A stretch of DNA of 64,000 nucleotides from a bacterium (GTDB taxonomy: Bacteria; UBP4; UBA4092; JAOAEQ01). Under the pieces are notes generated by a model that saw only the letters and a list, made by a program, of their open reading frames with translations, was not told the DNA's origin and did not search any database. A program made the position numbers and the translations under genes. The DNA lies in the NCBI GenBank assembly GCA_026416715.1, contig JAOAEQ010000001.1, forward strand, positions 62,001 to 126,000, in the 5' to 3' direction. Each line of letters starts with the position of its first letter. Position 1 is the first letter of the stretch. Of this stretch, positions 1-64,000 are shown piece after piece.

Positions 1-1279
1 ACAAATTAGTTAACATTGTAGCTAACGTTGCGGCATCACCATGTTGCAAGTGGATGACAAGCGTTCCTTCCGGTTCAGTTTCGTCTTGGTCGAGCTTAGC
101 AATCAAACCTTCAATTACCGCCATATCCGCTGCAGGCGCTGAAACTACTAAAGAATTCGTCCGGGTATCAACCGCTATTTTTACGGTTACCCGCGCTCGC
201 GCCATTGCCGCTTCTGCTGCGGTTGGTTGGCTGGCTCCAGCTGTTCCTGTTTGCCCAGCAGACGTTCCCGGTGCGCCCGGTGGTCCGCCCATAAACTGTC
301 GGAAAAATTGACCGGGACCACCACCTAGTGCGCCAGTACCGGTTGTTGTCGTAAGTGTATCCGATTTAAACAAATCATTGAGTATGGTAGCGAGTGCCTG
401 CGCATCCGCATTAACCAATGGGAAAACCCGAATCTGGGTTACACTCGTTTGGGGAGCATCAAGTTGTTTGATAATTTCGGCAAATCGCCGAACATTCGAA
501 GCGATGTCGGTGACAATTAACGTATTGCTACGTGCATTTGCTGATAAATCGCCTCGTTTCGGCATCAGATTTGCTAAATCGCGTTTTAATTCTGCGGCAT
601 CAGCATAGGATAACGGGATAACCTGAGTGATAAACTCATCACTCGGTTCGATAGTATTTGGGTCTGAGCCAACTCGAACTTTTACTTCCGCTTGTTTCGC
701 GGCATCGATAGGAACAATTTTTAAAACGTTATTTACCCGAATCGAAGTGTATCCTTTTACTGCCAGTGCTGAATTTAATGCAGATAATGCATCTTCAACC
801 GAAATATCCTTTTCGCTTAAAATTGTTATATCGCCGGAAACTTCGGCATCTTTAACCACAGTGCATCCGGTAATATTACTGATATAGCGCAAAACCTGTT
901 CCAGACTTGCGCGTGTAAACCGAAACGAAACCTTTTTCACCATTTCAGATTCTCGGTCTGGAACTCCGCTCATTTTATTACTGGTCGAAGTGTCAAGGTT
1001 CGAAGACTCAAGTTTAGGCGACTCTGCTTCTGAAGAAAATTGGCTATACGTTGATTCTAGCGCCAGGGTGTTTTCGGATGTCGGGTTCATTTTAGATTCA
1101 ACGACTACTGGCGGTGCAGATTGAGTATTCACCTCAGGCTCTGCCGCGAATATACCGGCTGCACATAAAGTTAATAATGAAATGCAGATACAATTTTTTA
1201 CCCCACGACGAAAGGCAACGCGTAGGTTAAAATTCAATGTCCGCGCGCAGGGATTCGTTTTGTGTAATATTCGTTTCAT
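1..1279 (-). CDS. gspD: Type II secretion secretin GspD, N-terminal part (cut by window edge)
   Basis: Outer-membrane secretin that forms the exit channel of the type II secretion system. I read the first 426 codons from the ATG at 1279. A basic N-terminus and hydrophobic signal segment (about residues 25-48, ending near A-A-G-I-F-A) precede a Ser/Glu-rich stretch. Then come N0/N1/N2-type periplasmic domains, with repeats such as V-I-P-L-S-Y-A-D-A-A-E-L and V-F-P-L-V-N-A-D-A-Q-A-L, each followed by S-N-T-L-I-V or T-N-S-L-V-V. A Gly/Pro-rich linker splits the third domain. The membrane-spanning secretin domain lies beyond position 1. The start codon overlaps the stop of the upstream lipoprotein gene (ATGA), so it is the last visible gene of the secretion operon. 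Confidence 0.93.
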   Translation of the reverse strand, partial: MKRILHKTNPCARTLNFNLRVAFRRGVKNCICISLLTLCAAGIFAAEPEVNTQSAPPVVVESKMNPTSENTLALESTYSQFSSEAESPKLESSNLDTSTSNKMSGVPDRESEMVKKVSFRFTRASLEQVLRYISNITGCTVVKDAEVSGDITILSEKDISVEDALSALNSALAVKGYTSIRVNNVLKIVPIDAAKQAEVKVRVGSDPNTIEPSDEFITQVIPLSYADAAELKRDLANLMPKRGDLSANARSNTLIVTDIASNVRRFAEIIKQLDAPQTSVTQIRVFPLVNADAQALATILNDLFKSDTLTTTTGTGALGGGPGQFFRQFMGGPPGAPGTSAGQTGTAGASQPTAAEAAMARARVTVKIAVDTRTNSLVVSAPAADMAVIEGLIAKLDQDETEPEGTLVIHLQHGDAATLATMLTNL

Positions 1280-1938
1280 TTTAATTCCTCCTCTTGTTGT
1301 AGCCGCCGTTTACGTAACCGTTCTTCTAGACTATCGCCTGGCGGTAAAGGCATAGTTACAGCACCGGAAGATACGGTTTCAGTAGTAGGTGTAATAGTTT
1401 GATTCTCTATATCTGATGTATCTCCTTTTTCTGGGACTTCAGTGCGTATAGTACCGGTTCCGGGAATAGGAATTTGGTCTCCGATATAATAAGTTTTAGT
1501 CTGATTTTTCTTTTCCAGAACCACTTTATCGAAATCAATCGTGGTAATTGAATAATCAAGGAGTTGGTCGTTTACTTTCAGATAATTGGCATCACCGGAG
1601 TTCAAATTTTCAACTAAAACTAGATATTGTGTTCCATCGTAAACGATACCGGTTATGGTTAATTTCTCCGGTTCGATAACCCGTTCGATAATTGGAATCG
1701 CCGGTTGGATACTTCTGCGCATATCTGGCGGTGTGAAAATATCGGATTCAATTATCTCGGCCATGAGGTCTGGTTCGGTTTTTACTTCTGCTGGAATCAC
1801 ACTCGTTCCACTTGGTGTCGAGCGAGACAAATGTTTGTTCGCATCCGATGCTGTTGCCGATGTCGACTTGTTTGCGCACCCGAAATAGAATAGTGTATAT
1901 CCTAACAGTATAATCAGAGAATATTTTTTATAATTCAT
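1276..1938 (-). CDS. PilP/GspC-like lipoprotein of the secretion operon
   Basis: Predicted lipoprotein of 220 residues, probably linking the inner-membrane complex to the secretin. I chose the ATG at 1938 (M-N-Y-K-K) rather than the in-frame ATG at 1986 because it gives a proper lipoprotein signal: short basic start, hydrophobic core, then F-Y-F-G-C. The middle part (K-L-T-I-T-G-I-V-Y-D-G ... Y-Y-I-G-D) looks like the small beta domain of PilP or the GspC homology region. The C-terminal fifth is polar and low in complexity. It overlaps the end of the upstream PilO/GspM-like gene by 11 bp and the start of gspD by 4 bp. Function is inferred mainly from position and the beta-domain pattern. Confidence 0.7.
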   Translation of the reverse strand: MNYKKYSLIILLGYTLFYFGCANKSTSATASDANKHLSRSTPSGTSVIPAEVKTEPDLMAEIIESDIFTPPDMRRSIQPAIPIIERVIEPEKLTITGIVYDGTQYLVLVENLNSGDANYLKVNDQLLDYSITTIDFDKVVLEKKNQTKTYYIGDQIPIPGTGTIRTEVPEKGDTSDIENQTITPTTETVSSGAVTMPLPPGDSLEERLRKRRLQQEEELK

Positions 1939-2485
1939 TATTACCACTCGTTGTCGTTGATTTTTGTTTCGGAGCTGATTCCGCACGACTTAATGTAGCT
2001 ACGGTAATATTCGCAGTAATTTCTTTCAAAAGGTCTTTAGGTTTAGCAATCCGGATTCTATTAATTCGCGCGATTGCGCTCGGCTGTTCTATTTGTGCAA
2101 TAAACCGACAAACGGTTTCGAGATCGCCGGTAATTTCAACTTCATAGTTCAACTCTGAATGAACGCCCCGATTCTGAATAGCACCCGGTCTGACTGAAGT
2201 CATGATAACCCCAGCGTCACTTGCCCAGGATTCCAGGTTCTCTAAAAAATAAGCAGTAGCATCAGTCTGATTCAAGATTGTTCCTTGCGCATATACCATT
2301 AATCCGGGATTCGATTTCAACTGTTTAGCTTGGTTAATCCGGGTTTCTAAAGTTCGAATTTGACTGGTAATTAAGTTCCATCGTTCAATATAAGGTATGA
2401 CGAAATAGCGATACATTAAGACAATAGAAATAAACAAAACCATCACCAACACCATTTTCTTTTCACGAGATGATAAAGTTAGCAT
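1928..2485 (-). CDS. gspM: GspM/PilO-like inner-membrane protein
   Basis: Bitopic inner-membrane protein of 185 residues. A single hydrophobic segment (about residues 10-30) is followed by a coiled region (R-W-N-L-I-T-S-Q-I-R-T-L-E-T-R-I) and a ferredoxin-like periplasmic domain containing L-N-Y-E-V-E-I-T-G-D-L-E-T-V-C-R-F-I. This pattern is typical of PilO and GspM, which pair with GspL/PilN on the inner membrane. It sits 20 bp downstream of the PilM/PilN-like gene. The local gene order (L, M, lipoprotein, secretin) matches pilMNOPQ with M and N fused. Confidence 0.75.
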   Translation of the reverse strand: MLTLSSREKKMVLVMVLFISIVLMYRYFVIPYIERWNLITSQIRTLETRINQAKQLKSNPGLMVYAQGTILNQTDATAYFLENLESWASDAGVIMTSVRPGAIQNRGVHSELNYEVEITGDLETVCRFIAQIEQPSAIARINRIRIAKPKDLLKEITANITVATLSRAESAPKQKSTTTSGNNEL

Positions 2486-2505
2486 AGTGGGTTCAGTTCC
2501 TTATC

Positions 2506-4050
2506 TTACTTCTTTCGTTCTTCCGTTTTGATATATTTCAACGATAACCCGAATTCTATCGGATACGTTGGGTTTCGTTTTGAAATCCGGCAATACAATA
2601 ATCTAATACTGGCAAATCGGTTGGATTCATTGAGTCGTTTTAACAAGTTCGATACCGCTTGCGTCGAGCTTGCTAATCCGGATAAGGTAATATCTTTCGT
2701 GCGGTCATAGGTCATAACCTGCAGATAAGCGTCATCCGACCAATTGACAGATATGCTGTGCAATATTTCAAGAACGCTCGCTGCTTCCTGCTTCCACGTT
2801 TTAATCGTTGAGAGATTAATATTACTTTGCTCCGATTGGATAATAAGAGGCCGATATACCGCATATTCGGATTGCAATCGAACCAGTTGTTTTTGCTTAT
2901 GCAAGAGCAATCCTAATAGGATAACAATAATTATTGCAGCTAGTCCAAAACCTATCGCTACCTGGCGAATGTAAACCGGTACATGGAACGGTTCAACGGC
3001 AAACAATCGCGGTTGGTTTAAATCACAATATTGGTCGGTAACCCCTTCTGGAAGGATACTACCAAACGCTGTGATTGCACTTTGTTGTTTTTCCAACAGA
3101 CCATTGGTTCCTCGTGATATCGTAAGACAATGAACCGTACAATGTAATTGTTCGGTTACTGCTTGTGCTACCTGTGGCAAATAATTTCCTGCTCCACAAA
3201 ATAGAACTTGTTTCGGACTCGGTTTCCCCCAGGCTAGTGCGTATGATTCCAAGTTACGTCTTAATTCAAATATCAACTGATTAACCCAGTTTATCGCTTC
3301 CGGATTCGTATAATCAATTAGGGTCAGGGGATGTACCGTTTTTCGTTCATCCGATTCCGTCTGAAACCGCTGTCCTAAATCAGGCATAGATTCTAATAAG
3401 GCTTTGAATCCAAAAGATGCACTTCTAGTATAAATAACCCGTTTATTTTCGATGACCATTATTTCCGTTTCTGTAGAACCAATATTGACCACTAACCACA
3501 AATCAGGTCGTGGTTGTTCATATTGGATAGCCCGATTTAATGATAATGAACTCAATTCAATCCGATTGAGTTTTAATCCGGCAACCTTGCATACGTTCCG
3601 ATAAAACGCAATATCGGTTTGTTTTGCAGTGATAACCATGATTTTCTGTTCGCCGGGTTCCGTTTTCTGAAGAATAAAATAATCAGAAGCAACCGAATCA
3701 AGTGATGCCGGAAGTTCTCGTTCTAATTGCAGCTCGAGCATTTTGGTGGTTTCCAACTCGCTACCAAGAGGAAGCGTGAATTCCGTGGTTAAAACGTCAG
3801 CTCGGGGTAAGGTGAAGCGAACCATTCGCGTTTTAATTTGTTCTTTTTTCCAGAGTGCTGCTAGCCATTTCCCAAACGATTCCGGTTCAGTCCGGTTTAG
3901 CGTTGGAGGTATCGGAACAATCAAATGTTTCTCAATTACCGGCTGGTCATGTTCATATCTAACTTCAACCAAGGTTAATTCATGGCGACTGATATCTACA
4001 CCAACTAGACGTCGAAATTGTTTTTTCTGGTTAAACATAATATTTACCAA
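2506..4050 (-). CDS. gspL: GspL-type protein: PilM-like actin fold fused to PilN-like membrane part
   Basis: Inner-membrane assembly protein of 514 residues. Residues 1 to about 340 form a PilM/GspL actin-like domain: L-V-G-V-D-I-S at the start, V-V-N-I-G-S-T-E-T-E-I near the middle, and V-L-F-C-G-A-G-N-Y-L before the end of the fold. A transmembrane helix follows near residues 360-385 (A-I-G-F-G-L-A-A-I-I-I-V-I-L-L-G-L-L-L). The C-terminal periplasmic part looks like PilN/GspL (a coiled stretch, then D-I-T-L-S-G-L-A). The fusion lets one gene replace pilM plus pilN. An alternative start is M5 (M-F-N-Q-K). It is separated from gspK upstream by about 100 bp of AT-rich sequence. Confidence 0.82.
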   Translation of the reverse strand: MVNIMFNQKKQFRRLVGVDISRHELTLVEVRYEHDQPVIEKHLIVPIPPTLNRTEPESFGKWLAALWKKEQIKTRMVRFTLPRADVLTTEFTLPLGSELETTKMLELQLERELPASLDSVASDYFILQKTEPGEQKIMVITAKQTDIAFYRNVCKVAGLKLNRIELSSLSLNRAIQYEQPRPDLWLVVNIGSTETEIMVIENKRVIYTRSASFGFKALLESMPDLGQRFQTESDERKTVHPLTLIDYTNPEAINWVNQLIFELRRNLESYALAWGKPSPKQVLFCGAGNYLPQVAQAVTEQLHCTVHCLTISRGTNGLLEKQQSAITAFGSILPEGVTDQYCDLNQPRLFAVEPFHVPVYIRQVAIGFGLAAIIIVILLGLLLHKQKQLVRLQSEYAVYRPLIIQSEQSNINLSTIKTWKQEAASVLEILHSISVNWSDDAYLQVMTYDRTKDITLSGLASSTQAVSNLLKRLNESNRFASIRLLYCRISKRNPTYPIEFGLSLKYIKTEERKK

Positions 4051-4151
4051 TCAACGAAAGAATAGCATATCCACTGAACAGAAAATCTAAACAACATTGA
4101 CAATTGTATCCTGTGTTTCCTGCCGTTGTTCAGTGCATCAAATTCAACTCA

Positions 4152-5426
4152 TTATATTCCCGGTCCTAAATCAGAAATATCCCGATAATAGAGAATTCTA
4201 ATAGGAACCACAGCTCGGTCTATTACTGCAATTAACCTCGTATACCCGGATTTATTCGTTAATCGGCCTAGCGATTGAACCGTAAATTGTGACGACCGAA
4301 CAGTAACATAATCACTTATCTGCTGAAACGATGTTTTCCCAATGGTTTCCGCCAACTCACCGAGATTCTTAAACGCACCACTGGTTCCATTCCGTCGTTC
4401 AATGATTTTTTCCGCAATCTCAGCGGTTATTCCGGGTAGAAATTGTAACGTTTCTTTCGATGCAGTATTGATATTAATTAATCCAGGTAATTTCTCGCGT
4501 TCTACTACCGTTATATAATCTACAATCGCACCGAACTTCTGGTTATTAATTCCGGTAACATTTAACAGGTCACCGAGACTACGAAACCCGTTTCTTCTCC
4601 GGTAACTGATAATATTCGCAATATCGGCATTCGATAATCCATATTGGGTCAATTGCCGTAACTGTGACCCGGAAGCTTGATTGATATTAATCCGTTGCGT
4701 TCCATCCAGCGCTACATTCATATCATACGAATATATGGTTATATAGGGATACCATCCGCGATCGAGTTTCCCATCGGCATTATCCGGTGGAAAATTCGTA
4801 TCGCCATCATTTTCGTTCGCATCTAATAGTCCGTTCAAATTCGCATCTTCACCAAAAAGGATTTGTGGTGTTATCCCTTTAACCAGCAACAACTCTTCAA
4901 GGGTATCGAACGGTCCATTCTTACACTTATACGGCGGATTCAATTGCGTATAATATTCATCTTTTGCACCATAAGGAGACGCTTTTGCGGTTGCTGATCG
5001 CCAATCAATAATCGAATCTGCAATGATTTCATCCGCTTGTGGTAACCGTAATAGCATTTCTTTCGGCGCTGAATTGATGTTCAATTTCGAATTTTCATCG
5101 GTTAACCCAAACCCTTGCTTAGCTTCAGGGGAGGTAATGTCCGGGAAAAAAAGTGTATAGGTTCCTTCTCCTACCACGATGTTCTGAAATCCATCGGAAT
5201 TCACACGCCATCGGCTGGTTAAAGTTCCGATTGCAGTCGAATCTAGCGCTACTTCGGCAATCGCTCGTTCAATTCCGGATTTGGCTATTTCGAACGTTTT
5301 GAGTTTATCAATTCCATTCGCAGCAATTCGATATTCGACCACCATCGAACGACTAAACGACATCGCTACGACCGTTAAAATGACCATAATCCATAACACG
5401 ACAATTAAGATTATTCCGCGCGCCAT
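4152..5426 (-). CDS. gspK: Minor pseudopilin GspK with helix-hairpin-helix repeats
   Basis: Tip pseudopilin of 424 residues. The N-terminus reads M-A-R-G followed by a long hydrophobic helix, as in GspK, which lacks the Glu+5 of other pseudopilins. Three helix-hairpin-helix/ComEA-like segments are visible, each with an I-N-x-N/Q-x-A-S-type entry: near residues 112-130, 243-275 and 315-345 (I-N-I-N-T-A-S-K-E-T-L-Q-F-L-P-G-I). Between them is a D/N-rich stretch (about residues 195-220: N-L-N-G-L-L-D-A-N-E-N-D-G-D-T-N) that could bind calcium, as GspK does. The 137-bp gap to gspJ has an in-frame stop shortly upstream, so the ATG at 5426 is the likely start. Confidence 0.88.
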   Translation of the reverse strand: MARGIILIVVLWIMVILTVVAMSFSRSMVVEYRIAANGIDKLKTFEIAKSGIERAIAEVALDSTAIGTLTSRWRVNSDGFQNIVVGEGTYTLFFPDITSPEAKQGFGLTDENSKLNINSAPKEMLLRLPQADEIIADSIIDWRSATAKASPYGAKDEYYTQLNPPYKCKNGPFDTLEELLLVKGITPQILFGEDANLNGLLDANENDGDTNFPPDNADGKLDRGWYPYITIYSYDMNVALDGTQRININQASGSQLRQLTQYGLSNADIANIISYRRRNGFRSLGDLLNVTGINNQKFGAIVDYITVVEREKLPGLININTASKETLQFLPGITAEIAEKIIERRNGTSGAFKNLGELAETIGKTSFQQISDYVTVRSSQFTVQSLGRLTNKSGYTRLIAVIDRAVVPIRILYYRDISDLGPGI

Positions 5427-5563
5427 ACGTATCCTGTTCGGTAGTATTCAAAAGTTCTCCTTGACTTCGAGCCAGCTTTTGCCAAGAATTCCTCAGATTT
5501 ATCTGTGGCGTTTTTCAGTTGTATAATCTCGGCTATACTTTGGACAATCTTTCTTTATATCGG

Positions 5564-6193
5564 CTATCCTTTTGGTAATCGTATCGCGGTTGTAAACCAG
5601 TTTAGCATCTGCGGGGTTTCAATATCTGGTGTCGCAATTGTTATCATTACCGCTTTTGGTAATATTGTGGTATCAGTCCATTCCGATACCCAGGTGGTAT
5701 CATTGGCAAATTGAAACCGGAGACTTTTCACCTCGGTTGAAATTAACTGATAATTTATATCGGTTGATTCAGGGTCTGTAATATGCCGATTAACGATGCG
5801 CAATAACCCGACTGTATTCGTATTCGGAACAGTATCAATCGCATACTTGATGATCGCTTCATCGGAAATGCCCGATACCGTCCAATCAATGGGTTGATTG
5901 GTGCTGATAAATTGGATACTATCTTGATAAATACTTCCATCTGAATAGGTAGTTGCGGTAAATTGCCAGCTTGGTGTTGTGCTCGAAACGCTCGCGGTTA
6001 ATAAGTCATTACGGATGGTATCAAGAATCACCCGCGCTCTCTGATTTTTTTCTGCAATAACCATTCCTTTTTGTTTCGATTTCAAACCTGCAGCAAGGGT
6101 GCCATAAATTGCGCTCCCTACAATCACCGCTATCGTAATCGCTAGCAGCAACTCGATTAACGTGAATCCTTTCGAATTAATCCGAAATTTCAT
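5564..6193 (-). CDS. gspJ: Minor pseudopilin GspJ
   Basis: Pseudopilin of 209 residues with a short basic leader and the prepilin cleavage motif G-F-T-L-I-E-L-L-L-A at residues 9-18, followed by a hydrophobic helix. The body (R-A-R-V-I-L-D-T-I-R-N-D-L-L) and the end (A-V-M-I-T-I-A-T-P-D) fit GspJ, which sits with GspI and GspK at the pseudopilus tip. Its ATG overlaps the gspI stop by 4 bp, implying translational coupling. A prepilin peptidase would be needed for processing but is not in this window. Confidence 0.85.
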   Translation of the reverse strand: MKFRINSKGFTLIELLLAITIAVIVGSAIYGTLAAGLKSKQKGMVIAEKNQRARVILDTIRNDLLTASVSSTTPSWQFTATTYSDGSIYQDSIQFISTNQPIDWTVSGISDEAIIKYAIDTVPNTNTVGLLRIVNRHITDPESTDINYQLISTEVKSLRFQFANDTTWVSEWTDTTILPKAVMITIATPDIETPQMLNWFTTAIRLPKG

Positions 6194-6627
6194 GATGATA
6201 TTTCACCACGGTCGGCAATAAGTTTTGTTATCGTTAATGTTCGTGTCGTATTATCTTCAATCCAAGAAATCGTTAGGTTAATTTGTAGTAAATTATCGAG
6301 TTGAGTTGTAGCCACGTTCATTTGCCAAGTGAAATCCGGATAATCTGGTCCGAAATCACCAGTTCCGGATTGTAAAGCCAAAAAAGATTGCAATTCTATT
6401 TCTGTTATTTTTTGTTCCGCTAAAAATCGGGCTATCGTAGCTTTATCCGAGACACGAACCGCTCGTAATCCAATTGAAAATGCCTGAGATATCAATACCA
6501 ATCCGACAACAACTATTACCAGCGCTATGACCACTTCTAATAGGGTAAACCCGAATTCAGATTTCGGATTTTTACCCAACGAAATTTTAACGAAATCTGG
6601 GCGAATTCCAGCTATTGACTTTTTCAT
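6190..6627 (-). CDS. gspI: Minor pseudopilin GspI
   Basis: Pseudopilin of 145 residues. The prepilin motif F-G-F-T-L-L-E-V-V-I-A-L follows an unusually long leader of about 26 residues, then a hydrophobic helix. The F-x-x-x-L-R-A-V-R and A-R-F-L-A-E-Q-K-I-T-E-I-E patterns are characteristic of GspI. It overlaps gspH (4 bp) and gspJ (4 bp), consistent with a coupled set of tip pseudopilins. Confidence 0.86.
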   Translation of the reverse strand: MKKSIAGIRPDFVKISLGKNPKSEFGFTLLEVVIALVIVVVGLVLISQAFSIGLRAVRVSDKATIARFLAEQKITEIELQSFLALQSGTGDFGPDYPDFTWQMNVATTQLDNLLQINLTISWIEDNTTRTLTITKLIADRGEISS

Positions 6628-7250
6628 ATCGCGGTATCTGTAGCTTGGATGGTTGCTAATCCGGTAATTCCGGATATTGTTATTTGCCGTTGTTCATTAT
6701 CACGGGTGCTGAATATAACCATCACATCGTTTGAAGTGCCGCGCGGGGTAAACGAAATAGTAACAACCCCTGATTCTTGCGGTTGATTTTGGTCGAGTTG
6801 AATCGAAACGAACCGCACCGTTGAATCAAGCGAAACCGGTTGTCCCCACCTATCTCCAGAAGATGTATATTGCCCGGCAATTCCGGTCGATACATTTTCA
6901 TATGTTAGCCAATACCTTTGCTGGTCTAAATCGCAAGTTAATCGATAATTTACTCCTTGCATAACCGCCTGCGACCGTGCATAATTCGCATACGCAACCC
7001 AATCTCGACATGCACTATCTAATCGCGTCCGATTCGTGAACCCACCAAAATACGGGACCGTAAAAATTGCAATTACACCGATAACCACCAAAACCACCGC
7101 AAGTTCAATTAAGGTAAAACCTTGAAGCGATGGCCATGCAATGCCCCTAGTGTTTTGTCGAATCAGATGGCGCTGTTCTACCGTTGCATTGTGTCCGGAG
7201 AAATTACCGTATTTATTTCGTTTCCGTCGTTGCCCAATTCGTAATATCAT
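6624..7250 (-). CDS. gspH: Pseudopilin GspH
   Basis: Pseudopilin of 209 residues carrying G-F-T-L-I-E-L-A-V-V-L-V-V-I-G-V, preceded by a long leader of about 44 residues. I placed the start at 7250 (M-I-L-R-I-G-Q-R-R), inside the end of gspG, because no ATG, GTG or TTG codon lies closer to the prepilin motif. A longer reading to 7364 would overlap gspG by about 150 bp. The start remains uncertain. The C-terminal beta-rich domain (S-I-Q-L-D-Q-N-Q-P, then V-T-I-S-F-T-P-R-G) fits GspH/FimT. Confidence 0.8.
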   Translation of the reverse strand: MILRIGQRRKRNKYGNFSGHNATVEQRHLIRQNTRGIAWPSLQGFTLIELAVVLVVIGVIAIFTVPYFGGFTNRTRLDSACRDWVAYANYARSQAVMQGVNYRLTCDLDQQRYWLTYENVSTGIAGQYTSSGDRWGQPVSLDSTVRFVSIQLDQNQPQESGVVTISFTPRGTSNDVMVIFSTRDNEQRQITISGITGLATIQATDTAI

Positions 7251-7644
7251 CGGAAGTCCCATCCTGTCCATCCGGACCAAATGAATATAAATCGTATCCA
7301 TTAACATTATGGGTTCCAGGAAAAACATAGACATACGCATTCCCCCAGGGGTCAAGCGGAACATCCTTTTTTAGATACGGTCCCTTCCAATTTTTAGGCA
7401 CTGGCTCAGTCGTTGGTTGAACTCGCAATGCTTGCAATCCTTGTTCCGTAGAAGGATAGGTTCCGTTATCCGCTTCATACATATCTAGTGCCGTGCTGAA
7501 TAGCGAATCGATCTGCGTCCTAGCAGCTGCGATACGCGCTTGTTCGGTTCGGCCACCAAACCGTGGGATAACCAGCGCAGCTAACACTGCTAGAATAATC
7601 ACCACCACCATAATCTCGATGAGGGTAAATCCTTTTTGATTCAT
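7213..7644 (-). CDS. gspG: Major pseudopilin GspG
   Basis: Major pseudopilin of 143 residues. The short leader M-N-Q-K-G is followed by F-T-L-I-E-I-M-V-V-V-I-I-L-A-V-L-A-A, then P-R-F-G-G. The body has all landmarks of the GspG family: D-M-Y-E-A-D-N-G-x-Y-P-S-T-E-Q-G-L-Q-A-L, W-K-G-P-Y-L-K-K-D-V-P-L-D-P-W-G, and the calcium-site tail Y-S-F-G-P-D-G. A strong AAGGAG ribosome site precedes the ATG, consistent with high expression of the most abundant pseudopilin. Confidence 0.95.
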   Translation of the reverse strand: MNQKGFTLIEIMVVVIILAVLAALVIPRFGGRTEQARIAAARTQIDSLFSTALDMYEADNGTYPSTEQGLQALRVQPTTEPVPKNWKGPYLKKDVPLDPWGNAYVYVFPGTHNVNGYDLYSFGPDGQDGTSDDITNWATTETK

Positions 7645-7670
7645 ACCTTCTCCTTTAGGTTTTCGAATGG

Positions 7671-7711
7671 GAGCAACTACGAACGAGATAATATCTCGTT
7701 CGTAGTTGCTC
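7671..7711. repeat. Perfect 19-bp inverted repeat in the gspF-gspG gap
   Basis: The arms 7671-7689 and 7693-7711 are exact reverse complements with a 3-nt centre (pairing can extend to 20 bp with a 1-nt centre). They fill most of the gap between the gspF stop and the gspG ribosome site. No T-run follows on the minus strand, so it is not a simple terminator. It could act as an mRNA stabiliser or processing hairpin that raises gspG output. Confidence 0.85.
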
Positions 7712-7712
7712 T

Positions 7713-8924
7713 CTATTTAATCATACTATTCAATGAAAAAATCGGTAGTAACATCGAAATAACAATAAATCCTATAATACATGCCATACAAATTATCATA
7801 ACTGGTTCGAGTAATGAAACTAAAACTCGAACGGTATTATCGACTTCAGTATCATACGATTCTGCAATTCTTATCAACACCTCTTCGAGATTGCCGGCTT
7901 CTTCTCCGACCGCAATCATTTCTACTACAGAAGGCGGAAATATTCTGCTTAACCGCAACGGTTCAGCTAGCGATTGGCCTTCGCGAATACTGCCTGCGAC
8001 TTCACCAATTTCCCGCGCAATAATTTCGTTTCCGGTAGCGTCTTTAACTGATTGTAATGCGGTTAATAACGGTATTCCACTTCGCAGTAAGGTACCAAGT
8101 GTCCGACAGAATCTAGAAACCGCGATTTTAACCACTATATCTCTAACGATCGGCAGAACCAACTTAAATTCATCAAATCGATATTTACCGGATTTTGTTT
8201 TCACCCAACGACGAAATAATATAATACTTCCACTGATAACCAATAGGAGCAGAATCCACCATGACCGTAGCCAGCCGCTGATTGACAACAAGATGAGCGT
8301 TGGAATCGGTAAACTTTGCCCTAAATCAGCAAATAAAACGGCAAATTTGGGAATAAAAAACGTTAATAAAAACGCTACGGACGCCGTGCCAACAATGAAT
8401 AATAATATTGGATACGCTAATGCTGCTTTAACCCGAGCGATTAAGTTCTGTTCTTTTTCTAAAAATTCTGCTATCCGACTTAATACCGATTCTAAACTAC
8501 CTGAAATTTCTCCGGCTTTAACCAGATTAACCTGCAATTCAGAAAAAATTTTTGGATATTCCGCTAATGCATTCGCTAAACTACTCCCAGCAACAACAGA
8601 ATTTTTAATCTGCTGGATGATCGTTTTCCAATATGGGTTCGATTGCTGGTTAGTTAACGTAGTGAGTGATTTGGTTAAAGGCACACCAGCATTCAACAAA
8701 TCCGCTAGTTGTTTCATAAACCTGGATACATCTGCTTTTCGAACTCGTTTTCTCAATAAATACTTCGAACTCCGTTGATCAATAGCTTCCTGAGTGGTTA
8801 ACTCCAGCGGAGTTAATCCCATTCCCGATAGCCGTTCGATAACCGCGGCTCGACTATCTCCAACCAACACTCCGGTAACAATTTGTCCAGTTCGATTTTT
8901 TGCTCGGTATAGAAAGTTCGCCAT
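7713..8924 (-). CDS. gspF: Type II secretion inner-membrane platform protein GspF
   Basis: Polytopic inner-membrane protein of 403 residues that couples the GspE ATPase to pseudopilus assembly. It starts M-A-N-F-L-Y-R-A-K-N-R-T-G and contains the two duplicated T2SSF domains: F-M-K-Q-L-A-D-L-L-N-A-G-V-P-L near residue 90, and F-C-R-T-L-G-T-L-L-R-S-G-I-P-L near residue 277. The usual E-G-Q-S-L-A and G-E-E-A-G-N-L-E signatures follow. Hydrophobic segments lie near residues 170-190, 205-230 and the C-terminus. Length is normal for GspF. It lies 105 bp downstream of gspE. Confidence 0.95.
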   Translation of the reverse strand: MANFLYRAKNRTGQIVTGVLVGDSRAAVIERLSGMGLTPLELTTQEAIDQRSSKYLLRKRVRKADVSRFMKQLADLLNAGVPLTKSLTTLTNQQSNPYWKTIIQQIKNSVVAGSSLANALAEYPKIFSELQVNLVKAGEISGSLESVLSRIAEFLEKEQNLIARVKAALAYPILLFIVGTASVAFLLTFFIPKFAVLFADLGQSLPIPTLILLSISGWLRSWWILLLLVISGSIILFRRWVKTKSGKYRFDEFKLVLPIVRDIVVKIAVSRFCRTLGTLLRSGIPLLTALQSVKDATGNEIIAREIGEVAGSIREGQSLAEPLRLSRIFPPSVVEMIAVGEEAGNLEEVLIRIAESYDTEVDNTVRVLVSLLEPVMIICMACIIGFIVISMLLPIFSLNSMIK

Positions 8925-9029
8925 AACAATTCAACCTACATCAGAATATCGAACATCGTACTCCGCAATACACTTCGCTAGAGTATATTTGTTTGATATT
9001 AGGATTTTGGGATTTCGTTGTATCGCAGT

Positions 9030-10706
9030 TTATTCTTCTTTAGTTACACGGAGTACCTCTTCAATAGTAGTTAATCCCGCACAAACTTTTTGCCAACCGT
9101 CATCTCGTAACGTTTTCATATTTTTAGTTAATGCCTGCCGTTTGATTTGGCCCGCCGTCGCATGGTGTACAATCATATCTCGAATATCATCATCTACCAA
9201 TAATAACTCAAATATCCCCATTCGCCCGCGATACCCGGTTTTTTTGCAAAATTCACACCCTTTCCCGCGATATACCCGGTTGGTCTGGTATTGGGCAAAA
9301 TATTCTTCAATATCTTTTCGGTCAACAATCTGTTCTTCTTTACAATGCTCACAAATACGGCGGACTAACCGTTGCGCCATAATTCCTTCTACTGACGAAG
9401 CGACTAAATACGGTTCAATTCCCATATCAATCAAGCGGGTTATTGAACTCGCCGCATCGTTGGTATGTAAGGTGCTAAATACGAGATGACCGGTTAACGC
9501 TGACCGAATTGCGATATCTGCCGTATCCCGGTCGCGAATTTCTCCAACCATAATAATATCCGGATCGTGTCGAAGTATTGAACGAAGCCCTTGTGCGAAA
9601 TCAAACCCTATTTTCGGTTTTGTTGGAATTTGAAGTATCCCTTTTAATTGATATTCAACCGGATCTTCAATCGTAATAATTTTTTTATCATCTGAATTGA
9701 TTTCCGCTAATGCCGCATATAGCGTGGTTGATTTTCCACTGCCGGTCGGACCAGTAACAAGAATTATTCCATGCGGCCGGTCAATTAACTTCCGGAATCC
9801 GGCATAGGACTGTTCATCCATGCCCAAATCTTCCAAACCGAGAAAAATCGCACTCCGGTCTAACAAACGCAGAACAACACTTTCACCGTGAATTCCCGGA
9901 ATTATCGAAACGCGAACATCAATTTCTTTATCGCCAGCCCGTAATTTAATTCTACCGTCTTGTGGCAACCGTTTTTCGGCAATATTAAGTTCTGCCATAA
10001 TCTTGATGCGCGAGATAATCGCATGCTGAAATAACTTTATTTTCGGCGGCGTTACCGCAGAATGCAGTATCCCATCTATTCGATAGCGAACGCGAAGTTC
10101 ATCTTCAAACGGTTCGATATGGATATCACTTGCTCGGTCGCGAACAGCTTCTAAAATAATCTGGTTAACAAATTGTACCAACGATGCATCTTCAACCATT
10201 TCCAACGATTCTCCGTTTTCCTCTCCAGCGCCCGGTAATACTTCAAGATTCTGCCCGCTTTCTTGCAGCAGTTGGTCCATACTTTCCGCACCAATACCAT
10301 AGTATTTCTTTAATAACCGGTCGATTTCATTCGAATTACCTACAACAGGCTGGACATCGCAATCTAAGAGAACGCGGAGTTCATCTACTGCTTTCAGATT
10401 AAGTGGATCAGAAGTCGCTATAACGAGGGTGCCATTAGTTCGTTTTATAGGAAGCAGCTTTTTCCGCATGGCAATTTTTGCCGGCACGGAATTGATAGTA
10501 TTCTGGTCAATACTTATTTGACTTAAATCTACATATTCTAATCCTAAAAATTCTGCTACCGCACGTAATAACGTTGATTCAGAAATCAGTCCAAGTCGGA
10601 GTAACGCTTGACTAATATGTTCTCCTGAAGACTTCGCAGCATTTTGTGCGATGGACAACTGTTCCTGGGTGATTAATTTTTTTTCGAGCAACGTTTGTTC
10701 TAGCAT
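9030..10706 (-). CDS. gspE: Type II secretion ATPase GspE
   Basis: Cytoplasmic hexameric ATPase of 558 residues that powers pseudopilus extension. An N-terminal GspE_N/MshEN-like domain (about residues 1-145) is followed by the secretion NTPase core. The core has Walker A G-P-T-G-S-G-K-S-T near residue 320, the Asp box and Walker B region I-L-R-H-D-P-D-I-I-M-V-G-E-I-R-D, and the His box L-H-T-N-D-A-A. A four-Cys zinc module is intact: C-E-H-C near residue 449 and C-E-F-C-K-K-T-G-Y-R-G-R near residue 482. It is the first gene of the secretion operon. No clear Shine-Dalgarno precedes the ATG. Confidence 0.95.
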   Translation of the reverse strand: MLEQTLLEKKLITQEQLSIAQNAAKSSGEHISQALLRLGLISESTLLRAVAEFLGLEYVDLSQISIDQNTINSVPAKIAMRKKLLPIKRTNGTLVIATSDPLNLKAVDELRVLLDCDVQPVVGNSNEIDRLLKKYYGIGAESMDQLLQESGQNLEVLPGAGEENGESLEMVEDASLVQFVNQIILEAVRDRASDIHIEPFEDELRVRYRIDGILHSAVTPPKIKLFQHAIISRIKIMAELNIAEKRLPQDGRIKLRAGDKEIDVRVSIIPGIHGESVVLRLLDRSAIFLGLEDLGMDEQSYAGFRKLIDRPHGIILVTGPTGSGKSTTLYAALAEINSDDKKIITIEDPVEYQLKGILQIPTKPKIGFDFAQGLRSILRHDPDIIMVGEIRDRDTADIAIRSALTGHLVFSTLHTNDAASSITRLIDMGIEPYLVASSVEGIMAQRLVRRICEHCKEEQIVDRKDIEEYFAQYQTNRVYRGKGCEFCKKTGYRGRMGIFELLLVDDDIRDMIVHHATAGQIKRQALTKNMKTLRDDGWQKVCAGLTTIEEVLRVTKEE

Positions 10707-11015
10707 ATGTTAATATATACGGTATTTTGACCCAGCTATAGCTATTCGACGGAACAAATTTCTACCGAATGGTTAGTTCAATTTTAGTCGTAAGCTAAGA
10801 GGAAACAAATATCTCTTAATTCGTTCATTCCGCTTTGCTTCTACCCGTCTTCAGTTGAGGTTTCTTTCCGATTTATCAGGAGTATTCACTAACCATGACA
10901 TCGAAGACTTCGCCCCCGGTTAACCTTTGTTACTGCAGTATTTGGTACCTTGTGGTAAAAAAACACCTATCCTGTAGTTTTGGTTGGTTTGAAGTCTTCG
11001 ATATCTCAGTTTTCC
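10707..11015. other. Intergenic region upstream of gspE with a spaced inverted repeat
   Basis: About 309 bp without a credible gene, lying between the 3' end of the sigma-factor operon and gspE. A 12-bp inverted repeat has arms 10900-10911 and 10991-11002, each itself nearly palindromic around GAAGACTTC, with 79 bp between them. The promoter of the secretion operon should lie here, but I could not single out a convincing one. Confidence 0.5.
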
Positions 11016-11582
11016 TTAGTTATTGCGAGTTCGCCCGCCGCCGCTGTCTCGATTACCACGACCACCAAAACCACCTCGAGCGCCACCGAATCCCATACCA
11101 CCCATACCTAAACCCTGAGTAATAACGCCATTGAGGGTTAACTGCGCTTCTTGCTGGATAGTTAATACTGATTTTAAATTTGTTTCTAGCTCTTCAGTTT
11201 TCTTTTTGATTTCAGCAGCTTTCGCTTTGAGCCTATCTAAAGCTTGTTTAATCGCTTTATCCGATGCTTTACCCGATTCCAATAGATCGCGGAGATCCTG
11301 CCGTAATGGTTGTAATTCCTGCATCGAGCTAAACCGATAACTGATTAGCGCTTCGATTTTCGGCATAATCACTTTCGCTTCGTCTGCGGTTAGTTTAACA
11401 TTTGTGGTTGACCGTTCAATCATTCTCGCTTGAAATTGCGCAGGGTCAAATCCGCCCGGTCCGGGACGCTGAGTTTCGCTCGGTGGTGGTGGCGGCTCTT
11501 GCGCCATAACCAGCACAACCCCAATGAATAGACTGACGACTAAAACACTGGTTAAAACTTTTATGGTTCTATTACATTTCAT
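11016..11582 (-). CDS. Secreted helical LTxxQ-like protein with Gly-rich tail
   Basis: Predicted exported protein of 188 residues. The ATG at 11582 (M-K-C-N-R-T-I) has an excellent AAGGAG site 6 nt upstream and starts a clean signal peptide ending V-V-L-V-M-A-Q, so I prefer it to an upstream in-frame ATG. After a Pro-rich linker comes a helical, charged middle with L-T-A-D-E-A-K-V and L-T-I-Q-Q-E-A-Q-L, similar to the LTxxQ motifs of Spy/CpxP/ZraP-type periplasmic proteins. The last 35 residues are Gly/Arg-rich. It ends the ECF sigma operon, which suggests a sensory or chaperone role in the envelope. The family match is by pattern only. Confidence 0.6.
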   Translation of the reverse strand: MKCNRTIKVLTSVLVVSLFIGVVLVMAQEPPPPPSETQRPGPGGFDPAQFQARMIERSTTNVKLTADEAKVIMPKIEALISYRFSSMQELQPLRQDLRDLLESGKASDKAIKQALDRLKAKAAEIKKKTEELETNLKSVLTIQQEAQLTLNGVITQGLGMGGMGFGGARGGFGGRGNRDSGGGRTRNN

Positions 11583-11673
11583 AACGTTCTCCTTATTACA
11601 AGGTAGCGGAAATCCGAAGTACATAAGTTATCTCATAACCTTGCACCTCGTCCCTACCGTCTGGTATTGAATT

Positions 11674-12153
11674 TTACCGTGGAGGTGGGGGCAAAAAATC
11701 TCGGGATGGCGGTGGCAAAAACCGTCTGGTGGTATCATTTCCTAATCGTTGCCGCCGTTCCATCTCGAATTTCTTCCGCTCCATCTCCATTTTATCTCGA
11801 AACTGTTTATATTTAACCTTCTGTTCCGGGGTTAAGACCGACTCGATTTGGGTTTCCACCTCCTTCCGAATAGAATTTGCCTTCTCCCGGAACGGAGCTA
11901 ATTCTTGTTCAATCCGTTTCCGATTCGCTTCGAGAATATTTTCAATTTTATTCACTTGTTCTGGAGTTAAGTTTAGCTGCTGTTTCAAATCAGTTATAAA
12001 ATTTTGCGGTCTAGGTGGTGGTCCACCTCGTCCACGACGACGCTGTTCCATTTCATAGCGCTGATATACTTGTCCGCTAAGGAACCCTAAAACATCTCCA
12101 ATTAAAAACACTGCTATGATAAATACAATCCATTTAAGTTTAGGATTTGCCAT
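11674..12153 (-). CDS. Membrane-anchored Spy/CpxP-like (LTPEQ) periplasmic protein
   Basis: Protein of 159 residues with one N-terminal membrane anchor (residues 6-28), a short R/G/P linker and a helical domain. Two canonical L-T-P-E-Q motifs (about residues 61 and 108) define the Spy/CpxP/periplasmic metal-sensor group. The C-terminus is Arg/Pro-rich. The gene abuts the anti-sigma gene upstream (adjacent coordinates, no gap). Such proteins often modulate anti-sigma factors in response to envelope stress or metals. That role is inferred from position here. Confidence 0.72.
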   Translation of the reverse strand: MANPKLKWIVFIIAVFLIGDVLGFLSGQVYQRYEMEQRRRGRGGPPPRPQNFITDLKQQLNLTPEQVNKIENILEANRKRIEQELAPFREKANSIRKEVETQIESVLTPEQKVKYKQFRDKMEMERKKFEMERRQRLGNDTTRRFLPPPSRDFLPPPPR

Positions 12154-12621
12154 TTAGCTTGCTCCTTCCGTTTTCGTCTCGGAAGATGGAATAAGGATTT
12201 CTAACCCACTGCTCGCAGATAATTCAGTATCTTTGGTTAGATAACTATCAAGAGAAATATCAGTCTTTTCCCCAGGAGTTAGATATGACTGGGCAATGAA
12301 AACGAAAAATATCACTACGACTACCGTAGCTAATGCCGGAAGTGGGTTCGGTAACCATTTGAGAATTCGTTCATCTTCCCAAACATGGAGTGGTTGAAAC
12401 TGTTCAGTGCGTAATCTGTGAGAGATGGTTTGCCAGAGTTCAGGTTCCGGAGTTAATTCTGATTCTTCAGTATATACCTTATGGATTTTCTGCCATGCAG
12501 TAAGTTTATCGCGACATAGCGCGCATTCCGATAGATGTCGTTCAATCTTCCGACGTTTAGTTTCGGATAGTTCATTATCTACATATGCGGATAGATTTTT
12601 CAACCAATATTGATGTTTCAT
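12154..12621 (-). CDS. Zinc-finger anti-sigma factor (zf-HC2 type)
   Basis: Single-pass anti-sigma factor of 155 residues. The cytoplasmic N-terminus has the ASD/zf-HC2 signature: L-S-A-Y-V-D-N-E-L, then H-L-S-E-C-A-L-C near residue 29, giving the H-x3-C-x2-C zinc site. A transmembrane helix follows near residues 92-112 (A-L-A-T-V-V-V-V-I-F-F-V-F-I-A), and a short periplasmic tail. It lies 15 bp after the ECF sigma gene, the usual arrangement for a sigma/anti-sigma pair. Confidence 0.88.
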   Translation of the reverse strand: MKHQYWLKNLSAYVDNELSETKRRKIERHLSECALCRDKLTAWQKIHKVYTEESELTPEPELWQTISHRLRTEQFQPLHVWEDERILKWLPNPLPALATVVVVIFFVFIAQSYLTPGEKTDISLDSYLTKDTELSASSGLEILIPSSETKTEGAS

Positions 12622-12636
12622 AATGTAAGTTTAATC

Positions 12637-13227
12637 CTATGTCTTTATTTCATTATAAATCTCGGATAATTCCTGCTGGAGTAATTCGCGTGCGCGAAAT
12701 ATTCGGGATTTAACCGTTCCAATCCGAACGCCAAGAATTTGTCCGATTTCTGCGTAACTTAACTCTTCAATTTCGTTAAGATAAAACGTTTCAGCGAACT
12801 CCTCCGGTAATCGGTTAATCGCCTCTATAATCTTTTGACGTAATTCCCTCGTTGTATGTTCCTGTTCAGGATTTGGTTTTGTGTCCGGAATCCGTTCGAG
12901 GACGAATTCGTTTTCCGGAGACTCATGATCTTGTAAGGTATATATCACCGGACGATGCCTGCGTTGTCGCAGCATATCCCGGCATTGATTTATGGTTATC
13001 CGATATAGCCAGGTAGATATTTTCGACTGAACTTGAAAATTCTTTAGCCCACGAAACGCTTTAATAAATATTTCCTGGACCGCGTCGTTAGCCCACTCTT
13101 TATCTCTTAATAGTCGGCAGGATAAGGTATATACCTGACTAGAATATTTCTGATAGAACTCAGTATACGCGGATTCGTCGCCCGCCTGACATCGTTGAAT
13201 TAATTCTCGTTCCTTGGAGGTTTTCAA
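12637..13227 (-). CDS. ECF RNA polymerase sigma factor (RpoE-like)
   Basis: Extracytoplasmic-function sigma factor of 196 residues. Region 2 is clear (Y-T-L-S-C-R-L-L-R-D-K-E-W-A-N-D-A-V-Q-E then I-F-I-K-A-F-R-G-L; W-L-Y-R-I-T-I-N-Q-C-R-D). Region 4 ends with L-P-E-E-F-A-E-T-F-Y-L, then L-S-Y-A-E-I-G-Q-I-L-G-V-R-I-G-T-V-K-S-R-I-F-R-A. It heads a four-gene operon with its anti-sigma factor and two LTxxQ-type proteins. A matching ECF promoter lies 30 bp upstream, and another faces the efflux operon, so it is probably autoregulated. Confidence 0.94.
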   Translation of the reverse strand: MKTSKERELIQRCQAGDESAYTEFYQKYSSQVYTLSCRLLRDKEWANDAVQEIFIKAFRGLKNFQVQSKISTWLYRITINQCRDMLRQRRHRPVIYTLQDHESPENEFVLERIPDTKPNPEQEHTTRELRQKIIEAINRLPEEFAETFYLNEIEELSYAEIGQILGVRIGTVKSRIFRARELLQQELSEIYNEIKT

Positions 13228-13256
13228 TGCCGCTTTCTTTCCCTTATTTAATGTTA

Positions 13257-13282
13257 GACGAAATATTCCTGTCTTTGGTTCC
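13257..13282 (-). promoter_or_regulatory. ECF-type promoter of the sigma-factor operon
   Basis: Read on the minus strand: GGAAC (-35) at 13282-13278, a 17-bp spacer, then CGTC (-10) at 13260-13257. This is the classic group-IV sigma promoter pattern, and it lies 30 bp before the sigma gene start. Confidence 0.75.
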
Positions 13283-13367
13283 GGTAAAATAAGGCTAATT
13301 CCGCTACCAAATAAGCCCGGATCGCAGGTAAAGGAACATTTTCAGTTATAAATCTAGTCTGAGTTAG

Positions 13368-13393
13368 GGAACAATTATAAAAATAGATTCGTC
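13368..13393 (+). promoter_or_regulatory. ECF-type promoter of the tolC-macAB efflux operon
   Basis: GGAAC (-35) at 13368-13372, a 17-bp spacer and CGTC (-10) at 13390-13393, 80 bp before the GTG start of the TolC-like gene. It is identical in both boxes and spacer length to the divergent promoter of the sigma operon. Confidence 0.75.
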
Positions 13394-13472
13394 AAAATAG
13401 ATAATTTCGTTAAAAAAACAAATTCGATATACCTATACCAATATAGAGTTATAAGTCTAAGGAGTTCATTCA

Positions 13473-14723
13473 GTGAAACGACATGTTCTCTTTGTTATAC
13501 TCATGATTTTCTCAGCCGGATTTTATTCAAGTGGAGAAGGAACAAAACTATCCTTATCCGATTGTTTGGAAATAGCTCAAAAGAAACATCCATCCTTAAT
13601 TAGCGCTAAAGAAGCAATTACCATAGCCACTGCTCAACAAAAACAAACTATCTCCGCTTACTATCCACAGGTCAATGTTACCGCTCAATATAATCGAAAA
13701 GAAGTAGCTGAAACTAGTTCTGATGATGCATATGCCGGTTCTGCATCAGTTGCTCAACTTATCTATGATTTCGGGGTTACTCCGGCATTGATACGTCAGG
13801 CAAATGAGAATATTAATTTAAAACTAATCAACTACCTTGATACTGAATTATCTATATTTCTTAATGTGAAAACTGCTTATTATTCAGTGTTAGAGACACA
13901 AGAACTGGTAGCTATTGCCAAGGAATCGTTGGATAATGCGAAATTGCATTTAAAATTAGCTGAAAAATCTTACACCGTTGGAAAAGGAACAAAACTGGAT
14001 GTAATGAAAGCAGAAGTTGCGGTTGCAAATGCAGAATTAACTCTAGTTACTGCACTTAATAATCAAAAAATTGCTATTAGTACATTATTTAATGCCATGG
14101 GAGTAGAACCGAATACGGACGAACCCATCGAATTAATAGAAACGCTATTTTCCCCGATAACGACTGCATTATCAACGTTCATTACGCAAGCGCTACAAAA
14201 CCGACCTGATGTTCAAAGTCTAATCCATCAGCGAAAACAACTCCAAGCGAGTCTCTTGATTGCTGAACGCGGTCATTTACCGACGATTTCAGCTTCCGGA
14301 AGTTATAACCTATCGGGAAACGAGTTTCCGTTAACTGAATCGTGGACTGCTACACTTGGGCTGAACTTTTCGTTATATGACGGCTCTAAGAAAGAAGGGA
14401 AGATCGCAGAAGCTAAATCTGCTCTTCGTCAATTGACTGCGCAAGAGCAGAAAATGATACAGGATATCCAGCTAGAAGTAACCACGAATTATTTAAATAC
14501 GAAAAGCGAGCAGGAAAAAATCAATGCGGCACAAAAACTGGTTGACCAAGCTAAAGAGTCGCTCCGTCTTGCTACCAGTAGATATGAAAATGGTTTAGGT
14601 TCTATTCTCGATTTAACCGATGCACAGGTTGCGTATCGAGATGCGCGAGTTAGTCTGGCGCAAGCGATTTATGCGGCGCAGAGATCGTATGCGCAGCTAC
14701 AAAAATCTATCGGACAAAAATAA
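13473..14723 (+). CDS. TolC-family outer-membrane efflux channel
   Basis: Outer-membrane channel protein of 416 residues. It starts at GTG with AAGGAG 8 nt upstream and has a signal peptide of about 20 residues. The mature part begins L-S-L-S-D-C-L-E-I-A-Q-K-K-H-P-S, the usual first motif of outer-membrane efflux proteins. Two long helical repeats carry A-Y-Y-S-V-L-E-T-Q-E-L, A-E-K-S-Y-T-V-G-K-G-T-K-L-D-V near the middle and A-T-S-R-Y-E-N-G-L-G-S-I-L-D-L near the end. It is first in an operon with MacA/MacB-like genes, so it most likely forms the outer duct of that pump. Confidence 0.92.
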   Translation: MKRHVLFVILMIFSAGFYSSGEGTKLSLSDCLEIAQKKHPSLISAKEAITIATAQQKQTISAYYPQVNVTAQYNRKEVAETSSDDAYAGSASVAQLIYDFGVTPALIRQANENINLKLINYLDTELSIFLNVKTAYYSVLETQELVAIAKESLDNAKLHLKLAEKSYTVGKGTKLDVMKAEVAVANAELTLVTALNNQKIAISTLFNAMGVEPNTDEPIELIETLFSPITTALSTFITQALQNRPDVQSLIHQRKQLQASLLIAERGHLPTISASGSYNLSGNEFPLTESWTATLGLNFSLYDGSKKEGKIAEAKSALRQLTAQEQKMIQDIQLEVTTNYLNTKSEQEKINAAQKLVDQAKESLRLATSRYENGLGSILDLTDAQVAYRDARVSLAQAIYAAQRSYAQLQKSIGQK

Positions 14724-14764
14724 TCCCTAGAATTCGAGGTAAACAAAGTGAGGAGTATGAGAGA

Positions 14765-16135
14765 ATGAACAAAAAATACTATGCTTGGATTATTGGAATA
14801 ATCATATTTATTCTACTCGGGTATATTGGTTATCATTCATTATTCAGTAAACAGACGACCCCATCATTTAGAACCGTTACGGTTGACCGGGGAGATGTTG
14901 CTGAACTGGTTACCGCAACCGGAAAATTACAAGCTACCATTCAAGTTGATGTTGGAAGCCAAGTTTCAGGAACTATTCAAGCGATATATGTTGATTATAA
15001 TTCTAAGGTTAAAAAAGGTCAACTTATCGCACAGATTGACCCGCGAACATTTCAAACCCAACTCGCGCAAAATAAAGCGAGTTTAACTTCTGCACAAGCT
15101 GCGGAAAAAAGTGCTGTTGCTGCTTGGGAAACGGCGAAAGCTACTGTGGCGAATTTATACGCTTCGTTAACCAGCGCTAAAGCGAATGCACAGAAAGCAA
15201 AAGCTACCCTTGATAATGAAACGCGAAATTATGAACGATATAAAAAACTGCGTGCGGACGATTTAATTTCACAGAGTGATTTAGAAACAGCACAAACCAG
15301 TTTCGAAACTGCACAAGCAAATTTCCATGCCGCCTTAGCGCAAATAGCTTCTATTGAAGCCCAGGTGACAGCAGCAGAATCTGAAGTTCATGCGGCAAAA
15401 GCTAAAATTGATTCTGCTAACGCTGATGTCAGTAAGGCAAAGGCAGCGGTAGAACAATCAGAATTGAACTTGGATTTTACTCGCATTACTGCTCCGGTTA
15501 ACGGCACGGTTATTTCCAAAAATGTTGAAGTTGGGCAGACGGTTGCTGCAAGTCTATCCGCGCCGACTTTGTTTCAGATCGCAGAAGATTTAACCAAAAT
15601 GCAAGTAGTAGCTAGTATCGATGAAGCGGATGTCGGCAGAGTTAAAGAGGGACAGAAAGCAATTTTTACCGTTGATTCTTATCCGGACAAGAAGTTTGAA
15701 GGAACGGTTAGTCAAATCCGCTTTGAACCGATTATAGAATCGAACGTTGTCACCTATCAAGGAATAATAGATGTAGCTAATCCAGACTTAGAACTTAAAC
15801 CGGGGATGACCGCAAGTATTTCATTTGTTGTAGCAGAATCGAAAAATGTACTACGTGTACCTAATGCAGCGTTACAATTCAAACTCGCTACTTCTAGCTC
15901 AACGAAACCGGTATTTAATAGTGATTCTAAAACTGGTAGAGTGTATATCCTTGATGAAAAGAATCAGCCGAAAGAAGTAGTCGTTAAGGTTGGAGTATCT
16001 GACGGTACTAATACGGCAGTTGAAGGAGGACAATTGAAAGAAGGAGACAAGGTTATTGTCGGATATGCAACCCAGAAATCAACCGGTACAACCCCATCGC
16101 GTAGTCTCTTTGGAGGAGGACCACCGCCGCCATAA
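14765..16135 (+). CDS. macA: MacA-like periplasmic adaptor (HlyD family)
   Basis: Membrane-fusion protein of 456 residues. It has an N-terminal membrane anchor (residues 5-28) and a split biotinyl-lipoyl domain (V-G-S-Q-V-S-G-T-I-Q-A-I-Y-V-D-Y-N-S-K-V near 60, R-I-T-A-P-V-N-G-T-V-I-S-K-N-V near 240). Between the halves is an extended Ala-rich coiled coil (about 100-230), longer than in typical MacA. The beta-barrel part carries E-A-D-V-G-R-V-K-E-G-Q-K-A, and the protein ends in a Gly/Pro-rich tail. It bridges the ABC permease and the TolC-like channel encoded beside it. Confidence 0.9.
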   Translation: MNKKYYAWIIGIIIFILLGYIGYHSLFSKQTTPSFRTVTVDRGDVAELVTATGKLQATIQVDVGSQVSGTIQAIYVDYNSKVKKGQLIAQIDPRTFQTQLAQNKASLTSAQAAEKSAVAAWETAKATVANLYASLTSAKANAQKAKATLDNETRNYERYKKLRADDLISQSDLETAQTSFETAQANFHAALAQIASIEAQVTAAESEVHAAKAKIDSANADVSKAKAAVEQSELNLDFTRITAPVNGTVISKNVEVGQTVAASLSAPTLFQIAEDLTKMQVVASIDEADVGRVKEGQKAIFTVDSYPDKKFEGTVSQIRFEPIIESNVVTYQGIIDVANPDLELKPGMTASISFVVAESKNVLRVPNAALQFKLATSSSTKPVFNSDSKTGRVYILDEKNQPKEVVVKVGVSDGTNTAVEGGQLKEGDKVIVGYATQKSTGTTPSRSLFGGGPPPP

Positions 16136-16193
16136 CTAATACTATTACCATCCGGGAACATGAGGTGGGATTGATAAATGTTTTATCTTGTTA

Positions 16194-16221
16194 TTTCGAA
16201 TTTCGATATTCGAAATTCGTA
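16194..16221. repeat. Heptanucleotide tract (4 units) ahead of the ABC ATPase gene
   Basis: Four 7-mers in a row: TTTCGAA, TTTCGAT, ATTCGAA, ATTCGTA. The same bases also form a 10-bp inverted repeat (16197-16206 with 16210-16219). See the window-wide heptamer finding. Confidence 0.75.
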
Positions 16222-16238
16222 TCAATAATTTGACCGTT

Positions 16239-17009
16239 ATGCCGCATCTAATTGAAGTAGACCGTTTAACCAAAATATATCAACTAGGTGAAGTGCAGGT
16301 ACATGCGCTTCGTGGAATTAATGTTCAAATCGATACCGGTGAATTTGTTGCCATCATGGGCCCTTCCGGTTCAGGAAAATCAACGTTCATGAATATTCTT
16401 GGTTGTTTAGACCAACCGACAACCGGAAAGTACCGACTTGATGGCACCGATGTTTCCCAGTTAACTCGGAATGCATTAGCTGAAATTAGAAATAAACGAA
16501 TTGGGTTTGTATTTCAGCAGTTTAATTTATTATCGCGTACCACCGCGTTAGAAAATGTCGAACTCCCATTGCTATATAATGGTACTACTAACAAAGAACG
16601 ATATGACCGGGCGATGCATGCTTTGGAAATTGTCGGATTACACGAGCGCGCCTATCATTATCCGAACCAACTTTCCGGCGGACAACAGCAACGAGTAGCT
16701 ATTGCGCGCGCCTTAGTTAATTCTCCATCGATTATTCTAGCTGATGAACCAACCGGTAATCTTGATTCTCGGACAAGTATTGAAATTATGGGAATATTCC
16801 AAAAGTTGAATAGTCAAAATCATATCACCATCGTTATTGTTACCCATGAACGTGATATTGCCCAGTATGCCCAACGGGTTGTTTATTTTAAAGACGGTAA
16901 AATTAAATATGATAAACCGGTAGATGAGCATCTTGATGCAGTAACCGTTCTTGAACAGATGCCGGCATCGACCGATGACGAAATGGAGTTACCGGTCAGT
17001 AACAGGTAA
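16239..17009 (+). CDS. ABC transporter ATPase, MacB/LolD type
   Basis: ATPase subunit of about 256 residues for the adjacent permease. Walker A is G-P-S-G-S-G-K-S-T, the Q-loop is F-V-F-Q-Q-F-N-L-L, the ABC signature is [14 protein letters not shown], and Walker B is [12 protein letters not shown]. The switch His lies in V-T-H-E-R. The ATG at 16239 ([14 protein letters not shown]) starts the family consensus. A longer TTG start would translate the heptamer tract and is unlikely. In classic MacB, ATPase and permease are one chain; here they are separate genes. Confidence 0.93.
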
Positions 17010-17105
17010 AAAGCTATGGTTAGGGTTATGATATCCGTATCGGTAAAAAAGTACGTTGTTCGGATTTAACAATACAATAATACGCAGATTATACTTATAA
17101 TTAAT

Positions 17106-18323
17106 ATGAAAATAGGAATAACGATTTCAATCGCATATCATGCTCTCGGCCGAAATCGCACGCGAACAGCATTGACTATGTTAGGGATAATTATCGGGGT
17201 CGCTGCGGTGATAATTATGGTTGGTGTTGGACAAGGAGCGAAACAATCTATTGAAACCCAAATCGCCAGTATGGGGACGAATATGATTGTCGTTTTACCC
17301 GGAAGTATGAAATCCGGCGGGATGCGGATGGGGTTCGGCAGCGTTCAAACCTTAGTCCCGTCGGATGTAGATGCGATTATCCGCGAATGCCCGTCAGTAT
17401 TATATGCTTCTCCAATGGTAAATGCTGCAGCGCAAGTTGTATATAAAAATCAAAACTGGAATACGACGTTAAATGGGGTATCTCCTTCATTTTTATCTAT
17501 ACGCGACTGGCAGCTTAGTGCTGGCAATGTATTTACGGATAATGATGTAAAATCAGCTAGTAAAGTCTGTTTACTCGGTTACGATGTCGCATCCAGTTTA
17601 TTTGGAAACGAGTTGCCAATAGGGAAAACAATTCGAATTCAGAAGATACCGTTCCGGGTAATTGGTGTTCTTGTAGCTCGGGGTAAATCAGGAATGGGGC
17701 GGAGTCAAGACGATGTTATTTTAATGCCATATACAACATTAATGAAACGGATTTTAAATCAGTCGTATATTTCGTTAGCTTTTGTTTCCGCTATATCGCA
17801 GAATCAAATGAAAGATGCTCAAGCGGAAATAGCAGTATTACTTCGGCAACGACACCGCATTAAACCGGGTGCAGATGATGATTTTTCAATAGGGAGTCAA
17901 GCTGATATTACCGCTATGGCAACATCAACTTCAACGACATTAACTATTCTTCTCGGGAGCGTAGCTTCAATTTCTCTAATCGTTGGCGGAATTGGAATAA
18001 TGAATATTATGCTGGTTTCCGTTCGCGAACGGACTCGGGAAATTGGGATTCGCATGGCGGTTGGTGCGAAAAATCGAGATATTCTACTACAATTTTTGAT
18101 TGAAGCGATTGTATTAAGTGCGTTAGGCGGATTCATTGGCATTATCTTAGGTGTTACCGGAGGAATGCTTATATCACGATATGCTCAGTTACCTACGGTT
18201 ATTTCTCCTATTTCTATTCTCATCTCTATCGGTTTTGCAGCCGGGATCGGCATTTTTTTCGGGTTTTATCCCGCACGAACTGCTGCTCGACTGAATCCAA
18301 TCGAAGCACTCCGCTACGAATAA
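17106..18323 (+). CDS. macB: MacB-like ABC permease (FtsX fold)
   Basis: Permease of 405 residues with the MacB topology. A first membrane helix (R-T-A-L-T-M-L-G-I-I-I-G-V-A-A-V) is followed by a large periplasmic domain (about 50-270), then three helices in the FtsX domain. That domain has the hallmark sequence G-I-G-I-M-N-I-M-L-V-S-V-R-E-R-T-R-E-I-G followed by I-R-M-A-V-G-A, and ends G-F-Y-P-A-R-T-A-A-R-L-N-P-I-E-A-L-R-Y-E. With the ATPase, MacA-like adaptor and TolC-like channel it completes a tripartite exporter. Substrate unknown: macrolide-like compounds, peptides or lipids are all possible. Confidence 0.94.
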   Translation: MKIGITISIAYHALGRNRTRTALTMLGIIIGVAAVIIMVGVGQGAKQSIETQIASMGTNMIVVLPGSMKSGGMRMGFGSVQTLVPSDVDAIIRECPSVLYASPMVNAAAQVVYKNQNWNTTLNGVSPSFLSIRDWQLSAGNVFTDNDVKSASKVCLLGYDVASSLFGNELPIGKTIRIQKIPFRVIGVLVARGKSGMGRSQDDVILMPYTTLMKRILNQSYISLAFVSAISQNQMKDAQAEIAVLLRQRHRIKPGADDDFSIGSQADITAMATSTSTTLTILLGSVASISLIVGGIGIMNIMLVSVRERTREIGIRMAVGAKNRDILLQFLIEAIVLSALGGFIGIILGVTGGMLISRYAQLPTVISPISILISIGFAAGIGIFFGFYPARTAARLNPIEALRYE

Positions 18324-18394
18324 TTCACTGGGTGTTGATAGTTTCGATTGAACTACACCTAACCGCCTGTGCGTTTGAAATAGATTAATCCTAG

Positions 18395-18558
18395 CTTTAT
18401 ACCGTTGGTAGGAGATATCCGTTGCGTATGTTTATCCTTGCGGAATCGGAGATTCAGGGTTAAACCCCAAGGATTTTGTATACACCATTGCTCTCGAGTT
18501 TAAACTCGGGGCTATGTACTCACCTGAACTGACGAACCTGCCCCTAGCTTTCAATAAG
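18395..18558. repeat. Degenerate noncoding repeat, copy A
   Basis: The 319-bp gap after macB holds no gene. It carries a diverged copy of the element at 59780-59899: a shared start (CTTTATA), a core at 18437-18490 (CTTGCGGAAT ... ACCATTG) and a shared end (CTAG, then TTTCAATAAG). A 14-nt perfect palindrome, CGAGTTTAAACTCG, sits at 18495-18508. Confidence 0.6.
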
Positions 18559-18642
18559 GGAAATACGAATAAGATTCATCAATAGAATCGGACTTTAGAG
18601 CATCAATCATCATTTAGTCCTCATGCACCATTTGGGGTTAAA

Positions 18643-19668
18643 TTAGATTCTATATGAATTTATCTTCGAATCGGCCATCGGTTTAACAGATATTTCTACC
18701 CAATTATCCGCTTCAGATGCTCCTTTCCGATATGATACTTTCACGGTCGGTTCGTTCTTTAAATCACTATATCGAGCGCAAATTGATGCCGCTAATTCGA
18801 TAGTACCGTTGCGATTCTCAGTGATATCGTTATAGAACCGTAAAACCGAGAACGGACTACCGGTGCCTAAAACTTCAAAAACCTCATCTGTCGGAAGAGT
18901 CAATCGCTGGATTTGTTCATTATCCGTCTGATTTCTACCAACAATAAGTTTTATTGACGGAGATAACCGAAAATGCCGGCCGTATTTTAAGAGTTTGATA
19001 TCATTCAGGTTATCGATATTATGGTTAAATAAATCCCTTAACCGGGCAGCGAAACTCTTATCAGTTAATAGACATCCACCCGCAGCGCAGGGAAATTCAG
19101 TTAACCCAAGTTGAGCGGCTAACTCGATTTGCGGTTTCCGGGTTCGACCGGAGAATGCAAGTAACTGATTTCGGTCAACCAATCCTTGTTTTTCCGCATC
19201 GGTTGGCGGGAAATGCTGCGCGGATAGCGGACGCAAGATTTTTCCCTGCAATCCGCTTTCTCGTTCGATTAGTTCGAGCGTATGCCGCATCTGCGACATC
19301 GGCCGTTGCGCAAGGACTTCTCCAGTAATAATAAACGAGGCGCCGAGTTCTTCCATAATCGTTTTTGCTTTCGAGAACATCAGGATTCGGCAATCTACGC
19401 AAGGATTCATTCCCGAACCATAGCCATGTTTCGGATTTCGGATAATCGGAATATACTCTGCGGTCATATCAATGATTTTTAACGGTAAACCCAGCTGCTG
19501 ACAGGTGGTATATGCGTTCGCTCCGCATCCCGCTCCTTTTTTATCGCAAGTACAGAAAATAGTCGTGAAATGCAGTACGGTTAGTTCGATTCCTTGTTTC
19601 GCCATTAAGTGCAAGGCTAACGAACTATCCAACCCGCCGGAAAGTAATAAGATAGCTTTAGGCTTCAT
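18643..19668 (-). CDS. PP-loop ATPase, MnmA/ThiI-like tRNA thiolation family
   Basis: Enzyme of 341 residues with an N-terminal PP-loop, L-L-S-G-G-L-D-S-S-L, that adenylates its substrate. Conserved cysteines lie in F-C-T-C-D-K-K-G-A-G-C, in M-N-P-C-V-D-C (residues about 90-96) and in P-C-A-A-G-G-C near residue 200, fitting a sulfur-transfer tRNA-modifying enzyme. The C-terminal part (L-K-Y-G-R-H-F-R-L, then K-L-I-V-G-R-N) resembles the RNA-binding NFACT-R/DUF814 module seen in such proteins. It is related to ThiI and MnmA but matches neither in full length. Two inverted repeats lie just upstream of its start. Confidence 0.78.
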   Translation of the reverse strand: MKPKAILLLSGGLDSSLALHLMAKQGIELTVLHFTTIFCTCDKKGAGCGANAYTTCQQLGLPLKIIDMTAEYIPIIRNPKHGYGSGMNPCVDCRILMFSKAKTIMEELGASFIITGEVLAQRPMSQMRHTLELIERESGLQGKILRPLSAQHFPPTDAEKQGLVDRNQLLAFSGRTRKPQIELAAQLGLTEFPCAAGGCLLTDKSFAARLRDLFNHNIDNLNDIKLLKYGRHFRLSPSIKLIVGRNQTDNEQIQRLTLPTDEVFEVLGTGSPFSVLRFYNDITENRNGTIELAASICARYSDLKNEPTVKVSYRKGASEADNWVEISVKPMADSKINSYRI

Positions 19669-19700
19669 GATAGTGATAACTATAAAAATATCAGTATTAT

Positions 19701-19733
19701 GTTGAATTATTGTCCAATGGTCAAAAATTCAAC
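19701..19733. promoter_or_regulatory. Operator-like inverted repeat upstream of the PP-loop gene
   Basis: Outer arms GTTGAATT (19701-19708) and AATTCAAC (19726-19733) are exact reverse complements. An inner pair, TTGTCC and GGTCAA, is nearly so. It begins 33 bp before the minus-strand gene start at 19668. Confidence 0.5.
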
Positions 19734-19763
19734 ATACGATGGAAAAGTGTTACTTTATCTATA

Positions 19764-19786
19764 AATTTTGACAATCTGTCAAAATT
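19764..19786. promoter_or_regulatory. Perfect 10-bp operator-like palindrome
   Basis: AATTTTGACA (19764-19773) and TGTCAAAATT (19777-19786) are exact reverse complements around ATC. It lies in the divergent region between the PP-loop gene and the AraC-type regulator. Confidence 0.5.
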
Positions 19787-20066
19787 AAGATTTATCTAAT
19801 CTTTGTAATCGTTATTTTATTATCGCTGTAATCTATTTTTCAAACTAGTTTACCATAAATAAATTCCTTTGGGCTATCTCGATAGTACCGCAGGCTGTCA
19901 GCCTGTAATTTATATATCGCCTGACAGTCCCGATGCTCAGGATCCTCGAGCGTCGATACCCATGAAAGTTGCGCAGACCTTTAGTTTGTGGTATAGATGA
20001 TAAAACATTTTAAAAGACAAGTGGATATAATTCTTGAATAGTTCCTCCCAAAAGGAGATGAACCAA
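19787..20066. other. Intergenic region ahead of the regulator gene
   Basis: No gene is apparent. Two boxes similar to those downstream of the regulator occur at 19799-19810 (ATCTTTGTAATC) and 19822-19833 (ATCGCTGTAATC), 23 bp apart. A small hairpin CAGGCT-GTC-AGCCTG lies near 19890-19905. Confidence 0.5.
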
Positions 20067-20640
20067 ATGAATCTAAATCCACAGCATTTACAGAGAGAGA
20101 GAGAGAGAACATTGCCCTTGTTGCGGTCAACCGTTGCCGAAAAGAAAGGAAGACCGCCAGATGACCAGACTTCGCCAAGGCTTCGTCCGGCAGGGACAGC
20201 AACTTCCGTCAATTTCTCTAGCAGCCCAATTCGTACTTGAATCTGCTCTCGATTATTTCAGAACTAATTACACTAACCCTACTTGCACCATAGAAACCTG
20301 CGCAATCGCATTATCGATAACCGAACGAAGATTAGAACAAATATTCCACGATATTCTTGGGGTAACTCCGAAATATTGCTTAATCCGAATGCGGATTAAA
20401 ACCGCGCTATGGTTAAAACAGAATAATCCGAGGTTGCGCATTAAAGACGTTTATCAAAATAGCGGATTTAATAATCAATCAACCTTTGCTCGCGAGTTTA
20501 TGAAGATACTTCATCCAAAACGAAATATTCGGCAGATTCATCATATTAAATATCTGCTCAATAGACCGAATCATCTAAAAGTCATTTGCAATTGCCCGAA
20601 ATGTAATGAATGTGACCAATGGCTATATTCAGGCATCTAA
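20067..20640 (+). CDS. AraC-type regulator with Cys motifs, frame broken at an AG tract
   Basis: The ATG at 20067 has AAGGAG 9 nt upstream and reads M-N-L-N-P-Q-H-L-Q into an (AG)8 run, after which that frame ends without homology. The next frame, entered in the same tract, reads E-H-C-P-C-C-G-Q-P-L-P and then a full AraC-like helix-turn-helix domain (I-E-T-C-A-I-A-L-S-I-T-E-R-R-L-E-Q-I-F, then I-K-D-V-Y-Q-N-S-G-F-N-N-Q-S-T-F-A-R-E-F). It ends with C-N-C-P-K-C-N-E-C. That second frame has a stop at 20074-20076 and no proper start of its own. One extra AG unit would join the halves into about 191 residues. It is either a phase-variable gene in the off state, a recent frameshift or an assembly error. 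Confidence 0.7.
20092..20108 (+). repeat. (AG)8 dinucleotide tract inside the regulator reading frame
   Basis: Seventeen bases of pure AG repeat start 25 nt after the ATG at 20067. Adding 2 bp (or removing 1) restores the frame to the zinc-motif and helix-turn-helix part. Confidence 0.9.
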
Positions 20641-20658
20641 TTTATCTGGGTTAATATT

Positions 20659-20761
20659 ATCGCCGTAATCTTTGATTTCCATCGCTGTAATCGGATGTTT
20701 TTATCACCGTAATCTTGATTTCATAATCTGTATAATCGGTTGTTCATAAATCGCGGTAATC
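20659..20761 (+). promoter_or_regulatory. Five 12-bp boxes at 22-24 bp spacing
   Basis: Boxes of the form ATCnCnGTAATC start at 20659, 20681, 20703, 20726 (diverged) and 20750. The spacing of about two helical turns places them on one face of the DNA, upstream of a strong promoter. Two more boxes of the same type lie at 19799 and 19822. Confidence 0.65.
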
Positions 20762-20769
20762 ATCTTTTC

Positions 20770-20810
20770 TTCGCATTTTGCGCTATTTATTTCGCATTCT
20801 GCGCTATTTT
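20770..20810 (+). repeat. Two tandem 20-bp direct repeats next to the promoter
   Basis: TTCGCATTTTGCGCTATTTA at 20770-20789 and a near copy (two mismatches) at 20791-20810, offset by 21 bp. They end 5 bp before the -35 box. Confidence 0.8.
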
Positions 20811-20815
20811 TATTC

Positions 20816-20845
20816 TTGACAGAAGATTCTTAGAAGAATTAAAAT
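20816..20845 (+). promoter_or_regulatory. Sigma-70-type promoter with operator palindrome in the spacer
   Basis: TTGACA at 20816-20821, an 18-bp spacer and TAAAAT at 20840-20845. Inside the spacer is a perfect 6-bp palindrome, ATTCTT-AG-AAGAAT (20826-20839). It lies 57 bp before the TPR gene start. Confidence 0.7.
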
Positions 20846-20902
20846 ACTCCTAGAAAAATTATCAACTTTCCGGTCTCGTTCAAGGGAAAAGGAGGTTTGG
20901 GT

Positions 20903-22231
20903 ATGTGTCAGAAAAATCATTATCTTCTTCTGTCAATAGTAATAATAGCAACGTATGTTCTCGTATCGATAGTTTTAGCGGGAGAAACCGACACTACCTT
21001 ATTCATTCAGGCAAAAGCTTCTCTCGATGCAATACAATATCAACAAGCATTAGAGCAATTTCAAGCATTTATCAGCCAAAACCCAGCAAGCGCTGATGTG
21101 CCGGAAGCTATGTATTATGTTGGAAAATGTCAGTATCATTTAAAGAATTATAACCAAGCGACGGCTGTTTTTGTCCAGTTTCTTACGAGTTATCCTTATC
21201 TTATAAAGACATTTGCCAACACATATCGTTTGTTAGGTTATTCTTATAGCAAACTAAACCAGGATAATTTAGCAATTGTTTCATTTGAAAAGTTCATAGA
21301 AGCGAATCCGAAGTCGCCCTACTGCAAGGATGCGTTATTGCGTATTGCGAACATTATGGTCCGGAATCCAGCAACATATTCTCTCGAAGACCAGATTGCA
21401 ACTTACCAGAAGATTATTGATTTATATCCTAATTCTACTGAAGCAAAAGAAGCTGAACAGCGAATCGCTGGATTAAATGAACGGACAAGTAGAGGTGTCA
21501 GTTTAGCAATCCAAGATTATAATTCGGTTTATATTTCAGCATGGCGTAAAATTGAAAAAGGTAAACGATCCGAAGCTATTACTGAATTTAATAAAATAAT
21601 AAACGATTCAACCGCTACTTCGCTGGCAAAGGCGCATGCGCAATTACAAAAAGCGGGGTTATTAATTGAAATTGCTAAAGGTGAAGATGTCTCTACGCCA
21701 ATATCAGACATTACAACTCGTGATGCTATTCTTGTTCAAGCCCGCCAAGAATGTAAAAAAGTAAAAGACTATTGTAACGATAAAACAGTTGCGGAAAGTG
21801 ATATTCCATCAATTGCCAATAAAATGTATTATGAAACGTATTGGTTACAAAGAACTCTCTCCGAAGATTGTATTATCAATTTTATTTCTCAAGAACTTAC
21901 CCAAGCGTCTTCATTAACTAATTTTGGTTTGGTTCTTGAGACATTTGTTCCATTTTTCCAGAATCTGGAAAGGCATTTGGAAGCTATTAGAATCCTCGAA
22001 AAGGTTATTCTTCAGCAAAAAAATAATCCATATATAATAGTTTGTGAGGTCAAGTTACTTACTTTATATAGAAACGTTGGAGCAATGGAACAAGTAAATA
22101 ATTTGGTGGAAGAAATGACTAAAAAATACATAGATAATCCTATTTACCAAAATAACACAGAATTTAAAAATATCATAGTAGAATTAAAAAATCAGATTTT
22201 ATATTTGAAAAAATCTCAACAAACCGGTTAG
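20903..22231 (+). CDS. Exported TPR protein, BamD/YbgF-like
   Basis: Predicted exported protein of 442 residues. The ATG at 20903 has GGAGG 7 nt upstream. An N-terminal hydrophobic segment (about residues 7-28) is followed by tetratricopeptide repeats of the BamD/YbgF kind: Y-Q-Q-A-L-E-Q-F-Q-A-F-I, V-P-E-A-M-Y-Y-V-G-K-C-Q-Y, Y-N-Q-A-T-A-V-F-V-Q-F-L, then L-A-I-V-S-F-E-K-F-I. The C-terminal half is helical without a family I recognise. It is the first gene after the elaborate promoter and leads the GG-leader peptide locus, so it may be a periplasmic scaffold for that system. Confidence 0.75.
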   Translation: MCQKNHYLLLSIVIIATYVLVSIVLAGETDTTLFIQAKASLDAIQYQQALEQFQAFISQNPASADVPEAMYYVGKCQYHLKNYNQATAVFVQFLTSYPYLIKTFANTYRLLGYSYSKLNQDNLAIVSFEKFIEANPKSPYCKDALLRIANIMVRNPATYSLEDQIATYQKIIDLYPNSTEAKEAEQRIAGLNERTSRGVSLAIQDYNSVYISAWRKIEKGKRSEAITEFNKIINDSTATSLAKAHAQLQKAGLLIEIAKGEDVSTPISDITTRDAILVQARQECKKVKDYCNDKTVAESDIPSIANKMYYETYWLQRTLSEDCIINFISQELTQASSLTNFGLVLETFVPFFQNLERHLEAIRILEKVILQQKNNPYIIVCEVKLLTLYRNVGAMEQVNNLVEEMTKKYIDNPIYQNNTEFKNIIVELKNQILYLKKSQQTG

Positions 22232-22521
22232 AAAAAATAAATCAATAAAAAGGATAATAAAATATTTATCCCGGATTTTGCACTAGAGAATGCTGGTGGA
22301 ATAATTATTTTGCATAGCCAATTGAATCTCTTGGTGTTGTAGAACAATATTTCTATTGCGTTGCAATAGAAATGCACTTTGTACTGTTACGAATTCTGCC
22401 AGTAGTGACGAGGTTTTCTCGCCCGAAAGTGTGGTTCTGATATATGCTCGAGGGCAGGGCAACCCTGCCTATACCTCTTCCTAATGCAAAATTTGGGTTT
22501 ATTGAAAAGAGGTAAAATCCT
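22232..22521. other. Gap with two perfect hairpins before the Cys-rich gene
   Basis: About 290 bp without a gene. An 11-bp perfect stem has arms 22349-22359 and 22363-22373 with a GTT loop. A GC-rich 7-bp stem, GGCAGGG-CAA-CCCTGCC, lies at 22453-22469. Neither is followed by a T-run, so they look like REP-type palindromes or RNA processing sites rather than terminators. Confidence 0.7.
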
Positions 22522-23112
22522 ATGAATAAAAGAAACTATTATATAATAATATTATTATTAGCATTTAGTTTATTTTTTCTATTAATACTCTTTTTTTTCT
22601 CGCGAGAATTCAATAACAAAACAGATAGAGAAATCTTAAGTATTAGCGATTTGAAGGCATTAACTAGCCATTCTGAGATTAAGTCAAATCCATCATCAAC
22701 TATACTTACGACAAATGAGATGAAAAAAGTAATTGGATTTGGTGGATATGCTCGATGCACTCGTCGACGATGTCCTGGTCCAACCCCGCCAACCGATCAT
22801 CCATATCCTCAGCCTGATCCGGAGGGAGCTAATTGCACACTTTGTACAGGTGCACGTCAACCTGAGGAACCACCTAACGGTGGATATAATTGTATTTTTC
22901 ATCCTTCTGCGAGGTGGACTTGTGGTGAAGCAGGCAGTGTATTATATAATTGTGGAATAGGCTACAGAGGTAGAATCAACCTCCAGACCGGTGTATGCGA
23001 AAATATTGGGGATCCGTATGGTTATAGAAATTGCACAAATTTATATAGCGAATGTGATGAATGGTATTGGAATGGCTACGAATGGATACGTTATCATTAT
23101 CCAAATCCATAA
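22522..23112 (+). CDS. Membrane-anchored Cys-rich protein with double-glycine leader motif
   Basis: Protein of 196 residues. A strong membrane helix (residues 6-26) is followed by a polar linker and L-T-T-N-E-M-K-K-V-I-G-F-G-G at 62-75, closely resembling GG-type bacteriocin or peptide leaders (hydrophobic positions L62, M67, V70 and the GG site). All ten cysteines lie after the GG site, an even number as for five disulfides. The part after GG is about 121 residues, rich in Pro, Gly, Tyr and Trp. A C39 peptidase is encoded two genes downstream. Unlike normal GG peptides it has an N-terminal anchor, so cleavage would release it outside the cytoplasm. An AGAGG site precedes the ATG. No known family recognised. 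Confidence 0.75.
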   Translation: MNKRNYYIIILLLAFSLFFLLILFFFSREFNNKTDREILSISDLKALTSHSEIKSNPSSTILTTNEMKKVIGFGGYARCTRRRCPGPTPPTDHPYPQPDPEGANCTLCTGARQPEEPPNGGYNCIFHPSARWTCGEAGSVLYNCGIGYRGRINLQTGVCENIGDPYGYRNCTNLYSECDEWYWNGYEWIRYHYPNP

Positions 23113-23144
23113 ATCGAATAACAAATTTGGTACGGGAGGTAAAT

Positions 23145-24101
23145 ATGAAAATATTTTATAGTAAAATAGCAAATTTAAGATTTAGAATAATACCCTTATT
23201 ATTTTTATTGTTTTGGGGTATTCTTTTTTTCAGTATAGCTCAAGGGCAATCTTTGAATCTTATTCCAAAAGATATAATTGAAGGCGTTGAAAATAACGAT
23301 TCATTTGTAAAAGATATAACCGTTTTATATTCGGTTACACTCGGTGAACCAAATAAGAATGTAAGTCTGCCTTTCACACCGCCAAGTGCCAATAAACAAT
23401 TGATACTTTGGGTAAGGAAAGATGGTAAATTTTTAAAAGAATGGTTTGAAATTTCTAGAGGAAATGATGGGAGATTGGTCGGACCATTCCACCATATATC
23501 TATTTTTAATAATGGTACAACTTTTAATTGTCAAGGTCCATATTATAGTTGTAGTACGATTTTCTCTCCTATATTTGATATTAATCTCGAAATAAATCAG
23601 ATAGAACACTTCTTTTTGCGCATCTGGAAAAACACGCCTATCAAAGAAATTATCAATCAAGCGCGGACTAAAACAATTGTAAGTACAGAGCAAATAAAAG
23701 GCGAATGGGTCTCCCGTCTTAAAATTACAGATATACCTGAAATGCATATCTTACCGAAAGCATCGGCAGAAATTACGTTTAATTTAAACAAAGGATATCT
23801 ACCTATAGAAACTATTATTTTCAGTGAAGATAAACTATTCGCCAAATATGAAATAGAGGAAGCCAAAGAAATTGCACCGGGAGTATGGTTCCCTCAAAAA
23901 GCCAAAGCTTATTCATTCAGAATTCCATATGTACCACCTGCCAATTATGAAGTAATTAATGTTGCAATAAATAAAAATATAAACGATAGTTTATTTTCAT
24001 TATCTCCAACTTCCGCTGGGACAAGACAATCATTTTTCGAACAAACAGTTGGGATAAGTTACGATCAAGCTTTAGATCTATTTAATCAGATTTCCTTTTA
24101 G
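23145..24101 (+). CDS. Exported protein, possibly LolA/LolB-like, of the peptide locus
   Basis: Predicted exported protein of 318 residues, starting at the ATG at 23145, which has GGGAGGT upstream. A signal peptide covers about residues 13-38 (ending S-I-A-Q-G-Q-S). The body is beta-rich, with F-N-C-Q-G-P-Y-Y-S-C (a possible disulfide) and, near residue 230, K-Y-E-I-E-E-A-K-E-I-A-P-G-V-W-F-P-Q-K-A. This last pattern recalls the outer-membrane lipoprotein-sorting (LolA-like) fold seen in planctomycete-type secreted proteins. Function unknown. It sits between the Cys-rich protein and the C39 fusion and is followed by a terminator. Confidence 0.65.
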   Translation: MKIFYSKIANLRFRIIPLLFLLFWGILFFSIAQGQSLNLIPKDIIEGVENNDSFVKDITVLYSVTLGEPNKNVSLPFTPPSANKQLILWVRKDGKFLKEWFEISRGNDGRLVGPFHHISIFNNGTTFNCQGPYYSCSTIFSPIFDINLEINQIEHFFLRIWKNTPIKEIINQARTKTIVSTEQIKGEWVSRLKITDIPEMHILPKASAEITFNLNKGYLPIETIIFSEDKLFAKYEIEEAKEIAPGVWFPQKAKAYSFRIPYVPPANYEVINVAINKNINDSLFSLSPTSAGTRQSFFEQTVGISYDQALDLFNQISF

Positions 24102-24125
24102 TTTTTTCGACACTTTAGAATTTAT

Positions 24126-24165
24126 AAAAAGGTGATATTAGAATTAATTTAGTATCACCTTTTTT
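24126..24165 (+). terminator. Intrinsic terminator/attenuator before the C39 fusion gene
   Basis: A perfect 12-bp stem (24126-24137 with 24153-24164) is flanked by A and T runs, so it could work in both directions. It lies 14 bp before the ATG of the C39 gene. Confidence 0.85.
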
Positions 24166-24179
24166 ATTATGAATATCTT

Positions 24180-26846
24180 ATGGATAAAAAATTTATCATT
24201 ATTATTCTCATTTTTATTATATCATTAGTATTAAGTAATCTTACTTACTCCATCTCTTCTGCTCAAAGTACCGCAAATGAAATACTGGCCACCGGTTTGG
24301 GCATAAAATTCAATTGCGGAATAAATTGTTTCTATGAAGTATGTAAGCTTTTAAATGAGCCAATAGATTTGAATAATATAGAACAATTATTTAATGGAAA
24401 GAATGACAAGATTAGCATGTACGACCTTTATATTGCAGCGCAGAGAAAAGGATTAATTGCTATTGGTAAACGTATAAACTATGAAGGGCTTTTAAAGCTA
24501 AAAAGCCCGGCCATTGCATATGTTCAAGATAATCATTTCCTTGTAATCGAACGATCAGTTGGGAATAAGCTTAGAATTATTGATCCACCGCAGCTTCCCA
24601 CTCTAGTAACGAAAGAGCAATTTGAATCTATCTGGCAAGGTGAAGTGTTAGTGATTTCAAAACCACTGGCAGAAAAACATCAGAAAAAACAAAAAATGGC
24701 AAATGCGCCAGATATCGAATTTGAAGAGATGGAATATGATTTTGGTATACTCGAACAAGAGCATAAAGCTACACATGTTTTCAGGTTTAATAATCGTGGT
24801 AACAAGGAGTTAGAGATTTCTCGGGTGCGTTCGAGCTGTGGGTATGCAGCTGTACTTTTAACGAAGAATAAACTTGCTCCGGGACAAACTGGCAAAATTA
24901 AGGTAAGTTATGATTCTGGTTTGCGTCAAGGAGAAGAATCGCATCTTATAATTATTAGTTCAAACGACCCGGATGAACCGCATATCTATTTAACAATAGC
25001 TGCAAAAATAAAACCGGGTACAAATGTCTTTCCGAGTCGGGTGTTTTTAGGCGATATCTTTAACAAGAATACTGTACAAAAGAAAATTTATCTAGCTAAC
25101 CCTGAAGATAAACAAGTAAAAGTAACAAAATTGACTACTTCTTCGGCTCATATTTTTGCAGCAATCGATACTATCGAAACAAAAGGCACTGTTATTTCAG
25201 TTTTTCTTAGACCAAGATTGATATTAGGAAAATTTAACGAAAAACTCGTTATTGCTACTGATAATCAACAGAAACCCAAAATTGAAGTTCCAATAGAAGG
25301 AAATATCATCGGAGATATTATTGCTGTTCCATCAAAATTCTTCTTCGGACTGCTCAAAGAAGGGGAAGAATTAACCCGTAAAATTGCTTTGACCAGTGAA
25401 GGTCGCACGAAATTTACCATTAAAAAGATTGAAACTGAGGTAAATGAAACTATAGCAGATGTCGAACACATTACAACCAAGATAATCAAAGAGCAAGAGC
25501 TTTATGAACTCAGTTTGACATTGAAACCGAAAATTAAAAGTGGTAGAATTCAAGGAAAAGTTTTAGTTAATACCGATAATCTAGTTCAACCAAGGATAGA
25601 AATTCCTATCTATGCGTTAGTGCATTCCGGATTGCCAATTGCTAGTGAATCTACAATCCAAACACTTAGCCCAAAAACAGATATTAAGCCGATAGAATTA
25701 GTATTCTTTTATGTCGCAAATTGTCACGAGTGTCCAGAAGTCAAAGATGAACTATTGCCAAAGCTAAAAGGGAAATACGGTGCTTTACTTACAATAAAGA
25801 GCTATGATATTTCTGATATTAAGAATTATGAGCTATTGATTCAATATGAGGATAAGTACAAAAATACCGATAATGTCTCGATGAAACTCTTTATTGGCGA
25901 TAAATGTCTAGCAGGGAAGACTGCAATACTTAAGGAACTAGAAGCGCTGATTCAGAAACAATTGGAAGTTACTTCTGGAAACAAGACGGTGGGTTTGACC
26001 CACCTTCATCAAGATTTTGGTGGGCAGGTAAATCAAACCACAACCTCAAATTTACCTGTTGTCACGTCAATTGACCGGCTGACAGCCCCGAATAAAAGCT
26101 CGGGATATTTGACCAGCGATGTTTCTTCCGTTCCAGCAGTGATTGTTAATCGATTTCAGGGATTCAATGCTTTTCTGATTGCTAGCGCTGGACTATTAGA
26201 CGGGCTTAATCCCTGTGCTTTTACTACTATTGTCTTCTTTATTTCACTTCTAGCGCTAGTTGGGAAAACCAAGCCGGAACTGTTAACTGTTGGCATCTTT
26301 TTCACCCTTGCGGTTTTTCTAACGTATCTCCTCCTTGGATTAGGTGCGTTGCAGGTTCTTAGTAGTTTACGCAGCATTCCTTTAGTTCATCATATTCTGC
26401 GATTTGGAGTAGCAGAAATAGCATTCATTTTTGCAGTATTGAGTGGATACGATATTGTCGTTTATCTAAGAACCAAACAGACTAATAATATGACCATGCA
26501 GCTACCAAAAGGCATCAAAGAAAAAATACATCAGGTAATGCGGGAAAAATTTAAATTAAAAGGATTAGTTGTTGCAACATTTACAACCGGTATTTTAGTT
26601 TCACTCCTTGAATCAGTTTGCACCGGGCAGGTTTATCTGCCGACTTTGGTTTTTATGACCAAAGACTCTACCGTCAAATTCAAAGCATATAGCTATCTTT
26701 TGCTATATAACCTTATGTTCATCATCCCGCTAGTTATTATATTCCTGTTGGCATTATTTGGTGTTACTTCAACTTGGTCTGCTTCACTTACCCGCAGGAA
26801 TCTGGTTATCTCTAAAAGTCTACTTGTCCTGCTTTTCCTAACCTAA
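24180..26846 (+). CDS. C39 peptidase / DUF1573 / thioredoxin-like / DsbD-like fusion protein
   Basis: Protein of 888 residues. After an N-terminal signal or anchor (5-29) comes a C39-type peptidase domain (about 35-160). Its catalytic triad is intact: C46 in F-N-C-G-I-N-C, H119 in D-N-H-F-L-V-I, D135 in I-I-D-P, with the ComA-like spacing of H to D. A DUF1573 Ig-like domain (about 175-275) and further beta domains follow, then a thioredoxin-like part with C-H-E-C-P near 515. From about 660 to the end is a DsbD/CcdA-like membrane domain with G-L-N-P-C-A-F and S-V-C-T-G-Q-V-Y. A palindromic element is translated in frame between the last two parts. It probably cleaves and oxidises the neighbouring Cys-rich protein on the outer face of the membrane. 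No good ribosome site is visible. Confidence 0.82.
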   Translation: MDKKFIIIILIFIISLVLSNLTYSISSAQSTANEILATGLGIKFNCGINCFYEVCKLLNEPIDLNNIEQLFNGKNDKISMYDLYIAAQRKGLIAIGKRINYEGLLKLKSPAIAYVQDNHFLVIERSVGNKLRIIDPPQLPTLVTKEQFESIWQGEVLVISKPLAEKHQKKQKMANAPDIEFEEMEYDFGILEQEHKATHVFRFNNRGNKELEISRVRSSCGYAAVLLTKNKLAPGQTGKIKVSYDSGLRQGEESHLIIISSNDPDEPHIYLTIAAKIKPGTNVFPSRVFLGDIFNKNTVQKKIYLANPEDKQVKVTKLTTSSAHIFAAIDTIETKGTVISVFLRPRLILGKFNEKLVIATDNQQKPKIEVPIEGNIIGDIIAVPSKFFFGLLKEGEELTRKIALTSEGRTKFTIKKIETEVNETIADVEHITTKIIKEQELYELSLTLKPKIKSGRIQGKVLVNTDNLVQPRIEIPIYALVHSGLPIASESTIQTLSPKTDIKPIELVFFYVANCHECPEVKDELLPKLKGKYGALLTIKSYDISDIKNYELLIQYEDKYKNTDNVSMKLFIGDKCLAGKTAILKELEALIQKQLEVTSGNKTVGLTHLHQDFGGQVNQTTTSNLPVVTSIDRLTAPNKSSGYLTSDVSSVPAVIVNRFQGFNAFLIASAGLLDGLNPCAFTTIVFFISLLALVGKTKPELLTVGIFFTLAVFLTYLLLGLGALQVLSSLRSIPLVHHILRFGVAEIAFIFAVLSGYDIVVYLRTKQTNNMTMQLPKGIKEKIHQVMREKFKLKGLVVATFTTGILVSLLESVCTGQVYLPTLVFMTKDSTVKFKAYSYLLLYNLMFIIPLVIIFLLALFGVTSTWSASLTRRNLVISKSLLVLLFLT
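25991..26039 (+). repeat. 49-bp palindromic element inserted in frame in the C39 fusion gene
   Basis: Ends GGTTTGA and TCAAACC are inverted, and inner arms CCCACC and GGTGGG form a hairpin. It adds about 16 residues (V-G-L-T-H-L-H-Q-D-F-G-G-Q) to a linker. It differs from the copy at 26881-26929 at 6 of 49 positions. Confidence 0.8.
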
Positions 26847-26880
26847 GGCAGTATTCTGATTATTAGTGGGTAAACAGAAT

Positions 26881-26929
26881 GGGCTTGACCCACCTTCGTC
26901 AAGACTTCGGTGGTCAAGTAAATCAAACC
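26881..26929 (+). repeat. Second copy of the 49-bp palindromic element
   Basis: Same ends, length and hairpin design as the copy at 25991-26039. It lies in the convergent gap between the C39 gene and the glmM-like gene, just before the glmM stop. Confidence 0.8.
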
Positions 26930-26930
26930 C

Positions 26931-28304
26931 TTACTTTACTAACTCCCGAATATTGTTACAAAGTTGCTGTGCTGCAGCTTTTGTTTTCGCTTCGGCAATA
27001 ATCCGGATAACCGGTTCGGTTCCTGAAGACCTGATATGCACCCAGCTATCTCGATAGACGATTTTTAAGCCATCGGTCAAATCCTGTTGTTCAGCAGCGT
27101 ATTTCTGTTTAAGTTTCTCTAGCAATACTGGGATTTTCTCCCGTGGATATGCAAATTTCTCTTTAACAATATGATATTGCGGGATACCCTGCACTAGTTC
27201 AGAAAGAGATTTCCCGGAGTTCGCTAGATATTCGAGCACCAGTGCTACTCCGGTCGCAGCATCGCGACCATAATGCACCGGCGGATAGATAACTCCGCCG
27301 TTTCCTTCCCCGCCGATTAAACAATTCTTTTCCTTAAGCATTCTGCGAGCGACATTCGCTTCCCCAATTTTGGTGCGGATAATCTTCGCACCGTATTTTT
27401 CGGCTAAATCATCATGCATCCGAGAAGTAGATAGATTAACGACGATAACCGGTTTATCTGACTTCTTACTTCTGATTTCTGACTTCTTTTTTAGTAGGTA
27501 GTCTACACATAACGCTAACGTATTCTCTTCCCCAATCGGAATCCCCTTTTCGGAAACAAAGGCTACCCGGTCAACATCCGGATCAGTCGCAATTCCGAAA
27601 TCCGCTTTTACAGATTTAACTGTTCTGCTGAGTTGAATCAGGTTTTCCGGTAACGGTTCCGGATTATGCGCAAACTTGCCATCAAGCGCGCTATTGAGAT
27701 GAATAACCTTACACCCGAGTTGAGCTAATAATTTGGGGATAATCACTGCGCCAGCACCGTTGCAAGTATCTAATACCACTTTAAACCGTTTCTTTCTAAT
27801 AATTGCGGGATTGATAACTGATAGAACTGCTTTAATATGCAGGTCAATCGCTTTTTCAAACGGAATTATTTTCCCTAATTTATTATACGGAACATAATGG
27901 ATTGCATTCTTTTCAAATAGGGCTAAAAACTTTTTTCCAGTTTCAGCATCCATAAAAATCCCATCGTTCCAGACAAGCTTTAACGCATTCCATTCCGCTG
28001 GATTATGTGATGCGCTTAATACAATCCCGCCGTCTGCTTTCAGTTTTTTAATCACCATTCCAACCGTTGGCGTTGGGCAGATTCCAATATCAATCACATC
28101 ACAGCCGACTGAAACCAACCCGGCGACTACCGCAAATTTCAGCATCTCACCAGAAACGCGGGTATCCCGCCCGACAACAAGTTTTTTCCCTACCCCACCG
28201 ATGAAACTACCATAAGCAGCCGCAAATTTCGCAAACAATTCCGGGGTAACATTATCTCCCACAATCCCCCGAATCCCAGCAACACTAATCATTAAGTTTC
28301 TCAT
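26931..28304 (-). CDS. glmM: Phosphoglucosamine mutase / phosphohexomutase
   Basis: Alpha-D-phosphohexomutase of 457 residues that interconverts hexose 6- and 1-phosphates for cell-wall or exopolysaccharide precursors. The phosphoserine loop L-S-A-S-H-N-P-A is near residue 98, the metal loop T-D-P-D-V-D-R-V-A near 243, the sugar loop G-G-E-G-N-G-G-V near 326, and the phosphate loop R-S-S-G-T-E-P-V-I-R near the C-terminus. A Lys/Ser-rich insert (K-K-K-S-E-I-R-S-K-K-S) is encoded by a heptanucleotide tract. GlmM is the most likely member, but ManB-type activity cannot be excluded. Confidence 0.85.
   Translation of the reverse strand: MRNLMISVAGIRGIVGDNVTPELFAKFAAAYGSFIGGVGKKLVVGRDTRVSGEMLKFAVVAGLVSVGCDVIDIGICPTPTVGMVIKKLKADGGIVLSASHNPAEWNALKLVWNDGIFMDAETGKKFLALFEKNAIHYVPYNKLGKIIPFEKAIDLHIKAVLSVINPAIIRKKRFKVVLDTCNGAGAVIIPKLLAQLGCKVIHLNSALDGKFAHNPEPLPENLIQLSRTVKSVKADFGIATDPDVDRVAFVSEKGIPIGEENTLALCVDYLLKKKSEIRSKKSDKPVIVVNLSTSRMHDDLAEKYGAKIIRTKIGEANVARRMLKEKNCLIGGEGNGGVIYPPVHYGRDAATGVALVLEYLANSGKSLSELVQGIPQYHIVKEKFAYPREKIPVLLEKLKQKYAAEQQDLTDGLKIVYRDSWVHIRSSGTEPVIRIIAEAKTKAAAQQLCNNIRELVK
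27457..27491. repeat. Heptanucleotide tract (5 units) inside the glmM coding sequence
   Basis: TCTGACT, TCTTACT, TCTGATT, TCTGACT, TCTTTTT in direct succession. They encode the charged surface insert near residues 271-283 of the mutase. Confidence 0.8.
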
Positions 28305-28365
28305 TGACTAACCCCACGATAGAATAAAAAAACGAAGAAACAAAAGAACAATTTTAACTCGATTT

Positions 28366-29976
28366 TTAGTTTACATTTTTTCCGTTCTTATGTTCTTTCA
28401 TCCTTCTATTTTTTGTTTCTTCTTCTTTTAAGAGTAGATATTCAATACTATCAACCAGCGCTTGCCAAGATGCTTCTAGTATATTTTCCGAGATGCCAAC
28501 CGTACCCCATTCATTTTTTCCGTCAGTAGATTCAATCAGAACCCGGACTTTCGCAGCGGTACCGGCTTTCGCATCAAGTACCCGAACTTTATAATCCGTC
28601 AACCGCACTTTTTTCAATTGCGGATAAAACTCGATTAACGCTTTCCGAAGCGCATGGTCGAGCGCATCGACCGGTCCATCACCTTCAGCCGCAGTATGCT
28701 CGAATTTATCATCTACCCGAACTTTAATCGTCGCTTCTGATACAATCTTATTCCCCCGTTTTTCAACGATAACCCGGAACCCTTCTAGGGTAAAAAACGA
28801 CCGATGTTTTCCAACTGCTTTTTTCACCAGCAGTTCAAACGTTCCGTCTGCTGCTTCAAATTCATATCCTAAATTTTCTAATTCTTTAATTCGGTTAACG
28901 ATTTCTTTCGCTTCTGGAGTAGATTTATCTAATTCAATCCCTAATTCTGCCGCTTTGAAATAGACATTGCTCTTCCCGGCTTGGTCGGAGACCAAAACTC
29001 GCCGGGTATTTCCAACCAGTTCCGGACGAATATGTTCATAGGTTTCCGGATTCCGTTGAATGGCACTAACGTGGATTCCGCCTTTATGCGCAAACGCACT
29101 ATATCCAACATACGGCTGTTTATCGTTCGGAACCATATTTGCAGTCTCAGCGATAAACCGTGATACTTCGGTTAATCGTTTGAGATTTTCTTTCGGGATA
29201 CAATCGATACCATATTTTAAAATCAGATTCGGGATTATACAGCATAAATCCGCATTTCCGCATCGTTCACCAAACCCGTTCACGGTCCCTTGAACATGAA
29301 CAATTCCATGTTCAACGGCAATAATTGAATTCGCTACCGCTACTCCACTATCATTATGCACATGGATACCCAGCGGGATCGAAACCGTCTTTTTAACTTC
29401 AGTAATGATTTTAGCTAATTCATTTGGCATTGTTCCGCCGTTTGTATCGCAAAGGACGAGCACTTCAGCGCCAGCATCAGCTGCAGCTTGTAAGGTTTTA
29501 ATCGCATACTGCGGATTGCTTTTATAACCATCGAAGAAATGTTCCGCATCATAGATAACTTCTCGGCCTTGTTTTTTTAAATAAGAAACAGAATCATAAA
29601 TCATCTCGAGGTTTTCTTTAGGCGTAACCCGGAGCGCATCGCGCACATGTAAATCCCAGCTTTTTCCGAAAATCGTTACTACCGGCGATTCCGCTTTCAA
29701 CAACGCAATAATATTCGGGTCGTTAGCTACTGAGTTTTTCGCATGGCGGGTGCTCCCGAACGCTGCAATTTTAGCGGTTTTTAGTGGAATATGTTTAATT
29801 CGATTAAAAAACCCGGCATCTTTCGGATTCGAACCAGGCCACCCTCCCTCGATATAATGAACACCAAATTCATCCAGCTTTTGCGCAATCCGGAGTTTAT
29901 CTTCTATCGAATAACTTATCCCTTCCGCCTGTTGACCATCGCGTAAGGTAGTATCATAAATTTTTACAGTTCGCAT
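28366..29976 (-). CDS. cimA: Citramalate synthase CimA
   Basis: Enzyme of 536 residues in the 2-isopropylmalate/homocitrate synthase family. The start [14 protein letters not shown] and [12 protein letters not shown] (about 43-54) are diagnostic of CimA, which condenses acetyl-CoA and pyruvate to citramalate for isoleucine synthesis. H-V-H-N-D-S-G-V-A and [11 protein letters not shown] form the metal site. The C-terminal LeuA dimer regulatory domain (about 400-520) is present. The last residues (K-N-R-R-M-K-E-H-K) are an extra basic tail. It follows no leucine-pathway gene here. Confidence 0.93.
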
Positions 29977-30160
29977 AGTGGTTTTCTCCTATGTTATAAG
30001 TTCTTAGAGTATCATTGCGAAAACGCACGTTATCCCGATGAAACTATCTAATTTTTCTAGGGTTTTCTGCCTGTGGTTTATAAGTTTTAGTTCATCGTTA
30101 AACTTTAAAAAACTATAAACTTCTCAAATAACGTTAACCCCGTTGTATTTGACACCAGCG

Positions 30161-30637
30161 CTATTTTTTATTTCTTTTCTTTCTCTTTTTACCTAATAAA
30201 GCCTGCAGTTCACTTAAGAAATCTTCGGTATCTTTGAACTCCTGATATACCGAAGCAAATCGGACATACGCTACATGGTCAAGATTTCTTAACCGTTTCA
30301 TCACCAATTCACCAATACGACTACTCGGTATCTCCTGAACGACCGTGCTGGTTAACACCGCAATAATTTCGTTCACCATAGATTCAATCGTTTCGGTTGC
30401 TACCGGTCGTTTCTCGCAAGCTTTCTGAATTCCAGCGAGCAATTTCTCTCGTGAAAATGGTTCACGGCGTCCATCTTTTTTTATAATCATTAACGGGATT
30501 TCTTCAATATATTCGTAGGTGGTGAACCGCCGACCGCATCGTTCACATTCACGGCGACGGCGTATTGCCATCCCGTCTTTCGCTTCGCGAGAATCTATTA
30601 CCTTATCTTCCGCATGATGGCAATACGGACACCGCAT
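30161..30637 (-). CDS. nrdR: Transcriptional repressor NrdR
   Basis: Repressor of ribonucleotide reductase genes, 158 residues. It has the N-terminal zinc ribbon C-P-Y-C ... [17 protein letters not shown], and an ATP-cone domain ([16 protein letters not shown]). Family length is about 150-160. No ribonucleotide reductase gene is in the window. The 184-bp region on the cimA side contains an imperfect inverted repeat starting GTTTATA and ending TATAAAC that may terminate transcription. Confidence 0.97.
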
Positions 30638-30679
30638 AAAACCGAACCTAACGGGTTAAATATGGCAAAACACTACCAA

Positions 30680-31468
30680 TTAAGGCGATGTAACTTCTTC
30701 CAATTCATTCATCTTATTTGCTTCATTTACCTGATTTAACCCATGGAACTTTCTTTTTGTATATTTTGAGATATAGATCTCGCCGAATAACTGCGGTTGC
30801 CGGAGCTGGACATGTTTCAATCGGCACAATTCCAGCATCGCTAATACGGTTACCGCTAGTTCTAACCGACTTGCTATCGAGCCAACAAGTTCACTAAACT
30901 TCCATCGGCTTCTGGTTTTGAGTAATTTATTCAGATAATCTATTTTCGCTTCAATGGTATAATCTTCCGGGTCAATTTCACATACCGCAGGCGGTTCCAT
31001 AAACCGTGACAGCTGTTTATAGGTTAAAAATAAATCGTTCACCGTAGCGGTAATCGTATATTCTTCATCTTGTGCTTCATAGAGCCGGTGGTTATCCCGC
31101 ATGAATATCAGTTCACGGGCTAACCGTTTCCGATCAAGTTCCATCGCCAGTTCTTTATATTTCTTATATTCCGCTAATCGCGCTAGCAACATTGCTTCCG
31201 GGTCGAATTCTTCAACTTCCGGCGGCAACTCAGGTTGCGGTAATAATTTCTGGGATTTAATATATATCAGGGTAGCCGCAATAACCAAAAACTCACCGGC
31301 AATATCTAAATCTAACGAATGCATCATCTGGATATATGCCAAATATTGTCCGGTAATTTCGGATAATGAAACCGCGCATATATCCATCTCATTTTTTCGA
31401 ATCAAATGCAGTAATAAATCAAACGGACCCTCAAATACTTCTAGCTTAACCTGATACGATGCTGCCAT
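30680..31468 (-). CDS. scpA: Segregation and condensation protein A (kleisin)
   Basis: Kleisin of 262 residues that bridges SMC heads in chromosome condensation. The N-terminus K-L-E-V-F-E-G-P-F-D-L-L-L-H-L-I-R-K-N-E-M-D-I is the ScpA signature, followed by E-F-L-V-I-A-A-T-L-I-Y-I-K-S-Q-K-L-L-P and the conserved C-terminal winged helix (V-T-V-L-A-M-L-E-L-C-R-L-K). It lies between trpS and nrdR with short gaps. A partner scpB is not in the window. Confidence 0.95.
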   Translation of the reverse strand: MAASYQVKLEVFEGPFDLLLHLIRKNEMDICAVSLSEITGQYLAYIQMMHSLDLDIAGEFLVIAATLIYIKSQKLLPQPELPPEVEEFDPEAMLLARLAEYKKYKELAMELDRKRLARELIFMRDNHRLYEAQDEEYTITATVNDLFLTYKQLSRFMEPPAVCEIDPEDYTIEAKIDYLNKLLKTRSRWKFSELVGSIASRLELAVTVLAMLELCRLKHVQLRQPQLFGEIYISKYTKRKFHGLNQVNEANKMNELEEVTSP

Positions 31469-31538
31469 AGCTCCTATGGAAACCCCAATAAATCATTCAA
31501 TCCTCGATAAAATAGATTAATTGATTTAGATTCGCTTT

Positions 31539-31580
31539 TAGATTTATTTAACATTTGGATTTTGACATTAGGAATTCACC
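31539..31580. repeat. Heptanucleotide tract (6 units) at the trpS 3' end
   Basis: TAGATTT, ATTTAAC, ATTTGGA, TTTTGAC, ATTAGGA, ATTCACC. It runs from the gap into the trpS stop codon. Confidence 0.65.
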
Positions 31581-32562
31581 GAAGGTGCATTGCTTTTCGC
31601 ACTTCATCCATGGTTTGCTCTGCTACTATCGTCGCTTTTTTCCGTCCCTGTTCCAATATATCCCACACCTGCGCTGGGTCTTTCGTTAACTCGGCGCGTC
31701 GCGCTTGATGCGGCGCTAATGCGGTTATTAGATATTCAGCCATTTTCTTTTTATCTTCAACGCACCCGATTTCCGCATGCACGCATTTATGCTGAACTTC
31801 CGCTGTTACCTCCGCTGGAGAAAAGATTTTATGGAACGTGAATACATTACAAACTTCCGGATGACCCGGATCTGACCGTTTCACTCTTGCCGGGTCGGTT
31901 ATCATGGTACTCACTTTTTTCCGAATTATATCCGGGGTATCGGATAAATAAATTGCGTTATCATAACTTTTACTCATTTTCCGATTATCTAGCCCTAATA
32001 TTTTCGATTCTTCCGCTAGAAGACATTCCGGTTCTGGAAAAATTTCACCATAGAAGAAATTGAACCGACGCGCGATTTCCCGAGTTAACTCAATATGTGG
32101 CTGCTGGTCTATTCCAACCGGAACCGCATGCGCTTTATAAATCATAATATCTGCCGCTTGTAGCAACGGATACCCAAGAAACCCGAACGTAGATAAATCT
32201 CGACCGGTTAACTGTTGCATTTGTTCTTTATACGTTGGGACACGTTCTAACCACGGTAGCGGCGTTAACATTCCTAATAATAACGCTAATTCTGCATGCT
32301 GTTTGACTTGCGATTGGATGAATACCACGCTTTTTTCCGGGTCAATCCCTGCGGCTAGCATATCGATAACCATATCCAAAGTATATTCCCGAATTGGACC
32401 AATCCGTTCATAGTCAGTGGTTAACGCATGCCAATCTGCTATCATATAGAAACATTGATAATCTTTCTGTAATCGTACCCAATTCTGCAACGCACCGCAA
32501 TAATGCCCTAAATGCAGTTTCCCAGTTGGTCGCATCCCGCTCAATATCCGTTTTCGTTCCAT
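31576..32562 (-). CDS. trpS: Tryptophanyl-tRNA synthetase
   Basis: Class I synthetase of 328 residues that charges tRNA-Trp. It has the HIGH-type motif R-P-T-G-K-L-H-L-G-H-Y near residue 11 and the KMSKS loop R-K-M-S-K-S-Y-D-N near 195, both intact. The A-D-W-H-A-L and Q-A-A-D-I-M-I-Y motifs are family landmarks. Length is normal. Confidence 0.97.
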   Translation of the reverse strand: MERKRILSGMRPTGKLHLGHYCGALQNWVRLQKDYQCFYMIADWHALTTDYERIGPIREYTLDMVIDMLAAGIDPEKSVVFIQSQVKQHAELALLLGMLTPLPWLERVPTYKEQMQQLTGRDLSTFGFLGYPLLQAADIMIYKAHAVPVGIDQQPHIELTREIARRFNFFYGEIFPEPECLLAEESKILGLDNRKMSKSYDNAIYLSDTPDIIRKKVSTMITDPARVKRSDPGHPEVCNVFTFHKIFSPAEVTAEVQHKCVHAEIGCVEDKKKMAEYLITALAPHQARRAELTKDPAQVWDILEQGRKKATIVAEQTMDEVRKAMHLR

Positions 32563-32700
32563 ACTTCTTCAATTTCCTTTCTGTGTTTTACCCTTAAATC
32601 ACGTAAAACGTAACGTACAGTGTTGATTGAGATTTATCAACCTGTAATATCGTATATAATCTACGTTACGGCGATTCTAACTTTAGTATTATCCTTAAGT

Positions 32701-33357
32701 TCAAAATAGTACTGGAAAAATTAACATCACAATATGTAAAACCACTTTAAAAACGATATCGAATACCCCTAAATATAATAAAGCGAATACTATAATTATA
32801 CCAAACGGTTCTAATCTCGCATATTTTTGCGATAATGGTGTTGGTAATAGCCCCATAACGATACGAGAACCATCTAATGGCGGAATCGGAATAAAATTAA
32901 ATGTGGCTAATAGAACATTGATAAAAAATAGATACGCAAAGATTCTAGCGAGTACATCAACTACTTGATTTTCGCCAATCATCATCGGTAATCGACTTAA
33001 GATTACTAGCACAACGATACCGATACAAGCTAATAAAATATTCGCCGCTAATCCACCGAGACTAACCCAAATCATATCCCGTTTGGGATGCCGTAAATTA
33101 AATGGATTTACCGGAACAGGTTTCGCCCAGCCGAACACCGCTTTTCCGCCGGTAGTTATCGCCATAATAACCGGGAGGATAATTGTTCCAAATATATCAA
33201 TATGCGGTATCGGATTAAGGGTTATTCGCCCGAGCATTTTTGCGGTCGGATCTCCGTATTTATACGCAACAATCCCATGGCCGCATTCATGCAGAATAAC
33301 CGAAAAGAATAGTATCGGTAAGGTTAAAATCAATTCTTTAATCAGATTAATATCCAT
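32701..33357 (-). CDS. Site-2 protease-like membrane metallopeptidase (M50)
   Basis: Polytopic membrane protease of 218 residues. The zinc-binding H-E-C-G-H (residues 23-27) sits in the first membrane helix, and the second site F-N-F-I-P-I-P-P-L-D-G-S-R near 155-167 supplies the third ligand. G-R-I-T-L-N-P-I-P-H-I-D is the usual substrate-clamp loop. This is the short M50 (YwhC/FtsH-associated) type without PDZ or CBS domains. Intramembrane substrate unknown. Confidence 0.9.
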   Translation of the reverse strand: MDINLIKELILTLPILFFSVILHECGHGIVAYKYGDPTAKMLGRITLNPIPHIDIFGTIILPVIMAITTGGKAVFGWAKPVPVNPFNLRHPKRDMIWVSLGGLAANILLACIGIVVLVILSRLPMMIGENQVVDVLARIFAYLFFINVLLATFNFIPIPPLDGSRIVMGLLPTPLSQKYARLEPFGIIIVFALLYLGVFDIVFKVVLHIVMLIFPVLF

Positions 33358-33377
33358 AATACGTCGTCTATGGTAAT

Positions 33378-33417
33378 TAAAAAAAGAGATTACAAAGGTT
33401 GTTTAATCCCTGTAATC
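33378..33417 (-). terminator. Intrinsic terminator of the sugar-binding protein gene
   Basis: On the minus strand, arms GATTACA (33417-33411) and TGTAATC (33394-33388) are followed by a run of seven T. It lies about 140 bp after the stop at 33559. Confidence 0.7.
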
Positions 33418-33526
33418 CTGTCCTAAATAAGTTTATAATGTTCAAATAATATTAAAAACCAAAACGCTAGGTTTTAGCAAGATAAATGCTAAAAGTGAAA
33501 AAGAGATAAGGCACAAACGATAAAAC

Positions 33527-33561
33527 AGTTTGGTATTTAGAACTTTGGTACTTGGTATTTA
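33527..33561. repeat. Heptanucleotide tract (5 units) at the end of the sugar-binding protein gene
   Basis: AGTTTGG, TATTTAG, AACTTTG, GTACTTG, GTATTTA, reaching the stop codon at 33559. Confidence 0.6.
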
Positions 33562-34872
33562 TTCCGTAATCGGTTTGGCAAGAATTTTGTCTATTTTCGG
33601 CTTTAATTCATCAGCGAATTGTTTTGCGGTTTTCCGACCAAGCCAGAGTTCGTCGGTTGCTGGAATCAATACTTCATAGATTTCATGCATTTGCGGTGGC
33701 AACCGCAACGGACGCGCATAATCTGCTGCCGCATCAAGCAGAACGTGAATATGTTCCGGCGGTAACGTCGGGTCAATAAACACGGTTGATTCTGCAATAC
33801 TTTTAATCGCAGGGATACCACTAGCAATTTTGGTACTGCCGAAAAAGGATTGTCCTGCCGGACCACCGAGATATTTGAGATATTCCCATGCTTCGTTCGG
33901 ATGTTTACTTCCGGTAGGAATAACCATACCGACAGTGAATAGAACCGTAGCCCGGGTTTTTGGTCCCTTCGGAACCGGAGCGACATCCCAGTTAAATTTC
34001 GCCTGCTGCCGCAATAAACCGATCATCCAACTGCCGTTAACATACATTCCGAGTTTACCCGCTGCCATTAAATCCAGTGTCCCCTGTCCGGGTTGCTGCG
34101 ACGCAACTAACGACGGAGCAACTTTATGTTTGGTTCGCATATCCGCAACGAACTGCAACGCTTCAACCGCTTCCGGTTTGTTGATAATACAGGTCTTCAA
34201 ATCTTCACTAACAATTTCACCGCCATTCGCCCAAATCCAATAGATGAACGAATCTAACCATGGTTCCGGTGAAAAACCATATTGGTCAATTTTTCCATCG
34301 CCGTTGATATCTTTGGTTAATTTTTTCGCTGCCCAAAGAAACTTATTCCAATCCCAACTTTCATCCGGATAGGGCACTCCTGCTTTATCAAACATATCTT
34401 TATTATAATATAATCCGAATACAGTAAAATCGCGGGAAACCGCATAAATCTTCCCTTGAAATTTTAACATTTCGACTACCCGCGGATAGTATCCAGAAAA
34501 ATCAAAATCTTTTGATTTTGCTAAATAGGGTTCTAACGGTTGTATTGCTTTTTTCGTGGCGAAAATCGGTATCTCATCATACGCAAGATAAGCTGCATCG
34601 GGCGGAGTTCCTCCGGCAATCATCGTTTGGAGTTTCGCATAGTATTGCGTTGCTGGAATATCAATGAATTTAACTTTGATATTCGGATACCGTCGTTCAA
34701 ACTCTTGAACAAACGGGCGGCGGAATATCTGCGTCGAACTATTATCCCAGGTGGTTATGGTTAGAATAGTAGGGGATTGTCCTGTATTAGTTACATCTTT
34801 TTTGGAACAACCGAATATATATATTATTATAATGATACAACCAACCAATAAAATCCGATAATTTTTTTTCAT
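33559..34872 (-). CDS. ABC sugar transporter substrate-binding lipoprotein (family 1)
   Basis: Lipoprotein of 437 residues. I start at the ATG at 34872 (M-K-K-N-Y-R), which gives a standard lipoprotein signal ending Y-I-F-G-C-S. Body motifs are those of MalE/UgpB-type binding proteins: I-T-T-W-D near the start, F-E-R-R-Y-P-N-I-K-V-K, G-G-T-P-P-D-A-A-Y, Y-Y-N-K-D-M-F-D-K-A-G-V-P-Y-P, and N-G-S-W-M-I-G. No matching membrane or ATPase subunits lie next to it, so it is an orphan here or served by a transporter elsewhere. Its fold is the same as that of the sensor domain in the regulator at 50119-52356. Confidence 0.92.
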   Translation of the reverse strand: MKKNYRILLVGCIIIIIYIFGCSKKDVTNTGQSPTILTITTWDNSSTQIFRRPFVQEFERRYPNIKVKFIDIPATQYYAKLQTMIAGGTPPDAAYLAYDEIPIFATKKAIQPLEPYLAKSKDFDFSGYYPRVVEMLKFQGKIYAVSRDFTVFGLYYNKDMFDKAGVPYPDESWDWNKFLWAAKKLTKDINGDGKIDQYGFSPEPWLDSFIYWIWANGGEIVSEDLKTCIINKPEAVEALQFVADMRTKHKVAPSLVASQQPGQGTLDLMAAGKLGMYVNGSWMIGLLRQQAKFNWDVAPVPKGPKTRATVLFTVGMVIPTGSKHPNEAWEYLKYLGGPAGQSFFGSTKIASGIPAIKSIAESTVFIDPTLPPEHIHVLLDAAADYARPLRLPPQMHEIYEVLIPATDELWLGRKTAKQFADELKPKIDKILAKPITE

Positions 34873-34928
34873 AAAAATCCCTTGCGCCAATTTCAGATAA
34901 GATAATTTTGCTGTTCTATTGTATCATA

Positions 34929-36014
34929 TTATTTAGGTAGATAGCGCCATTTGCTGGACTCAACTGTGTTCGGTTGAATTTTGACCCAGATTGGACTCGA
35001 CCATGCTCGATTCCAATCCGATTGAATAGTTTTAACAAAATAATAATGTTCTTTAATTTCCGTTGGAGTCGATAACGAAAATTGCCAGATATAGCTGCTG
35101 GTATTAATATTAACTGTAGTTACCACTGACCCATTATGATACAGTAATATTTGCTGGAATCTATCGTTCGTATCGTGGTCATAAACTGAAATATAAAAGT
35201 TGAGCGAACTCGGATTCGTTAAAGTTGTTCCCATCCATGCATCATTGAGTTTGAATGTTAACTCGAGATTCCGGTCATGGGTTGAATACGTTCGATGGTT
35301 CCGATGCGCATCCAAAATATCCGATTTGGTTAATGAAGTGGCAATAGCAATCGTCCAGCACGCGAGCCCGAAATCGGATGTAGCATCACCCCAGGTGCCA
35401 TCGTGGGTATCTTGGGAACCATCCGTTCCGATATGCCAACCGTTATTTAACGCAATGATATACCGCGCTTCTTCGTTATAAGCGGGGTTAGAATATGGTG
35501 GAGTTCCATCCCAACGGACTTCCATCGCGTTCAATCCGACATCTGCGGTCGAAGAATAGCTAAGATTATTAAACACTGCGGTTGATGGATAAGTCGGATG
35601 ATTAAATGTTGCACTCGCACCACTCGCTTCGAGTTCTTTATAGAAATCATTGATTGTCGTAGTAGTAAATATAGAATTTGCTTCAAAGATGCAACTATGT
35701 CCATTATTAGATGTCCATTCCTGACCGGCGATAGCTACAAATACTCCATCCTGATTGAACATAGCAGCTTGCGTTCGGATATCATCGAATTCAGATTGAG
35801 TTAACTGGGTATGATGGTCAGTTATCGCCAGGAAATCGAGTTTTGCGGAATCCCGCGCATACGTAAACGCACTCGCTGGTGTCCCAATTCCATCCGAATA
35901 GGACGTATGCGCATGCAAACTACCAACATAAAAATGATAGGTCGTACCAAAAGTAATTGAAGGTATAACTATAAAAAATAATACAGTGAGCTGATAATAC
36001 CGAAACATTACCAT
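34929..36014 (-). CDS. Secreted PHP-domain metallohydrolase (CehA/McbA-like)
   Basis: Predicted exported hydrolase of 361 residues. A signal peptide (about residues 3-22) is followed by a PHP domain: G-S-L-H-A-H-T-S-Y-S-D-G near 32, L-D-F-L-A-I-T-D-H-H near 55, and later histidines such as F-N-H-P-T-Y and D-G-S-Q-D-T-H. These build a trinuclear metal site for phosphoester or related hydrolysis. The C-terminal beta domain lacks a clear family. Substrate unknown. It is upstream of the sugar-binding lipoprotein gene on the same strand. Confidence 0.85.
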   Translation of the reverse strand: MVMFRYYQLTVLFFIVIPSITFGTTYHFYVGSLHAHTSYSDGIGTPASAFTYARDSAKLDFLAITDHHTQLTQSEFDDIRTQAAMFNQDGVFVAIAGQEWTSNNGHSCIFEANSIFTTTTINDFYKELEASGASATFNHPTYPSTAVFNNLSYSSTADVGLNAMEVRWDGTPPYSNPAYNEEARYIIALNNGWHIGTDGSQDTHDGTWGDATSDFGLACWTIAIATSLTKSDILDAHRNHRTYSTHDRNLELTFKLNDAWMGTTLTNPSSLNFYISVYDHDTNDRFQQILLYHNGSVVTTVNINTSSYIWQFSLSTPTEIKEHYYFVKTIQSDWNRAWSSPIWVKIQPNTVESSKWRYLPK

Positions 36015-36034
36015 ATTCCGATATTTAAAGAGAT

Positions 36035-36068
36035 ACCGGCGGATATGGGATTTATTACACCCGCCGGT
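36035..36068 (-). terminator. Hairpin terminator after the orphan pseudopilin gene
   Basis: Perfect 8-bp GC-rich arms ACCGGCGG (36035-36042) and CCGCCGGT (36061-36068), 18 bp from the pseudopilin stop. The T-run on the minus strand is weak. Confidence 0.55.
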
Positions 36069-36085
36069 CTATTGTATAACCAGCA

Positions 36086-36739
36086 TTATTCAACGATTCC
36101 ACTCACAAACGGCCGAGCACCATCGGTTGACCGCGGACAACGGAGCACATCGCCATTACTCATCGTTCCATTAGTTGGGTCATAGGTGAGCGCGGAAGTC
36201 TGTCGGTCACCACGAATATAAATATCTCTTCGGTCACGGTCAGGTCCGCTACCCCAAATACGCCATTCACCAAAAACTAACCGATGCCAATCCGGATTGG
36301 GTGGTGGTTGATACCAGTAGTATGCGTTGGCAGAACTATAGCAATATCGTTTTGACCCAGGATGAAATCCGGTATACTGCGGGATGACATAAAATGGGTC
36401 TTCCGGTTCTTTGGTAATATAAGCAATCGGTGTCGTTATCGAAAGTTTCTGTGACATAAATTGTTCGTTGGTTCCTCCAGAGCCAACAAATGGGTCTACA
36501 TGCCAAACATCCTGGTATCCACCTTCATAGGCAATCAGCATCATTAACGGATAATCATTATGGTCAACATAATATGCTTCAATTGCAGTCGCTAATGTTC
36601 GCATTTCTCCTTTACTTCGCGAAACTTTCGACCGGGTCTGTGCTGCTAAAAAGTTCGGAATCGCTATAGCTGCTAAAATCGCAATAATCGCGACAACGAT
36701 TAATAATTCAATTAGGGTAAATCCTTTGTTATGTCTCAT
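36086..36739 (-). CDS. Orphan type II pseudopilin-like protein
   Basis: Protein of 217 residues with the leader M-R-H-N-K-G and then F-T-L-I-E-L-L-I-V-V-A-I-I-A-I-L-A-A, the prepilin signal and helix. The following N-F-L-A-A-Q-T-R-S-K-V-S-R-S-K-G-E-M-R-T-L is the form common in planctomycete-like and candidate-phylum pseudopilins with many paralogues. The C-terminal part contains Y-Y-V-D-H-N-D-Y-P and a Gly/Asp-rich tail. It lies far from the main secretion operon, among transport and secreted-enzyme genes. Confidence 0.88.
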   Translation of the reverse strand: MRHNKGFTLIELLIVVAIIAILAAIAIPNFLAAQTRSKVSRSKGEMRTLATAIEAYYVDHNDYPLMMLIAYEGGYQDVWHVDPFVGSGGTNEQFMSQKLSITTPIAYITKEPEDPFYVIPQYTGFHPGSKRYCYSSANAYYWYQPPPNPDWHRLVFGEWRIWGSGPDRDRRDIYIRGDRQTSALTYDPTNGTMSNGDVLRCPRSTDGARPFVSGIVE

Positions 36740-36760
36740 ATATTGTTCACCTCCCTTTAA

Positions 36761-36816
36761 TTATCGTTATCGGTTGTCGGTTATCAGTTGTCAGTCGTAA
36801 AGCTGAAAACTGAAAA
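36761..36816. repeat. Heptanucleotide tract (8 units)
   Basis: TTATCGT, TATCGGT, TGTCGGT, TATCAGT, TGTCAGT, CGTAAAG, CTGAAAA, CTGAAAA fill most of the 89-bp gap before the pseudopilin gene leader. Confidence 0.8.
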
Positions 36817-36828
36817 CAAACAACTAAA

Positions 36829-38667
36829 TTAGCTATCCCATTTTTCTTCCGAAAGTCGAGTGTATAAGAAATAACCGCCAGCAATAGTAATAAGCACTAA
36901 GATCGTACCGAGTAGTTTCGCTCCAAGAATCAATTCTCCGATACCGAACAATGCGCTATATATAGAAATAACGCCTACAAGATAATTCAGAAGATTCTTT
37001 TTCGTGCCGGTACTTGGCAACGGAATTTCGCTCCCAATTTTTTCTCGGATTCGTCTCCAGCCTGGTCCGCCAGGATATACGCGTTTATAGAACTCAATCA
37101 ATTTTTGTTCATCAACCGGTTTAGTTAAAAAGGTCACGGTTAACCAGACCACAACGCACACCGGAACTAAAATTAAGAGATTTTCTGGAAATACCAGTTT
37201 ATTCAGATATTGCACGGTATTCGCAAGCCATGCCGGCATCGAGGATAACGCGGATTCGGTCATATATCGTGTGGTAAACCAGTCCATCTTGAATATTCGG
37301 AGGAAAAATGCGGTGAAAAATGAAGTTGCTAACGCGGAAATTTCACTCCACGCATTAATCCGCCACCAATACCAGCGAAGAATATACACTAATCCGACTC
37401 CTGCAACAATTTGGGTTAATAATTCCCATGCACCAACAATCGATTGCATTAAAAACGTCATTCCAGCACCGCAGAGTGCGATAATCAACGTGGCAACAAT
37501 GGAAGCAAGAACATAATGTTTTTCTGTCGCTTGTTTCTTAATAAACCGACGGTAGAAATCATTGATTAAATACGATGCGCCCCAGTTCATTTGGGTATCT
37601 ACGGTTGACATATACGCCGCGAGGAACCCAGCTAACCCAAGTCCTAAAACCCCTACCGGAAGCACTCTCATCATAACTTTAATATATCCTTGTTCCGGGT
37701 CGGGTAGATTGGGAAACATTACTGCAGCAACTAATCCAACCACGATCCAAGGCCACGGACGTAAACAGAAATGAGCGATGTTATACCAGAGATACCCGAG
37801 CATAGCATGCTTTTCGTTTTTAGCGGAAATCATACGTTGCGCTGCATATCCACCGCCATCAGTATTCCCGCTAGTCCACCATTGGAAACCAACATAAATG
37901 AGAAACCAACTGATTGGCATCATTGCTCCTTCAAGACTTGATGGAATCATCGCAATCATCGCTTGTTCTTTCCCTGCGCCATAGAATTCGGTTATTTTTT
38001 GCAGAATGGTCGGCATTCCTCCCATCGCAATTACCCCGAGTACCGCCGTGATGATCGCGATAGACATCGCGAGAATAAACTGAAAGAAATCGGTTATCAT
38101 AACCCCACGGATACCCGCTAATGCGGTGTAAATAAACGTTAGGAAAAAACAAAAGGTTACCGCCCAGAATTTGGTGCGCGGTGTATCTGGCAGACCGAGG
38201 GTAACCGTGATAATTTTCGCCATTGCGAGGTTTACCCAACCCATAATGATGCAGTTATAGGGTATCCCGAAATACAGCGCACGGAACCCACGTAGTACCG
38301 CTGCGGGTTTTCCGCTATATCGGAGTTCAGCGAGTTCGGTATCGGTCAAGATATTTGCACGGCGCCATAAGCGCGAAAAGAAAAAAACTGCAAACATTCC
38401 CATTAACGCACCGTTCCACCAATACCAATTCCCTGCGATTCCCCGCCGAACGACAAGTGCACTAACCGCTAACGGTGTATCTGCCGCAAACGTTGTCGCC
38501 ACAATTGATGTACCGAGAATCCACCATGGTGCACCTTGCCCAGAAGCAAAATACTCTTTAACAGAAGTGGTTGACTTTCGTGAATGCCATAACCCTAATC
38601 CAATAGCAAACACCATATATCCGATAATAAAAATCCAATCTATTGTATGTAAATATCCGACAACCAT
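36829..38667 (-). CDS. Sodium:solute symporter (SSS family)
   Basis: Membrane carrier of 612 residues. The ATG at 38667 has GGGGAGGAG just upstream, so I prefer it to an ATG 12 codons earlier. About 13-14 hydrophobic segments are present. Typical SSS motifs include Y-F-A-S-G-Q-G-A-P-W-W-I-L-G near 50, A-A-D-T-P-L near 70, and a middle helix ending I-R-G-V-M-I-T-D-F-F-Q-F. The C-terminal soluble stretch (F-Y-K-R-V-Y-P-G-G-P-G-W) is common in large uncharacterised SSS carriers of marine and candidate-phylum bacteria. It probably couples sodium to uptake of a sugar or organic acid. Confidence 0.93.
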   Translation of the reverse strand: MVVGYLHTIDWIFIIGYMVFAIGLGLWHSRKSTTSVKEYFASGQGAPWWILGTSIVATTFAADTPLAVSALVVRRGIAGNWYWWNGALMGMFAVFFFSRLWRRANILTDTELAELRYSGKPAAVLRGFRALYFGIPYNCIIMGWVNLAMAKIITVTLGLPDTPRTKFWAVTFCFFLTFIYTALAGIRGVMITDFFQFILAMSIAIITAVLGVIAMGGMPTILQKITEFYGAGKEQAMIAMIPSSLEGAMMPISWFLIYVGFQWWTSGNTDGGGYAAQRMISAKNEKHAMLGYLWYNIAHFCLRPWPWIVVGLVAAVMFPNLPDPEQGYIKVMMRVLPVGVLGLGLAGFLAAYMSTVDTQMNWGASYLINDFYRRFIKKQATEKHYVLASIVATLIIALCGAGMTFLMQSIVGAWELLTQIVAGVGLVYILRWYWWRINAWSEISALATSFFTAFFLRIFKMDWFTTRYMTESALSSMPAWLANTVQYLNKLVFPENLLILVPVCVVVWLTVTFLTKPVDEQKLIEFYKRVYPGGPGWRRIREKIGSEIPLPSTGTKKNLLNYLVGVISIYSALFGIGELILGAKLLGTILVLITIAGGYFLYTRLSEEKWDS

Positions 38668-38690
38668 TTTCTCCTCCCCTAGGATGCAAG

Positions 38691-38725
38691 GATTAAGTAT
38701 CAAGTATGAAATACGAAATTATTAT
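38691..38725. repeat. Heptanucleotide tract (5 units) between symporter and CBM/EEP genes
   Basis: GATTAAG, TATCAAG, TATGAAA, TACGAAA, TTATTAT. It runs into the stop codon of the upstream gene at 38722. Confidence 0.7.
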
Positions 38726-41700
38726 TGCTCTTTTCTTTTATTTCGTATTACAGAGATATCCTGTTCTGCGGTATTTGTATTTTGCATATCATCAATACTC
38801 GTCCGAAATTCAGATAATTCTACTGGGATATAGTCATCTTCTAAAAAATAGACGTCATCAAACCACGCAGTCGCATTGGATAACGTAGAAAGTAAGTATA
38901 TATTAAAATGGGTATAGGTCGCACCTGCAGGAATATTCTGTTTTCCAATTGTTCCTGTTAAGTCTATCCATGGTGATAGACTGGAATTATTGCTTATGGT
39001 TATATACGTAGATGTAATTCCTAGGAGATTATCACTTGCATTATACCAATATAGCTGAATTCCCGCTTGTGCATTACCGTTAATGGATGTAGGCGCACAA
39101 TATGTTCTTAGCTTTGCACCATACCGATAATTTTTAGCAGTATCAATAGTAATCGGAATAATAACTGGACTCCCCGGACTACCGACTTCAGCGAACGCTT
39201 GATAATTCCGCCGAAACTGATTGCTTCCCGGTGGATTCATAATCCAATAACTCGTTGTCGGTGAAACATAATAGGTATAAACCTGCCGAGCGTTAGTAGT
39301 GCTCGTGCTCCGTCGCCAATAAGCGCCATACTCTACATACGCGCCGCCGGCATCATCTCGTCCTTCAAAATTGTTATTGATAATCAGGTTTTCCGGTATA
39401 TCTTGTTGGTTCTCAACCGAAATATCATCAAAAATCACGAATGACCCCGGATTAGCACTCTCGATAGATAGAACCACCCGCAGCGCCGCTCCCGTTGACG
39501 GTACAGTATACGTTCCCGATAATTCTGACCAAACCACAGAATTCCCACTCGTCTGTAAGGTTAAACTTCCAAGCGCATTATCCGAATAATATGCTGAACT
39601 GTTCGCTGTGTAGCATTTAAATTCGAGATTAACTTTTCCGGTGGTAACATTTGCCCATTTAAGCCATCCGGAACAATTATAGGTTTGCCCCGGAGTAACC
39701 GCAATAAAGTTACTAAACCATTTATTGATTTGCGTATTCGACGTACTTCTGCAATAAACGGCATAACTTCCGGAATGCGAATCAGTCGTAACTTTACATA
39801 ATCCGGCATCTGATGCAAACCAAAATCGAGCGCTATCTCCACTAACGAATTCAAACCCGGAATTATATATCCGATTCGGACTCGGAATATCCGGTTTTAC
39901 ATATCCACCACCAATGATTAATGCAGTGACCGGTCTATGGTCAGAGGCAACGGTAGCGTCACCGTAACTAACCACATGTGCTTCTTTTACGGTTGTATAT
40001 TGTGGAACCACAATATGGTCAATTCGCACCGTCGGGTTTGGATTGCTGACAGTGTTAATAAACCCAAACCCGCTTACTCCAATCGTATCGACATATTGTG
40101 TTTGCATCCGACGAAATGGATCGCTATTACTTCGTGCATTCAAATCGCCTAGCAGAATTTTCGGTTCAGGAACTTGACTCATCCATACTAAACAGGAGTC
40201 TGCGCTCAATTGCCGTTCGGACTCATCATCATGTGCCCAATGGGTAACAAAAACATTAACGATGGTTCCGTTAACATTAACCGCTGCCCATAAACAACCA
40301 CGCTGTTCACTTCCCAACGTTGGTTTAATAGTATAGTTCGAATACGATATTATCGGATACCGACTCAATATCGCATTACCTATTCTGATACTAAAACCAT
40401 AATCAACATTTGCTCCAAAAGCACTATACCAGGTACCACCTAGTCGAGATTGTAATCGTGCACGAATTAATTCTACCTGATTATCAAACGGAGAATAATA
40501 TAGATTCCAAATTTCGTTTAACCCGACGATATCAGGATTTTCATCAGCAATCACATCGGCTACTCGATTAACATTATAAACTGAATCCGTTCCTTCGCAA
40601 TGATGAATGTTGTATGATAACGCCCGAACCGTAAACGAACTCTCCGTTTGATTCGTTTCCTGAAAATAGACATCATCAAACCAGCCGGTAGCGTTAACTG
40701 ATACGGTATCGGTATTAAACAATCGCACTCGTGCAGCGACCGCACCCGCTGGCGGTGAAACGACCCCACTATCTAAATTCATCCATTGGCTAGTATTATT
40801 TCCATTCGTTGCAATTGCAGTTATACTAATCGTATCATCGCTATAATCCATCCATTCAACACGCACTCCGATGTTTCCAATAGTCACTCTACTCCATTGC
40901 AGCCAGCCGCCGAACCGATAGTTTTTCGTTGAATCGATAGCGATATATCCATGATTACTCCCTTCAGCGATATACCATTCTCGAATAAAATTCGCTCCAC
41001 TAACTTGTGTGATATATACGCTGGTAGTTGCTGAACGATATAAGCCACTCGTTAACCCAGCATAAGTTACGCTGGTATTCCTTCTCCAGAAGGCAGGATA
41101 GGTTCCATCAATTCCTTTAAAATCGCCGTTGATAATCAGGTTATCCGGCGGAGTTCCTGGCGTCGGATTTTCTACCAATACATCGTCAAACAACACCCAC
41201 GCACCAGCGTTTGCATTTTCAGTCGCGAGATATACATCCATACACCGTCCACTGGATGGCACGGTATAATTCCCAGAAAATTTAACCCACCCGCCAGTAG
41301 AATTCCCCGTTGTGCTTAAGGTGAATTCGCCCACTTGGGTTCCAGGAACTCCGTTCGCATCGTAGCAGCGGAACCGAGCGCGAATCGTTCCTGCAGAAAC
41401 GTTATCCCATTTCATCCATACCTGACAGGTATATGTTGCGCCGGGAGTCACCGCAAATTTCTCCGAAGTCCAACTATTGATTTGACTAACATCCGCACTG
41501 GTCACATAAACCGCCGCATTCCCTGAATGACCGATACCTGCTCCACTCGTTGCATAGCAATAGCTCGTATTCGAGCGCGTCCAATGTCGGGCGAGAACAT
41601 TCCCGCTTCCCCATAAATATTCAAATCCGCTATTCAACACACGATTTGATGCCGGAACCCAGGAAGCACCGAGCAATGCAAAGAGCCAAATCAGTTGTAT

Positions 41701-41742
41701 AACTTTACCATTTACTTTGAATATGCGGTCTTTATACATCAT
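38722..41742 (-). CDS. Secreted five-module protein: CBM-CBM-endonuclease/phosphatase-CBM-CBM
   Basis: Exported protein of 1006 residues. After a signal peptide (about 12-32) come two carbohydrate-binding-like beta-sandwiches (R-V-L-N-S-G-F-E-Y near 34, N-L-I-I-N-G-D-F near 200). Next is an endonuclease/exonuclease/phosphatase (EEP) domain (about 372-615) with S-Y-N-I-H-H, G-L-N-E-I-W, T-H-W-A-H-D-D, L-G-D-L-N-A-R-S and S-D-H-R-P-V-T, the full catalytic set. Two more sandwich modules follow (R-I-Y-N-S-G-F-E-F near 630, N-L-I-I-N-N-N-F near 795). The sandwich pairs look duplicated around the enzyme. Likely an extracellular phosphoesterase or nuclease held on a polysaccharide. Confidence 0.87.
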   Translation of the reverse strand: MMYKDRIFKVNGKVIQLIWLFALLGASWVPASNRVLNSGFEYLWGSGNVLARHWTRSNTSYCYATSGAGIGHSGNAAVYVTSADVSQINSWTSEKFAVTPGATYTCQVWMKWDNVSAGTIRARFRCYDANGVPGTQVGEFTLSTTGNSTGGWVKFSGNYTVPSSGRCMDVYLATENANAGAWVLFDDVLVENPTPGTPPDNLIINGDFKGIDGTYPAFWRRNTSVTYAGLTSGLYRSATTSVYITQVSGANFIREWYIAEGSNHGYIAIDSTKNYRFGGWLQWSRVTIGNIGVRVEWMDYSDDTISITAIATNGNNTSQWMNLDSGVVSPPAGAVAARVRLFNTDTVSVNATGWFDDVYFQETNQTESSFTVRALSYNIHHCEGTDSVYNVNRVADVIADENPDIVGLNEIWNLYYSPFDNQVELIRARLQSRLGGTWYSAFGANVDYGFSIRIGNAILSRYPIISYSNYTIKPTLGSEQRGCLWAAVNVNGTIVNVFVTHWAHDDESERQLSADSCLVWMSQVPEPKILLGDLNARSNSDPFRRMQTQYVDTIGVSGFGFINTVSNPNPTVRIDHIVVPQYTTVKEAHVVSYGDATVASDHRPVTALIIGGGYVKPDIPSPNRIYNSGFEFVSGDSARFWFASDAGLCKVTTDSHSGSYAVYCRSTSNTQINKWFSNFIAVTPGQTYNCSGWLKWANVTTGKVNLEFKCYTANSSAYYSDNALGSLTLQTSGNSVVWSELSGTYTVPSTGAALRVVLSIESANPGSFVIFDDISVENQQDIPENLIINNNFEGRDDAGGAYVEYGAYWRRSTSTTNARQVYTYYVSPTTSYWIMNPPGSNQFRRNYQAFAEVGSPGSPVIIPITIDTAKNYRYGAKLRTYCAPTSINGNAQAGIQLYWYNASDNLLGITSTYITISNNSSLSPWIDLTGTIGKQNIPAGATYTHFNIYLLSTLSNATAWFDDVYFLEDDYIPVELSEFRTSIDDMQNTNTAEQDISVIRNKRKEQ

Positions 41743-41756
41743 ATAAACATATAATC

Positions 41757-42758
41757 CTAGAACGCTATTTTCGCTTCTGCATTTTTTGAACCATAGGAGA
41801 CGGTTACCGCTTCTCCATTCGTTCCTTCCAGAATTCCGTTACCTGGAATCGGGTTTCCTGCAACAACTTGAATCACGTTCGTATTCTGAAACACTGAACT
41901 ATTCTTCCAGGTTTCAGGTAAACTGAACTGTTCTTCATCGCCGGTTGCCGTGGTAACTTTAACCGTAACCTGCTGATGCGTGCTTGCATCGGAATTAGCG
42001 TTTCGGTCTTCTACGGTTATATAGCATCCTTTAATTCCAATAGTTTCTACGGTCTCTTGATTTACGTCGGTGAACCGAACCGGAATCGGTTTCCGAACAA
42101 GCAATCGTAACGTTACAGGACCGAGCGGAAACTGATACGGTTTTTCAAACACACGTTCATCTTGCCGGTCGCGTATATTAATCACATTTTCATGAATTGC
42201 TATCTGATAACATTGTAAACTTCCAACACGGTCAGCTGACGGTGCACCAATTCCCATCCGCAACCGATATCCGGAAACATTCGCGCCCGTCGCTTCAACC
42301 TGCACGGTTAACTCATACGGCGGACTAAACTGGGCTACCTGTCCGCCTTTTCCCTGAATCGCTCCGGGAGTATACACTAACCGAGTATATGAATTCTCCG
42401 GAAAAACATTTAAGAATCGATTCTTCTCACCAACTAACCGATAAAACATTTGGTTCCCTGCAGCAACTGTCCAATTATCTGGAAATAATGATTGATATTT
42501 CTGCCAGTTCTCTGTGAACGGAGTAGCGCCACGGAGAATTATTTCACCCCAGTTTAAATCGCAGCGGTCTGTGGTCAACATAATCGAGCCAACCCGGTCA
42601 TTCGGGGCAACCCCAGACCCGATTTTTTCTCCATTAATATATCCGACCAATGTCATCGCTGAAAAACTTGAACAAACCGAGAAAAACATTGCAACCAAAA
42701 TAAACAAAAAAATGTTGGCATACCTAATTGAGTTGATTTTTTGTCGACAGCGTTGCAT
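41757..42758 (-). CDS. Secreted protein of the G-Y-[IV]-N-G-E-K family (paralogue 1)
   Basis: Exported protein of 333 residues. The ATG at 42758 has AAAGGAG 8 nt upstream and gives a signal peptide ending S-S-F-S-A. The mature part begins T-L-V-G-Y-I-N-G-E-K-I-G-S-G-V-A, then G-S-I-M-L-T-T-D-R-C-D-L-N-W-G. It aligns along its length with the protein at 48450-49841 (shared F-P-D/A-W, L-R-I/M-G, V-R-N/K-P-I-P and G-N-P-I blocks). No family recognised. It probably belongs with the CBM proteins beside it as a cell-surface or cellulosome-like component. That is inference. Confidence 0.7.
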   Translation of the reverse strand: MQRCRQKINSIRYANIFLFILVAMFFSVCSSFSAMTLVGYINGEKIGSGVAPNDRVGSIMLTTDRCDLNWGEIILRGATPFTENWQKYQSLFPDNWTVAAGNQMFYRLVGEKNRFLNVFPENSYTRLVYTPGAIQGKGGQVAQFSPPYELTVQVEATGANVSGYRLRMGIGAPSADRVGSLQCYQIAIHENVINIRDRQDERVFEKPYQFPLGPVTLRLLVRKPIPVRFTDVNQETVETIGIKGCYITVEDRNANSDASTHQQVTVKVTTATGDEEQFSLPETWKNSSVFQNTNVIQVVAGNPIPGNGILEGTNGEAVTVSYGSKNAEAKIAF

Positions 42759-42818
42759 TAACACCACTCCTTTCATTGCTAATGTTTCGGTTACCTGGTT
42801 TTTTAAGTTGGTTTTACG

Positions 42819-42866
42819 AGCGGAGGAGAACAAGAGCGGCTTAAACCCGCTCTTGCTTCTCTCCGC
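42819..42866. repeat. Long imperfect palindrome between the GH57-like and G-Y-I-N-G-E-K genes
   Basis: Arms of about 20 bp with a few mismatches (GCGGAGGAGAACAAGAGCGG against CCGCTCTTGCTTCTCTCCGC) around a TTAAA centre. No strong T-run follows on either side. Confidence 0.75.
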
Positions 42867-42889
42867 TGCCAAACTCAAAAAAATAACCT

Positions 42890-44206
42890 CTATCGTTTCG
42901 ATTTCTTGGTTCTCTTTTTCTCCTGTTCCTTTTGTTCGGTTTCTTCAGGTGGCAGGAGCAAGTTTATCGCTTTTTCAGCATATCGGTCAGCTTCCGCGAG
43001 TTTTTGATAACCGAACAGCCGTCGTTCCGGAGTAGGATTCCATCCGCGCGTATCTCCGTTTTCTGAAATCAACAGAGCATCCCAAGCGGATTTCTCCGCC
43101 GCAGATACATCCTGCATAATTTCAGGTGTTATTCCAAGTCGTTTGGATAACCGTTTAAGAATTGATAAAATATAGAGTTTCTCCCGGAGTCGGTCAGCAA
43201 GATAGTTCAATCGCGCTGCACCGGGGTCTTCCGTCCAGATACGCAGTGCGGAGTCGCGTTCGGTTCCGGCACCGTTTTTCATAAAGAGTTTATTATACGG
43301 TTTAACCTTTTTCAGATAGTTATCAACCGTGCTGAATTTAACCTCGAATTTCTTTTTCAGTAAATCATAGATCGAACTGAACCGTTGCGCAGCACTCGCA
43401 AATCCCGCTGCAGGATAGCCATACGGGTTGGTATATCCCATATATTCAAAATCGCCACAGTAGACCCACACGAACGCTTTATCATCCGTTTGTCTTTCAA
43501 TTTCACGGAACCCAGCTTCAACATCCGCTAATGTTCGTTTATCAGAAAGATAAGAAAAAATCACGCCCATGCGCGAGAACTCTCGTTGTGCGGATAAGCC
43601 GATGATCGTTCCATCGACGCCAATAACTTCTACCGGATGAGTTCGTTCCATCCAACTTACCGATGGTAATTGGATAGCATCAACTTCCGGATATATTTCC
43701 ATAGTAAAATTTCCATAGGTTCCGAGAATCCCGAAATTTAACTTCTTTGCTTTTCCCCATTGGTATAACCGTTCTTCAAACAGGAACCAATTTAAATCAA
43801 ACTCTTTTAATATCGGAACTAATGACGGGTCCCAAACAAATTCCGGTGGGAAAAATCCTTTGGTTTTGACCCCAAAACATTCCTCAACTAACTCCTGATG
43901 TTTTTGAATATGCTTGCGTATCCCTTCATAACTAATTAATTGCGGGATAGCGTTCGGATATAACGTTCCACTAATTTCATATCGCCCTTCTTGCAATCCA
44001 CGACGGAGCCGTTCTATCATTTTCGGAAAGTTATCACGCAGATATTCAATGGTGGGACCGGTAATATTGAAATTAACGGGAATATCTTTATGCTTTTTCT
44101 CATAAATATCCAACGTAGCGGAATATCCTTTCACAACTAACGGTTCATTCCCCGGTGGTAACCGGTCCATCTGAATATTTCCATGATACAACGTGCCGAT
44201 ATACAT
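42890..44206 (-). CDS. Glycoside hydrolase family 57-like protein
   Basis: Cytoplasmic-looking protein of 438 residues. H8 and the block D-I-P-V-N-F-N-I-T-G-P-T-I-E-Y-L fit the GH57 barrel start. Y-E-I-S-G-T-L-Y-P-N-A-I-P and G-F-F-P-P-E-F-V-W-D-P-S-L near 120 match the region that carries the nucleophile Glu (here E in P-P-E-F). V-Y-C-G-D-F-E-Y-M-G near 250 supplies the Asp region. The C-terminus is Lys/Glu-rich. It probably acts on alpha-glucans such as glycogen. It is directly downstream of a six-hairpin glycosidase gene, suggesting joint glycogen or starch breakdown. Confidence 0.82.
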   Translation of the reverse strand: MYIGTLYHGNIQMDRLPPGNEPLVVKGYSATLDIYEKKHKDIPVNFNITGPTIEYLRDNFPKMIERLRRGLQEGRYEISGTLYPNAIPQLISYEGIRKHIQKHQELVEECFGVKTKGFFPPEFVWDPSLVPILKEFDLNWFLFEERLYQWGKAKKLNFGILGTYGNFTMEIYPEVDAIQLPSVSWMERTHPVEVIGVDGTIIGLSAQREFSRMGVIFSYLSDKRTLADVEAGFREIERQTDDKAFVWVYCGDFEYMGYTNPYGYPAAGFASAAQRFSSIYDLLKKKFEVKFSTVDNYLKKVKPYNKLFMKNGAGTERDSALRIWTEDPGAARLNYLADRLREKLYILSILKRLSKRLGITPEIMQDVSAAEKSAWDALLISENGDTRGWNPTPERRLFGYQKLAEADRYAEKAINLLLPPEETEQKEQEKKRTKKSKR

Positions 44207-44264
44207 ACGAAGATAACTCCTTTTTATATTAAGATTGCTTTAGTTAGTATTTTGGTTAATTCAT

Positions 44265-45467
44265 TTAACCGCTTTTCACATGGTGAAAAGCATAAAGATA
44301 CATTCCCGCAGACCATGCTTGCCAGCGCGCCCCCATCGGTTCGCCAGTAATCCCATGCGCCCATTCGGTGAACTCCCATTCACTTCGAATCCCTTTTTTA
44401 TTTAATTCCGCAAGTTTTGCTAATTGCGTTGCTGCTTGCTCTTTCCTACCCGCTTTAACTAACGCTGCTATATAGAACCCACCGATAAATGGCCAGATGC
44501 CACCATTATGATATTGGTTCGGTAAATTCAAATTATTATTCCGATAATATTCCCGCCAATCTTGAGATCCGGGAACGACCGATGGATATACCGCTTTAAC
44601 CGGATATGGTAAATTGACTCCAACCTGACTAAAATAATCCAGAATTTGAACCGCTTGCTCCTTATCGGCGATATTAAATAAAATCGCTAAACAGTTTCCT
44701 AAGGTATCGCAGCGGTCCGCATATTCCCGAAACGAAATATATGGTAAATAATATGGACGCCGAAATAATTCAGTTGCTAATTTCTCGTAAACATAAAACC
44801 GTTGGCAGGAAAGTTTTTTTACTTCTTCAAAACGGTCAACACTGCGGTCAATCCAGAATAATAAATTCAATTTATATTTAACCTCATCTGCTAGTTTCCG
44901 ATAATTTTTATTCGGTTTCTTTTTAAGTACTTTCATTAATTCAGCTGCTACCATTAACGACCGATAATAAAGAACATTGACATAGAGTACATTCCCGCGA
45001 TTGGCAAATAAATCTGCCCAATCGGAAGCTTCACCGGATTCCAGCAATCCGCAACAGTTTACGTCCTGATACTGCAACCAGAGTAGCGCTTGTTCAAGAA
45101 CCGGAAATATTTTGCTTATCAACGTTCGGTCTTGATATATTTCATAATACCGATTTAATCCGATAATAAACCAGAGGGTGCTATCAATAGTACCCGCATC
45201 ACCAAAGTTTTCTTGATTCGAGGCGATATCTACAAGATTCGGGATTTGCCCTAATTCCGAACGATGGTTCGCTAATGTTTCCAAGGTTAACCGGAACGGT
45301 TTCTGGAATTTCGCTGGTTCCGCTGCCGTTGCCCCGAGAAACGTGATCATACTATCCCGCGCCCAGATATGCGGATACCTCTCAACCGCTGCTTTTAGCC
45401 CGATTGGCGTTAGGTTTCGCTCGAGCACTTCAATTGCTTTTTGTTCCGCTAGTTCAATCAAACCCAT
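44265..45467 (-). CDS. Six-hairpin glycosidase (GH100/GH15/debranching-like)
   Basis: Protein of 400 residues with the alpha/alpha-barrel landmarks of amylo-1,6-glucosidase, GH15 and neutral-invertase families: Y-P-H-I-W-A-R-D-S-M-I-T (residues 31-42, acid Asp), D-A-G-T-I-D-S-T-L-W-F near 113, S-G-E-A-S-D-W-A-D-L near 165, and Y-H-N-G-G-I-W-P-F-I-G-G-F near 333. No signal peptide, so cytoplasmic. The W-A-R-D-S plus E-A-S-D-W pair points to the GH100-like branch, but a glycogen-debranching role fits the GH57 neighbour. The substrate is not certain. Confidence 0.8.
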   Translation of the reverse strand: MGLIELAEQKAIEVLERNLTPIGLKAAVERYPHIWARDSMITFLGATAAEPAKFQKPFRLTLETLANHRSELGQIPNLVDIASNQENFGDAGTIDSTLWFIIGLNRYYEIYQDRTLISKIFPVLEQALLWLQYQDVNCCGLLESGEASDWADLFANRGNVLYVNVLYYRSLMVAAELMKVLKKKPNKNYRKLADEVKYKLNLLFWIDRSVDRFEEVKKLSCQRFYVYEKLATELFRRPYYLPYISFREYADRCDTLGNCLAILFNIADKEQAVQILDYFSQVGVNLPYPVKAVYPSVVPGSQDWREYYRNNNLNLPNQYHNGGIWPFIGGFYIAALVKAGRKEQAATQLAKLAELNKKGIRSEWEFTEWAHGITGEPMGARWQAWSAGMYLYAFHHVKSG

Positions 45468-45482
45468 GAAAACTGAAGTATC

Positions 45483-45544
45483 CGAATGGTAGCGAATAAC
45501 CTGAATAGAAATGCTGTTCTATTAGCACGATTTGCTACCATTCG
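45483..45544. repeat. Nested inverted repeats (cruciform) between glycosidase and phosphodiesterase genes
   Basis: Outer 11-bp arms 45483-45493 and 45534-45544 are exact reverse complements. Inside, AATAGAA (45504-45510) pairs with TTCTATT (45517-45523). It fills the 79-bp gap. Confidence 0.8.
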
Positions 45545-45546
45545 TG

Positions 45547-46755
45547 TTATTCGCGATACTTAATAAATGCATCTTTAATTACTTTTCCATCAACCGTTTT
45601 CGCTGGTTGAACGCCAAAGAAATATTCAATCGTCGGCACAATATCAACGTTTTCTGCATGGTCAATTGTTACCCCCTTTTTTATCCCTGGCCCACGGAGA
45701 ATCAATATCGTATGCTGTTCAGGCGGACGACCATGTAATCCACCTTTACTTCCCGCATCAGAAATACAATATCCTGGTTTCGGAACTACCGCATAATCGC
45801 CAGAACGCGGTCCGGTATGATATTCTTTTCGAAGTTTTTCGGTATCCCAAAGTTCGACTCCTTCAATATTTTTCAGGGTAGTTTCAAATAAAGTTAACCG
45901 TTCAGGAGTTAACGGTTTCCGCAGATAAATTAACCGTGACCCCGCAGCTAGCACAATAAGTTCAGTATCATCTTTCATTTCACGTTGATTCGTTGCAACT
46001 TTAAATCCCGCTCGTCGTAATGCTTCTGCTGGTTCGAGTGTCGCCTGTTTCTTTTCGAATTCTGACATCCCATGGTCTGAACTGATAACAATCAGGGTTT
46101 TATCATAGCGTTTTTCTTTTTTTAAAAATTGGATGAGTTTGCCTAGTTCAGTATCAACTTCCAGAACGGCATTCCGCATTTCCGGACTGAACGGTCCATA
46201 GGTATGACCAACACTATCGGTTTTCCCATAAATCGCAGCAATAAACTGAATCTGATAATTCTTGATTAAATCGATAATCGCTTCCGTGGTTCCTTTACTA
46301 TTATCATAGCCTACTGAACGGTAGAGATCGACACCACGGTTCTCTAACATGAAATGATTGACTGCCCCGGTGCTAATTCCGGATTTTTTTAAGGTTTCGC
46401 TAATCGTTTCCGCTTGATTATCCCGTGGTCCGCCAATAATCCTATCGAGTTCTTTCACATAATGGGAATTATGACCTATCCCGGTTGTTCTTGGATATGA
46501 ACCGGTAACCAACGAAGTCATATTGGTGGTTGTTGTCCACGGAAAAACACCAACTACATTTTTAACTCGCACTCCTTCGGCGATAAGCTTTTTAATATTC
46601 GGCGGGGAATACAGTTCAACATAATCCGGACGAAAACCATCACTGGTAATCAGAATTGCATAAAGCGTATTACTTCCAAACGAGAATGAATACGTCAGTG
46701 CTATGAATATTATTGAAAATATAAAACCTATCAGAGCAGATTTCGTCATTTTCAT
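45547..46755 (-). CDS. Type I phosphodiesterase / nucleotide pyrophosphatase (exported)
   Basis: Alkaline-phosphatase superfamily enzyme of 402 residues. A signal peptide (about 5-28) precedes L-I-T-S-D-G-F-R-P-D-Y (first metal Asp) and the nucleophile Thr region F-P-W-T-T-T-T-N-M-T-S-L-V-T-G-S-Y-P near 70. Later sites are Y-G-K-T-D-S-V-G-H and S-S-D-H-G-M for zinc binding, and G-L-H-G-R-P-P-E near the end. This is the ectonucleotide pyrophosphatase/phosphodiesterase (NPP) type. It acts outside the cytoplasm on phosphodiesters. It sits with glycosidase genes on the same strand. Confidence 0.93.
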   Translation of the reverse strand: MKMTKSALIGFIFSIIFIALTYSFSFGSNTLYAILITSDGFRPDYVELYSPPNIKKLIAEGVRVKNVVGVFPWTTTTNMTSLVTGSYPRTTGIGHNSHYVKELDRIIGGPRDNQAETISETLKKSGISTGAVNHFMLENRGVDLYRSVGYDNSKGTTEAIIDLIKNYQIQFIAAIYGKTDSVGHTYGPFSPEMRNAVLEVDTELGKLIQFLKKEKRYDKTLIVISSDHGMSEFEKKQATLEPAEALRRAGFKVATNQREMKDDTELIVLAAGSRLIYLRKPLTPERLTLFETTLKNIEGVELWDTEKLRKEYHTGPRSGDYAVVPKPGYCISDAGSKGGLHGRPPEQHTILILRGPGIKKGVTIDHAENVDIVPTIEYFFGVQPAKTVDGKVIKDAFIKYRE

Positions 46756-46787
46756 ATTTTTTATATCCCTATGAACTGTTGAACGAT

Positions 46788-46839
46788 TAAAAAAGGAGCT
46801 GACGTATTCTGTTTTGTTCAGCTCGAACCCGTCAGCTCC
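46788..46839 (-). terminator. Strong intrinsic terminator after the CBM/Big2 gene
   Basis: On the minus strand, perfect 10-bp arms (46839-46830 and 46804-46795, GGAGCTGACG type) are followed at once by six T. It separates the CBM/Big2 gene from the phosphodiesterase gene. Confidence 0.9.
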
Positions 46840-46914
46840 CGGCTATGCATCACTCAGATTCCGCTCACTGGAATTTGCTTAACCCCAATAAAATAAACAG
46901 TATCTGGCGACACA

Positions 46915-48351
46915 TTATTCATACAACTCACCAAACGGTATCATCCGCTGAAACATAACTGATGGCGGTTCATTCGACAACGGCGCTTTAGTTGCGATAA
47001 CTACTACGGTTGCTGTCCCAGTGAATCCATCGTTATCTGTAGCAGTTATTATCGTTGTCCCCAGTGATAATGCAGTAAATAACCCGGAATTTGCATCTAT
47101 TGACCCAACGGTCGTATCGCTACTTGTCCAGGTATATGGTTGACTTCCACCAGTAGCGCCGAAAATCTGCGTTTTCCCAAGACTAATATTAGCGGATGCT
47201 GGCGTTACCTCAATTACCGGCGGTAAATCTTTAAATACGACATCGTCATAATACGATATCGCTTCTCCATCGGGCGGTTGAATTGCAGTTGACGCATTCC
47301 AGAGAATAAACCGCGCATATTTCGCGCCAGCAGGCGGTGTTGCGGTCGCAATTAAATACGTCCAGGTTACATTGGTGGTGGTAACGATTATCGACGTGTT
47401 TGGCGGCGTTATCAGGTCAGCGGATTGACCTGTAGTCGATACCGCATCATTATTGAGTGTGGAGTCCTGTCCATTGAACCAATGAATTCCTATCCCTGCA
47501 GCGCCAGCGGTTATATTACTCCACATCATCCATCCGCCATATACATATTTCTTGTTTTCTTCAACTGCTACTAAACTTCGAGTAGCACCTTGGGCGTTGT
47601 ACCACATCCTATATCCTGCAGCGGTACTCTGGCGAATCCAGGTACAAGCAGTTCCGGAATGGAATGTATCTTTTGTCCACGAAGCACGGGGTTCACTTGT
47701 ATTCCTTCGCCAATAGGTGGGATATCCTGAGACTTCATAGGCTTCAAACCCAGCGTTATATAATAGATTCGGGTCATTCTCGGTTTGCATTTTCACTTCA
47801 TCAAAAATCACCCATGTTTCAGTATTCGCTCCAACCGTTCCAAGAAATATATGCGCACAAGCACCATTTGACGGTATCGTAACCGAACCAGTCAATTTAA
47901 CCCAATTACCACCGGATGAACCTGTGGTAGCAATCGCTATATAGGTTCCGACAACATTTGTTGGTAACGCATCGTCATGAACAATAACATTCATCTGGAT
48001 TCCATTTGCGGTCGTACATCCGTCCCATTTCGCCCATACACTGCAAGTATACGTTGCGCCGGGTTTAACCGCAACCCGTAACGCTGAACTCCATCCGGTA
48101 TAGGTTAGCGTCGGTGATGCTTGAACGAATAATGCGCCGTTTCCGATACAAGCATCGGTCGTGGTACGATTGTATTGATTATCTGCAGGAAATCGGTTCC
48201 AACGATACGCAAGAACTAAACCTGTTCCCCACCAGGTATCCTGGTCAAATCCAGGGTTTAAAATGCGATTTGCACTTAGTCCAGCAGCATAAACTTGAGC
48301 TGATGATATCACTAACCCTATGATAACTAAAATAAATAACAATTTTTTCAT
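46915..48351 (-). CDS. Secreted CBM-CBM-Big2 protein
   Basis: Exported protein of 478 residues. The signal peptide ends S-S-A-Q-V-Y-A-A. Two carbohydrate-binding-like sandwiches follow (N-R-I-L-N-P-G-F-D-Q near 29, N-L-L-Y-N-A-G-F-E-A near 190). Then comes a bacterial Ig-like (Big2) domain near 385-465, with Y-T-W-T-S-S-D-T-T-V-G-S-I-D and T-T-I-I-T-A-T-D. No catalytic domain. The modules match those of the protein at 38722-41742, so both probably bind the same kind of polysaccharide. Confidence 0.82.
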   Translation of the reverse strand: MKKLLFILVIIGLVISSAQVYAAGLSANRILNPGFDQDTWWGTGLVLAYRWNRFPADNQYNRTTTDACIGNGALFVQASPTLTYTGWSSALRVAVKPGATYTCSVWAKWDGCTTANGIQMNVIVHDDALPTNVVGTYIAIATTGSSGGNWVKLTGSVTIPSNGACAHIFLGTVGANTETWVIFDEVKMQTENDPNLLYNAGFEAYEVSGYPTYWRRNTSEPRASWTKDTFHSGTACTWIRQSTAAGYRMWYNAQGATRSLVAVEENKKYVYGGWMMWSNITAGAAGIGIHWFNGQDSTLNNDAVSTTGQSADLITPPNTSIIVTTTNVTWTYLIATATPPAGAKYARFILWNASTAIQPPDGEAISYYDDVVFKDLPPVIEVTPASANISLGKTQIFGATGGSQPYTWTSSDTTVGSIDANSGLFTALSLGTTIITATDNDGFTGTATVVVIATKAPLSNEPPSVMFQRMIPFGELYE

Positions 48352-48449
48352 GTAGATTTATCCCTCCTTTCACTACTTATATATTAATAAATTCTTTTTT
48401 TAGGTAGGAATTATCCGGCTGGAATTCCTAACTATCAGTATAGTTTAGG

Positions 48450-49841
48450 TCAAAACGATACTTCAAACAACTCATTGCGTGCTCGATATCCAGCGGAACC
48501 CTCAGGTGCTATCGGCGCATCCGTCGTTAGGATCTGGACTGTTGCAGAACCGGTGAATCCGTTCGCATCCGTTGCGGTAATGGTTACTGTGCCAACTCCC
48601 TGAGCGAGAAATACTCCAGTGGTACTATCAATATATCCTATCGTAGTATCACTACTTTGCCAGGTAAACGGAGCTGCGCCACCGCAGATGACCGATGCAG
48701 AAGCAGTAGCTCCGCTATACGCAACATATGCGGTTATCTGACCAAACCCATCTATCCTATTATTATTGATGCCAATCGGATTTCCGCTTGCGAGAAAAGT
48801 AGTGCTCTGCCCAGGATTCATTTTTATAAATGCCGGAACAACGGATAAACTCGTTGACACAGAAATTGGTGTATCACTGATAAACACGTTGTTATTACAA
48901 TTGAATAACGTTCCAACAGTGGTTTGTGCGTCAAACAGTTCCGTTACTAGAATTGTTTCAGTATCACCGCTGGTTGTCCAGAGCGTAACTTGCGTCGTAT
49001 CTCGTATAGCGGAATTGAACGAAAACGGATTAAGCGCTTCGACTTTGATATACGCCCCGCTTGATGGAATCGTAGTTAAACTATCTTTATTCGCATCGCA
49101 GAATTCTATTGGAATCGGGTTGCGAACAACTAATCGGAACGTTAACGTTGCACCACTGGTAAATCCGCTATATGAAATTGCGTGTAACGGTATATTCTGC
49201 CCATCACGGATACTTATCATATTCGGTACGCCTTTAACCCATTCACCAGTAGCAACGCTAATCCGAGTAGAATTATAAAATTGATATGCATAGAGTCCAG
49301 TTCCTGAAACTTGAATTGGTTGGCCGAAATCGTTGGTTCCACCCTGTCCACCGAATCCGATTCGTAGAATTGAAAATCCAGCTTCCGGTGTTGATTCATA
49401 TTGCAGCTGGATATTTTTAGCCGTTGCAGAAAAATCTATCGGCGTTTGCCAAGTGGTATCGCTAGCGGATGCTCCATAAAGAATACGACCAAACCCATCG
49501 TAGGCCATAGCTCGCAACACATTGTCTGTTCCGGTCACGACATTGTATACACTGCCACTGCCGCCGCCGACCCGCCAATCTGCAGGAAACCCTGCGGGAT
49601 GCGTCTGCCAATCTTCAGAATACGAATGATACGGTTCACTCAAATTATCCCAATCGCAATTTGCATTGTTCGTGGTAATCATCAGACTACCCCATTTATT
49701 ATTATACGCAACTCCCATAAGCAATTTTTCTCCGTTAACATATCCAATGACCGTTTTGGCTGCGTATCCTGATGAAATCAATATCACCAACAGTAAACTA
49801 TACCAAAAAAATAATACTCGTCTACTCGTTCCTAACCCCAT
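48450..49841 (-). CDS. Secreted G-Y-[IV]-N-G-E-K family protein with Big2 domain (paralogue 2)
   Basis: Exported protein of 463 residues. I start at the ATG at 49841, with GGAGG 7 nt upstream. Signal peptide, then K-T-V-I-G-Y-V-N-G-E-K-L-L-M-G-V-A, G-S-L-M-I-T-T-N-N and W-Q-T-H-P-A-G-F-P-A-D-W-R-V, all shared with the protein at 41757-42758. It differs by a C-terminal Big2-like domain (P-F-T-W-Q-S-S-D-T-T-I-G-Y-I-D). It is the first gene downstream of the fusion regulator. Function unknown. Confidence 0.72.
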   Translation of the reverse strand: MGLGTSRRVLFFWYSLLLVILISSGYAAKTVIGYVNGEKLLMGVAYNNKWGSLMITTNNANCDWDNLSEPYHSYSEDWQTHPAGFPADWRVGGGSGSVYNVVTGTDNVLRAMAYDGFGRILYGASASDTTWQTPIDFSATAKNIQLQYESTPEAGFSILRIGFGGQGGTNDFGQPIQVSGTGLYAYQFYNSTRISVATGEWVKGVPNMISIRDGQNIPLHAISYSGFTSGATLTFRLVVRNPIPIEFCDANKDSLTTIPSSGAYIKVEALNPFSFNSAIRDTTQVTLWTTSGDTETILVTELFDAQTTVGTLFNCNNNVFISDTPISVSTSLSVVPAFIKMNPGQSTTFLASGNPIGINNNRIDGFGQITAYVAYSGATASASVICGGAAPFTWQSSDTTIGYIDSTTGVFLAQGVGTVTITATDANGFTGSATVQILTTDAPIAPEGSAGYRARNELFEVSF

Positions 49842-49913
49842 AGTTTTCCCTCCTTTCATCCCGAGTTGATGTTGGTGGACTACGTTAAACTTATTCGGTA
49901 TCCTGATACAATT

Positions 49914-50026
49914 AACAGTATTTACCTAGCCGATTGTTATTTGTCTATAAATTGTATCATTCGGCGTACTCAATAGCAAGATATTTCGGTAGGAATTTAT
50001 ACAATATTCGTTTGTTTTATACAAAT
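49914..50026. promoter_or_regulatory. Inverted and direct repeats of a TnATACAA box upstream of the secreted-protein gene
   Basis: TGATACAATT (49914-49923) and AATTGTATCA (49950-49959) are exact inverted copies. TTATACAAT (49997-50005) and TTATACAAAT (50017-50026) are direct copies 20 bp apart. AraC-type proteins commonly bind direct repeats at about this spacing, and such a regulator is encoded next door. The 277-bp gap has no gene. Confidence 0.55.
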
Positions 50027-50118
50027 ATAGTTCGAATTTCAGAATATTTTGACCTTATTGCGGTATTAGTTTAAGCATTCGATGCGGCTTAATTACCCAG
50101 TTTACTTTTGATTTACGG

Positions 50119-52356
50119 TTATAGCGATGCGATCATACCTTGGAGATTAAGGCGATACCGGCTAGGAGTAACTCCGGTAAGTTTCTTAAATACCATGGTA
50201 AAATAGCTTTCATCATTAAACCCAACTTTTTCCGCTATTTGTTCAATATTATATTCGGGGTTACCGAGTAGCCGTTTAGCATGTTCGATTCTGGTATGGG
50301 TCAAATATTCGGTAAAGGTTTGCCCGGTAACTTCTTTAAACAAAACACTGAAATGGCTCGGCGATACATGCACGATATTCGCTACCGTATCCCGCTGTAA
50401 AGGTTCATGTAAATGCAATGTGATATATTCAATCGCTCGGGTTATCGGCGGAGTATGCATATGCCGGTGTATCGTTTTATGCAATTCTTCTGCAATCGTA
50501 TTGAGCGCATCCTTCGGAGATTTTTCTCGCCGTAAACATAAATGAACTTCACGTTTAATTAGCTGAGTAACTACCGGATAATGCGGTATCTGTTGACGCG
50601 CTCGACCGGTTGGTAATAATTCCAGCATCTGGCTATAATATGGCCGATGCAATAATACATCCGAGTTCGTATATGCTGATTTTCGCGCAGGACATGTCCA
50701 TCCTTTAATAGCGAAATCAACTACCGCATCCGGTGATAAAAATTCAGTAATAAACCGCCAGATTTTTTCCGGCTCCTGAACCTGTTTGGGAATGATATAT
50801 CCATGTTCACCAATAATCGGTATACTGTATTTTCCCCGCGGACCTACGGGTAAAGGCACAAATCCGACTTTGTTTTGCACCTGCGAACTAGTCCAATTCG
50901 CTTGTGATAATATTCTTGGCCAGCTGCGTAAATAAATTAAATGCCGATTTAAAAATAATCGTTCGGTTTGTGATTCCGCTAAATAGGGGGTATCAGGCGG
51001 TGCTAATTTATATTTATAAATTAAATCCGTCATAAAGGTTAACGCTTCTATCGCTGCTTCACTATTGATAATCACTTTCCCAGAAACATCGAATACATCA
51101 CCACCATTACACCAGAGAAATTCAAGAAAATTGCAGGATAAATTTTCAAACTGTGACCCTTGAAATCCAAACCCATATAGGGTAGGGTCGGCTTCGTTCT
51201 CGAGGATGAGCTGTGCGGTGGCGACCAATTCTTTCCAGGTTTTCGGTGGCTGACAATGATATTTCTCCAATAAATCTTTCCGATACACTAATATTCCGAC
51301 ATTAACATATTGGGGAATAGCATAAATCACACCTTTATACATACACTGCTGTAAAGCAACATCTAGATAAAGTTCGCGAACACTGGGAGTGAAAAACCGG
51401 TCTAACGGATGAATCAACCCCTGCTCCGCAAATTGCGGTAACCGATATAAATCAATCGGCAATAAGCTACACGGGGTCTCGCCTTTTTCGAATTTCTCGA
51501 TGAGCAGATTATAATCATAAACACTTTCAATTTTTCTATCTAAAATTTGAACTGGCATTTCCGGATGTTGCGCATTATACTCAGCGATACGCCGGGTAAC
51601 CATCCGCTCTTCTTCCGCATCAAAATACAGCATCTCCGGAATAACCACGATGCTCTTTTCGGGTTGGTGAACCGTTTCTCGAACGAACATCACTGGTTTC
51701 TCCGTTACGCTCGGTCTATCAGCAATGACAATCCCAGTAGTTGAAATCGTATAACTTTTCCCTACCAATTCATGGGATACCCCACGATGTTTCAAAACCA
51801 TAATTTTTCTTAATATCTGGTCGTTTTGCGTATGATACCGAAGGAGAATAACTCCATCCGCTAAATCTACTAACGGATGATTTATTCCTTCACTATTTTC
51901 GGTTGCGGTTAGTAGGGTTACCCCCGCATAATTACGACATAAATTGATAAGTTCGGCTAAACTACGCAATGAGACCAAGCAGGGGTATGCCGATAAAAGA
52001 TGCATATCATCTAGCACAAGCCGCTCCGGACGGATTGAACGAATGAGTTGGATGAGGTGTCCTCGTAAAAGTTTAGCGCTTTGTTTCCGTATCGGAATCG
52101 TTTCAAATTTAGTATAGGTCTTATCATTTTTTTTATGAATTAAAAAAAATAATTCTTCTGGCTGGCTCGTTTCACGAAATGAAATAAATATATTTTTAGT
52201 TCGAACTTTTTTATTCGGACTGATAAATTGTAACCCCAGCCGGGTTTTCCCCGTTCCACTCTGTCCTAAAACCAGATAGATACCCGAACGAATCAGTCCT
52301 CCACCAAGCAAGCTATCGAGCTGCACGTTGCCGGAAGAAAGATATACTGTTTTCAT
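50119..52356 (-). CDS. Fusion regulator: KaiC/RadA-like ATPase + solute-binding protein + AraC HTH
   Basis: Protein of 745 residues with three parts. Residues 1 to about 215 are a KaiC/RecA-type ATPase: L-L-G-G-G-L-I-R-S-G, Walker A G-Q-S-G-T-G-K-T at 31-38, Walker B L-V-L-D-D-M near 113. From about 235 to 630 is a family-1 extracellular solute-binding protein fold (Y-R-K-D-L-L-E-K-Y, W-C-N-G-G-D-V-F, then A-I-E-A-L-T-F-M), here with no signal peptide or membrane segment. The last 100 residues are an AraC helix-turn-helix pair (V-S-P-S-H-F-S-V-L-F-K-E-V-T-G and V-G-F-N-D-E-S-Y-F-T-M-V-F-K-K). It is likely a cytoplasmic sugar sensor and transcription regulator. I know no described protein with this order. 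Confidence 0.85.
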   Translation of the reverse strand: MKTVYLSSGNVQLDSLLGGGLIRSGIYLVLGQSGTGKTRLGLQFISPNKKVRTKNIFISFRETSQPEELFFLIHKKNDKTYTKFETIPIRKQSAKLLRGHLIQLIRSIRPERLVLDDMHLLSAYPCLVSLRSLAELINLCRNYAGVTLLTATENSEGINHPLVDLADGVILLRYHTQNDQILRKIMVLKHRGVSHELVGKSYTISTTGIVIADRPSVTEKPVMFVRETVHQPEKSIVVIPEMLYFDAEEERMVTRRIAEYNAQHPEMPVQILDRKIESVYDYNLLIEKFEKGETPCSLLPIDLYRLPQFAEQGLIHPLDRFFTPSVRELYLDVALQQCMYKGVIYAIPQYVNVGILVYRKDLLEKYHCQPPKTWKELVATAQLILENEADPTLYGFGFQGSQFENLSCNFLEFLWCNGGDVFDVSGKVIINSEAAIEALTFMTDLIYKYKLAPPDTPYLAESQTERLFLNRHLIYLRSWPRILSQANWTSSQVQNKVGFVPLPVGPRGKYSIPIIGEHGYIIPKQVQEPEKIWRFITEFLSPDAVVDFAIKGWTCPARKSAYTNSDVLLHRPYYSQMLELLPTGRARQQIPHYPVVTQLIKREVHLCLRREKSPKDALNTIAEELHKTIHRHMHTPPITRAIEYITLHLHEPLQRDTVANIVHVSPSHFSVLFKEVTGQTFTEYLTHTRIEHAKRLLGNPEYNIEQIAEKVGFNDESYFTMVFKKLTGVTPSRYRLNLQGMIASL

Positions 52357-52375
52357 ATAAGGTTCGTAGGGAATA

Positions 52376-52747
52376 TTAAGATGTAGCAGAAGGTTTATTT
52401 GAATTTTCTGCTGATGTAGTTTGAAGTTGTATGGATGTACTTTGTGGTTTTGTGGGTTCTGTGTGTTCTGATTCCGGTTGGGCTTGTTCTGGCGAAGATG
52501 GCGGCGTTTGGATTTTCGTTTTCAATCGCGCTGCTTTATTTGCAGCGATTCTCTCCTGGACAAGTTTCATTTTCTTCTGCCAATCCATGCGATAATATGG
52601 ACAGGGGCGTGTATCGCTACTCAAATCCCGTTCAGGATAGGTGCAATAGATTAATGGGGTTCCACCTGAAGAATCTTCCTGAACTTCTTTGAGATAATAA
52701 TAGCAATCAGCTAAAGCACAATGGACTCGCCATTTTTCAGTTTTCAT
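52376..52747 (-). CDS. Small hypothetical protein with spaced cysteines
   Basis: Protein of 123 residues with no family I recognise. The N-terminal 55 residues contain C10, C15, C35 and C49 in V-H-C-A-L-A-D-C-Y-Y-Y, Y-C-T-Y-P and P-C-P-Y-Y, which could bind a metal. The rest is a Lys-rich helix and a Pro/Ser/Thr/Gln-rich tail. It lies 19 bp upstream of the fusion regulator on the same strand and may be co-transcribed with it. Confidence 0.6.
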   Translation of the reverse strand: MKTEKWRVHCALADCYYYLKEVQEDSSGGTPLIYCTYPERDLSSDTRPCPYYRMDWQKKMKLVQERIAANKAARLKTKIQTPPSSPEQAQPESEHTEPTKPQSTSIQLQTTSAENSNKPSATS

Positions 52748-52813
52748 AATCCCTGATGAACTAACGTCTTGTAGGTTTATGTTCTTTCGTTATTTAGTGC
52801 TTTCGTTTTTAAG

Positions 52814-53221
52814 TTAATCTTCTGAGGCAACTTGGTCAAGCACTTCTTCATTAACATAAATCGGCGCTGAACTACGCAACGCTAATGCAATGGCATCACT
52901 CGGTCGCGAATCGATCATTAACTCCGTTCCTTGTTGGGTATGAATAAACAATTTTGCATAAAAGGTTTCAGCTTTCAAATCATCAATCACAATCCGTTCA
53001 AGTCGACCGCCAAGTTGAGTTAGCATATTTGCTAGTAAATCATGCGAGTAAGGACGCAACGTAGGGATATTTTTTACTTTAATATAGATCGATTGCGCTT
53101 CAAACAACCCGATGACAATAGGCAAAATCCGGTTCCCGTTTTTTTCTTTCAAAAGTATCACTTGCGGTTGATGCCAATGGGATTCATCAATCCGAATTTC
53201 ATAGAGTTCCATCTCTACCAT
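52814..53221 (-). CDS. Bifunctional nuclease family protein (DUF151)
   Basis: Protein of 135 residues matching the BFN/DUF151 family over its length: V-I-L-L-K-E-K-N-G-N-R-I-L-P-I-V-I-G, E-A-Q-S-I, R-P-Y-S-H-D-L-L, and the diagnostic S-R-P-S-D-A-I-A-L-A-L-R near 105. Plant and bacterial members have DNase/RNase activity. The role in this organism is unknown. It is probably first in an operon with the small Cys protein and the fusion regulator. Confidence 0.92.
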   Translation of the reverse strand: MVEMELYEIRIDESHWHQPQVILLKEKNGNRILPIVIGLFEAQSIYIKVKNIPTLRPYSHDLLANMLTQLGGRLERIVIDDLKAETFYAKLFIHTQQGTELMIDSRPSDAIALALRSSAPIYVNEEVLDQVASED

Positions 53222-53874
53222 AGGCTATCAGTTTAATCAAATCAATTTTTTAGATTATATATTTTAATTTCTCCGAACTCGAGCATAAACGAACGAAATC
53301 AAACCTACTATATACCGATAACTCATCGCTCTCTTTTAGTCTCAGTTCGCTCTAATTAAGTATAATGCGAATCCAGTCGAATTTCAAGTGGACGGAGATT
53401 TAAATCGAGGGAAAAGCTATCACCGAGTGTTTAGGCTATTGGGTACGAGCTGTTTTTATCTCAACCTACTTCCAAATCAGCGAATTCTGATGTATGGCGA
53501 AGAAAGACAATCAGGTGAATTGGAGATCGCGTTGTCTCTGTTCCCGGAATTAAAAAGAACAGCAGAAACTCTTTCATATTTCTAAATATATTTAGTGTTT
53601 ATCCGTTCATTCATTTTATCAAAAATATAGGCGATTAAAATTATTAAAATTCATTTGCAAATCCACGCAAGGTTTGATAGGATAAAAGAGTAAAATGAAA
53701 ATTAAATTTAGTCGGTTTTCATGCTAATAATTGAGTAAAATTTAGCGTTGTATATATCGAAAGCGAAATTATATACCCCAATCATTCTCAAGGGAGTTCT
53801 GTTTCTGTCTTTTCGTTTTTGGTACATAATTCCTAATTACTATTAAATTTAGAATTTGTTCTATACGCTATCGT
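53222..53874. other. AT-rich intergenic region before the SHOCT-like/mre genes
   Basis: About 650 bp between divergent genes. I see no convincing gene; a 65-codon frame at 53388-53585 lacks a ribosome site and family features. A heptanucleotide-like tract (CATAATT, CCTAATT, ACTATTA, AATTTAG, AATTTGT) lies at 53825-53859, just before the next gene. Confidence 0.5.
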
Positions 53875-54192
53875 ATGGATACGGCTATACTTCAGGTAAG
53901 CTACTTATCTGTAGCCATTGTTGTTCTCTTAGGATTATTGTTCATTTTGATTTTATTTTGGTCAAAGGCGAAAAGGAGCGGATTCCAAAGCCGGCAATTA
54001 GATGAAACCAGTCGTCTGCTAACCTATGAACAGATGCTTCGTCAGGGAAAACTTACGAAAGAAGAATATGATAGAATCCACCAAACGTTATTGAAAAAAC
54101 ATGGGTTCTCACCAGGAACAACAAAAGACATAAATACGGAAGAACCAAAAACGACAAATTCGAATACCGGATTCCAAAATCCGAAACAATAA
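53875..54192 (+). CDS. Small membrane protein with SHOCT-like C-terminal helix
   Basis: Protein of 105 residues with one membrane helix (about residues 9-29) and a cytoplasmic part containing L-T-Y-E-Q-M-L-R-Q-G-K-L-T-K-E-E-Y-D-R-I. This last stretch follows the SHOCT pattern (short helical motif with L-x-x-G-x-I/L-T-x-E-E-F/Y). It lies 66 bp upstream of mreB on the same strand. Function unknown. Confidence 0.6.
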   Translation: MDTAILQVSYLSVAIVVLLGLLFILILFWSKAKRSGFQSRQLDETSRLLTYEQMLRQGKLTKEEYDRIHQTLLKKHGFSPGTTKDINTEEPKTTNSNTGFQNPKQ

Positions 54193-54214
54193 CCACAAAC
54201 ACAAAGTAAGACTG

Positions 54215-54256
54215 TTTCGCATTTCGATATTTGAGATTCGGATTTGTTTTTTAGAA
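54215..54256. repeat. Heptanucleotide tract (6 units) in the mreB leader
   Basis: TTTCGCA, TTTCGAT, ATTTGAG, ATTCGGA, TTTGTTT, TTTAGAA, ending 2 nt before the mreB ATG. The first units match the tract at 16194-16221. Confidence 0.8.
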
Positions 54257-54258
54257 TT

Positions 54259-55302
54259 ATGTTAAATTTTATTTACGGGCTATTTTCAAATGATATTGGC
54301 ATAGATTTAGGTACTGCGAATACGTTGGTTTATGTTCGTGGACAAGGGATTGTTTTAAGTGAACCATCGGTGGTAGCGATTCAGCGTGGAAATAATCTAC
54401 CGCTTGCGGTCGGCGCAGAAGCGAAACGGATGCTTGGTCGAACCCCAGGTGATATTGTCGCAATACGTCCGTTAAAAGACGGGGTGATTGCTGATTTCGA
54501 GTTAACCAATGTAATGTTACGGCATTTCATTACCAAAGTGCATAATCGGAAAAAGTTCGTTCGACCACGGATTGTTATCGGTGTTCCTTCCGGAATAACG
54601 GAAGTAGAAAAACGGGCGGTTCGCGATTCAGCGATTCAAGCTGGTGCACGAGAAGTGTATCTGATTGAAGAACCGATGGCAGCAGCGATTGGCGCTGGCT
54701 TACCAGTTCAGGAGCCCGCCGGAAATATGATTATTGATATTGGCGGTGGAACAACCGAAGTTGCGGTCATCAGTCTGGGAGGGATTGTAGTCAGTCGGTC
54801 GGTTCGGGTTGCTGGGGATGAAATGGATGACGCGATTGTGCAGCATATTAAACGGAAATATAATCTGATGATTGGAGAACGAACCGCAGAATTGATTAAA
54901 ATCAAAATTGGGTCTGCGGTTCCCCAAGAGGAAGAACATTCTATCCAAATCAAAGGCCGAGATTTGGTAACCGGATTGCCGAAAGTCGTTGATGTAACTT
55001 CACAGGAAGTTCGCGAAGCATTACTCGAACCAATAACTGCAATTGTTGAAGCGGTAAAAACTACGCTTGAACGAACGCCTCCGGAATTATCCGGCGATTT
55101 AATGGAACGGGGATTGGTTATGGCTGGTGGCGGGTCTCTTTTACGCGGGCTTGACCAATTATTAAGCAAAGAAACTGGTTTGCCGGTATCGTTAGCACCG
55201 GACCCGATGACCGCCGTTGCGATTGGAACTGGCAAGACACTTGAAGAACTAAAATATCTCCAGTATGTCCGTTATATGACGGATAAGAAACGACTACGAT
55301 AG
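54259..55302 (+). CDS. mreB: Rod shape-determining protein MreB
   Basis: Bacterial actin of 348 residues that guides side-wall peptidoglycan synthesis. I start at the ATG at 54259 (M-L-N-F-I-Y-G) because it gives the usual amphipathic N-terminus before [14 protein letters not shown]. Other landmarks are [38 protein letters not shown] and [11 protein letters not shown]. No Shine-Dalgarno is visible; the leader is a heptamer tract. It heads mreBCD. Confidence 0.97.
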
Positions 55303-55420
55303 AGAACCGGTGAACCAATGAATCGCAAAACAGGAGACAAATCTCCGTTACCGATTCTCCCGTTTACCCATTGAGCATATTCGTCTGTTCATATTGACTG
55401 TTTCAATGTCTTAAACAATA

Positions 55421-56263
55421 ATGCTTGTATTTCTACGTCGGCATCTATCTACGATTATTCTTCTACTGCTCATTCTCCTCATTCTCCTGATTATTTTCTG
55501 GCAACCGAAATGGAAACAGTTACCGTTTTTCGATCGCGCATATCGCACAGTTCAACCGATGTTGACGCCGATACATAAAGCTGTAAGTAAAACGTTGCAA
55601 TATTTCCAACAAGAGTTGCGCTATCTAGCACGATTGAAACAACTTGACCGCGAGCTTAACTATATAAAAAAAGAGAACGCAATTTTACGTCAGCAGATTC
55701 GATGGTATATGAGCGAACGACAAGAGTTGAATCGACTTCGGAAATTATTAGCCTTGAAAGAAACTCTCCCTTATCAAACGGTAGCCGCAGAAGTTATCGC
55801 TACTTCACCAAGCAATTACTATTTCACGATTACCATTGATAAAGGTAGCCAACATGGATTGAAACGGAATATGGTAGTACTCGCCGCAGACGGTGTTCTC
55901 GGTCGGATATTACAAGTTGCTTCTAATGCAAGTAAAGTTCTGCTCATTTCCGACCAGCGGTCAGCGGTAGGGGCAATGATAGAACGAACTCGAGCGCGTG
56001 GGATCATTGACGGGATTGGTAAAGGACAGTGTAAACTGACGTTAGAACAGACCGATATTGATGTTAAACTCGGGGATACCGTCGTTACTTCCGGATTAGG
56101 TGGCGTTTTCCCGAAAGATTTAGTGTTAGGAACGATAACGCAAATTGACCGACATCCACGCTCGGGCTGGATAACCGCTATTTTCGTTACACCAACAGCG
56201 AATGTCTTTCGAACTGAAGAAGTATTGGTTATCGTGTATCCGACATTTGGAGAACTGGAATAA
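55421..56263 (+). CDS. mreC: Rod shape-determining protein MreC
   Basis: Bitopic elongasome scaffold of 280 residues. A hydrophobic helix (about residues 8-28) is followed by a coiled coil (about 60-110, with L-K-Q-L-D-R-E-L-N-Y-I-K-K-E-N-A-I-L) and the double beta-barrel periplasmic domain. The latter carries A-A-E-V-I-A-T-S-P-S-N-Y-Y-F-T-I-T-I-D-K-G, V-V-A/L-x-x-D-G-V-L-G-R-I and V-V-T-S-G-L-G-G-V-F-P-K-D. These are standard MreC features. It lies 118 bp after mreB. Confidence 0.94.
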   Translation: MLVFLRRHLSTIILLLLILLILLIIFWQPKWKQLPFFDRAYRTVQPMLTPIHKAVSKTLQYFQQELRYLARLKQLDRELNYIKKENAILRQQIRWYMSERQELNRLRKLLALKETLPYQTVAAEVIATSPSNYYFTITIDKGSQHGLKRNMVVLAADGVLGRILQVASNASKVLLISDQRSAVGAMIERTRARGIIDGIGKGQCKLTLEQTDIDVKLGDTVVTSGLGGVFPKDLVLGTITQIDRHPRSGWITAIFVTPTANVFRTEEVLVIVYPTFGELE

Positions 56264-56837
56264 TCCCGAGACGGAAGATGACCGTTGGCAAAAGTCAGAA
56301 AAATCTTTTTATTATTTTTTAAAATTAATGTTTTATCTATATCTAATAGGTATCATATTAATAAGTTTCGTTATTCAGAGTTCGTCAGGGTTAGAGTCGC
56401 TGCGGATTATTGGATTAAAACCGAACTGGTTACTCCCGACTCTGATTTTTACCGGATACCGGCTCGGGAAAATGCGAGGTTTGTTCTTCGGATTAATTCT
56501 CGGAGCGGCAATTGAAATCTCGTGTAGTGACCATCTTGGAATCATTACCCTAACCTATGGCATTCTGGGATGGCTCGCAGGGTTTGCGTCGAAACATGTT
56601 CAATCTGAATCTTGGATAAGTTTGCTTATCGGAACATTGATCGCATCCCTTATCGAAGGTGTTCTGCTTAATTTTGCAAATCAGCATCGTTCGTTTTGGT
56701 TAAACTTTTGGTTAATTACATTGCCCGGAAGTTGCTATAATCTCGTTCCTGCAAGTATCTTATATTTATTATTTCGGAAATTGCCAGAGTCTGCGGTTCA
56801 ATTGAAGTTTGAAAAATATCAACCTATTGAAGAATAA
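56202..56837 (+). CDS. mreD: Rod shape-determining protein MreD
   Basis: Multi-span membrane protein of up to 211 residues. The membrane part starts near residue 41 (L-M-F-Y-L-Y-L-I-G-I-I-L-I-S-F-V) and has about five helices, with G-L-K-P-N-W-L-L-P-T-L-I and G-x-x-x-G-x-x-x-G-A-A-I-E as in MreD. The ATG at 56202 overlaps mreC by 62 bp, which is long. A TTG at 56247 would shorten the overlap, but neither has a ribosome site, so the start is uncertain. Identity rests on order after mreC plus hydrophobicity. Confidence 0.82.
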   Translation: MSFELKKYWLSCIRHLENWNNPETEDDRWQKSEKSFYYFLKLMFYLYLIGIILISFVIQSSSGLESLRIIGLKPNWLLPTLIFTGYRLGKMRGLFFGLILGAAIEISCSDHLGIITLTYGILGWLAGFASKHVQSESWISLLIGTLIASLIEGVLLNFANQHRSFWLNFWLITLPGSCYNLVPASILYLLFRKLPESAVQLKFEKYQPIEE

Positions 56838-56860
56838 TCTATTTGAAAGGATATATACCT

Positions 56861-58123
56861 ATGCCCCAGTATAATCAACCATTAGAATTATCAACCCGAC
56901 AAACCCGGTGGATTTTCGTTGGTCTCGGGCTAGTGTTCAACCTTTGTTTAGGCAGTATTTATTCCTGGAGTGTTTTCCGTATCCCGTTAGAAAAATTATT
57001 TCAAATCGGCGCAACCCAAACTGGTATCCCATTCACTGTTGTTCTGGTATTTTTCGCTGGATTAATGCCGATTGCGGGTGGTCTGATTGAAAAATACGGA
57101 CCGCGGAATCTAGCGATTATCGGTGGAACCCTTGTAGGATTAGGTTGGTTTCTCGCTGGATTCGCTAACAATATTTTATTGGTAAGCATCTGTTTTGGAA
57201 TTATCGCTGGCTCTGGAGTAGGCATTGCGTATGGGGTTCCGATATCCGTGGTTACCAAATGGTTTCCGGATAAAAAAGGGCTGGCGGTTGGTATAACCCT
57301 AATCGGGTTTGGGCTATCCCCCCTATTCACCGCACCAATTGCACGGTGGTTAATTCATCAGTATGGTCCGCTGCAAACATTCAGTATTCTCGGTATCACT
57401 TTTTTTATTATTTTAATTTTGTTATCACTTGCGTTTCGGTTTCCGCCAGCACAATGGCAACAGCAGAGTAAGCTGGTAAACCAATCCCGGCTCGTAAATA
57501 CTCAAGCAGATATTTCGGTTGCGAACATGGTAACTTCGTCGCGCTTTTATGGATTATGGTTCTGTTATATTATCGGCACATTTAGCGGCTTGATGGCAAT
57601 CGGGATTTCTAGTCCGGTCGGACAAGAGATTATTCAATTATCCCCGGATACCGCTGCGTTTTTCATTTCAATCTTTGCAATTTTTAATGGTATCGGGCGC
57701 CCGTTATTCGGCTGGTTGACTGATAAAATTACCCCGAGACTAACTGCAATCATTTCTTTCATAATCATCTTATGTTCCTCGTTAGGTATGCTAATAACCG
57801 CTACTGCACCGAGTGCAATAGTATATCTTTTTTGTTTTAGCGGATTCTGGTTAACCCTTGGCGGATGGCTCGCTACTGCACCAGCCGCAACCGCTATATT
57901 TTTCGGTACTTTCGACTATGCAAAAAAATATGGAATTGTATATACCGCATACGGTATCGGAGCGATTTTCGGCAATCTTTTATCCGGCAGATTACGCGAT
58001 ATTTTCGGCAGTTATCTCTACGTTTTTTATCCGACGGCATTTCTCGCTATAATAGGAATATTCATCGCTTATTGTTTACTTAAACCACCGAAATATTTAC
58101 CGGTAAAAGATACAAACGGTTGA
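56861..58123 (+). CDS. MFS transporter, OxlT-like (oxalate:formate antiporter family)
   Basis: Carrier of 420 residues with 12 predicted helices. The ATG at 56861 follows AAAGGA. The first helix has N-L-C-L-G-S-I-Y-S-W-S-V-F, a signature of the OxlT/monocarboxylate branch. G-x-x-x-Y-G-P-R-N-L-A-I-I-G-G precedes helix 3, G-V-P-I-S-V-V-T-K-W-F-P-D-K-K-G-L-A is the loop motif, and N-G-I-G-R-P-L-F-G-W-L-T-D-K is the second-half repeat. Substrate probably an organic anion. It follows mreD closely but is functionally unrelated as far as I can tell. Confidence 0.93.
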   Translation: MPQYNQPLELSTRQTRWIFVGLGLVFNLCLGSIYSWSVFRIPLEKLFQIGATQTGIPFTVVLVFFAGLMPIAGGLIEKYGPRNLAIIGGTLVGLGWFLAGFANNILLVSICFGIIAGSGVGIAYGVPISVVTKWFPDKKGLAVGITLIGFGLSPLFTAPIARWLIHQYGPLQTFSILGITFFIILILLSLAFRFPPAQWQQQSKLVNQSRLVNTQADISVANMVTSSRFYGLWFCYIIGTFSGLMAIGISSPVGQEIIQLSPDTAAFFISIFAIFNGIGRPLFGWLTDKITPRLTAIISFIIILCSSLGMLITATAPSAIVYLFCFSGFWLTLGGWLATAPAATAIFFGTFDYAKKYGIVYTAYGIGAIFGNLLSGRLRDIFGSYLYVFYPTAFLAIIGIFIAYCLLKPPKYLPVKDTNG

Positions 58124-58197
58124 TTTCGAGTTCAACGAGTTTTGCAGTGTCTGAGTTTGAATCCGGAATAATCCGTTTGAATTATTATTGAAAATAT

Positions 58198-59766
58198 ATG
58201 GAACGAAAAATAGAACGTGCGATAGTTAGTGTTTCAGATAAAACTGGTTTAATTCCGTTTATTACGGAATTAACCAAATTAGGAGTAGAAATTATTTCGA
58301 CTGGAGGAACGGCAAAAGAACTGATGAACGCAGGGATTCCGGTTAAACAGATTAGCGAATTTACCGGGTTCCCAGAAATGTTGGATGGCCGAGTTAAAAC
58401 GTTACATCCGAAAGTTCATGGCGGGATTCTAGCGTTGCGGGATAATCCGGAACATCAGAAACAGGTTGCTCAACAGAACATCCAATATATCGATATGGTT
58501 GTCGTGAATTTATATCCATTTGAAAAAACCATTGTAAATCCGGCGGTTACTCTCGAACAGGCGATAGAACAGATTGATATCGGCGGACCGGCAATGTTAC
58601 GCAGTGCCGCTAAGAATTTCCGGAATGTAGCAGCGCTATGCAATCCCGCTCGATATCAAGAAATCCTTGCAGAACTCCATACTCGTCAGGGTACCTTATC
58701 TATAGAAACGAAATTAGCATTGGCGAAAGAAGTGTTTGCGCATACCAGCAGATACGATGCGGTTATTGCAGAGTATTTATCCAGACATACGCTAGTATCA
58801 GAATCTGATTTTCCGGAATTACTCGAATTAACATTTACGAAAAAACAATCGCTCCGTTACGGCGAAAACCCGCATCAATCCGCGGCGTTCTACCAATCCT
58901 TAACCCCAATTTCGCCAAGTTTAGCTACCGCAACCCAACTTCAGGGGAAAGAATTATCGTTCAATAACATTTCCGATTTAGATGCGGCGTTACAATGCGT
59001 GCTCGAATTTGATACTCCAGCGTGTGTAATTGTCAAACATGCCAATCCTTGCGGTGTAGCGCTTGGGAACGATGCGGCTGAAGCTTATCAGCGAGCTGAA
59101 TCCGCTGATCCGGTTTCTGCGTTCGGTGGTGTCGTTGCATTCAACTGTGCTATTAACGAAACCTGCGCACAGAAAATGCATAAAAAATTTTTAGAAGCAA
59201 TTATTGCTCCTGAACTTACACCCGCCGCAAAACACATTTTATCTACGAAACCCGATGTACGGATTTTAACCACGGATTTCACAGGTTCCAATAGTAACGT
59301 TCACCATACGAATCTGGTTTTTCGTCACGTCCGTGGTGGAATATTAGTTCAAACAGCAGATGAGTTACTGCTTGATGAACGGAAACTAACGGTGGTAACT
59401 AAAACGCAACCGACTTCGGAAATGTTCAATGACATGAAGTTCGCTTGGAAAGTGGTTAAACATCTCAAATCGAATGCGATTGCGATTGCGAAAGATAATG
59501 TTACGCTCGGACTCGGTATGGGACAAACTAACCGAGTTGATGCGGTTCGGCATGCAATCGCGCGTGCTGGTGATAAAGTTAAAGGAGCGGTTCTCGCGAG
59601 TGATGCATTTTTCCCGTTTAATGATAGCGTTCTAGAAGCGGCAAAAGCAGGCATTGTCGCAATCATTCAGCCTGGCGGTTCAAAACGCGACCAGGATTCG
59701 ATTGATGCTTGTAACGAAGCAGGGATCGCGATGGTTTTCACCGGGATTCGCCATTTTCGGCATTAG
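58198..59766 (+). CDS. purH: Bifunctional AICAR transformylase / IMP cyclohydrolase PurH
   Basis: Enzyme of 522 residues for the last two steps of purine synthesis. The N-terminal IMP cyclohydrolase (MGS-like) has R-A-I-V-S-V-S-D-K-T-G-L, S-T-G-G-T-A, and G-F-P-E-M-L-D-G-R-V-K-T-L-H-P-K-V-H-G-G-I. The transformylase half has L-R-Y-G-E-N-P-H-Q, I-V-K-H-A-N-P-C-G-V-A (catalytic K-H) and G-M-G-Q-T-N-R-V-D-A near 440. It ends D-A-C-N-E-A-G-I-A-M-V-F-T-G-I-R-H-F. Length and motifs are complete. Confidence 0.98.
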   Translation: MERKIERAIVSVSDKTGLIPFITELTKLGVEIISTGGTAKELMNAGIPVKQISEFTGFPEMLDGRVKTLHPKVHGGILALRDNPEHQKQVAQQNIQYIDMVVVNLYPFEKTIVNPAVTLEQAIEQIDIGGPAMLRSAAKNFRNVAALCNPARYQEILAELHTRQGTLSIETKLALAKEVFAHTSRYDAVIAEYLSRHTLVSESDFPELLELTFTKKQSLRYGENPHQSAAFYQSLTPISPSLATATQLQGKELSFNNISDLDAALQCVLEFDTPACVIVKHANPCGVALGNDAAEAYQRAESADPVSAFGGVVAFNCAINETCAQKMHKKFLEAIIAPELTPAAKHILSTKPDVRILTTDFTGSNSNVHHTNLVFRHVRGGILVQTADELLLDERKLTVVTKTQPTSEMFNDMKFAWKVVKHLKSNAIAIAKDNVTLGLGMGQTNRVDAVRHAIARAGDKVKGAVLASDAFFPFNDSVLEAAKAGIVAIIQPGGSKRDQDSIDACNEAGIAMVFTGIRHFRH

Positions 59767-59779
59767 TCGTTAACCTAAA

Positions 59780-59899
59780 CTTTATAATGGGAGAGACTCG
59801 TTTCTTATATCAAGTCTTGCGGAATTAGGAAATTTGGGATTAAAACCATAGGATGGTATATCCACCATTGTCTTCACCATCGGCTAGAATTTCAATAAG
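59780..59899. repeat. Degenerate noncoding repeat, copy B
   Basis: Begins just after purH and aligns with 18395-18558. The best-conserved core is 59816-59870, starting CTTGCGGAAT and ending CCACCATTG, roughly three quarters identical by eye with gaps. Orientation is the same relative to an upstream plus-strand gene. Confidence 0.6.
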
Positions 59900-60063
59900 A
59901 ATAAACTGGGGAATCTGTTTGATTGAGATTGGTACATTTATTTGAAATCTTCGGCTCAGTTTTAACCGAGAGTTGTTTTAAGGTCTAACCTGAAAACCGC
60001 ATCGTAACAATAATACTCGCTTGCGCAAGTTTATTTAAACATGGTAAAATTTATTTATTCTAG

Positions 60064-60179
60064 GCTAAGTTCGGCGTTTAGCTATTGAGAAAAGTAAGTC
60101 CTGAAAGGAATGTAATAGTTCAGGCGGAATGAGACTCCGTAATCCCTAGAGAATACCTGCCCGGTTAGGAACCATTCCG
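60064..60179 (+). ncRNA. Candidate structured RNA (three adjacent hairpins) between purH and tRNA-Gln
   Basis: Stems: GCTAA/TTAGC (60064-60068 with 60078-60082); CCTGAA/TTCAGG (60100-60105 with 60119-60124); and directly abutting it CGGAATG/CATTCCG (60125-60131 with 60173-60179), with an inner CCTA/TAGG helix. The strand is assumed. It matches no riboswitch or housekeeping RNA whose consensus I recall. The 489-bp gap holds no protein gene. Confidence 0.35.
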
Positions 60180-60255
60180 AGTTTATGCGCTTAATTTTTT
60201 TAATAACAGCGTCGGAAATAGCAAAGCAAAATGTAATCGTGGATAGCATTAGGAT

Positions 60256-60330
60256 TGCCCCGTAGTGTAACTGGTAGCACAGCAGCCTTTGGAGCTGCGC
60301 GACTAGGTTCGAATCCTAGCGGGGCAGCCA
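60256..60330 (+). tRNA. tRNA-Gln (anticodon TTG), CCA encoded
   Basis: The acceptor stem TGCCCCG pairs with CGGGGCA. The anticodon stem GCAGC/GCTGC encloses CTTTGGA with anticodon TTG, and the T arm has GGTTCGAATCC. A discriminator G and an encoded CCA end at 60330. Confidence 0.97.
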
Positions 60331-60473
60331 GTTTGAACATCTTGCGATTTTTTGACTAAAATCATCTACTTCCGTAGAACTACTTAATCTCGAATTCTCT
60401 CATTAAACTGTAATATAGGTTACCGGTTCAGTCCAAGCTCAGACCGTATTTTTTGCCCCTTTTTGACAAAAGA

Positions 60474-60947
60474 TTAATTCTCTTTTGGAATATTTAATTC
60501 CGAAACTTCGATAAGAATAATATCATACGCCTGTCGGATTTCAAGGTACGCATTGACCACCGCAACGAAAACAAACCCGAGTCCAATCATAAATAGACCG
60601 GAAGTTAATAATTCTAAATTGATGAACTCGCTAAACAGAATATCAATTCCGATAAATACCGAAGTTAATACGAAGAATAATACTCCGATATACATAAACA
60701 GAATCGAGTTACGACCCAATCGTGCCCGATTGAGCAATCGTGGGATTTGCAGTTCGATATTTGCCATCCGTTTCTCTTTAGTTTCATCTAATTGCTGACC
60801 GCGAAGTTTCCGCCGTTCTTCGTTTAACGAGCGAATCCGGTCGATAATATTTGAATATTTATTTTGTAGGCCTAACAGTAACAATCCACATGCGGATATC
60901 ATTATTGTTGGCGCTAACACTTGCCCGATTATCTGGGATACTTCCAT
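60474..60947 (-). CDS. DUF2721 family membrane protein
   Basis: Membrane protein of 157 residues with an N-terminal helix (I-M-I-S-A-C-G-L-L-L-L-G-L) and two C-terminal helices. Between them is the conserved DUF2721 stretch R-I-R-S-L-N-E-E-R, then L-x-x-Q-x-x-x-L-L-x-R-A-R-L-G-R-N-S-I. Function of the family is unknown. It faces lpxK in a divergent arrangement. Confidence 0.85.
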   Translation of the reverse strand: MEVSQIIGQVLAPTIMISACGLLLLGLQNKYSNIIDRIRSLNEERRKLRGQQLDETKEKRMANIELQIPRLLNRARLGRNSILFMYIGVLFFVLTSVFIGIDILFSEFINLELLTSGLFMIGLGFVFVAVVNAYLEIRQAYDIILIEVSELNIPKEN

Positions 60948-61101
60948 ATTCTTTCATCTCCTTCTTCTCAATCGTTATCGTGGTGTTTACCGATTTCTGT
61001 GGTTCTGTTCTTTCCTTCTAGAGCCGTTTTTATTATTTTTATTTTGTCATTTTGATTTATCTTATTGTATCCTATATTGCTAATTTGATAAAGAGTTATC
61101 T

Positions 61102-62214
61102 ATGCAATCAATCAACTGGTATCTCAATCTCATTCATAACGAACGACCGACCTTCATACAACGAATACTCCGTCTGGTACTCTATTTCTTATCGCTCGGG
61201 TATACAGCGGTGATAACCCTTCGAGTTTGGTTGTATCGCAAGAATATTCTGAAAAGAAAACAATTCCCGATTCCAGTTATCTCGGTAGGGAATATCACTG
61301 TTGGCGGAACCGGGAAAACGCCGGTGGTTCGAATGTTAGCGGAATATTTCAACCAGCGGGATATAAAAGTCGCTATATTAAGTCGTGGGTATAAAAAACA
61401 AAACCTCGCTAAAGTAACGGTTGTTTCCGATTATACGCAACTACGCTGTGATTGGAAAACCGCAGGTGATGAACCGTATCTATTAGCAAAATCGTTACCG
61501 GGCGTTCCTATCATCGTCGGGAGAAAAAGAAAGCTGACTGGCGAATTTGCACTTAAAACGCTACAACCTCAACTGTTTATTCTCGACGATGGATTTAGTC
61601 ATTTATCGGTTCACCGAACACTAGATATTGTTCTAATAGACGCTACGAATCCATTCGATAATAGCTATTGTCTGCCCCGTGGGTTATTAAGAGAATCAAT
61701 CACGCAGTTATCGCGTGCGGATGCGATTATCGTAACGAAAACGAACCTGCATAAAGAATATACGTCTTTGCTTAATCAGCTCCATACGGTTGCACCGGAT
61801 GTTCCGATTTTTCTAGCAAAAACGGTTCCGGTATATCTGAGTAATCTTCGCACGCAAGAACAAATCAATATCTCGCAATGTGCTGGACAACCGGTTATCG
61901 CATTTGCTGGGATCGCTCAGCCGCAATCGTTTTTAGCAACAGTACGAGAATGTAACCTGGAAGTTAAACGGTATATTCCTTATCCAGACCATTATGTTTA
62001 TCGCGAACGTGATATCGCAACCCTAATTGATTTAGCGAAACAACAGCAATGCACTATGCTGATTACCACGCTGAAAGATGCGGTTAAACTCTGTCAATTA
62101 CTCACAAAATCAGATAACGATGCTGCGATTTTTTTCGCTTTAGAAATCAGAATCGCTATTCAGAACGAATCAGCTTTCTATTCATTTATTACTGAGAAAA
62201 TTGCGTTGGAGTAA
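61102..62214 (+). CDS. lpxK: Tetraacyldisaccharide 4'-kinase LpxK
   Basis: Lipid A pathway kinase of 370 residues that adds the 4'-phosphate to the disaccharide precursor at the inner membrane. An N-terminal membrane segment is followed by P-V-I-S-V-G-N-I-T-V-G-G-T-G-K-T-P-V-V (P-loop), L-S-R-G-Y, A-G-D-E-P-Y-L-L-A, and F-I-L-D-D-G-F-S-H (catalytic Asp pair). Y-P-D-H-Y lies near residue 295. It shows that the organism makes lipid A-type lipopolysaccharide. Confidence 0.95.
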   Translation: MQSINWYLNLIHNERPTFIQRILRLVLYFLSLGYTAVITLRVWLYRKNILKRKQFPIPVISVGNITVGGTGKTPVVRMLAEYFNQRDIKVAILSRGYKKQNLAKVTVVSDYTQLRCDWKTAGDEPYLLAKSLPGVPIIVGRKRKLTGEFALKTLQPQLFILDDGFSHLSVHRTLDIVLIDATNPFDNSYCLPRGLLRESITQLSRADAIIVTKTNLHKEYTSLLNQLHTVAPDVPIFLAKTVPVYLSNLRTQEQINISQCAGQPVIAFAGIAQPQSFLATVRECNLEVKRYIPYPDHYVYRERDIATLIDLAKQQQCTMLITTLKDAVKLCQLLTKSDNDAAIFFALEIRIAIQNESAFYSFITEKIALE

Positions 62215-62258
62215 AAAAGCAGGAATACCGGTTTTCATTCTATATTTTAACTATAATA

Positions 62259-62810
62259 ATGAATTCGAAAATTCCAACGTTACGTCAATTATTTATCGTC
62301 TTCCTGAAAATCGGGATTCTTTCTGTTGGTGGTGGATATGCGATGCTTGCGGTTATGGAACGCGAATTGGTTACCCGCAAACAATGGATTACCCACGACG
62401 AATTCCTTGACGCCTGCACGGTCGGACAAAGTTCACCCGGAGTAATGATAACTAATATCGGTGCATTTATTGCATATCGTTTGCATGGAATCCCAGGGTT
62501 ATTGACAGCAATCGCCGGACTAGTCACCCCAGCGTTTCTCATCGTTTTGCTGTTAGCTTCAGTGTATTATCATACTGCAAATCTCGAGAATATTCGCGCA
62601 ATGTTAACCGGGGTCGCTCCAGCTGTAGTTGGAATGTTTTTAGGGATGACCTTCCGACTAGCGAGAACCTGTATTAAAAAAATAGAACAGGGTATAATCT
62701 GCGGAATAGTGTTTATTGCGGTAGCGGTTTTTCATCTACATCCTATTTTAGTTCTTATCGTTGTCGGAGTATATGCCTTATTCCGAACGTATGCGGTAAG
62801 AAGCAAGTAA
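62259..62810 (+). CDS. chrA: Chromate transporter subunit, first half (CHR domain)
   Basis: Membrane protein of 183 residues with one CHR domain: F-L-K-I-G-I-L-S-V-G-G-G-Y-A-M-L, then E-F-L-D-A-C-T-V-G-Q-S-S-P-G-V. It pairs with the next gene, 4 bp downstream, as a two-gene short-chain chromate (anion) transporter. In long-chain ChrA the two domains are fused. The substrate may not be chromate. Confidence 0.9.
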   Translation: MNSKIPTLRQLFIVFLKIGILSVGGGYAMLAVMERELVTRKQWITHDEFLDACTVGQSSPGVMITNIGAFIAYRLHGIPGLLTAIAGLVTPAFLIVLLLASVYYHTANLENIRAMLTGVAPAVVGMFLGMTFRLARTCIKKIEQGIICGIVFIAVAVFHLHPILVLIVVGVYALFRTYAVRSK

Positions 62811-62814
62811 ATTT

Positions 62815-63348
62815 ATGAATACTGATTTCGGAATGCTATTATATATTTGTTTTCAGTTTATGAAAATTGGGTTGTTTACCTTCGGCGGTGGGTATGGTAT
62901 GATACCGATAATGCATCATGAGTTTGTTACCAAGTTAAAATGGTTAACCCCATCTCAGTTTCTTGACGCTGCTGCTATTGGACAAGTCACCCCGGGGCCG
63001 GTAGCAATCATGGCGACTTTTATCGGATTTAAATTTGCTGGAGTCCCTGGAGCGGTTTCGGCAACCATCGGGATTTTTCTCCCATCAGTAGTAGTAGTTT
63101 ATCTTGCCGGTAGGTTCTATGCACGGTATCGCAGGTCGCATCTTATGGAACATATTCTACCGACGATAAATGCTGCTGTAGTCGGACTACTTGCAGCCGC
63201 TGCGGTTATGTTATCAAAACCAGCAATAATAAATATTGCTACCGTTGGAATCGGTTTGCTAACATTTCTCGTTGTGATTAGGACAAAAATATCGCCAACC
63301 TGGTTAATTCTTGGCAGTGGATTGATTGGCTGGATATTTTTCCGATAA
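62815..63348 (+). CDS. chrA: Chromate transporter subunit, second half (CHR domain)
   Basis: Membrane protein of 177 residues with the second CHR domain: F-M-K-I-G-L-F-T-F-G-G-G-Y-G-M-I-P, F-L-D-A-A-A-I-G-Q-V-T-P-G-P-V-A, G-V-P-G-A-V-S-A-T-I-G-I-F-L-P-S. It works with the preceding homologue as a heterodimeric pair. Confidence 0.9.
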   Translation: MNTDFGMLLYICFQFMKIGLFTFGGGYGMIPIMHHEFVTKLKWLTPSQFLDAAAIGQVTPGPVAIMATFIGFKFAGVPGAVSATIGIFLPSVVVVYLAGRFYARYRRSHLMEHILPTINAAVVGLLAAAAVMLSKPAIINIATVGIGLLTFLVVIRTKISPTWLILGSGLIGWIFFR

Positions 63349-63657
63349 AATCCTATAGAGAACATATCACTCTTCTCCGCCGCACATTACACTGACCGCT
63401 CCTGCAACCGAACGATAGCGCTCGGGGCTATCAGTATCCGGCAGACCACTACTATTGCGTGAATATCCCTGATAAATTGGGATATACCCTCAACTAAAAC
63501 CGAGTAGAAAAATTGAGGAGGTAGCGCGAAAAGTGTACCCCTTATTTTATCAGTTTTTTACCATCATATTTTTAATTGGACGAGAGTAATATAGGATATA
63601 ATAATTTAAGAATAATTTTGGTTACTATAATATGATGAGGAAAGGAACATTGATACC
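63349..63657. other. Intergenic region with small palindromes
   Basis: About 309 bp without a gene. It holds GATAGC/GCTATC around GCTCGGG near 63410-63432 and a perfect 7-bp inverted repeat ATATCCC/GGGATAT (63463-63469 with 63479-63485). A TATAAT at 63597-63602 with TTGGAC at 63576-63581 (15-bp spacing) is a possible but weak promoter for the next gene. Confidence 0.5.
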
Positions 63658-64000
63658 ATGCAAGCATTAGTGAAAAAACTATCGGAACAGGCAGAACATG
63701 AAAAACCACGATTGGTTCGTTTCCTGCGCGAATTAATTGCTATACCGAGTTTAAGTGGAAATGAGAAAAAGGTGGTAGATCGAATTAAAAAAGAAATGAA
63801 CCACGTCGGATTTGATACCGTATGGTCAGATAAATTCGGGAATATCATCGGTCAGATTGGTATCGGAAAAACAAAGATTCTCTACGATGCGCATATTGAT
63901 ACTGTCGGGATCGGCAACCGAGCCGCATGGCAGTTCGACCCATTTAAAGGGAAAGTTGAAGATGGGAATGTTTACGGACTCGGTGCTTCAGATAATAAAG
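63658..64000 (+). CDS. YgeY-like M20 family metallohydrolase, N-terminal part (cut by window edge)
   Basis: The first 114 residues are visible. R-F-L-R-E-L-I-A-I-P-S-L-S-G-N-E-K, D-A-H-I-D-T-V-G (first metal His and the catalytic Asp), W-Q-F-D-P-F-K-G-K-V-E-D-G-N-V-Y-G-L-G-A-S-D-N-K closely follow the YgeY/putative selenium-metabolism hydrolase branch of peptidase M20. It probably acts on amide bonds of small metabolites. The dimerisation domain and remaining metal ligands lie outside the window. Confidence 0.88.
   Translation, partial: MQALVKKLSEQAEHEKPRLVRFLRELIAIPSLSGNEKKVVDRIKKEMNHVGFDTVWSDKFGNIIGQIGIGKTKILYDAHIDTVGIGNRAAWQFDPFKGKVEDGNVYGLGASDNK

Follow-up and report, generated by a model that had tools for sequence, protein, structure and literature searches.

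A small cysteine-rich protein carrying a GG-type leader and a C39 peptidase fused to redox domains are encoded at one locus in a 64,000-nucleotide stretch of bacterial DNA (the window), and both appear by inspection to have Sec-type N-termini. Leader removal by C39 peptidases is a cytoplasmic step of ABC export. Here, since both proteins have Sec-type N-termini, the cleavage would be periplasmic. From the sequences and their distribution we consider it probable that GG-leader precursors are exported by Sec and then cut by an exported C39 peptidase, in a Sec-based counterpart of GG-leader/C39 export. The arrangement is real and recurs, and it is an apparently undescribed variant of GG-leader/C39 processing that would take place outside the inner membrane.

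All features of the locus lie on the forward strand, and the open reading frames given in a first-pass annotation of the window were confirmed. The locus begins with an AraC-type HTH gene (20134 to 20640; Pfam HTH_18, 1.1e-12) that could encode a regulator. Upstream of the next gene is a promoter-like site (TTGACA-18-TAAAAT, 20816 to 20845), which is a consensus match only (11 of 12 positions) and belongs to a class of sites whose total count was not above that in shuffled sequences. The genes that follow encode an exported TPR protein of 444 aa with CpoB/BamD-like repeats (20897 to 22231), the Cys-rich protein of 196 aa, which is the proposed substrate (22522 to 23112), a LolA-like exported protein of 320 aa (23145 to 24101), and the C39-DUF1573-thioredoxin-DsbD fusion protein of 888 aa, which is the proposed leader peptidase with its redox supply (24180 to 26846). 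Between the LolA-like and C39 genes, a strong hairpin followed by a U run (24118 to 24180; fold -19.8 kcal/mol, z -6.4) may serve as a terminator or an attenuator; in the latter case, less of the enzyme than of the substrate would be produced. PADLOC returned no anti-phage defence match.

The fusion protein starts with a signal-like N-terminal segment. Its C39 domain (residues 45 to 161, 24312 to 24662; Pfam C39, 2.1e-19) contains the triad C46, H119 and D135, and is followed by a first DUF1573 domain (residues 179 to 276, 24714 to 25007; Pfam DUF1573, 1e-29), a thioredoxin-like domain with a CHEC motif (residues 515 to 518, 25722 to 25733) and a DsbD/CcdA-like membrane domain (26157 to 26843), so that the composite architecture described earlier held up in all its parts. 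A profile of the C39 domain matched the peptidase structures of PCAT1, ComA and LahT (2.9e-15 to 7e-13), and a fold search with the C39-DUF1573 model gave Ig-like matches, which came from the DUF1573 part and say nothing about the C39. Among the aligned C39 members (alignments A1 and A2), the Cys and His were invariant, and the catalytic Asp was either kept or replaced by Asn (L056). The Gln located six residues ahead of the Cys, which was retained in the ABC-type C39s from the same searches, is absent from this subfamily, and the window protein has L40 instead. In the LahT structure this Gln is 4.3 Å from the oxyanion position, its oxyanion role has been doubted, and the His was suggested to be able to serve (PMC6363468). 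Since the His may serve instead, absence of the Gln would be compatible with activity of this C39.

The two cysteines in the membrane domain, C679 (NPCAF) and C814 (CTGQVYLP), are common to the relatives (L003 to L006) and, together with the periplasmic CxxC, are the cysteines by which a DsbD-type thiol transporter is recognized. DsbD-type domains carry reducing equivalents outward. The DsbD/thioredoxin part had been proposed to form disulfides; because DsbD-type domains deliver reductant, the redox arm is more likely to guard the peptidase Cys or to proof-read disulfides than to make them. The sequence of the DUF1573 domain makes it redox-suspect as well: the position equivalent to its Cys220 is either Cys or Sec in relatives, and the TGA codon was found in several of them, including a LolA-C39-DUF1573 fusion in genome G040. 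DUF1573, with its UGC motif, is among the selenoprotein families listed in the literature (PMC9312934). At one related locus (L163) a stand-alone CEHC protein precedes the C39, and DUF1573-thioredoxin-DsbD fusions that carry no C39 were common.

In the proposed substrate, a hydrophobic segment (residues 6 to 27, approximately) and a linker are followed by LTTNEMKKVIGFGG and then by all ten cysteines (residues 79, 84, 105, 108, 124, 134, 144, 159, 171 and 178), in agreement with the earlier count. The leader itself, LTTNEMKKVIGF (L62 to F73, 22705 to 22740), follows the canonical C39 register with L62 at -12, E66 at -8, M67 at -7, V70 at -4, G72 at -2 and F73 at -1, and thus fits the pattern of a hydrophobic residue at -12, E/D/Q at -8, L/M/I at -7, V/L/I at -4 and G/A at -2. 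The first-pass annotation had placed the cut after G75. In the canonical register, however, the cut is predicted two residues earlier, after F73, whose codon ends at 22740 and is followed by G74 and G75; a cut after G75 would shift G to -4 and K to -7. The window protein departs from known GG leaders in having F73 rather than G, A or S at -1. Since the leader of locus L124 ends in GL, with L at -1, a bulky residue at this position is not unique to the window leader, which ends in GF. The window protein also differs from the usual GG-leader protein, in which the leader is N-terminal and no Sec signal is present, and in all members an N-terminal hydrophobic segment was found ahead of the leader by hydropathy score and by eye. 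Searches for relatives of the Cys-rich protein itself found none that were reliable, and a search of the window's genome for a second GG-leader protein gave seven pattern matches, none of which resembled an exported leader protein. One of these matches, EMKKVTGG, is C-terminal in a YbaB-like protein.

The C39-DUF1573 part was used to search a sample of 386 genomes, most of them draft assemblies, in which the window's genome is isolated, with a single genome of the same class (G001). While a single-protein scan of the genome contigs found no relative, profile searches of the genomes did. Both domains were matched in G115, G145, G317 and G040, and the C39 domain only in G001. In three of these five genomes the C39 neighbourhood includes a LolA-like gene and, beside it, a gene for a small exported protein that is rich in cysteines and has a canonical-register leader, which is LSVKEMSLVKAG followed by C in G115, ISMEDMSMTIGG followed by C in G145, and LSDMEMKGVLGG in G001. 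The Cys-rich protein of G317 has a weak leader (QISEIWGA), and there Trx-DsbD is encoded by a gene of its own. The gene order in G001 (L059) is that of the window, namely AraC-type, TPR, Cys-rich, LolA-like, C39 and DUF1573, with the AraC-type gene likewise upstream of the TPR gene and with C39 and DUF1573 in separate frames. The synteny of the TPR and AraC-type genes in the only same-class genome is consistent with the accessory role suggested earlier for the TPR protein.

A C39 profile extended these observations, detecting the subfamily in 34 of 85 genomes from Candidatus Poribacteria, the phylum to which G317 and G040 belong, and further members in that of G145. In all, non-ABC C39 genes belonging to this subfamily were found in at least four phyla, including Ca. 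Poribacteria, and the pairing was found at loci in G001 (L059), G115 (L055), the G145 phylum (L056 and L162 to L164) and, many times, Ca. Poribacteria. Three of these loci, L162 to L164, were found after the motif had been defined, and all three have a LolA-like gene and a leader-bearing Cys-rich partner (LSIREMASFVGG followed by C, LSDREMVKLTGG, and LTISEMETLVGG followed by QC). The combination of an exported C39 peptidase with an exported Cys-rich GG-leader protein, neither having a dedicated ABC exporter, recurs across phyla, which supports the first reading of the window. Other non-ABC C39 genes among the 386 genomes (in G334, G125, G371 and others) had neither a LolA-like gene nor an exported leader partner, which argues that the pairing belongs to this C39 subfamily. 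A DUF1573 locus in Parabacteroides had no C39 and no Cys-rich gene.

The leaders of the partners share L at -12, E or Q at -8, M at -7, L, V or I at -4 and G at -2. Of 257 ORFs whose N-terminus carries a hydrophobic segment, 14 matched a strict regular expression for the leader, and every one of these was an exported partner near a C39; 13 were Cys-rich. Since the expression was made from the data, a leave-one-out matrix was added, which found 20 of 20 motifs again in place, with 13 of them scoring above all 349 control ORFs (ORFs with N-terminal hydrophobic segments). The matrix built from the other substrates picked exactly the proposed leader in the window protein, with a score of 12.3 that was reached by none of 500 shuffles and by 4 of the 349 controls. 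At least two of these four (L165 and L172) resemble ABC-type GG-leader proteins, and another of the four, L062, is an exported RHS-like protein beside another non-ABC C39. The leader of L057 was weak (leave-one-out score 2.2), and those of L055 and L098 were modest. TIGR04149, a GG-leader RiPP model made by others, matched the leaders of L056, L163 and L164 weakly, below its cut-off.

Across 21 members, position -12 is L or I in 20, position -7 is M or I in all, and position -2 is G or A in all; position -1 is G, A or S in 17, T in two, L in L124 and F in the window. The number of cysteines after the leader is even in 18 of the 21 (p 7e-4), versus 13 of 21 when whole precursors are counted. 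The mature parts resemble one another no more than shuffled sequences do (identity 0.29 versus 0.27) while the leader is common, so the features that unite the partners are the leader and the cysteines. Such divergence of the mature parts would suit secreted antagonists or surface proteins.

The distribution of the leader follows the state of the catalytic Cys. A leader partner was present at 22 of 32 non-ABC C39 loci with an intact Cys and at none of the 17 where the C39 is degenerate (Fisher 1.6e-6, a value that overstates independence because the degenerate loci are mostly from one poribacterial clade). In this count the leader itself served in part to identify the partner, the L104 C39 has an interruption close to its active site, the substrate frame of L103 is broken, and L130 and L175 represent a different C39 group. 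Leader-bearing exported partners were nearly always Cys-rich. The expected co-occurrence is frequent but not universal: at 10 of the 32 intact loci, some of them at contig ends, no partner is visible in the stretch that was read.

An orthologous trio of loci illustrates the same relationship. The Cys is retained in L122 (HACGATSL) and L124 (HTCGAASL), where the leaders are LSEIEMLATQGA and LRENEMLTTQGL, whereas in L123 (HASGAVSL) the catalytic Cys is replaced by Ser, and the Cys-rich neighbour has its leader deleted, so that the signal segment runs straight into the Cys region. A second cluster in G001 (L060) has no C39, and its Cys-rich protein has no leader. The enzyme and the tag thus appear to be lost together. 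The first-pass annotation had held that homologues without the GG motif, or degraded C39 domains in relatives, would speak against the pairing. Both exist; however, the former occur where the C39 is missing (L060) or its Cys is lost (L123), the latter have no leader partner nearby, and because of this distribution they count as support.

These losses also bear on the alternative that the C39 domain binds but does not cut the leader, acting as a chaperone or tether in the manner of HlyB-type C39-like domains, with the leader as a docking tag. The missing Gln and the F at -1 in the window would agree with this, and non-cutting domains of this kind exist (HlyB was matched at 2.5e-7 to 4e-6). On the other hand, the Cys and His are invariant and the Asp is kept or Asn, the even number of cysteines appears only once the leader is excluded from the count, and L123 lost its Cys together with the leader while the domain was otherwise kept, which pure docking would not need. 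We therefore regard binding without cleavage as unlikely.

The LolA-like protein had no Pfam match. Its fold is LolA-like according to a structure model of moderate quality only (mean pLDDT 61.5), with the best PDB matches to 3bk5 (E 6.6e-7) and 3buu (2.4e-6), and it has conserved WFP and N...F motifs (alignment A5). The gene usually accompanies this C39 subfamily and is a near-constant companion across the loci, in line with the accessory role first assigned to it; constancy and fold suggest that the protein could assist the pathway. Its presence would also agree with a transferase function for the C39, in which the acyl-enzyme is passed to another nucleophile, or the product is handed to a lipid or glycan attachment machine with the LolA-like and STT3-like neighbours in the route. 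STT3/PglB-type genes adjoin several poribacterial loci, and the substrate of L107 has six N-x-S/T sequons. However, sequons were modestly above the expectation from composition (27 versus 19.4), the window locus has no adjoining STT3 gene (STT3 is encoded only elsewhere in the genome), and the acyl group would, by C39 chemistry, stay with the leader and not with the product, all of which makes a transferase quite improbable. On the same sequon count, N-glycosylation was rejected as the main theme of the substrates. That the leader-like string in the window protein arose by chance between unrelated neighbours is barely credible: single degenerate motifs do arise by chance, as the seven genome matches (the YbaB-like protein included) illustrate, but chance does not account for the recurrence, the leave-one-out statistics, the prospective finds and the co-loss.

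If the leader is indeed removed by cleavage in the periplasm, the precursor would be inserted by Sec through its N-terminal signal anchor, or through a cleavable signal peptide in many relatives, and the leader and Cys-rich part would thereby be placed in the periplasm. The exported C39 domain could then bind the leader helix through L-12, M-7 and V-4 and cut after -1 (F73 in the window), freeing the Cys-rich protein from the membrane, and the freed part would fold with all cysteines paired. Together with the thioredoxin-like and DsbD-like parts, DUF1573 would make up a redox arm whose most likely task is to carry reducing power outward from the cytoplasm, keeping the peptidase Cys reduced and/or correcting mispaired disulfides. 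The LolA-like partner is probably an escort for the precursor, the freed protein or a lipid. The chances are about even that this scheme reflects a general, non-ABC periplasmic GG-leader pathway in several phyla, in which one portable leader is placed on unrelated Sec-exported products and the C39 protease is coupled to its own transmembrane electron supply. The products of such a pathway would be Cys-rich proteins and possibly glycoproteins and RHS-like giants.

Compared with the peptidase-containing ABC exporters (ComA, PCAT1, LahT and CvaB) and their GG-leader peptides, the system shares the C39 domain by profile and a leader with hydrophobic residues at -12, -7 and -4 and small residues at -2/-1. 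In LahT, leader binding needs hydrophobic residues at -4, -7 and -12, and the cut follows GG, GA or GS; the same positions and the GG/GA/GS ends of the members agree with this (PMC6363468). In contrast to these exporters, the 888-aa protein has no ABC membrane or ATPase domains but DUF1573, thioredoxin and DsbD parts, both partners have Sec-type N-termini with the leader behind a signal peptide or anchor, and the C39 has no Gln ahead of the Cys and is accompanied by LolA-like and redox partners. Thiol transporters of the DsbD/ScsB and CcdA types have the NPCA and CTGQ cysteines and the periplasmic CxxC domain in common with the fusion protein, but here they are fused to a C39 peptidase.

A closer precedent is FapD of the Pseudomonas Fap amyloid system, a periplasmic C39 with a Sec signal peptide whose catalytic Cys is needed in vivo; its target is unclear, the Fap proteins have no canonical C39 sequence, and its authors described the periplasmic C39 class as yet to be characterized (PMC5557850). 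The 888-aa protein differs from FapD in scoring 15.7 bits against the NCBIfam C39_FapD cut-off of 330. To our knowledge, no DUF1573, DsbD or LolA-like partner of FapD is known. In the open-access journal literature that was searched, FapD was the one periplasmic C39 found, and no description came to light there of a system in which C39 is combined with any of DUF1573, LolA, a Sec signal peptide and a Cys-rich substrate.

Because the enzyme and its candidate substrate are neighbours, the leader follows a known register and the relatives include natural loss-of-function pairs, the specificity of periplasmic C39 enzymes and the reason why a Cys protease is coupled to DsbD can both be tested directly. 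The leader also offers a handle for finding fast-evolving Cys-rich secreted proteins that are missed by homology in lineages such as Poribacteria. In the Bacteroidota, the GG-leader peptides of the TIGR04149 model, a radical SAM-modified RiPP model, are similar in leader, although the matches are below cut-off and the leaders here lie behind a signal peptide or anchor; the stretches read by eye showed no recognizable radical SAM gene. The NVEALA-type proteins of the same phylum may be a parallel.

Inside the window, genes for a TolC/MacA/MacB-like tripartite exporter are located about 2.5 kb upstream, at 13473-18323. Since MacB-type pumps take periplasmic substrates, the mature protein may exit by way of this exporter. 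No TolC/MacA/MacB-like exporter genes were found near the other loci among those that we read. A short repeat (TTGACCCACCTTC..TCAAGA..GGTGG) has only two copies genome-wide, at 25994 and 26884 of the window, one within the coding sequence between the thioredoxin and DsbD parts of the fusion protein and the other directly 3' of the stop codon.

Among the relatives, three loci of the G145 phylum (L056, L162, and L164) carry genes for a BlaI-type repressor and a BlaR1-type M56 peptidase between the C39 gene and the GG-leader gene, which suggests that these loci are under inducible control.

In Poribacteria, a recurrent protein of about 230 to 290 residues with a single N-terminal membrane helix (L096, L101, L103, L108, L109, and L111) adjoins the substrate or C39 gene; the copy of L108, when tested, had no Pfam match. 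Poribacterial C39 genes are also adjoined by STT3/PglB-type oligosaccharyltransferase genes, at L107 (6340-8979, minus strand; Pfam STT3, 2.7e-18) and L108 (6231-8807, plus strand; Pfam STT3, 4e-12), and the large membrane proteins at L096, L097, L100, L106, and L109 resemble these two as judged by eye or with a profile that we built. The L107 substrate contains six N-x-S/T sequons. At L114-L121 and L125-L129, the poribacterial C39-like domains have lost the catalytic cysteine and contain no cysteine in the frame that was read; they are adjoined by LamG-like proteins, not by a leader-bearing partner.

An in-frame TGA replaces the first cysteine codon of the DUF1573 CGC motif at L007, L015, L031, L034, L040, and L054, which is consistent with selenocysteine at this position. 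In genome G040, the protein bearing this TGA is a LolA-C39-DUF1573 fusion (L015/L058).

Giant exported proteins (about 1260 to >2500 residues; L061 and L201-L205, in genomes G025, G001, G088, and G277) are a second setting for C39 domains without ABC exporter parts. Most have TPR-like repeats at the N terminus, and at least some appear RHS/YD-like by eye. At L062 of genome G267, a non-ABC C39 gene (7727-8272) adjoins the gene for a 2257-residue exported protein (8377-15147) with the leader-like LDENEMKDVVGK behind its signal segment; the same leader may be used more widely.
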